Shown: piece after piece, positions 1 to 22,409 of the stretch | Numbering within the stretch: the stretch's first letter is position 1 | Layout of the letters: every line of letters begins with the position of its first letter | From: Kiloniellales bacterium | GTDB taxonomy: Bacteria; Pseudomonadota; Alphaproteobacteria; Kiloniellales; JAKSDN01 | Direction: 5' to 3' | DNA length: 22,409 nucleotides | NCBI GenBank assembly: GCA_022360075.1 | Contig: JAKSDN010000932.1 | Coordinates: 1-22,409 of the forward strand | Notes under the pieces: model-generated | Database searches by the model: none | Told to the model about the DNA's origin: nothing | Seen by the model: only the letters and a program-made list of their open reading frames with translations | Made by a program: the position numbers and the translations under genes

Positions 1-507
1 CAGCAGCTTGGCGATCTCCGCGCGGTCGTCGGGATGGCGGAAGACCGGCAGGCCGAAGGTCGCCTCGGTGATGAAGAGGTCGCAGGGCACGACCTCGAAG
101 GCGGCGCAGGTGGGATCGCGCCGGCGCTTGTAGTCGCCGGAGACGACGACGCGGCTGCCGCCCCAATCCAACACCGCCTGCGCAGAGCCCAGCACATGGC
201 CGGCCGAGGCCAAATGCAGGCCGACGCCGTCCAACGTCAGCGTCTCGCCGTAGCCGAGCGCCTGGAAGCTCTCGCCGGCATTGGCGCCGTAGCGCGCCCG
301 CATGATGGCGATCGTCTCCGGCGTCGCGAGCACGTTCTGGTGGCCTGGCCGGGCGTGGTCGGCATGGCCGTGGGTGATGACAGCGCGCTCGACCGGGCGC
401 AGCGGGTCGATGTGGAAGCCGCCCGGCTCGCAGAACAGCCCGGCTTCGGTTACCTTCAGCCAGTTTTGGGGCAGCCAGTTCTCGGGATGGGTGACGGAGG
501 TTGACAT
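1..507 (-). CDS. Ligase-associated DNA exonuclease (MBL-fold, Exo), 5' part only
   Basis: The gene reads leftwards off the window edge; 169 codons are visible, about half of the usual length. It belongs to the metallo-beta-lactamase/beta-CASP nuclease group that accompanies bacterial Lhr-Core helicase, PdeM phosphoesterase and an ATP-dependent DNA ligase in a DNA-repair gene set. The metal-binding motif HGHADH is at residues 46-51, with a second metal-site histidine in SAGHVLGS (H104) and SGDYKR (D125) and TEATFG further on, all in the expected order. The start ATG (505-507) precedes a typical N-terminus (ENWL...GLFC) but has no good Shine-Dalgarno sequence. It overlaps the start codon of the rightward HIT gene by two bases. 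The ligase gene normally follows Exo, so it would be expected just left of the window (inference). The family call is firm; the start is probable. Confidence 0.9.
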   Translation of the reverse strand, partial: MSTSVTHPENWLPQNWLKVTEAGLFCEPGGFHIDPLRPVERAVITHGHADHARPGHQNVLATPETIAIMRARYGANAGESFQALGYGETLTLDGVGLHLASAGHVLGSAQAVLDWGGSRVVVSGDYKRRRDPTCAAFEVVPCDLFITEATFGLPVFRHPDDRAEIAKLL

Positions 508-922
508 GGCAGCGGCGTTCAAGCTTCACGAGCGATTGGCGGACGATACGGTCGAGGTCGAGCGCTGGTCGCTGTCGCGGGTCCTGCTGATGAACGACAG
601 CAGTTATCCCTGGCTGATCCTGGTGCCACAGCGTCCCGGGCTGCGCGATTTCCACGACCTGGCGGACGACGACCTGCCGGTGATGACCGGCGAGATCGTG
701 CGCGCCTCCCGCCTGCTCCAAGATAGCTTCCAGCCGCATAAGATCAACGTGGCCGCCTTGGGCAACCAAGTGCCGCAGCTCCACGTGCACGTCATCGCCC
801 GCTTCACCGACGACGCGGCCTGGCCGGGGCCGGTCTGGGGCGTGGTGCCGACCGCGCCCTATGCCGAGGACGCCTTGGAGGATCGGCTCGCGCTGCTGCG
901 CCGGAGCTCGCAGGGCGCATGA
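506..922 (+). CDS. HIT-family nucleotide hydrolase
   Basis: 138 residues, a normal length for a HIT protein. HIT proteins hydrolyse or transfer nucleotidyl groups, for example from dinucleoside polyphosphates, in the cytoplasm. The N-terminal strands (LLMNDSSYPWLILVPQR, residues 27-43) and the C-terminal signature PQLHVHVIARF (90-100) define the fold. The signature reads Q91-L-H93-V-H95-V-I, so the first histidine of the H-x-H-x-H triad is Gln while the central pair is kept. This variant is, to my knowledge, common in proteobacterial members. A good Shine-Dalgarno GGAGG (496-500) supports ATG 506 as start. The last four bases overlap the psuG start (ATGA), indicating translational coupling. 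Substrate is not deducible. Confidence 0.9.
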   Translation: MAAAFKLHERLADDTVEVERWSLSRVLLMNDSSYPWLILVPQRPGLRDFHDLADDDLPVMTGEIVRASRLLQDSFQPHKINVAALGNQVPQLHVHVIARFTDDAAWPGPVWGVVPTAPYAEDALEDRLALLRRSSQGA

Positions 923-1833
923 CGGCCGGCCTCGAGGTCGAGGCCGCAGTCGCCGAGGCGCTGGCCGAGGGCCGCGCGGTCGTCGCCCTGGAGACCACTC
1001 TGATCGCCCACGGCCTGCCGCCGCCCCTGAACCTGGAGACAGCGCTGGAGGCCGAGGCTGCCGTCCGCGAGGCCGGCGCGGTGCCGGCCAGCATCGGTAT
1101 CCTCGATGGCAAGGTCCGAGTCGGGCTGTCCGGCGCGCAGCTCGAGCGCTTCGCCGGCCAGTCGGGGATCGTCAAGGTCAGCAGCCGGGACATCGCCGCC
1201 GTGGTGGCGCGCGGCGGCGATGGGGCGACCACCGTCGCCGCCACGCTCGTCGTCGCGGCCAAGGCCGGCATAGCGGTCTTCGCCACCGGCGGGATCGGCG
1301 GCGTCCATCGCGGCGGCGAGAGCAGCCTCGACGTCTCGGCCGACCTCTATGAGCTCGCCCGGCGGCCCGTCGCCGTCGTCGCGGCCGGGGCCAAGGCGAT
1401 CCTCGACCTGCCGCGCACGCTGGAACTGCTGGAGAGCCTCGGGGTGCCGGTGGTGGGCTACGGCACCGACGAGCTGCCCGCCTTCTACGCCCGCGCCAGC
1501 GGCCTGCGGCTCGAAGCCCGGGTCGATTCGCCGCAGGCCGCGGCGAAACTGATGCGCAGTCACTGGAATCTGGGCATGCCGAGCGGCCTGCTGCTGGCCA
1601 ACCCGCCGCCGGCGGAGACCGCGCTCGAGGCCACGGAGGCCGAGGCCCTGATTGCCGGCGCCCTCGAGGCTGCCGCGGCCGCCGGAATCGCCGGCAAGGA
1701 CACCACGCCCTATCTGCTGCAGCGGGTCGCCGAAAGCAGCAGCGGCCGGACGCTGGCGGCCAATCGGGCGCTGATCGTGCACAACGCGCGGGTCGCCGGC
1801 GCCATCGCCAGCGCCTACGCCGCCCAGCCATAA
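919..1833 (+). CDS. psuG: Pseudouridine-5'-phosphate glycosidase
   Basis: 304 residues, full length for PsuG (indigoidine synthase A family). The enzyme splits pseudouridine 5'-phosphate into uracil and ribose 5-phosphate, using a lysine Schiff base and Mn2+. Compared with the E. coli enzyme (E31, K93, D149, K166), the equivalents here are E25 in ALETTLIAHG, K86 in VKVSSRD, D142 in VSADL and K159 in AAGAKAILD. The K86-K159 and D142-K159 spacings equal those of E. coli (73 and 17), so the enzyme is probably active. The ATG overlaps the HIT stop by four bases. No pseudouridine kinase (PsuK, PfkB family) is nearby, although it usually is; a kinase elsewhere must supply the phosphorylated substrate. 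A rho-independent terminator lies directly after the stop. Confidence 0.95.
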   Translation: MTAGLEVEAAVAEALAEGRAVVALETTLIAHGLPPPLNLETALEAEAAVREAGAVPASIGILDGKVRVGLSGAQLERFAGQSGIVKVSSRDIAAVVARGGDGATTVAATLVVAAKAGIAVFATGGIGGVHRGGESSLDVSADLYELARRPVAVVAAGAKAILDLPRTLELLESLGVPVVGYGTDELPAFYARASGLRLEARVDSPQAAAKLMRSHWNLGMPSGLLLANPPPAETALEATEAEALIAGALEAAAAAGIAGKDTTPYLLQRVAESSSGRTLAANRALIVHNARVAGAIASAYAAQP

Positions 1834-1835
1834 AG

Positions 1836-1861
1836 AAACCCCCGCCGGGCGGCGGGGGTTT
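1836..1861 (+). terminator. Rho-independent terminator after psuG
   Basis: Perfect 11-bp stem AAACCCCCGCC / GGCGGGGGTTT with a GGGC loop, starting 2 bases after the psuG stop. The run of T is only three long, so termination relies on the GC-rich stem. It closes the HIT-psuG operon. Confidence 0.85.
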
Positions 1862-1975
1862 GGGGATAAGCCCAAAGGCTGAATCAGGAGAGATCAATGC
1901 CACCCTAGGAAGGGCCAGAGCCCGCCCCAAGGGAGAGGCAAGGGGACCCTACCCCACCTCTGTCAGCAATGCAAT

Positions 1976-1990
1976 TGCGACGCATTATCA
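1976..1990. promoter_or_regulatory. Possible Fur-type iron box
   Basis: TGCGACGCATTATCA matches 10 of 15 positions of the core TGATAATGATTATCA, with the right half ATTATCA perfect. It lies in an AT-rich patch (about 1970-2006) in GC-rich surroundings. No gene starts within 300 bp downstream, so if it is real its target is unclear. Single-site evidence only. Confidence 0.25.
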
Positions 1991-2050
1991 TTTATCGGAA
2001 TTTTTTGGCCCCTAGGCGCTAGCGGTTCGGAGGCGTTGATCTTCACTTCT

Positions 2051-2190
2051 GTCCGCTACGCGGACGCCCCCACCCGGGCCCTCCCCCTCAAGGGGGGAGA
2101 GGAAATGGTCGCTGCGGCAACAGCTTAACAACTTCCCCCCTGAGGGGAGGTCGGCGCGAAGCGTCGGGAGGGGGGCCGGCGCGGAGCGCC
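2051..2190. repeat. Palindromic intergenic repeat element, type A
   Basis: A chain of hairpins: GTCCGCTACGCGGAC (2051-2065), a C-rich arm CCTCCCCCTC followed by its G-rich complement (about 2080-2102), a 30-bp spacer, CCCCCCTGAGGGG (about 2135-2147), GTCGGCGCGAAGCGTCGG (about 2150-2167), and GGCGCGGAGCGCC (2178-2190). Elements with this 'cccctgaggggaggtcggcgcgaagcg' look are scattered between genes in Rhodospirillales genomes, as far as I recall. It carries no ORF of its own. Confidence 0.6.
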
Positions 2191-2271
2191 GAAAAGATCA
2201 GCGCTCACTGACAGATTCGGCCCTAGCAAGACTCAGAATGCTCGCTCCAAGACAGAGCACCGAGGTTTGAG

Positions 2272-2300
2272 TTGTCCCCTTTTGGCCGCTTGGCTATACC
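2272..2300 (+). promoter_or_regulatory. Candidate sigma-70 promoter of the secreted protein gene
   Basis: TTGTCC (2272-2277) and TATACC (2295-2300) are separated by exactly 17 bp, giving a start point near 2307 and a 17-26 nt leader before the candidate start codons. Found by eye; the consensus match is moderate. Confidence 0.45.
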
Positions 2301-2323
2301 CGGGGCGTCGCGGCTGGGAGAGG

Positions 2324-2878
2324 ATGCATCGCATGAGACGGATCCTGTTCGTTCTGACCCTGGGACTGAGCGGCCTGGCGCTCGGCGCCATGCCGGCTCC
2401 GGCCGACGACGTGTCCGGTGACGACGTCGCGGGCGACGAAAGCGCGCCGGCCCTCGGCCAGCAGCTCGCCGTCGGCACCGTCGAGTCGGGGATCTACGAC
2501 TTCTGCCTCTCGCTGGAGGACGCGCGCGTCCATCGCGACTACCGCGTGAAGGCCATTGCCGATGGCCTTTCGGTCGAGAAGTACCGAAAGACCCGCCCCC
2601 GCACCCGCTGCTACCGCAACAAGGTGACTTTCGTGCCGCTCGAGCCGGCGCCGAACCTGGACGGCATGGCCTACGCCTACGTGCCCAATCCGCGCGGCCG
2701 CTACATCTGCCCGAAATACGTCGAGGGACCGAAAGGCCAGCGCTGTGGAGTCGGCACGCGCAACACCCGCTATATCAAGGCCGATATCCTCTATTCGAAG
2801 ATGCGCTTTCCGATCTACGTCGAGCTGTCGGGCAAGAATCTGGTCGATAAGAGCGGCGCGCTCCTGGTCGGCCGTTAG
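2324..2878 (+). CDS. Secreted protein of unknown function, Cys-containing
   Basis: 184 residues from ATG 2324. The N-terminus has a classical Sec signal: a basic stretch HRMRR, a hydrophobic core ILFVLTLGLSGLALGA, and probable cleavage after PAPA. The mature part begins with an acidic linker (DDVSGDDVAGDES) and then a globular region with four cysteines (in YDFCLS, RTRCYRN, RYICPKY and QRCGVG), compatible with two disulfides in the periplasm. I do not recognise the family. Two starts are possible: ATG 2324 is only 3 bases from GGGAG, while ATG 2333 has AGAGG 9 bases upstream and may be the true one. The gene is monocistronic, convergent with the next, and has its own candidate promoter. Confidence 0.75.
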   Translation: MHRMRRILFVLTLGLSGLALGAMPAPADDVSGDDVAGDESAPALGQQLAVGTVESGIYDFCLSLEDARVHRDYRVKAIADGLSVEKYRKTRPRTRCYRNKVTFVPLEPAPNLDGMAYAYVPNPRGRYICPKYVEGPKGQRCGVGTRNTRYIKADILYSKMRFPIYVELSGKNLVDKSGALLVGR

Positions 2879-2930
2879 CGCATTTTCTGATCGTACGGTC
2901 CCGGCCCATTCCATGCGAACGAAAATCGCT
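2877..2930. terminator. Inverted repeat between convergent genes, possible shared terminator
   Basis: AGCGcATTTTC (2877-2887) pairs with GAAAATCGCT (2921-2930), apart from one bulged base, across a 33-nt loop. The position between two converging stop codons (2878 and 2948) fits a bidirectional transcription end, but the loop is long and the stem AT-rich in part. Confidence 0.35.
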
Positions 2931-2947
2931 CTAGCGCCGGCTCGCCG

Positions 2948-3295
2948 CTACTGGCGCCGAATCAGATCCAGAATGAGCGACTCGGCGGCGCCGTTGACCG
3001 TCTCCAAGGGGTTGGCTTCGCAAAGCCGATCGATCTGCGCGTAGAGCGGCGCCGGATCATCGCCGGTCGCGACCGAGCGTCCCTCATGGACCCAGCGGTT
3101 GTAGGCGGTGACGTAGCCGGCGATCCACTGCTGATCGCGCTGGCTGAGCGAGTCCTTGAGCTTGCGGCTGCGTGTCCACTGGCTGCAGCTCACGCTGCCC
3201 GCGCCGTAGACCGTGTATTGCCCGCGCTTGTCGAGGGCGCCGGCTTCTTCCGGCCAGAACCAGACTGCCAGCATCAGCAGCAATAGCATTCGCAT
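2948..3295 (-). CDS. Small secreted protein of unknown function
   Basis: 115 residues. The signal peptide is MRMLLLLMLAVWFWPEEAGA, followed by a mature domain of about 95 residues with two cysteines (VSCSQW and DRLCEANP) that may form a disulfide. The pattern 'YGAGS.SC..WT.SR ... W..GY.TAYN ... ID..C.ANPL' is one I have seen in unnamed periplasmic proteins of alphaproteobacteria; no function is known to me. The open frame extends upstream to 3466, but the signal peptide and a GGGGGAA ribosome site about 5 bases upstream place the start at 3295. An alternative is ATG 3289. Divergent from lhr, with a 151-bp spacer. Confidence 0.75.
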   Translation of the reverse strand: MRMLLLLMLAVWFWPEEAGALDKRGQYTVYGAGSVSCSQWTRSRKLKDSLSQRDQQWIAGYVTAYNRWVHEGRSVATGDDPAPLYAQIDRLCEANPLETVNGAAESLILDLIRRQ

Positions 3296-3446
3296 GGGAT
3301 TCCCCCGTCGATTCGCGCCGCCATTGTCCGCCGTTTCGTGCGGTGGCGCAAAGTCCGGAACATGACAGACCCGAAATGCAAGGCCCACCGGCGCGTTCGG
3401 CAGACCACCATGATGGCCTCGGCCGTGCGCCGGGTTATGCTGTCGC

Positions 3447-5939
3447 GTGACCGATTCGATGCTCATGCGGGCCGCGCCAACGGCTCTGCCCGATCCCTTG
3501 CCGCCGCGCTTCCAATCCTGGTTCGCGGCCCGGGGCTGGGCACCGCACGCCCATCAGCTGGCCATCCTGGAGGCGGCGCGCGACGGCGACTCGGCCCTGC
3601 TGATCGCACCGACCGGCGGCGGCAAGACGCTGGCCGGCTTTCTGCCCAGCTTGGTCGAACTGGCCGCCCGCGACCCGGAGGTCCAGACCAGCGGCATTCA
3701 CACGCTCTACGTCTCGCCCCTGAAGGCGCTCGCGGTCGACATTCACCGCAACCTGACCGCGCCGATTGAGGAGCTGGACCTGGCCATCGCCTGCGAGACC
3801 CGCACCGGCGACACGCCCCAGGCCAAGCGCCAGCGCCAGCGCCGCCGGCCGCCCCAGATCCTGCTGACCACGCCCGAGTCGCTCGCGCTGCTGCTGTCCT
3901 ATCACGACTCGCCGCAGGTCTTCGCCGGGCTGTCGCGCGTGATCGTCGACGAGCTGCACGCGCTCGCCGACAACAAGCGCGGAGACCTGCTGGCGCTGGG
4001 CCTGGCGCGCCTGCGCGCGCTCGCACCCGACTGCCGCCGCATCGGCCTGTCGGCGACCGTGCCTGACCCCGACTACCTGCAAGCCTGGCTCTCCGAGAGC
4101 GGCCGGGCCGAGGACGGCTCGGTGCGGGTGATCGCGGCCGGCGGCGGCGCCGAGCCGGAAATCGACATCCTGACCACGCGCGCCCGCCTGCCCTGGTCCG
4201 GGCACATGGCGGTCCACGCCCTGGAAGAGGTCTACGAGCGCATCCGCCGGGCCGAGACCACGCTGGTCTTCGTCAACACCCGCGCCCAGGCCGAGATCGT
4301 GTTCCAGGAGCTCTGGCGCCTGAACGACGACAAGCTGGCGATCGGCCTGCACCACGGCAGCCTGGCGGCCGAGCAGCGCCGCAAGGTCGAGGCCGCCATG
4401 GCCGCGGGCCGGCTGCGCGCGGTCGTCGCCACCTCCTCGCTCGACCTGGGCATCGACTGGGCCGCGGTCGATCTGGTGATCCAAGTCGGCGCGCCCAAGG
4501 GCGTCTCGCGCCTCCTGCAGCGCCTGGGCCGCGCCAACCACCGGCTCGACCAGCCGAGCCGCGCCCTGCTCGTCCCGGCCAACCGCTTCGAGGTGCTGGA
4601 GTGCCGCGCCGCGCTCGAGGGCGTGCGGGCCGCGACCCTCGACGGCGACCCGCCCAAGCCCGGTGGCCTCGACGTGCTGGCCCAGCACATCCTCGGCATG
4701 GCTTGCGCCGGACCCTTCGATCCTAATGCACTCTACGCCGAGGTGACCTCCGCCGCGCCCTACGCCGCGCTGACCCGCCAGGATTTCGACGACACGCTCG
4801 ATTTCGTCGCCACCGGCGGCTATGCGCTGCGCAGCTACGAGCGCTACAAGCGGCTCAAGCGCGACGCCCGGGGCCGCTACCGCGTCGCCTCGCCGCACCA
4901 CGTGCAGCGCTACCGCATGAACGTCGGCACGATCGTCGAGGCGCCGACGCTCAAGGTGCGCATGCGCAACGGCCGCGTGCTGGGCGAGGTCGAAGAGTAC
5001 TTCGTGCTCGGCCTGAAGCCCGGCGACAGTTTCATCTTCGCCGGCGAGCTGCTGTGCTTCGAGGGCATCCGCGAGACCAGCCTGATCGCCAGCCGGGCGC
5101 GCGGCGGCGAGCCGCAGGTGCCGGCCTATGTCGGCGGCCGGCTGCCGCTCTCGACCCACTTGGCCGAGCGGGTGCGGGCCATGCTCGAGGACCCGAGGCG
5201 CTGGCGCGACCTGCCACCGGCGGTCGGCGAGTGGCTGCGGCTGCAACGCTGGCGCTCGGTCATGCCGCCGGCCGACGGCCTGCTGGTCGAGACCTTCCCG
5301 CGCGGCGAGAAGCAGTTCCTGGTCGCCTATTGCTTCGAGGGCCGCAACGCCCACCAGACGCTCGGCATGCTGCTGACCCGGCGCATGGAGCGCGCCGGGC
5401 TCGGGCCGCTCGGATTCGTCGCCACCGACTACGTGATCGCGGTCTGGAGCCTGCATGCGGCGCGCGATCTCGACAGCCTGTTCGACGAGGATATGCTGGG
5501 CGACGACCTGGAAGCCTGGATGGCCGAGTCCTCGATGCTGAGACGCACTTTCCGCAACGTCGCGGTGATCGCCGGCCTGATCGAGCCGCGCCATCCCGGC
5601 CAGGAGAAAAGCGGCCGCCAAGTGACCTTCAACGCCGATCTGATCTACGACGTGCTGCGCAAGCACGAGCCCGACCACATTCTGCTGCGCGCGACCCGCG
5701 CCGACGCCGCGGGCGGCCTCACCGACATCCGCCGCCTCGCCGACATGCTCGCGCGGGTCAAGGGCAAGATCCGTCACCGCGCGCTCGACCGGGTCTCGCC
5801 GCTCGCCGTGCCGATCCTGCTGGAGATCGGCAAGGAGCAGGTCTATGGCGCGGCGCTCGACGAGCTGCTCGACGAGGGCGCGCAGGCGCTGATCGCCGAG
5901 GCGACCGCCGCCGTCGCGCAGGCGGAGCTACCCATTTGA
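3447..5939 (+). CDS. lhr: Ligase-associated DEXH-box helicase (Lhr-Core)
   Basis: 830 residues, the length of Lhr-Core rather than the about 1,500-residue long Lhr. It is a superfamily 2 ATP-dependent 3'-5' translocase that unwinds DNA and RNA:DNA duplexes in DNA repair. Visible motifs: HQ at 36-37, Walker A APTGGGKT (54-61), TPES (142-145), DELH (168-171), LSAT (201-204), TSSLDLGIDW (motif V, 329-338) and QRLGRANHR (motif VI, 358-366). The Lhr winged-helix and core C-terminal region follow. The start is uncertain: GTG 3447, ATG 3459 and ATG 3465 are in frame and none has a Shine-Dalgarno sequence. TATGCT (3436-3441) ends 5 bases before the GTG, which would suit a leaderless mRNA. The 3' end overlaps pdeM by four bases. 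Function call is firm. Confidence 0.95.
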   Translation: MTDSMLMRAAPTALPDPLPPRFQSWFAARGWAPHAHQLAILEAARDGDSALLIAPTGGGKTLAGFLPSLVELAARDPEVQTSGIHTLYVSPLKALAVDIHRNLTAPIEELDLAIACETRTGDTPQAKRQRQRRRPPQILLTTPESLALLLSYHDSPQVFAGLSRVIVDELHALADNKRGDLLALGLARLRALAPDCRRIGLSATVPDPDYLQAWLSESGRAEDGSVRVIAAGGGAEPEIDILTTRARLPWSGHMAVHALEEVYERIRRAETTLVFVNTRAQAEIVFQELWRLNDDKLAIGLHHGSLAAEQRRKVEAAMAAGRLRAVVATSSLDLGIDWAAVDLVIQVGAPKGVSRLLQRLGRANHRLDQPSRALLVPANRFEVLECRAALEGVRAATLDGDPPKPGGLDVLAQHILGMACAGPFDPNALYAEVTSAAPYAALTRQDFDDTLDFVATGGYALRSYERYKRLKRDARGRYRVASPHHVQRYRMNVGTIVEAPTLKVRMRNGRVLGEVEEYFVLGLKPGDSFIFAGELLCFEGIRETSLIASRARGGEPQVPAYVGGRLPLSTHLAERVRAMLEDPRRWRDLPPAVGEWLRLQRWRSVMPPADGLLVETFPRGEKQFLVAYCFEGRNAHQTLGMLLTRRMERAGLGPLGFVATDYVIAVWSLHAARDLDSLFDEDMLGDDLEAWMAESSMLRRTFRNVAVIAGLIEPRHPGQEKSGRQVTFNADLIYDVLRKHEPDHILLRATRADAAGGLTDIRRLADMLARVKGKIRHRALDRVSPLAVPILLEIGKEQVYGAALDELLDEGAQALIAEATAAVAQAELPI

Positions 5940-6625
5940 ACGCGCCCGACAGAGCCACGCTCTCCGTCAACGGCGCCAGCCTGCTATGCGATCCCGAAGG
6001 CGTGCTGTTCTGGCCGGAACGTGAGACCCTGGTCGTCTCCGACCTGCATTTGGAGAAGGGCTCGGCCTTCGCGGTCCGGGGCCAGTTCCTGCCGCCCTAC
6101 GACACGGCGGCCACGCTGGCCCGTCTCGATACCACGCTGCGGCGCCTGCGACCGCGCCGCGTCATCTGTCTCGGCGACAGCTTTCACGACCCGGACGCGC
6201 CGGCACGGCTCTCGGACGGCGACGGCGCGACCATCCGTGCCCTGACCGCGGCCCACGACTGGATCTGGATCTGCGGCAACCACGACCCGGCCCCGCCGGA
6301 GGCTTGGGGCGGCAGGGCGGAGCAGGAGGTCGTCCTCGGCGGCCTGAGGTTCCGTCATGAGCCCTCGGATCGCGGCACTGGGACCGGCGAGATCTGCGGA
6401 CACTTCCACCCCAAGGCAACGGTCGTGACCCGCGCCAAACGGATCAGCGGCCGCTGCTTCGTGACCGACGGCCGGCGCCTGATCCTGCCGGCCTTCGGCG
6501 CCTACACCGGCGGCCTCAACGTGCTCGACCCGGCCATCGCCGGTCTGTTCAAGAAGAGCTTTCAGGTGCGGGTCTTGGGGCGGCGGAAGACCTTCGCTTT
6601 CCCGCGGGAGGCCTTGGCGTTTTGA
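5936..6625 (+). CDS. pdeM: Ligase-associated metallophosphoesterase
   Basis: 229 residues from a TTG start. PdeM-type calcineurin-like phosphoesterases are Mn2+-dependent and belong to the Lhr-Core/Exo/ligase repair set. Motifs in order: SDLHLEKG (35-42), GDSFHD (80-85), GNHD (114-117), an RFRHEP histidine (H141) and GHFHPK (155-160), which together make a complete two-metal site. The start is set by three facts: the homologous N-terminus begins here, the TTG overlaps the lhr stop as TTGA, and GGCGGAG sits 8 bases upstream inside lhr. Translation is therefore probably coupled to lhr. The open frame continues upstream through lhr, but that part is a shadow frame. Confidence 0.92.
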   Translation: MNAPDRATLSVNGASLLCDPEGVLFWPERETLVVSDLHLEKGSAFAVRGQFLPPYDTAATLARLDTTLRRLRPRRVICLGDSFHDPDAPARLSDGDGATIRALTAAHDWIWICGNHDPAPPEAWGGRAEQEVVLGGLRFRHEPSDRGTGTGEICGHFHPKATVVTRAKRISGRCFVTDGRRLILPAFGAYTGGLNVLDPAIAGLFKKSFQVRVLGRRKTFAFPREALAF

Positions 6626-6692
6626 TGGAGAGATGACGTGGCGTCGCGAGCGAAAGAGCCTGACGTCTGCTTCACGAACCGCCTCCTAAGGT

Positions 6693-6777
6693 TGTCATTG
6701 CCGGGCTTGACCCGGCAATCCATTGGGGTCCGAGTCTCGGACTTCGATGGATCCTCGGGTCAAGCCCGAGGATGACA
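6693..6777. repeat. Palindromic intergenic repeat element, type B (three hairpins)
   Basis: Three consecutive hairpins: ATTGCCGGG-CTTGA-CCCGGCAAT (6697-6719), GTCCGA-GTC-TCGGAC (6728-6742) and ATCCTCGGG-TCAAG-CCCGAGGAT (6751-6773). The whole is bounded by inverted TGTCAT (6693-6698) and ATGACA (6772-6777). The outer hairpins are related to each other in inverted order, as in a mobile REP/MITE-like element. Sequences of this 'cgggcttgacccgg' type are widespread in alphaproteobacterial intergenic DNA, as far as I recall. It sits between the pdeM stop and the fasciclin gene. Confidence 0.7.
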
Positions 6778-6853
6778 CCTTAGATGTTGTTGGTTACAGG
6801 CTCACCTGGGCCCAATCATTGTCCGTCATCCGGCGTTGCGCTCCCGAAATGGC

Positions 6854-6881
6854 CTCGGCGGGGCCGTCCCTCCCCGCCGAG
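6854..6881 (-). terminator. Terminator hairpin of the fasciclin gene
   Basis: Perfect 10-bp stem CTCGGCGGGG / CCCCGCCGAG with an 8-nt loop, 13 bases beyond the fasciclin stop codon in its direction of transcription. It is followed there by a short ATTTC stretch rather than a true T-run. Confidence 0.65.
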
Positions 6882-6894
6882 AGTCGCATCCGTC

Positions 6895-7383
6895 TTACTG
6901 CGGCAAGATCACCGCGTCGATGACGTGGATGATGCCGTTGCTGGTCTCGATGTCGGCCATGACGACGTTGGCGCTGTCGACCATGGGGGCCTTGCCGGTG
7001 CCGTCGACCTTGGCGGTGCTGCCTTGGACGGTCGTGGCCGAGACGACCTTGTCCTTGATGTCCTCGGAAGTGACCTTACCGGGGACCACGTGATAGGTCA
7101 GGATCGCCACGAGCTGCTCCTTGTTCTCGGGCAGGAGCAGCGAGTCGAGCGTGCCTTCCGGCAGCTTGGCGAAGGCCTCGTCGGTCGGCGCGAAGACGGT
7201 GAAAGGACCTTCGCCCTTCAAGGTCTCGACCAGGCCGGCTGCCTGCACGGCCGCGACCAGGGTGTTGAACTGGCCGGCCGAGACGGCCGTGTCGACGATG
7301 TCCTTGGCCGAGGCCAAAGCCGCAGAGAAGGCGATCGGGAGCGCGACCACGGAGGCCGCGAGAAAACGCGTGACAGTTCTCAT
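6895..7383 (-). CDS. Secreted fasciclin-domain protein
   Basis: 162 residues: a Sec signal (about 1-26, ending ALASA) and a single FAS1 domain filling the rest. FAS1 hallmarks are the H1 box [11 protein letters not shown] (61-71), YHVVPG (97-102) and the H2 box [13 protein letters not shown] (149-161). Bacterial single-FAS1 proteins are periplasmic or cell-surface and of poorly known role. The start is ATG 7383, with AAGGAG 9 bases upstream; an ATG nine codons earlier has no such site. A fasciclin protein belongs to the singlet-oxygen (RpoE) response of Rhodobacter sphaeroides, as I recall it, which fits the divergent photolyase operon. A weak TGATCC/CGGT element lies about 100 bp upstream. 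Confidence 0.92.
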
Positions 7384-7464
7384 GAAGGAGGACTCCTTGC
7401 TTCGGTTCATTCCACGTGCCGTGCCGAGACTTGGGTCCGGTCTGCGTTTCTACTGATTTGAATC

Positions 7465-7480
7465 CGGGGTTCGAACCCCG
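7465..7480. other. Perfect 16-bp palindrome upstream of the fasciclin gene
   Basis: CGGGGTTCGAACCCCG reads the same on both strands. It resembles a tRNA T-arm, but no acceptor, D or anticodon arm can be built around it. If transcription of the fasciclin gene starts near 7478 (see the element at 7486-7511), this would be a hairpin at the very 5' end of the mRNA. Alternatively it is an operator for a dimeric regulator. Confidence 0.5.
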
Positions 7481-7485
7481 CTGAC

Positions 7486-7511
7486 ACCGCAAATAGAGCC
7501 AGGCCGGATCA
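7486..7511 (-). promoter_or_regulatory. Weak ECF11-like promoter candidate for the fasciclin gene
   Basis: On the minus strand, TGATCC (7506-7511) is followed after 16 bp by CGGT (7486-7489). The -35 match to TGATCC is perfect; the -10 matches CGTA in two positions only. An overlapping sigma-70-like reading (TTGACC 7512-7517, 16 bp, TATTTG) is also possible. Confidence 0.35.
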
Positions 7512-7555
7512 GGTCAATGGCTTGAAAACTATGAGAAATCTTTTTTTCCTTCGGG

Positions 7556-7585
7556 TGATCGGCATTCGGTCCAAACGCGTATAAG
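7556..7585 (+). promoter_or_regulatory. RpoE/ChrR (ECF11)-type promoter of the photolyase operon
   Basis: TGATCG (7556-7561), a 16-bp spacer, then CGTATAAG (7578-7585). This fits the TGATCC-N16/17-CGTA pattern I recall for ECF11 sigma factors, which answer singlet oxygen through ChrR. The predicted start near 7590 gives a leader of about 170 nt that contains a 40-codon open frame. A matching element precedes the facing operon at 16635-16661. Confidence 0.6.
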
Positions 7586-7640
7586 AGGCAAAAGAAACCG
7601 CTGCCCAGGCGCCGTTCGGCTCGCTTCGAGACGCCATGGT

Positions 7641-7763
7641 ATGCAGCGAAACCGCCGACCGGGGATGAGCGTGGGCTACATGCAAGGCGACAAGAACCGA
7701 CGCGATCAGCGACAGGAAGTCCGCTCTGGCCGCGCCGAGCGCAGGTCGATCGGGGCGGGATGA
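7641..7763 (+). CDS. Possible 40-residue leader ORF coupled to the photolyase gene
   Basis: ATG 7641 opens a 40-codon frame rich in Arg and Gln whose TGA (7761-7763) overlaps the photolyase ATG as ATGA. It begins with MQRNRRPGMSVGYMQ and has no signal peptide, cysteines or recognised domain. About three quarters of the third codon positions are G or C, in line with genes here but also with random GC-rich DNA. No clear ribosome site precedes it; an internal in-frame ATG (7665) follows GACCGGGG. The argument for reality is the exact 4-bp overlap and the otherwise long leader. It may be a coupling ORF rather than a functional protein, or chance. Confidence 0.3.
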   Translation: MQRNRRPGMSVGYMQGDKNRRDQRQEVRSGRAERRSIGAG

Positions 7764-9217
7764 GCGACCCGAGCCCGAGCCTCGTCTGGTTCCGATCGGA
7801 CCTCCGCCTCGGCGACAACCCGGCCCTGACGGCCGCGGTCGCGCGCGGCGCGCCGATTCTTCCGATCTTCGTTCTGGACGATGAGACTCCCGGTCGGTGG
7901 CGGCCCGGCGGCGCGAGCCGCTGGTGGCTGCACCATAGCCTCGAGGCGCTCGCCCAGAACCTCGCCCGGCGCGGGGCACCGCTGATCCTCCGGCGCGGCG
8001 ACGCGCATCAACAGATTCGCGACGTGATCGCCGAGGGCGGCGCCGGGGCCGTGTTCTGGAACCGGCGCTACGAGCCCTCCGGCATCACGCAGGACCGCGC
8101 GGTCAAGGCCGACCTCAAGGCGCAGGGCCTCGAGGTCGAGAGCTTCGGCGCCAACCTGCTGCACGAGCCTTGGACTCTGCGCACCAAGGGCGGCAGTCCT
8201 TTCCGCGTCTTCACGCCATTTTGGAAAGCGATCCTCGAGCGCGGCGACCCCGAAAGCCCCCTGCCGGCGCCCGAGCGGCTAGCGGCGGGCCCGAAGCTCC
8301 GGAGCGATAGCCTCGATGACTGGTCGCTCCTGCCGAAGGCGCCCGACTGGTCGACGGGCCTGCGCGCAGCTTGGGCGCCGGGCGAGGTCTCGGGCCAGGC
8401 TCGTCTGCGGACCTTCTTGGACCAAAACCTTCTGGGCTACGCCGAGCAGCGCAACCTGCCCGACCGCGCCCAGACGTCGCGGCTCTCGCCGCATCTGCAT
8501 TGGGGCGAGATCAGTCCCCGGCAAGTCTGGCAATGGACCCGCGACTTCGTGCGCGACCGCGCCGATTCGAGGACCGAGGCCGACGCGATGGCTTTCTTGC
8601 GTGAGCTGGGCTGGCGCGAGTTCTCCACCCACCTGCTCTATCACTGGCCGACGCTGCCCGAGCGCGCCTGGCGCCCGGCGTTCGAGGCCATCGCCTGGTC
8701 CGAAGACGAGACGGCCTACGAGGCCTGGTGCCGGGGCCGGACCGGCTTTCCCATCGTCGACGCCGGCATGCGCGAGCTCTGGACCACGGGCTGGATGCAT
8801 AACCGCGTGCGCATGGTCGCGGCGTCCTTCCTGATCAAGGATCTGCTGATCTCCTGGCAGCAGGGCGAGGCCTGGTTCTGGGACACTCTCGTCGATGCCG
8901 ACCTGGCCAACAACGCCGCCTCCTGGCAATGGGTCGCCGGCAGCGGCGCCGATGCCGCGCCCTACTTCCGGGTCTTCAATCCCGTCCTCCAGGGCGAGAA
9001 GTTCGATCCCGAGGGCCATTACGTGCGGCGCTGGCTGCCCGAGCTCGCCGCCCTTCCCGATCGCTTCATCCATCGGCCCTGGGAAGCGCCGTCCGCGCTC
9101 CTGGCCGAGGCGGGCGTGAGCCTCGGCACGACCTATCCCCACCCCCTGGTCGATCACAGTGCGGCGCGCAAGCGCAGCCTGGCGGCCTACGAGCAAATCA
9201 AAAAGCAGGTCGCATGA
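7760..9217 (+). CDS. phr: Deoxyribodipyrimidine photolyase (CPD, class I)
   Basis: 485 residues, full length. It repairs cyclobutane pyrimidine dimers with blue light, using FADH- and an antenna chromophore. The N-terminal photolyase domain is at about 5-135 and the FAD domain at about 210-475. Signatures: TSRLSPHLHWGEISPRQV (239-256), CRGRTGFPIVDAGMR (324-338), GWMHNRVRM (344-352) and DADLANNAASWQW (379-391). The electron-transfer tryptophans of E. coli (W306, W359, W382) align at W313, W366 and W389 with identical spacing. First gene of a run with ATGA/GTGA overlaps: its stop overlaps the next start by four bases. Only a GGGGCGGG stretch serves as ribosome site. Photolyase in an RpoE-type operon agrees with R. 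sphaeroides phrA (established knowledge from memory). Confidence 0.96.
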   Translation: MSDPSPSLVWFRSDLRLGDNPALTAAVARGAPILPIFVLDDETPGRWRPGGASRWWLHHSLEALAQNLARRGAPLILRRGDAHQQIRDVIAEGGAGAVFWNRRYEPSGITQDRAVKADLKAQGLEVESFGANLLHEPWTLRTKGGSPFRVFTPFWKAILERGDPESPLPAPERLAAGPKLRSDSLDDWSLLPKAPDWSTGLRAAWAPGEVSGQARLRTFLDQNLLGYAEQRNLPDRAQTSRLSPHLHWGEISPRQVWQWTRDFVRDRADSRTEADAMAFLRELGWREFSTHLLYHWPTLPERAWRPAFEAIAWSEDETAYEAWCRGRTGFPIVDAGMRELWTTGWMHNRVRMVAASFLIKDLLISWQQGEAWFWDTLVDADLANNAASWQWVAGSGADAAPYFRVFNPVLQGEKFDPEGHYVRRWLPELAALPDRFIHRPWEAPSALLAEAGVSLGTTYPHPLVDHSAARKRSLAAYEQIKKQVA

Positions 9218-10530
9218 AGATTGCCATCGTTGGAACCGGGATCGCCGGCCTCGGCGCTGCCTGGACGCTGAACCGCGTCCATGACGTCACGCTGTATGAG
9301 TCGGCCGACTACCTCGGCGGCCACGCCAACACGGTCGAGGTCGAGGTCGGCGGCCGGCGCATTGCCGTGGACACCGGCTTCATCGTCTACAACGAGCGCA
9401 ACTACCCGAATTTGGTGCGCCTCTTCGAGCACCTCGGCGTGCCGACCGAGCCGAGCGGCATGTCCTTCGCCGCCTCGATCGACGACGGCGCCTTCGAGTA
9501 TGCCGGCTGCCTGCCCGGCCTGTTCGTGCAGAAGCGCAACGCCGTCAGGCCGCGCGCCTGGCGCATGATCCGCGACATTTTGCGCTTCTATCGCGAAGCG
9601 CCAGAGCTGCTGCGCGACGGCCGCGAAACCGAGCCGGGCATCAGTCTGGGCTGCTTCCTGGACCGGGCCGGTTATTCGAGGGCCTTCGTGCGCGACCACC
9701 TGGCACCCATGGCCGCGGCGATCTGGTCCGGCCCGCCGGGTGCGCTGCTCGATTTTCCGCTGCACAGCTTCGTGCGCTTCTTCGACAATCACGGGCTCCT
9801 GCAGGTCAAGGATCGCCCGCGCTGGCGCACGGTGACCGGCGGCAGCCGGGAGTACGTCAAGCGCCTGTCCGCGCCCTTCGCCGAAAAGGTGAGGCTCAAG
9901 ACGGCGGTGGTCGCGCTCGAGCGCGGTCCGGCTGGCGCGGTCCTGCGCGACAGCAACGGCGAGGCGGCGCACTATGACCAGGTCGTCATGGCGACCCACG
10001 CCGATCAAGCCCTGGCGATCCTCGGCAGTGCGGCCAACCCGGCCGAGCGCGCTTTGTTGGGCGCTTTCCGCTATGCCGAGAACGAGGCGATTCTGCACCA
10101 GGACACCGCCTTGATGCCCCGGCGGCGCGGCGTCTGGTCGAGCTGGAACTACATGACTCGGCCGGGTCAGTCGGATGAGCGCGCCGTCTCGGTGACCTAT
10201 TGGATGAACCGGCTTCAGAATCTCGATCTCCGCATACCGCTCTTCGTCTCGTTGAACCCCTGCCGGGAGCCGGCGCCCGAGAGCGTGCTCGGCCGCTACC
10301 GCTATCATCACCCGCAGTACGATCGGCGAGCGATCGAGGCCCAGGCGGCGCTGAACGACATCCAAGGCCAGGAGCGTGTGTGGTTCTGCGGCAGCTATTG
10401 CGGCTATGGCTTCCACGAGGACGGGCTCAAGGCCGGGCTCGCGGTGGCCGCGGCCCTGGGAGCCGAAGCGCCCTGGCCGGAGGCGCCGGCCCCCGCCGGC
10501 TGGGCGCCGCTCAAGGCGGCCGCAGAGTGA
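9214..10530 (+). CDS. FAD-dependent amine-oxidase-family oxidoreductase
   Basis: 438 residues. The N-terminal dinucleotide-binding motif is GTGIAGLGAAW (7-17), followed by E35 for the FAD ribose and GGHANT (41-46). The C-terminal FAD contact is RVWFCGSYCGYGFHEDGLKAG (around 395-415). This is the flavin amine-oxidase/desaturase family found next to DUF1365 and Cfa-like genes in many proteobacteria. Substrate amines are unlikely: the neighbours point to oxidation or desaturation of a fatty-acyl chain in membrane phospholipid (inference). In R. sphaeroides and R. palustris, enzymes named UfaD and UfaO complete furan fatty-acid synthesis; I cannot say which, if either, this corresponds to. Starts with ATGA overlap on phr and ends with GTGA overlap on the DUF1365 gene. 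Confidence 0.9.
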   Translation: MKIAIVGTGIAGLGAAWTLNRVHDVTLYESADYLGGHANTVEVEVGGRRIAVDTGFIVYNERNYPNLVRLFEHLGVPTEPSGMSFAASIDDGAFEYAGCLPGLFVQKRNAVRPRAWRMIRDILRFYREAPELLRDGRETEPGISLGCFLDRAGYSRAFVRDHLAPMAAAIWSGPPGALLDFPLHSFVRFFDNHGLLQVKDRPRWRTVTGGSREYVKRLSAPFAEKVRLKTAVVALERGPAGAVLRDSNGEAAHYDQVVMATHADQALAILGSAANPAERALLGAFRYAENEAILHQDTALMPRRRGVWSSWNYMTRPGQSDERAVSVTYWMNRLQNLDLRIPLFVSLNPCREPAPESVLGRYRYHHPQYDRRAIEAQAALNDIQGQERVWFCGSYCGYGFHEDGLKAGLAVAAALGAEAPWPEAPAPAGWAPLKAAAE

Positions 10531-11372
10531 CGGCGGGCAGGATCACGAAGATGAACCAGAGACCCACCGAGGGCGTCCCGGAATCCTGCCTCTACTTCGG
10601 CCGGGTGATGCACCGCCGGTTGCGGCCCTTCACGCATCGCTTCTCCTATCGCGTCTTCAGCTTGCTGCTCGACATCGACGCGCTGCCGCGCCTGGCGCGG
10701 CGCCTGCGGCTGTTCTCCTACAATCGCTTCAATCTCTTCAGTTTCTTCGACGGTGACCACGGCCCGCGCGATGGCAGCGCCTTGCGCCCCTGGATCGAGC
10801 GCCACCTGGCGGAAGCCGGCATCGACGCCGCGGGCGGTCCGATCCGCCTGCTGTGCTTTCCACGCGTGCTCGGCTACGTCTTCAATCCGCTCAGCCTGTG
10901 GTTCTGCTACCACCGGCAGGGCGAGCTTGCGGCGATCCTCTACGAGGTCCGCAACACTTTCGGTGAGAAGCACGGCTATCTGATCCCGGTCGCCGAGGGC
11001 GCGAGCGGGGACGGGCCCATTCTTCAACGGTGCGCCAAGGGCTTCTACGTCTCGCCCTTCCTGCCGATGGAAGGCGGCTACCGCTTTCGCTTGCGCCAGC
11101 CGGACGAGCGGCTCTCGGTGCTGATCCGCCAGCACGTCGCGGCGGGCGAGGTCCTGATCGCCACCATGACCGGACGCCGTGCGGCCCTGAGCGATCCTCG
11201 CTTGGCCCGAGCTGCCCTCGCCTATCCGCTGCTCACGCTCAAGGTGATCGCCGCGATCCACTGGGAGGCGCTGCGCCTTTGGGTCAAGGGTGCCTCTTTG
11301 CAGCGTCGGCCGAAACCCCCGACGGCCGAGGTCTCCCGGCCACTCCAACAATTCCAACAAGCAGCCGAATAG
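10527..11372 (+). CDS. DUF1365 family protein
   Basis: 281 residues from GTG 10527. DUF1365 proteins have no settled biochemical role, but nearly always sit between a flavin amine-oxidase-like gene and a Cfa-like methyltransferase gene, as here. Family features are LYFGRVMHRRLRPFTHRFSY near the N-terminus, LLCFPRVLGYVFNPLSLWFCY in the middle, EVRNTFGEKHGY, and KGFYVSPFLPMEGGYRF. The start is ambiguous. GTG 10527 overlaps the previous stop (GTGA) and has AAGGCGG 7 bases upstream; ATG 10551 has AGGA about 10 bases upstream and would give 273 residues. Probably acts with its two neighbours on membrane fatty acids (inference from constant neighbourhood). Confidence 0.9.
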   Translation: MTAGRITKMNQRPTEGVPESCLYFGRVMHRRLRPFTHRFSYRVFSLLLDIDALPRLARRLRLFSYNRFNLFSFFDGDHGPRDGSALRPWIERHLAEAGIDAAGGPIRLLCFPRVLGYVFNPLSLWFCYHRQGELAAILYEVRNTFGEKHGYLIPVAEGASGDGPILQRCAKGFYVSPFLPMEGGYRFRLRQPDERLSVLIRQHVAAGEVLIATMTGRRAALSDPRLARAALAYPLLTLKVIAAIHWEALRLWVKGASLQRRPKPPTAEVSRPLQQFQQAAE

Positions 11373-11382
11373 AGACCGGAGA

Positions 11383-12588
11383 ATGGCAAGAGAACTCCCC
11401 CTGGAACCCTACCCGGTGCCACGCCACCACGCGACGCTGCGCGCGCTCGGCCGCCGGATCCACTTCGGTCGGCTCGCCCTGCACCTGCCCGATGGCTCGG
11501 CCTGCCTTTTCGTCGGCGAGGCGCCCGGCCCGAACGCGGTTCTCTCGGTCAAGGACTCTCGCTTTCTGCGGCGCCTGCTGTTCGGCGGCGGCACCGGCTT
11601 CGGCGAGGCCTATGTCGACGGGATCTGCGACAGCCCCGACGTATCGCAGGTGGTGGCGCTGGCCTCGCGGAACTATCGGCTTTGGGAGGAGGCGCTCGAA
11701 GGCCGGCCCTTCTACAAGGCCGCGCGAAGGCTGGTCCATGCCCTGCGCCCGAACAGCAGGACCGGGGCGCGACGCAACATCGCCCGCCACTACGATCTGG
11801 GCAACGCCTTCTACGCAGCCTGGCTCGATCCCTCCATGACCTATTCCTCGGCCTTCTTCGAGGCCCCGAGCGAGAGCCTGGAATCGGCGCAGCGCAACAA
11901 ATACCGCAAGGTCGCGGAGATGGCCGAGCTACGGCCCGGCCAGCACCTGCTGGAAGTCGGCTGCGGCTGGGGCGGCTTCGCCGCCTTCGCCGCGCAGGAG
12001 ATCGGCTGCAAGGTCACGGCCATCACGCTGTCGAAGGAGCAGCATGCCTACGCCAGCCAGCGCATCCAGCAGGCCGGGCTCAGCGACCGCGTCGAGGTGC
12101 GGCGCCAGGACTATCGCGATACCGAGGGCCGCTTCGATCGGATCGCCTCGATCGAGATGTTCGAGGCGGTGGGCGAGGCCTACTGGCCGCAGTTCTTCGA
12201 CAAGCTGCGCGACAGCCTCAAGCCGGGCGGCCGGGCCGCGCTGCAGGTGATCACGATCACCGACAGCCTTTGGGAGCGCTACCGGCGCGAGGTCGACTTC
12301 ATTCAGCGCTACATCTTCCCCGGCGGCATGCTGCCGTCGCCGAGCGCGCTGCAGAGCGCGGCCAGCCGGGCCGGATTCCGCTGGCAGGGCGAAAGCTCTT
12401 TCGGCGATCACTATGCCGAGACCCTGGCGCGCTGGCGCGAGCGCTTCCTCGCGGCCTGGCCCGCGCTGGCGAACCAGGACTTCGACGAGCGCTTTCGGCG
12501 CATCTGGACCTACTACCTGAGCTACTGCGAGGGCGGCTTCCGCGAAGGGCGCATCGACGTGCGCCACGTCGCGCTCGCCCGTGAGTGA
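11383..12588 (+). CDS. Cyclopropane-fatty-acid-synthase-like SAM methyltransferase
   Basis: 401 residues. The Cfa/mycolic acid methyltransferase fold is clear: HYDLGNAFY (136-144), MTYSSAFF (152-159), SAM-binding LLEVGCGWGGFA (189-200), SIEMFEAVG (256-264) and WTYYLSYCEGGF (375-386). The enzyme should transfer a methyl group from SAM to a double bond in phospholipid acyl chains. Two bicarbonate ligands of E. coli Cfa are changed: Cys139 is Ser155 (YSS instead of YSC), and His266 is Gln288 (ALQVITI); Glu239 (E261) and Tyr317 (Y377 or Y378) are kept. This suggests methylation without ring closure, as in methylated or furan fatty-acid synthesis (UfaM-like). The open frame extends upstream to 11290; ATG 11383 is the likely start, ten bases after the DUF1365 stop. 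Confidence 0.92.
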   Translation: MARELPLEPYPVPRHHATLRALGRRIHFGRLALHLPDGSACLFVGEAPGPNAVLSVKDSRFLRRLLFGGGTGFGEAYVDGICDSPDVSQVVALASRNYRLWEEALEGRPFYKAARRLVHALRPNSRTGARRNIARHYDLGNAFYAAWLDPSMTYSSAFFEAPSESLESAQRNKYRKVAEMAELRPGQHLLEVGCGWGGFAAFAAQEIGCKVTAITLSKEQHAYASQRIQQAGLSDRVEVRRQDYRDTEGRFDRIASIEMFEAVGEAYWPQFFDKLRDSLKPGGRAALQVITITDSLWERYRREVDFIQRYIFPGGMLPSPSALQSAASRAGFRWQGESSFGDHYAETLARWRERFLAAWPALANQDFDERFRRIWTYYLSYCEGGFREGRIDVRHVALARE

Positions 12589-13939
12589 CCGCCGGGCCAG
12601 CTTGCGGAATGACGGCGGCGAGTCGGGCGCGCCCTCCCTGACCCGCCCGACCCTGCTCGCTTACGGCCTCCCCGGCCTGCCGCTGGCCGTCCTCAGCTTG
12701 CCGCTCTTCGTCTACTTGCCTGCCTTCTACGCCGAGGATGTCGGCGTCGGCTTCGCCGCGGTCGGCGTGGCGCTGCTGGTCGCGCGGATCTGGGACGTGG
12801 TGACCGATCCCCTGATCGGCGGGCTGTCGGATCGTTTCACCACGCCTTGGGGGCGCCGCCGCCCCTGGCTGGTCCTGGGCACGCCGCTGGTGGCCTTGAG
12901 CGCCTGGTTCCTGTTCCATCCGCCGGCCGAGGCCGGATGGCTCTATCTGCTTGCCTGGACGATGCTGCTCTACCTCGGCGGCACGATGATCATGCTGCCC
13001 TATCAGGCCTGGGGCGCGGAGCTCTCCGACGACTACGACGCGCGCAGCCGAATCTCGGCCTATCGCGAGGCCTTCGTGGTGATCGGCATCCTGGTCGCCA
13101 CCGGCATCCCGGCCCTGCTCGGGGCCGGAAAGGGCGAGGCGCTGACGATCCTGTCCTGGCTGCTGCTGGCGAGCCTGCCGCTCGCCGTGGCTCTTGCCTG
13201 CGGTCTGGTGCCGGACCGCGCGCGACGTTCGCCGAAGAGGCGCGATTGGCGCCGCGCGATGAAGGTCCTGCGCGAAAACCGGCCTTTCCGCCGGCTGATC
13301 GCGGCCTATTTCATCAATGGGATAGCCAATGGGCTGCCCGCGAGCCTGTTCTTGCTCTTCGTCGAAAACGTCTTGGGCGCGCCGTCATGGGCCGGACCGC
13401 TTCTCTTCGTCTACTTCCTCTGCGGCATCCTCGCCGTGCCGCTCTGGCTGCGCCTGTCCTACCGCTACGGCAAGCACCGGGTCTGGGCCCTGGCGATGGT
13501 CGCGACCTGCTTCGTCTTCGTCTGGGTGCCCTTCCTCGGTCCCGGCGACCACTGGCTCTTCGCCATCATCTGCGTGCTGACCGGCCTGGGTCTCGGCGCC
13601 GATCTGGTGCTGCCGCCGGCCATGCAGGCCGACGTCGTCGACTACGACACCCTGAAGAGCCGGCAGCGGCGCGCCGGCGTTTACTTCGGGCTCTGGGGCA
13701 TGGCGACCAAGCTCGCGCTCGCCCTGGCGGTCGGCCTCGCCTTCCCGATCCTCGAGCAGGCCGGCTTCAGCGCCGAGGCGGCCCAGCCCGCCGGCAGCCC
13801 GCCGCTGCTGGTCCTGGCCGCGCTCTACAGCCTGGCACCGGTCGGCTTCAAGCTGGCCGCGATCGGCCTGATCTGGGGTTTTCCCCTGACCCGGGCCCGC
13901 CAGGAGCGCATCCGCCGTCTGATCGAAACGCGCCAATGA
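12581..13939 (+). CDS. MFS transporter, GPH (glycoside/cation symporter) type
   Basis: 452 residues with about 12 hydrophobic segments, so an inner-membrane protein. The loop after segment 2 reads ARIWDVVTDPLIGGLSDR...WGRRRPWL (68-96), the hallmark of the GPH branch of the major facilitator superfamily, and a related QADVVDYDTLKSRQRRAG loop lies in the second half. Classical members carry sugars with Na+ or H+. In this neighbourhood a lipid or lipid-derived substrate is also possible (inference). GTG 12581 overlaps the end of the methyltransferase gene by 8 bases, so translation is probably coupled. A GPH-type transporter is part of the R. sphaeroides RpoE-controlled RSP1087-1091 group, as I recall it. 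Confidence 0.9.
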   Translation: MSDRRASLRNDGGESGAPSLTRPTLLAYGLPGLPLAVLSLPLFVYLPAFYAEDVGVGFAAVGVALLVARIWDVVTDPLIGGLSDRFTTPWGRRRPWLVLGTPLVALSAWFLFHPPAEAGWLYLLAWTMLLYLGGTMIMLPYQAWGAELSDDYDARSRISAYREAFVVIGILVATGIPALLGAGKGEALTILSWLLLASLPLAVALACGLVPDRARRSPKRRDWRRAMKVLRENRPFRRLIAAYFINGIANGLPASLFLLFVENVLGAPSWAGPLLFVYFLCGILAVPLWLRLSYRYGKHRVWALAMVATCFVFVWVPFLGPGDHWLFAIICVLTGLGLGADLVLPPAMQADVVDYDTLKSRQRRAGVYFGLWGMATKLALALAVGLAFPILEQAGFSAEAAQPAGSPPLLVLAALYSLAPVGFKLAAIGLIWGFPLTRARQERIRRLIETRQ

Positions 13940-13955
13940 GAGAGGGCTCCTCCGC

Positions 13956-14561
13956 ATGGTCCGAAGCGCGCTCGCCTTCGTATTACTCCTGTCAGTCATG
14001 GGATGCAGCGGCATGAAGCCGGAAGACTTTGCAGGCCGCGAGCCGGCGTTGTTGATCGAGGACTACTTCGCGGGCCAGACCCGGGCCTGGGGCATCTTCG
14101 AGGATCGCTTCGGCACCCTGCGCCGTCAGTTCGTCGTCGACATCGAGGGAACTTGGGACGGCGAGCGCCTGACCCTGGTCGAGGACTTCGCCTTCGCCGA
14201 CGGCGAGACCGACCGGCGCATCTGGCGTATCCGCAAGCTCGACGAGACCCGCTACGAGGGCGAGGCCGACGACGTGATCGGCAAGGCCGAAGGCGTCGCC
14301 TACGGCAATGCGCTCAACTGGCGCTACAAGCTGAACCTCAAGGTCGGCGACGGCACCTGGACGGTGAAGTTCGACGACTGGATGTTCCTGCAAGAGGACG
14401 GCGTGCTGATCAACCGGGCGAGCGTCTCCAAGCTCGGCTTCGAGATCGGCCAGGTCACAATCTTCTTTCGCAAGCTCGAAGACGAAGCCGCAGCACTGGA
14501 GGAGCCGGTGATGCTGCCGGGCGCTATGGCGCGGCTGCGATGCGGCGCTTTACCAGCCTGA
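13956..14561 (+). CDS. DUF3833 family lipoprotein
   Basis: 201 residues. A lipoprotein signal ends in SVMGC with the acylated cysteine at position 17, followed by SGMKPEDF. The mature part is a beta-rich DUF3833 domain (YFAGQTRAWGIFEDRFGTLRRQF, then GEADDVIGKAEGVAYGNALNWRY). No biochemical role is known for the family, which commonly travels with the Cfa-like, SDR and MFS genes seen here. It sits 16 bases after the transporter gene, with AGGG 9 bases before ATG 13956. The last 38 bases overlap, tail to tail, the 3' end of the NTF2-like gene on the other strand; the residues encoded there (AMARLRCGALPA) are probably not conserved. Confidence 0.88.
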   Translation: MVRSALAFVLLLSVMGCSGMKPEDFAGREPALLIEDYFAGQTRAWGIFEDRFGTLRRQFVVDIEGTWDGERLTLVEDFAFADGETDRRIWRIRKLDETRYEGEADDVIGKAEGVAYGNALNWRYKLNLKVGDGTWTVKFDDWMFLQEDGVLINRASVSKLGFEIGQVTIFFRKLEDEAAALEEPVMLPGAMARLRCGALPA

Positions 14562-14970
14562 TCAGGCTGCCCAGCAAAGGCACCCGCTCGTAGAGCTGGG
14601 AGGCAGCATCCCAGTGGTCGATGTGCTCGGCCACACGCCCTTGTGCATCGAAGCCGACCTCGGTCATGCCGTCGATGACCGCCTCGCGGCCGCCGCCCTT
14701 GCGGCGAAAAGTGAAGCGCCAGCGCAGGTAGGCGCGCTCCGCCCCGATCGCGATATCGTCGACGCGAAAGCGCGGCGCCTCGACATCCTCGAACATCTTG
14801 GCGAAGACGAGCGTCAAGGCCGCCACGCCGCGCACCTCGTTGAAGGGGTCTTTGAAGCGCACATCGGGCGCACAGAGCTCGGAAAGCTCCGGCAAGCGCT
14901 CGGGCGCGAGGGCCTCGTAGAAGTCGGCATAGGCGCGCGCTGCCGCGGCCAGATCCGGGCTTCGGCTCAC
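14524..14970 (-). CDS. NTF2-like / SnoaL-type protein
   Basis: 148 residues with an NTF2-like cone fold: N-terminal helices (ARAYADFYEAL), then the strand pattern APDVRFKDPFNEVRGV, YLRWRFTFRRKGG and a final GRVAEHIDHWDAASQLYERVPLLG, typical of the SnoaL/nuclear transport factor 2 group. Members are either small isomerase/hydratase-like enzymes or ligand-binding proteins; the reaction here is unknown. GTG 14970 overlaps the SDR stop as GTGA, so it is the last gene of the leftward operon. Its final 38 bases overlap the DUF3833 gene, leaving no room for a separate terminator. Confidence 0.88.
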   Translation of the reverse strand: MSRSPDLAAAARAYADFYEALAPERLPELSELCAPDVRFKDPFNEVRGVAALTLVFAKMFEDVEAPRFRVDDIAIGAERAYLRWRFTFRRKGGGREAVIDGMTEVGFDAQGRVAEHIDHWDAASQLYERVPLLGSLIRLVKRRIAAAP

Positions 14971-15740
14971 GTCTCAGGCACCAGCTTGCGCGTCACGGCG
15001 AAGAAGAGCGGGTGGGGCAGCAGCCGCAGGAGCTTCATCAGACAGGCGAGGCGGCGCGGAAAGACGATCTCGAAGCGGTCCGAGGCGAGCCCGCGATAGA
15101 AGGCCTCGGCCGCCGCCTCGGGCTCCATGAGGAAAGGCATGGGAAAAGGGTTGCGGTCGGTCAGCGGGGTGCGCACGAAGCCGGGATTGACGATTTGCAG
15201 GGTGATGCCCAGGGCCTCGAGCTCGGGCCTCAGCGCCTCGGCCATGTTGATCAGCCCCGCCTTGCTCGCGCCATAGCCGGCCGAGGTGGGCAGACCGGCG
15301 TAGCCGGCGACGGAGGAGACGATCGCGATCCGGCCCCGCCTGCGCCCGATCATCCGAGACAGCAGCGGCTCCAGACAATGAGCCGTGCCCATCACGTTGA
15401 GGTCCAGGAGGCTCTTGACCTTATCGGCCGCGAAATCGCGGGCCAGGATCGGCTGGTGCGTGCCGGCGTTGAGGACGGCGACGGCGATCGGTCCGACGTC
15501 GCGCTCGATCGCCGCCACGGCTTCGGTGACCGCAGCGGCGTCGGTCACGTCCAGCGGCCAGGACACGACCTTGCCGCCTTGCCCATGCGCGGCCGTGACG
15601 AGATCCTCAAGGGCGTCAGCCCGCCGCGCACTCGCCACCACTCTATCGCCACCGCGGGCGACGCGTAGCGCGAGCGCCCGTCCGAGGCCGGAGCTCGCGC
15701 CGGTGATCCAGACCGCCCCGCCGGAAGCCAGGGCCGTCAC
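14967..15740 (-). CDS. Short-chain dehydrogenase/reductase (SDR)
   Basis: 257 residues, classical SDR size. The NAD(P) motif is TGASSGLG (13-20), D64-V65 for the adenine, NAG at 91-93, the catalytic S143 and Y156-x-x-x-K160 (AGYGASKAG), and PGFVRT (186-191). The C-terminus (RRLACLMKLLRLLPHPLFFAVTRKL) is hydrophobic and basic, which may bring it to the membrane. Likely role: reduction or oxidation of a lipid-derived carbonyl or alcohol, given the operon (inference). GTG 15740 is chosen because the Rossmann fold starts right after it and GGAG lies 10 bases upstream. This start overlaps the stop of a 32-codon ORF as GTGA. The open frame upstream of 15740 has no SDR features. Confidence 0.93.
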   Translation of the reverse strand: MTALASGGAVWITGASSGLGRALALRVARGGDRVVASARRADALEDLVTAAHGQGGKVVSWPLDVTDAAAVTEAVAAIERDVGPIAVAVLNAGTHQPILARDFAADKVKSLLDLNVMGTAHCLEPLLSRMIGRRRGRIAIVSSVAGYAGLPTSAGYGASKAGLINMAEALRPELEALGITLQIVNPGFVRTPLTDRNPFPMPFLMEPEAAAEAFYRGLASDRFEIVFPRRLACLMKLLRLLPHPLFFAVTRKLVPET

Positions 15741-15835
15741 GGGTCCCCGACTCCGCGCCACCTCATGTATTCGACCGGGTCGATGGTGGGGCGGCTCAGC
15801 CCCTGACGACGCGGACCCGGTTGCGCAGCGATCAT
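15737..15835 (-). CDS. Possible 32-residue small protein between the DUF6134 and SDR genes
   Basis: ATG 15835 overlaps the DUF6134 stop by one base (TAATG), and the TGA overlaps the SDR start by four (GTGA), so the frame exactly fills the space between two operon genes. The peptide begins MIAAQPGPRRQG and ends TIDPVEYMRWRGVGDP: basic with an aromatic/Trp patch, no signal or membrane segment. About 78% of third codon positions are G or C. The double start/stop overlap is the usual sign of a coupled gene in this operon. It could instead serve only to couple translation of the SDR gene. No known family is recognised. Confidence 0.45.
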   Translation of the reverse strand: MIAAQPGPRRQGLSRPTIDPVEYMRWRGVGDP

Positions 15836-16539
15836 TAGTGTTTCGCAGCAGCCTGAGCGCGCGCGTTGGCCGACCAGCGGTCGTAGTCGATGTCGGCACC
15901 CCGCGCCTCGAAGGCGATGCGCATCAGCTCGTCTTGCGGCCCGTACCAGAGCGACAGATTGAGATCGCCCGTCATCTCGTAGCGCCGCGCCGGCACGATA
16001 CCGCTCTCCAGCGCGAGCGATTCCTCGCCGTTCGGCGCCACCGCCACCTCGAGCAGGCGGCCCTTCTGGGTATCGATCAATCGGCTCTGGCCCACGGTCG
16101 CCTTGTTCCAGTAGCTCGTCGGCAGGGTGCCGGCTGGCGCCAGGTAGCTGCCGTCCTGGTGCTCCACGCTAAGCCCTTCGTCGGTCGCCCGAACCTTGAC
16201 CCAGTAGTCGTCGCCGTCGTCGTTCGTGCGCGAGTCGAGCGCGACCAGGCGGCCGTCGCGCCAGACCTCGCGATTGCGGTGCTCGTAGCGAAACAGCGTG
16301 ATGAAGCCGATGCCGACCTTGAGATCGATCTCGATCTCGACGTGGGTCTCTTCGCCCACCTGGCTGAACTTGAGCTTGTGCACGCCGATCGGCTCCTCGT
16401 CGCGCATGACCCAGAAGCCGAGGAGCTTGTCGGCCGACTCACTGGCCGGCAGGGGCGCCGCCGTCGCCAGCACCAGAAGGGCCGTGGCGGCCGCAAGCGG
16501 GAGCCGACGGAATGAGAATTGCTGGGTCCGAGAGGTCAT
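15835..16539 (-). CDS. Secreted DUF6134-type protein
   Basis: 234 residues: a signal peptide with basic FRR and hydrophobic LPLAAATALLVLATAAP, likely cut near PASES, then a beta-rich domain (LLGFWVMRDEEPIGVHKLKFSQ, HVEIEIDLKVGIGFITLFRYEHRNREVW, DGSYLAPAGTLPTSYW). This matches what I recall of DUF6134, periplasmic proteins of unknown function. ATG 16539 is selected over the longer frame (to 16662) because AAGGTGG lies 5 bases upstream and because the predicted ECF-type promoter (16635-16661) overlaps the longer N-terminus. First gene of the leftward operon with the small ORF, SDR and NTF2-like genes. Confidence 0.85.
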   Translation of the reverse strand: MTSRTQQFSFRRLPLAAATALLVLATAAPLPASESADKLLGFWVMRDEEPIGVHKLKFSQVGEETHVEIEIDLKVGIGFITLFRYEHRNREVWRDGRLVALDSRTNDDGDDYWVKVRATDEGLSVEHQDGSYLAPAGTLPTSYWNKATVGQSRLIDTQKGRLLEVAVAPNGEESLALESGIVPARRYEMTGDLNLSLWYGPQDELMRIAFEARGADIDYDRWSANARAQAAAKH

Positions 16540-16634
16540 CAACGCCACCTTTTCGAGTGTCCCCTGTTCCGGGTCGGGCCTCGGCGATCCCACGACCTCG
16601 TTCGTCGGCACGATCCTGGCCCCCTCCATGCTTT

Positions 16635-16661
16635 TACGCTGAATCCACAGCCTTCGGATCA
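16635..16661 (-). promoter_or_regulatory. RpoE/ChrR (ECF11)-type promoter of the DUF6134-SDR-NTF2 operon
   Basis: On the minus strand a perfect TGATCC (16656-16661), 17 bp, then CGTAAAA (CGTA at 16635-16638). It is the counterpart of the element before the photolyase operon. Predicted start near 16627 gives a leader of about 85-90 nt to ATG 16539. Confidence 0.65.
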
Positions 16662-16692
16662 CGCCAAAGAGGGTGTTCGCATTGTAACGTTT

Positions 16693-16710
16693 TTGTCATA
16701 TAACATTCAC
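16693..16710 (+). promoter_or_regulatory. Pho box upstream of the PhoX gene
   Basis: TTGTCAT-ATAA-CATTCAC matches 15 of 18 positions of the Pho box CTGTCATAWAWCTGTCAY. Further TGTCAT-like heptamers lie in the same 11-bp phase: TTGTAAC at 16682 and GTGTCAT at 16726. This predicts PhoB control under phosphate starvation. The spacing to the ECF-type promoter of the divergent operon is about 30 bp. Confidence 0.75.
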
Positions 16711-16818
16711 ATTTGCGTGCAGAGAGTGTCATGCCCTGCACCTAGACGGTGGCAATAAACTCCAGGTTCGGGCTCCGCACGAGGGCCGTGAGAGATCTTT
16801 CCCCCAAGAGGAGGCGGC

Positions 16819-18813
16819 ATGAGCAATTCCAATAGGACGTTCACCGTTCGTACCTACGAGGAAACGGACGACATCCCGAGCAACCCGACGTCCAACCCGA
16901 CGCTCGGCGACATCATCAACCAGCGTCTCGGCCGCCGCGGCTTCCTGCGCGGCGCCTTGGCGACGACCGCGATCACGGCTGCCTATGGCCCGCTGCTGAT
17001 GGGTGCGAGCCGCGAGGCCCTGGCCGTGGGCACAGAACACAAGTTCGAGGAGATCAGCCACGGCGTCGACGAGACCCATCACGTGGCAAAAGGCTATGAG
17101 GCCGACGTGCTGATCCGCTGGGGCGACCCGGTCATGTCCGACGCGCCGGCCTTCGATCCGCGCAAGCAGACGGCCGCGGCTCAGGAGAAGCAGTTCGGCT
17201 ACAACAACGACTTCATCGGCTACCTGCCGCTGCCGGCGGGTTCGGACAGCTCCGACCACGGGCTGCTCTGCATCAATCACGAGTACACCAACGAGGAGGT
17301 CATGTTCCCCGGCATCGAGCGCCAGGACCGCGACCTCCAGTTCGCCGATATGACCAAGGAGATGGTCGACATCGAGTTGGCCGCCCACGGCAACTCGATC
17401 ATCGAGGTCAAGCGGGAGTCTGGCGGCAAGTGGCAGGTCGTGCCCGACAGCAAATACGCCCGGCGCATCTCCATGCTCTCGACCGAGATGAGCATTTCGG
17501 GTCCGGCGGCCGGCCACACGCGCATGAAGACCAATGCCGATCCCAGCGGCACACGAGTCGTCGGCACGCTGAACAACTGCGCCGGCGGCATGACGCCCTG
17601 GGGCACCTACCTGACGGCCGAGGAGAACTTCCACGGCTACTTCTGGGGCGACCCGGAAGGCCATGCCGAGGCGCGCAATTTCGGACGCTACGGCGTGCCC
17701 GGCCGCTGGTACGCCTGGGGCAAGTACCACGATCGCTTCGACATCAACAAGGAGCCCAACGAGGCGAACCGCTTCGGCTGGATCGTCGAGATCGATCCGC
17801 TCGATCCGGCCTCGACGCCGGTCAAGCGCACGGCGCTGGGCCGCTTCAAGCACGAGGGCGCCGAGTCGATCGTCAACAAGGATGGCCGCGTCGTGATCTA
17901 CAGCGGCGACGACCAGCGCTTCGACTATCTCTACAAGTTCGTCACCGATGGGCGCTTCGACCCGGAGAACCCGGCGGCCAACAAGGACCTGCTCGACAGC
18001 GGCACGCTCTACGTCGCCCGCTTCGATGCCGACGGCTCGCTCGCGTGGCTGCCGCTGGTCTTCGGCCAGGGTCCGCTCACGCCGGAGAACGACTTCGAGA
18101 GCCAGGCCGAAGTGCTGATCGAGACCCGCCGGGCGGCCGACCTCTTGGGGGCGACCCCGATGGACCGGCCGGAGGACGTGGAGGCGAGCAAGTTCTCCAA
18201 CAAGGTCTACGTGATGCTGACCAACAACTCGAAGCGCAAGCAGGAGCAGGTCGACGCGGCCAACCCGCGGGCCGAGAACCTCTTCGGCCACATCGTCGAG
18301 CTCAGCCCGACCGACGACGACCATGGCGCCGATTCGGGCAAGTGGGAGATCCTGGTCAAGTGCGGCGACCCGAGCGTCGCCGAAGTCGGCGCGCAGTGGA
18401 ATCCGGCGACTTCGGAGAACGGCTGGTTCGCCGCGCCGGACAATTGCGCGATCGATAATCGCGGTAACCTATGGATCTCCACCGACCAGGGCGCCGGCTG
18501 GTCGCTGAGCGGCACCTGCGACGGCCTCTGGGCGCTCGAGACCGAAGGCGAGAAGCGCGGCACCGGCAAGATGTTCTTCCGCACGCCGGTCGGCGCCGAG
18601 CTCTGCGGCCCGCGCTTCACGCCGGACGACCGCACGCTCTTCGTCGCCGTGCAGCATCCCGCGGTCGACGGCGTCAGGGCGCTCGAGGGCTTCGAGAAGC
18701 GTTCGACCTTCGACGACCCGGCGACCCGCTGGCCGGACTTCGACGACAACATGCCGCCACGGCCTTCGATCGTGGTCATCACCAAGACCGACGGCGGCCC
18801 CATCGGCACCTGA
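16819..18813 (+). CDS. phoX: PhoX-family alkaline phosphatase, Tat-exported
   Basis: 664 residues, the usual length. PhoX releases phosphate from organic phosphoesters in the periplasm and uses Fe3+ and Ca2+. The Tat motif GRRGFLRGA (38-46) is followed by a hydrophobic stretch and a likely cleavage near REALA (65-69); the 37-residue N-region before the arginines is long, as is common in PhoX. The body is a DUF839/PhoX beta-propeller: LLCINHEYTNEE, NNCAGGMTPWGTYLTAEENFHGYF, IYSGDDQRFDYLYKFV, and GNLWISTDQG near the C-terminus. ATG 16819 follows AAGAGGAGG by 4 bases. A strong Pho box is upstream and two hairpins close the gene, so it is monocistronic and probably PhoB-controlled. Some DUF839 proteins lack proven phosphatase activity. 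Confidence 0.92.
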   Translation: MSNSNRTFTVRTYEETDDIPSNPTSNPTLGDIINQRLGRRGFLRGALATTAITAAYGPLLMGASREALAVGTEHKFEEISHGVDETHHVAKGYEADVLIRWGDPVMSDAPAFDPRKQTAAAQEKQFGYNNDFIGYLPLPAGSDSSDHGLLCINHEYTNEEVMFPGIERQDRDLQFADMTKEMVDIELAAHGNSIIEVKRESGGKWQVVPDSKYARRISMLSTEMSISGPAAGHTRMKTNADPSGTRVVGTLNNCAGGMTPWGTYLTAEENFHGYFWGDPEGHAEARNFGRYGVPGRWYAWGKYHDRFDINKEPNEANRFGWIVEIDPLDPASTPVKRTALGRFKHEGAESIVNKDGRVVIYSGDDQRFDYLYKFVTDGRFDPENPAANKDLLDSGTLYVARFDADGSLAWLPLVFGQGPLTPENDFESQAEVLIETRRAADLLGATPMDRPEDVEASKFSNKVYVMLTNNSKRKQEQVDAANPRAENLFGHIVELSPTDDDHGADSGKWEILVKCGDPSVAEVGAQWNPATSENGWFAAPDNCAIDNRGNLWISTDQGAGWSLSGTCDGLWALETEGEKRGTGKMFFRTPVGAELCGPRFTPDDRTLFVAVQHPAVDGVRALEGFEKRSTFDDPATRWPDFDDNMPPRPSIVVITKTDGGPIGT

Positions 18814-18864
18814 AGGCCCTCAAAGGCCTTCACCAAAGGGGCGGCCGCCAAAGCGGCCGCCCCT
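18812..18864 (+). terminator. Double-hairpin terminator after phoX
   Basis: First hairpin GAAGGCC-CTCAAA-GGCCTTC (18812-18831) begins inside the stop codon. The second is a perfect 12-bp stem AGGGGCGGCCGC-CAAA-GCGGCCGCCCCT (18837-18864). No T-run follows, so it may act with Rho or mainly stabilise the mRNA end. Confidence 0.75.
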
Positions 18865-18922
18865 GTTCGATTGCTCAGCGAGAGCGTAGCGTGCAACGCG
18901 CGATGCGCTGCATGCCCATGGT

Positions 18923-19036
18923 GCGTCCTTCGAGACGCCCTCTTCGAGGGCTCCTCAGGATGAGGAGAATAGAGTATGGCATTAAGAAATGTCCTCATCC
19001 TGAGGAGCCCGCACTAGCGGGCGTCTCGAAGGACGC
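18923..19036. repeat. Long inverted repeat, palindromic intergenic element type C
   Basis: Outer arms GCGTCCTTCGAGACGCCC (18923-18940) and its exact complement (19019-19036), then inner arms GGGCTCCTCAGGATGAGGA (18948-18966) and its exact complement (18992-19010), around a 25-nt AT-rich centre. That is 37 perfect base pairs with small loops between the arms. The gene-free interval 18865-19238 contains this and the next repeat and no credible ORF. Related elements are common between alphaproteobacterial genes, as I recall. Confidence 0.75.
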
Positions 19037-19104
19037 AAGATTGGCATCCAGGACTCCCAGCGCATGCCAAGACCAAGTTGCACCATGTGGAACTGGCCGG
19101 CTGC

Positions 19105-19210
19105 CGTCATTGCGAGCCGGCGCGAGCCGGCCCCTTGGTGCCTATGGGCAATCCAGAGCCACCGCTCGGGCGCTAGCAATCTAGATTGCTTCGCTGTGCT
19201 CGCAATGACG
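19105..19210. repeat. Inverted-repeat intergenic element type D
   Basis: Terminal arms CGTCATTGCGAGC (19105-19117) and GCTCGCAATGACG (19198-19210) are perfect complements. Inside lie GCAATCCAGA and TCTAGATTGC, a second partial pair. This 'cgtcattgcgag...ctcgcaatgacg' element is a widespread non-autonomous (MITE/REP-like) repeat in proteobacteria, to my knowledge. It ends 28 bp before the phnX stop. Confidence 0.75.
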
Positions 19211-19238
19211 AACCCTGATATCGCAGGCGTTCAGCGCC

Positions 19239-20090
19239 TCACGGCTTCTCGCCGCGGTGGATGCGGGCCTGGATGTCGTCGATGCAGGGCATGACCTCGG
19301 CGATGCTGTCGACCACGTAGTGCGCGCCCGAGGACTTCATGCGGCCGTAGGCGCGGTTGCGCTTGGCCTTCTTCTCGTCGTCGGACAGCGCCTGCCATTC
19401 CTCGAGCGAGAGGCCGACCTCGTTGCCGGAGACCGCGACGCCGATCGTCCACATGCCGGCGTTGAGGCCCTCGTGCACGCCGGGGATCGTGTCGTCGATC
19501 TTGACGCAGGCCTGCACCGTGTCGACGTCGAGGTTGATCGCGTTCTGCAGGCACATGTGCGGATAAGGCCGGCCGCTCGGCACTTCCGAGGCGCAGACCG
19601 TGGAGTCCGGCTCGTAGCCCTGGCGCTTGGCGTCGGCCATGTTGATCGCGGTCATCTCGGTCGTGTAGCCCGTGGTCGTGCCGATCTTGATGCCGCGGGC
19701 GCGCAAGGCATTGACGGTCTCGAGCGTGCCGGGGATCAGCGCCGAGTAGGTCGAAAGGCACTCGAGCTGCAGCGGCACGAAGGCCTCGTACATCGCCTCC
19801 ACGTCCGCCTCGTTCGGCATGCGGCCATGGGCCTCCATCCAGCGCTGACGCACCGACTCCATCTCGGTCATCTTGCGGATATGGACCTTCTTGTGTGCGC
19901 CCATGGGCCCGCGCGCCTCGTCCATGGTTACCGCCACGCCGTGGCGCTTGAAGACCTCGACGAAGGCCACCGCCGGGGCGACGCAGCCGAAGTCGAGCGT
20001 GGTGCCGGCCCAGTCGAACAGCACCGCCTCGATCGCGCCGGTGTAGCTGCGGGTCGTGGTGAAATCGTAGATCTGGCTCATGGTGTTCAT
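19239..20090 (-). CDS. phnX: Phosphonoacetaldehyde hydrolase (phosphonatase)
   Basis: 283 residues, a HAD-superfamily hydrolase that cleaves phosphonoacetaldehyde into acetaldehyde and phosphate; cytoplasmic. The HAD nucleophile is D26 in LFDWAGTTLDFG, and the Schiff-base lysine is K67 in GPMGAHKKVHIRKMTE, equivalent to K53 of the Bacillus cereus enzyme. KIDDTIPGVHEGLNAGMW carries the acidic residues of motif 4. The start is ATG 20090, preceded by GAGGAGGAGGGG; a second ATG three codons on is less well placed. The frame stays open upstream through phnW, but that part is a shadow. It follows phnW after 26 bases, so the two are co-transcribed. Confidence 0.95.
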   Translation of the reverse strand: MNTMSQIYDFTTTRSYTGAIEAVLFDWAGTTLDFGCVAPAVAFVEVFKRHGVAVTMDEARGPMGAHKKVHIRKMTEMESVRQRWMEAHGRMPNEADVEAMYEAFVPLQLECLSTYSALIPGTLETVNALRARGIKIGTTTGYTTEMTAINMADAKRQGYEPDSTVCASEVPSGRPYPHMCLQNAINLDVDTVQACVKIDDTIPGVHEGLNAGMWTIGVAVSGNEVGLSLEEWQALSDDEKKAKRNRAYGRMKSSGAHYVVDSIAEVMPCIDDIQARIHRGEKP

Positions 20091-20116
20091 GGCCCCTCCT
20101 CCTCGTCTCGTTCCTG

Positions 20117-21301
20117 TCAAGCCGTGGCGGCGCGCGGCCGCGCAGGCCCCCGCTCCGTCACCCCCATCTCGTCCAAGGTCTGGCCGACCGCCTCGACCAG
20201 ACCGCCGATCACGTCCTTGTCGATCCGGCCGATGCAGCCGATCCGGAAGCTGTCGGCGACCGTCAGCTTGCCCGGGTAGATCACGTAGCCGCGCGCGCGC
20301 AGGCTGTCGTAGAAGCGCGTGAAGTCGAAGCGCGGGTCGGCCGGCATGTGAAAGGTCACGATGATCGGCGCCTGCAGCGCGTCGGGCAGCAAGGTCTCGA
20401 AGCCGAGACCGCGCAGCCCCTCGACCAGCAGGCGGCAGTTCTCGCCGTAGCGCGCGCCGCGTCCGGCCACGCCACCCTCGGCCTCGAACGCGTCCAGCGC
20501 GCGGGCGAAGGCGGCGACGACCTGGACCGGCGGCGTAAAACGCCACTGGCCGTTCTTCTCCATGGCCTGCCACTGGTCGTGGAGATCGAGGCTGAGCGAG
20601 GGCGAGCTGCCCTTGGTGGCTTCCAGGGCCGCCTTGCGCGCGATGCAGAAGCCCATCCCCGGCACGCCCTCGAGGCATTTGTTCGAGGAGGCGACGACGG
20701 CATCGAAGGGGGTCTTGGTGGCATCGAGCGGCAGGGCGCCGAACGCGCTCATGGCGTCGATCAACAGCCGCCGGCCGTGGCGCGCCGTCACCTCGGCGAC
20801 CGCCTCGACCGGATTGAGGATCCCGGAGGTGGTCTCGCAATGCACCACGGCCACGTGGCTGATGCTGGCGTCTGTGCCAAGCAGACGGTCCAGGGCCTCG
20901 GGATCGACCGGCACGTCTTCCGCCGTTTCGATCACCGCGATCTCCAGGCCGTAATAGCCGGCGATCTTCGCGATGCGGTGACCGTAGGCGCCGTTGATCA
21001 GGACCAGCAGCTTGCCGTCGGCCGGCACGAAGTTGCCGATCATCGCTTCGACGACGAAAGTCCCGCTGCCTTGGAGCGGGACACAGACGAAGTCCTCGCC
21101 GCCCCCCGCGATTCGAACCAGGCGCTCGCGGACGCCGCGGTTGATCGCGATGAAGCCCTCGTCGCGCGAGCCGAAGTCGTGCAGCATCGCCTGCTTGACC
21201 TCCGGCGAGGTCGTCAGCGGGCCCGGCGTCAGAAGCCAAGGATCGCCGGTCGGCGTTGCCGCCGGCGGCGCGCCGGACTGGCCGTTGGACTGCTTCGTCA
21301 T
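20117..21301 (-). CDS. phnW: 2-aminoethylphosphonate:pyruvate transaminase
   Basis: 394 residues, class V PLP aminotransferase. It converts 2-aminoethylphosphonate plus pyruvate to phosphonoacetaldehyde plus alanine, feeding PhnX. Landmarks: LLTPGPLTTSPEVKQAML (24-40), GSGTFVVEA (78-86), HCETTSG (154-160), the PLP aspartate in IDAMSAFG (D182), the PLP lysine K208 in ASSNKCLEGVPGMGF, and YVIYPGKL with FRIGCIG at the C-terminus. ATG 21301 follows GAGGAGGGG by about 10 bases. Divergent from a LysR-type regulator across a 101-bp, partly AT-rich spacer. Confidence 0.96.
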   Translation of the reverse strand: MTKQSNGQSGAPPAATPTGDPWLLTPGPLTTSPEVKQAMLHDFGSRDEGFIAINRGVRERLVRIAGGGEDFVCVPLQGSGTFVVEAMIGNFVPADGKLLVLINGAYGHRIAKIAGYYGLEIAVIETAEDVPVDPEALDRLLGTDASISHVAVVHCETTSGILNPVEAVAEVTARHGRRLLIDAMSAFGALPLDATKTPFDAVVASSNKCLEGVPGMGFCIARKAALEATKGSSPSLSLDLHDQWQAMEKNGQWRFTPPVQVVAAFARALDAFEAEGGVAGRGARYGENCRLLVEGLRGLGFETLLPDALQAPIIVTFHMPADPRFDFTRFYDSLRARGYVIYPGKLTVADSFRIGCIGRIDKDVIGGLVEAVGQTLDEMGVTERGPARPRAATA

Positions 21302-21363
21302 GCTGGAGGCCCCTCCTCATGGCGGGCTTGCTTGCCCCTAGATGCATCCACGGTTAGCATAAA

Positions 21364-21386
21364 TCAAATCGATAATACTGATGTGA
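21364..21386. promoter_or_regulatory. Candidate LysR operator between phnW and its regulator
   Basis: Interrupted dyad TCAxATC-N9-GATxTGA; its core ATC-N9-GAT (21368-21382) satisfies the T-N11-A rule for LysR-type binding sites. The site covers GATAAT (21371-21376), a plausible -10 for the regulator gene, so autorepression is likely. On the other strand TATGCT (21356-21361) is a possible phnW -10. Confidence 0.6.
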
Positions 21387-21402
21387 AATATAGGTGAAGA
21401 CG

Positions 21403-22272
21403 ATGAATCATGCCCAGCTTAGGGCGTTCCATCGCGTCGCCGAGGAAGGCGGCTTCACCCGGGCCGCCGCCGCGCTCAATGTCACCCAACCGACGCTCTC
21501 GGGCCAGGTGAAAGCCCTGGAGGAAAGCTACGGCGTCAAGCTCTTCGAGCGGCGCGGACGCGGCGTCGAACCGACCGACCTGGGCGCCGCGCTGCACGAG
21601 GTCACGCGGCGCCTCTTCGACCTGGAGTCCGAGGCCGAGCGCCTGCTCGCGGCGGCCCGCGGGCTCAGACGCGGCAAGCTGCGCGTCGGCGCCGACGCGC
21701 CCTATCACGTCATCCCCTTGCTGGCCGCCTTCAACCGGCGCTATCCGGGGATCGAGCTCGCCTTCTCCTTCGGCAACTCCGAGCACGTGCTGCAGGAGCT
21801 CTATGCCCGGCGCAGCGACATCGCGGTCCTGCCCGACATCCCGGAGAACCGGCGCCTCCACGCCCAAGCCTTTCACCGCGAGCGTATCGTGCTCTTCGTC
21901 GACCGCGGCCACCCCTGGTCGCGGCGGCGCGCGGTGAAGCTGGCGGATCTCAAAGGCCAGCGCCTGGTGTTGCGCGAGCCTGGCTCGACCACCCGCGCCC
22001 TATTCGAGCGCGCCTTGAACAAGCGCGGGATCACGCCGGCTGGCGTCCTCGAAGTCGGCAGCCGCGAGGCCGTGCGCGAGGCCGTCGCCGCCGGATTGGG
22101 CGTAGGCGCCGTGTTCGAGAGCGAGTTCGGCAACGACGACCGCCTGCACCCGCTCGACCTCAACGACGCGGCCTTGCAAGCCCTCGAATACGCCGCCTGT
22201 CTGCGCGACCGGCGCGATTCCCCGATCGTCAGCGCCTTCTTCACCCTGCTGCCGGACGAGCTGGCGGCCTAG
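21403..22272 (+). CDS. LysR-type regulator of 2-aminoethylphosphonate catabolism
   Basis: 289 residues. The N-terminal winged helix (LRAFHRVAEEGGFTRAAAALNVTQPTLSGQVKALE, about 6-42) ends with LFERRGRGVEPTDLG. The periplasmic-binding-like effector domain starts at about residue 90 (LRVGADAPYHVIPLLAAF) and has the LysR-typical GLGVGAVFESEFG near 235. Its divergent position next to phnW-phnX matches the LysR group linked with AEP degradation, so the inducer is probably 2-aminoethylphosphonate or phosphonoacetaldehyde (inference). ATG 21403 has AGGTG 6 bases upstream; GTG 21394 is an in-frame alternative. No terminator is obvious before the right edge. Confidence 0.92.
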   Translation: MNHAQLRAFHRVAEEGGFTRAAAALNVTQPTLSGQVKALEESYGVKLFERRGRGVEPTDLGAALHEVTRRLFDLESEAERLLAAARGLRRGKLRVGADAPYHVIPLLAAFNRRYPGIELAFSFGNSEHVLQELYARRSDIAVLPDIPENRRLHAQAFHRERIVLFVDRGHPWSRRRAVKLADLKGQRLVLREPGSTTRALFERALNKRGITPAGVLEVGSREAVREAVAAGLGVGAVFESEFGNDDRLHPLDLNDAALQALEYAACLRDRRDSPIVSAFFTLLPDELAA

Positions 22273-22313
22273 TACCCACTATCACGAGAGGATGACACGT
22301 GTGACGCCGCTAT

Positions 22314-22390
22314 CCGCCCCTCGGCTAGGAGCGCGGTTCGCCGTGGTGTGGCCCCACCACAAGAATCGCGCGACGACGTCCGAGGGGCGG
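22314..22390. repeat. Inverted repeat at the right edge
   Basis: CCGCCCCTCGG (22314-22324) and CCGAGGGGCGG (22380-22390) are perfect 11-bp complements, enclosing an inner hairpin GTGGTG-TGGCCC-CACCAC (22343-22360). The 137-bp tail after the LysR gene contains this and no secure gene. It may be another intergenic repeat or a structured RNA end; the window stops too soon to tell. Confidence 0.5.
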
Positions 22391-22409
22391 AGAGCGGCGC
22401 CTGACGGTC

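Follow-up and report, generated by a model that had tools for sequence, protein, structure and literature searches.

In the 22,409-nucleotide stretch of Kiloniellales DNA analysed here (the window), two operons run into each other. Do they form a single response to singlet oxygen, and what would the leftward one contribute? The ECF11 regulon is a model for the bacterial response to this oxidant, and the reading that we favour, with a probability of roughly 0.72, is that both operons belong to a single ECF11 island, which combines furan fatty acid synthesis with an envelope set handling oxidised lipids. The new part is the leftward, DUF6134-led operon. The features are as follows.

6895..7383, minus strand: fasciclin-domain protein adjoining the island, RSP_1409-like by annotation (PF02469)
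7556..7581, plus strand: ECF11-type promoter of the photolyase-ufa operon (TGATCG-N16-CGTA, 9/10 consensus positions)
7760..9217, plus strand: class I DNA photolyase, PhrA-like (Pfam PF03441, PF00875)
9214..10530, plus strand: UfaD-like flavin desaturase of amine oxidase fold (PF01593; gene order as given for RPA2571-2569 in PMC7380195)
10551..11372, plus strand: UfaO family (DUF1365), furan-forming oxygenase by family (PF07103, 287 bits)
11383..12588, plus strand: UfaM-like SAM-dependent fatty acyl methylase, Cfa/CMAS family (PF02353, 303 bits)
12581..13939, plus strand: MFS_2/GPH transporter, nearer to MFSD2A than to MelB (sequence and profile scores)
13956..14561, plus strand: DUF3833 lipoprotein, predicted nitrobindin/fatty-acid-binding-protein-like barrel (PF12915; model)
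14524..14970, minus strand: SnoaL/NTF2-like protein (PF12680)
14967..15740, minus strand: short-chain dehydrogenase/reductase, SDR (PF00106)
15737..15835, minus strand: 32-residue ORF, most likely a spacer and not a gene (counterpart not found in relatives)
15835..16539, minus strand: DUF6134 protein with a signal-peptide-like start, predicted EipB-like spiral beta-barrel (PF19630; model)
16635..16661, minus strand: ECF11-type promoter of the DUF6134 operon (TGATCC-N17-CGTA, 0 mismatches, 10/10)

By Pfam annotation, the rightward operon runs from the photolyase through UfaD, UfaO, UfaM and the transporter to the DUF3833 lipoprotein, and the leftward one begins with DUF6134, followed by the SDR and the SnoaL/NTF2-like gene, which bears out the gene content proposed in the initial annotation. 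The photolyase and ufaD genes share the ATGA at 9214-9217, the ufaM and GPH genes overlap at 12581-12588, and the operons, earlier described as meeting without a gap, in fact share 38 bp where their last genes converge, the DUF3833 gene ending at 14561 and the SnoaL/NTF2-like gene at 14524. The small ORF, previously counted as an operon member, is not conserved: the DUF6134 and SDR genes overlap or touch in 26 of the 43 relatives that have an SDR close behind DUF6134, and in 12 relatives with a spacer of more than 20 bp the best tblastn match to the ORF had an E-value of 0.037 over 8 residues. Overall, the initial annotation stood as to the genes, the promoter sites, the likeness to a known regulon and an acyl-chain pathway, but not as to the small ORF, a DUF1365 protein devoid of a role or the order of modification and photo-oxidation.

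In the favoured reading, a sigma factor of the same ECF11 (RpoE-ChrR) type would drive both operons. The photolyase would serve DNA damage, while UfaM, UfaD and UfaO would act on the cis-vaccenoyl chains of phospholipids in the membrane and convert them to a methylated furan fatty acid, an antioxidant lipid, which would then disappear under singlet oxygen. DUF6134, the SDR and the SnoaL/NTF2-like protein, together with the MFSD2A-like transporter and DUF3833, most likely form the envelope set, which, to judge from folds and gene company, may bind, move and detoxify oxidised acyl chains or lysophospholipids.

DUF6134 is also carried by Pelagibius litoralis DSM 21314 and Tistrella mobilis. Across relatives, an SDR lies within 9.5 kb of DUF6134 in 59 of 80 loci and a SnoaL/NTF2-like gene in 35. 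DUF6134 faces the ufa genes in 25 of the 27 ufa-bearing loci, and in another 15 loci it faces a photolyase no more than 2.5 kb away; the listed partner genes are absent in 6 of 54 well-flanked loci. In one relative (L030) the gene order equals that of the window from phoX through fasciclin, except that the NTF2-like gene is not called there. A profile search of the 22 kb window did not find rpoE-chrR, and the pair is known from the genomes of relatives only: in 11 of 80 loci, DUF6134 has rpoE, chrR and ufa genes all no more than 9.5 kb away, and in four loci (L058, L070, L079 and L080) a chrR-like gene directly precedes DUF6134, with no rpoE seen beside it. ChrR is present in 19 of 20 DUF6134-bearing relatives and, like DUF1365, in 17 of 18 genomes of a second set, which shares four genomes with the first and was picked mostly for DUF6134 standing apart from the ufa genes. 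Co-occurrence across genomes, which the initial annotation had suggested examining, is seen among 289 alphaproteobacteria, where DUF6134 is found in 84 of 109 genomes with both ChrR and DUF1365, against 22 of the 131 that lack both. In Caulobacter, which served as a control genome, ChrR and DUF1365 gave matches but DUF6134 did not. Since DUF6134 keeps company with the ECF11 switch in many relatives, it looks, on these sequence data, like an overlooked part of the singlet-oxygen response. Its wide conservation, predicted secretion, promoter of the same type and frequent proximity to chrR and the furan-lipid genes make it a concrete candidate for a component still missing from this response.

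The DUF6134 model (pLDDT 87.2) has fold matches to EipB and resembles its spiral beta-barrel. A common fold proves no function. DUF6134 differs from Brucella EipB (DUF1849) and from the LolA/LolB/RseB-like barrels in its gene company and in having no DUF1849 sequence-family match: at E-values up to 1, 30 DUF6134 proteins hit 18 Pfam families, none of them DUF1849. The literature searched contained no naming of the family. It is conceivable, if rather unlikely, that DUF6134 is a general envelope-integrity factor, an EipB-like chaperone or an aid to lipoprotein or outer-membrane assembly, that came under ECF11 control by happenstance and is unrelated to furan fatty acids. The close tie of DUF6134 to ufa genes and photolyases, seen in a search for a set list of partner genes, argues against it.

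That the island makes furan fatty acids is suggested by its three linked genes for a Cfa-type methylase, a flavin oxidase and a DUF1365 protein, which stand in the order of the ufa loci in PMC7380195 and support the proposed pathway acting on phospholipid acyl chains. According to that work, RPA2571-2569 suffice for furan fatty acids, and UfaO is a DUF1365 protein, so that this family is wrongly described as lacking a biochemical role. The nearest solved structure to the UfaD-like protein is LkcE (6f7l, 190.8 bits). The activities of UfaM, UfaD and UfaO were shown elsewhere for these families and would carry over to the window proteins by family. A modification of acyl chains after photo-oxidation, as had been envisaged, is unsupported because, according to PMC7380195, furan chains are built on intact phospholipids and then vanish under singlet oxygen. 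Might the Cfa-like gene instead encode an ordinary cyclopropane synthase, with cyclopropane and not furan fatty acids as the product? Its best NCBIfam model is indeed a cyclopropane synthase, at a score far under the cut-off (272 of 400 bits), and the gene is directly linked with ufaD and ufaO, arranged as in RPA2571-2569 (PMC7380195), which makes this improbable.

The ECF11 consensus is TGATCC-N16-CGTA (PMC5507510), and the elements earlier noted 5′ of both operons proved real by pattern search, with 9/10 and 10/10 positions and spacers of 16 and 17. The pattern TGATC, 16 or 17 bases, CGTA matches the window once, at 7556 (+), against 0.12 expected; it could not reach the site at 16635-16661 because there 18 bases follow TGATC. 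When two mismatches are allowed, searches with the N16 site and with the 16635-16661 site yield 21 and 14 matches in the window against 13.6 and 13.8 expected, respectively, so that, with the window taken alone, both sites are only modestly unusual. They are convincing because of the matching sites in relatives. A site of at least 9 is present in 17 of 19 upstream regions of photolyases, the window included (control 4.7%). DUF6134 has such a site upstream in 41 of 79 loci, against 3.6% in the control, and in 26 of 49 thinned loci; 38 of the 79 lack one, and in L030, the locus closest to the window in gene order, the best site before DUF6134 reaches 7/10. The DUF6134 spacers number 38 at 16 and 3 at 17, with 0 or 1 at other lengths from 10 to 22, and 195 permuted motifs gave a mean of 0.5 and a maximum of 7 matches. 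For the fasciclin gene, the best match is TGATCC-N16-CGGT at 7486-7511 (8/10), so that a site of its own is uncertain. Although loose chance matches are common in the window and DUF6134 and DUF1365 are often apart (places listed at most 15 kb from each other in 55 of 103 genomes with both), it is very improbable that the operons are neighbours by chance or through a shared genomic-island history, given the fixed-spacer conservation 5′ of DUF6134, the facing order in 25 loci and the co-occurrence of DUF6134 with ChrR and DUF1365 even where unlinked, all of which support a single regulon.

To judge from annotation, the rightward operon corresponds to a regulon already described, the singlet-oxygen regulon of ECF11 (RpoE-ChrR). 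The regulon of Rhodobacter sphaeroides comprises phrA, cfaS/ufaM, RSP1087-1091 and RSP_1409, and the likeness already pointed out holds, as 6 of its 8 core genes (PMC5507510 Table 2) have a like-annotated gene in the window, the other two being rpoE and chrR. Common to both are the photolyase, UfaM-, UfaD- and UfaO-type genes, a GPH-type transporter, an SDR, a lipoprotein and an ECF11-type promoter, and the fasciclin gene next to the island is reminiscent of RSP_1409 (PMC7074977 Table 1). In the window, unlike in R. sphaeroides, ufaM, the photolyase, ufaD and ufaO belong to a single operon, rpoE-chrR is absent, and DUF6134 and SnoaL/NTF2-like genes are added in the facing operon. The accessory genes appear dispensable in R. 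sphaeroides as assayed, since deletion of RSP1089, RSP1088 or RSP1087 left the fatty acid profile unchanged (PMC7380195) and no more than RSP_1091 and RSP_1090 was needed to restore resistance to singlet oxygen (PMC3818230 section 7). Rhodopseudomonas palustris RPA2571-2569, to which the comparison is confined, has ufaD-ufaO-ufaM in one run as in the window (PMC7380195); the window has in addition the photolyase, the transporter, DUF3833 and a facing operon. In Pseudomonas syringae PSPTO_1121-1114, too, a photolyase gene heads an operon that includes an SDR gene and UfaD-, UfaO- and Cfa-type genes and is governed by a site of the TGATCC-N16-CGTA type; unlike in the window, a facing DUF6134 operon is not mentioned in the accessible part of its description. 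In Chlamydomonas, PMC4067076 lists CFA1, CFA2, a DUF1365 gene and the fasciclin-like FAS2 as strongly induced by singlet oxygen in a SAK1-dependent manner (Table 5), and SDR genes as likewise induced (Table 3), a parallel in gene kinds only, in a eukaryote with another regulator.

Among proteins of solved structure, the MFS_2 transporter is nearest in sequence to MFSD2A, a lysophosphatidylcholine symporter, which scores 108.6 bits against 47.4 for MelB with the single sequence and 194 against 102 with a 27-member family profile. An identity as a GPH/MelB sugar symporter does not fit: MelB Asp19 and Asp124, which we take to be the sugar-binding residues, the other Asp pair being the cation site, have as their counterparts Ala36, a position with at least 90% Ala in 27 sequences, and Met138, respectively; the cation-site pair is kept. 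That pair is also common to MFSD2A, from which the window protein differs in being bacterial and part of a stress operon. The comparison points to a bacterial gene as a candidate lysolipid transporter. By analogy, DUF6134 could even be an envelope sensor or lipid carrier that captures oxidation products of furan lipids in the periplasm and links their appearance to DegS/RseP-type proteolysis of ChrR, and the same lipid traffic would then be served by the MFSD2A-like transporter and the DUF3833 barrel, but we regard this as highly speculative and improbable. The idea is modelled on the part that RseB plays in the sigma-E pathway of E. coli, and the R. sphaeroides work left such a lipid-product link to ChrR proteolysis open (PMC3818230). 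The DUF3833 model (pLDDT 87.5) has fold matches to nitrobindin and fatty-acid-binding barrels and resembles these, and Cys17 of the lipoprotein is nearly invariant.

The island is real and of a known kind, and its DUF6134 branch is conserved; a search limited to open-licence literature found neither a report of this branch nor a paper on DUF6134. The initial annotation described two opposed operons without a gap, each preceded by a TGATC[C/G]-N16/17-CGTA element, and likened the gene mix to the RpoE/ChrR regulon of R. sphaeroides. Both elements are present, the terminal genes share 38 bp tail to tail, and the likeness agrees by gene families and gene order.

Features of the window (proteins of the two operons from a Pfam scan)
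3447-6625, +, Lhr-type DEAD helicase, then phosphoesterase-like reading frame
6895-7383, -, fasciclin gene, left of the island
7556-7581, +, ECF11-type site before the rightward operon, 16-bp spacer, one mismatch to TGATCC-N16-CGTA
7760-9217, +, photolyase
9214-10530, +, amine-oxidase-type flavoprotein
10551-11372, +, DUF1365
11383-12588, +, CMAS/Cfa-type methylase
12581-13939, +, MFS_2/GPH transporter
13956-14561, +, DUF3833 lipoprotein
14970-14524, -, SnoaL/NTF2-like protein
15740-14967, -, SDR
16539-15835, -, DUF6134
16661-16635, -, ECF11-type site before DUF6134, 17-bp spacer, no mismatches
16819-18813, +, PhoX alkaline phosphatase, right of the island, adjoining DUF6134
20120-21301, -, aminotransferase class V, within 19239-22272 with a LysR gene and a HAD-like reading frame

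According to excerpts of PMC7380195, UfaM (RSP2144), UfaD (RSP1091) and the DUF1365 protein UfaO (RSP1090) make a methylated furan fatty acid out of the cis-vaccenoyl chains of phospholipids; RPA2569-2571 perform the same conversion in R. palustris. The RpoE regulon list in Table 1 of PMC7074977 includes these genes, phrA, cfaS and the fasciclin gene RSP_1409, and an excerpt of PMC5507510 gives TGATCC-N16-CGTA as the ECF11 consensus, with a core of eight genes. Together, the pathway, the regulon lists and the consensus place the rightward operon in this known kind of system, orthology to the R. sphaeroides and R. palustris genes being judged from families and gene order, and RSP_1088 would be a DUF3833 protein. 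A similar gene mix is seen in Chlamydomonas, where CFA-like, DUF1365 and fasciclin-like genes depend on the regulator SAK1 for their induction by singlet oxygen (PMC4067076, Table 5).

That both operons are probably ECF11 targets is well supported by comparative evidence. A profile search for DUF6134 confirmed 89 candidates and yielded 80 loci, mostly titled alphaproteobacteria, of which 78 together with the window (n=79; L040 and L080 omitted for short flanks) were scanned over 410 bp round the start of DUF6134, 350 of them upstream and 60 within the gene, for sites that agree at 9 or more of the 10 positions and have a spacer of 15-17. Such a site occurs in 41/79 loci versus 3.6% of stretches taken at random from those loci, and a perfect one in 24 (control 1.0%); 195 permuted motifs averaged 0.5 matches, with 7 as the maximum. 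When similar proteins were thinned, 26 of 49 loci retained the site. Across spacers of 10-22, a length of 16 is found in 38 loci, 17 in three, the window included, and any other in none or one. As counter-evidence, no site at this threshold was found in 38/79 loci, including L030, the locus closest in gene order to the window. Photolyase genes carry a site in 17 of 19 cases and ufaD in 13 of 24, several site-less ufaD genes being located behind a photolyase (L030, L040, L046, L058, L070, L079 and the window).

Genes of the ufa pathway lie within 9.5 kb of DUF6134 in 27/80 loci, facing it in 25 of them; 16 of the 27 have both a GPH-type transporter and DUF3833, and five have one of the two. Loci whose titles name Pelagibius, Kiloniellales or Stella carry GPH transporter, DUF3833 lipoprotein and SDR genes alongside the ufa genes. 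In a further 15 loci a photolyase faces DUF6134 at up to 2.5 kb, and the second photolyase-related type, DPRP (PF04244), is found within 9.5 kb in 16/80. A DPRP-type gene starts directly behind DUF6134, before the SDR, in L035, L037, L041, L043, L045, L048, L050, L055, L059, L061, L064 and L066. At least one partner among ufa gene, photolyase, DPRP, chrR, rpoE, GPH transporter and DUF3833 is present in 66/80 loci overall and in 48 of the 54 with ample flanks; the other six (L028, L072, L075-L078) have none of these close by, and the genomes of L028, L072, L075 and L078 encode ChrR and DUF1365 elsewhere. Eleven loci (L004, L006, L008, L012, L013, L018, L019, L021, L022, L049, L069) bring rpoE, chrR and ufa genes together within 9.5 kb. 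A chrR-like gene stands immediately before DUF6134, in the same orientation, in four loci (L058, L070, L079 and L080); no rpoE was seen next to it.

The families also co-occur across genomes. Among 289 genomes of the alphaproteobacterial class drawn around that of L030, DUF6134 is found in 127, DUF1365 in 153 and ChrR above cut-off in 114. In raw counts that ignore kinship, DUF6134 is present in 84/109 genomes with both ChrR and DUF1365 versus 22/131 with neither, and in 2/5 with ChrR only and 19/44 with DUF1365 only. Among the matches listed, DUF6134 and DUF1365 are no more than 15 kb apart in 55 genomes, out of 103 having both; for DUF6134 and ChrR, 28 genomes show a distance of up to 10 kb, eight of these within 1 kb start to start. 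A second set of 18 genomes, picked mostly for DUF6134 apart from ufa genes and sharing four with an earlier 20-genome set, has DUF1365 in 17 and ChrR in 17. The control genome, Caulobacter, has ChrR and DUF1365 matches and no DUF6134 match, so DUF6134 does not accompany the regulon everywhere.

More tentatively than the shared regulation, oxidised acyl chains or lysolipids may be handled by DUF6134, DUF3833, the transporter, the SDR and the SnoaL-like protein. Furans oxidise to reactive ene-diones, which an SDR could reduce. Such handling would fit the fatty acid profile left unaltered by in-frame deletion of RSP1089, RSP1088 or RSP1087, as given in excerpts of PMC7380195, where furan fatty acids are built on phospholipids and vanish under singlet oxygen. 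They are also required for ChrR turnover under singlet oxygen (PMC6852236, excerpt). Excerpts of PMC3818230 credit homologues of DegS and RseP with promoting the proteolysis of ChrR, leave the tie to RSP_1090/1091 open, and state that RSP_1091 and RSP_1090 alone gave back singlet-oxygen resistance in R. sphaeroides, which argues against a large role of the accessory genes there.

The gene order of L030 equals that of the window from phoX through fasciclin, barring the NTF2-like gene, which was not called in L030; the above-cut-off ChrR match of its genome is located on a different contig. Outside the island, the window carries a gene pair at 3447-6625 that we take to be like a ligase-associated DNA repair set, and a gene set at 19239-22272 that presumably resembles 2-aminoethylphosphonate use (PhnW/PhnX). 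PhoX adjoins DUF6134 also in four of the 80 loci (L030, L037, L038 and L062).
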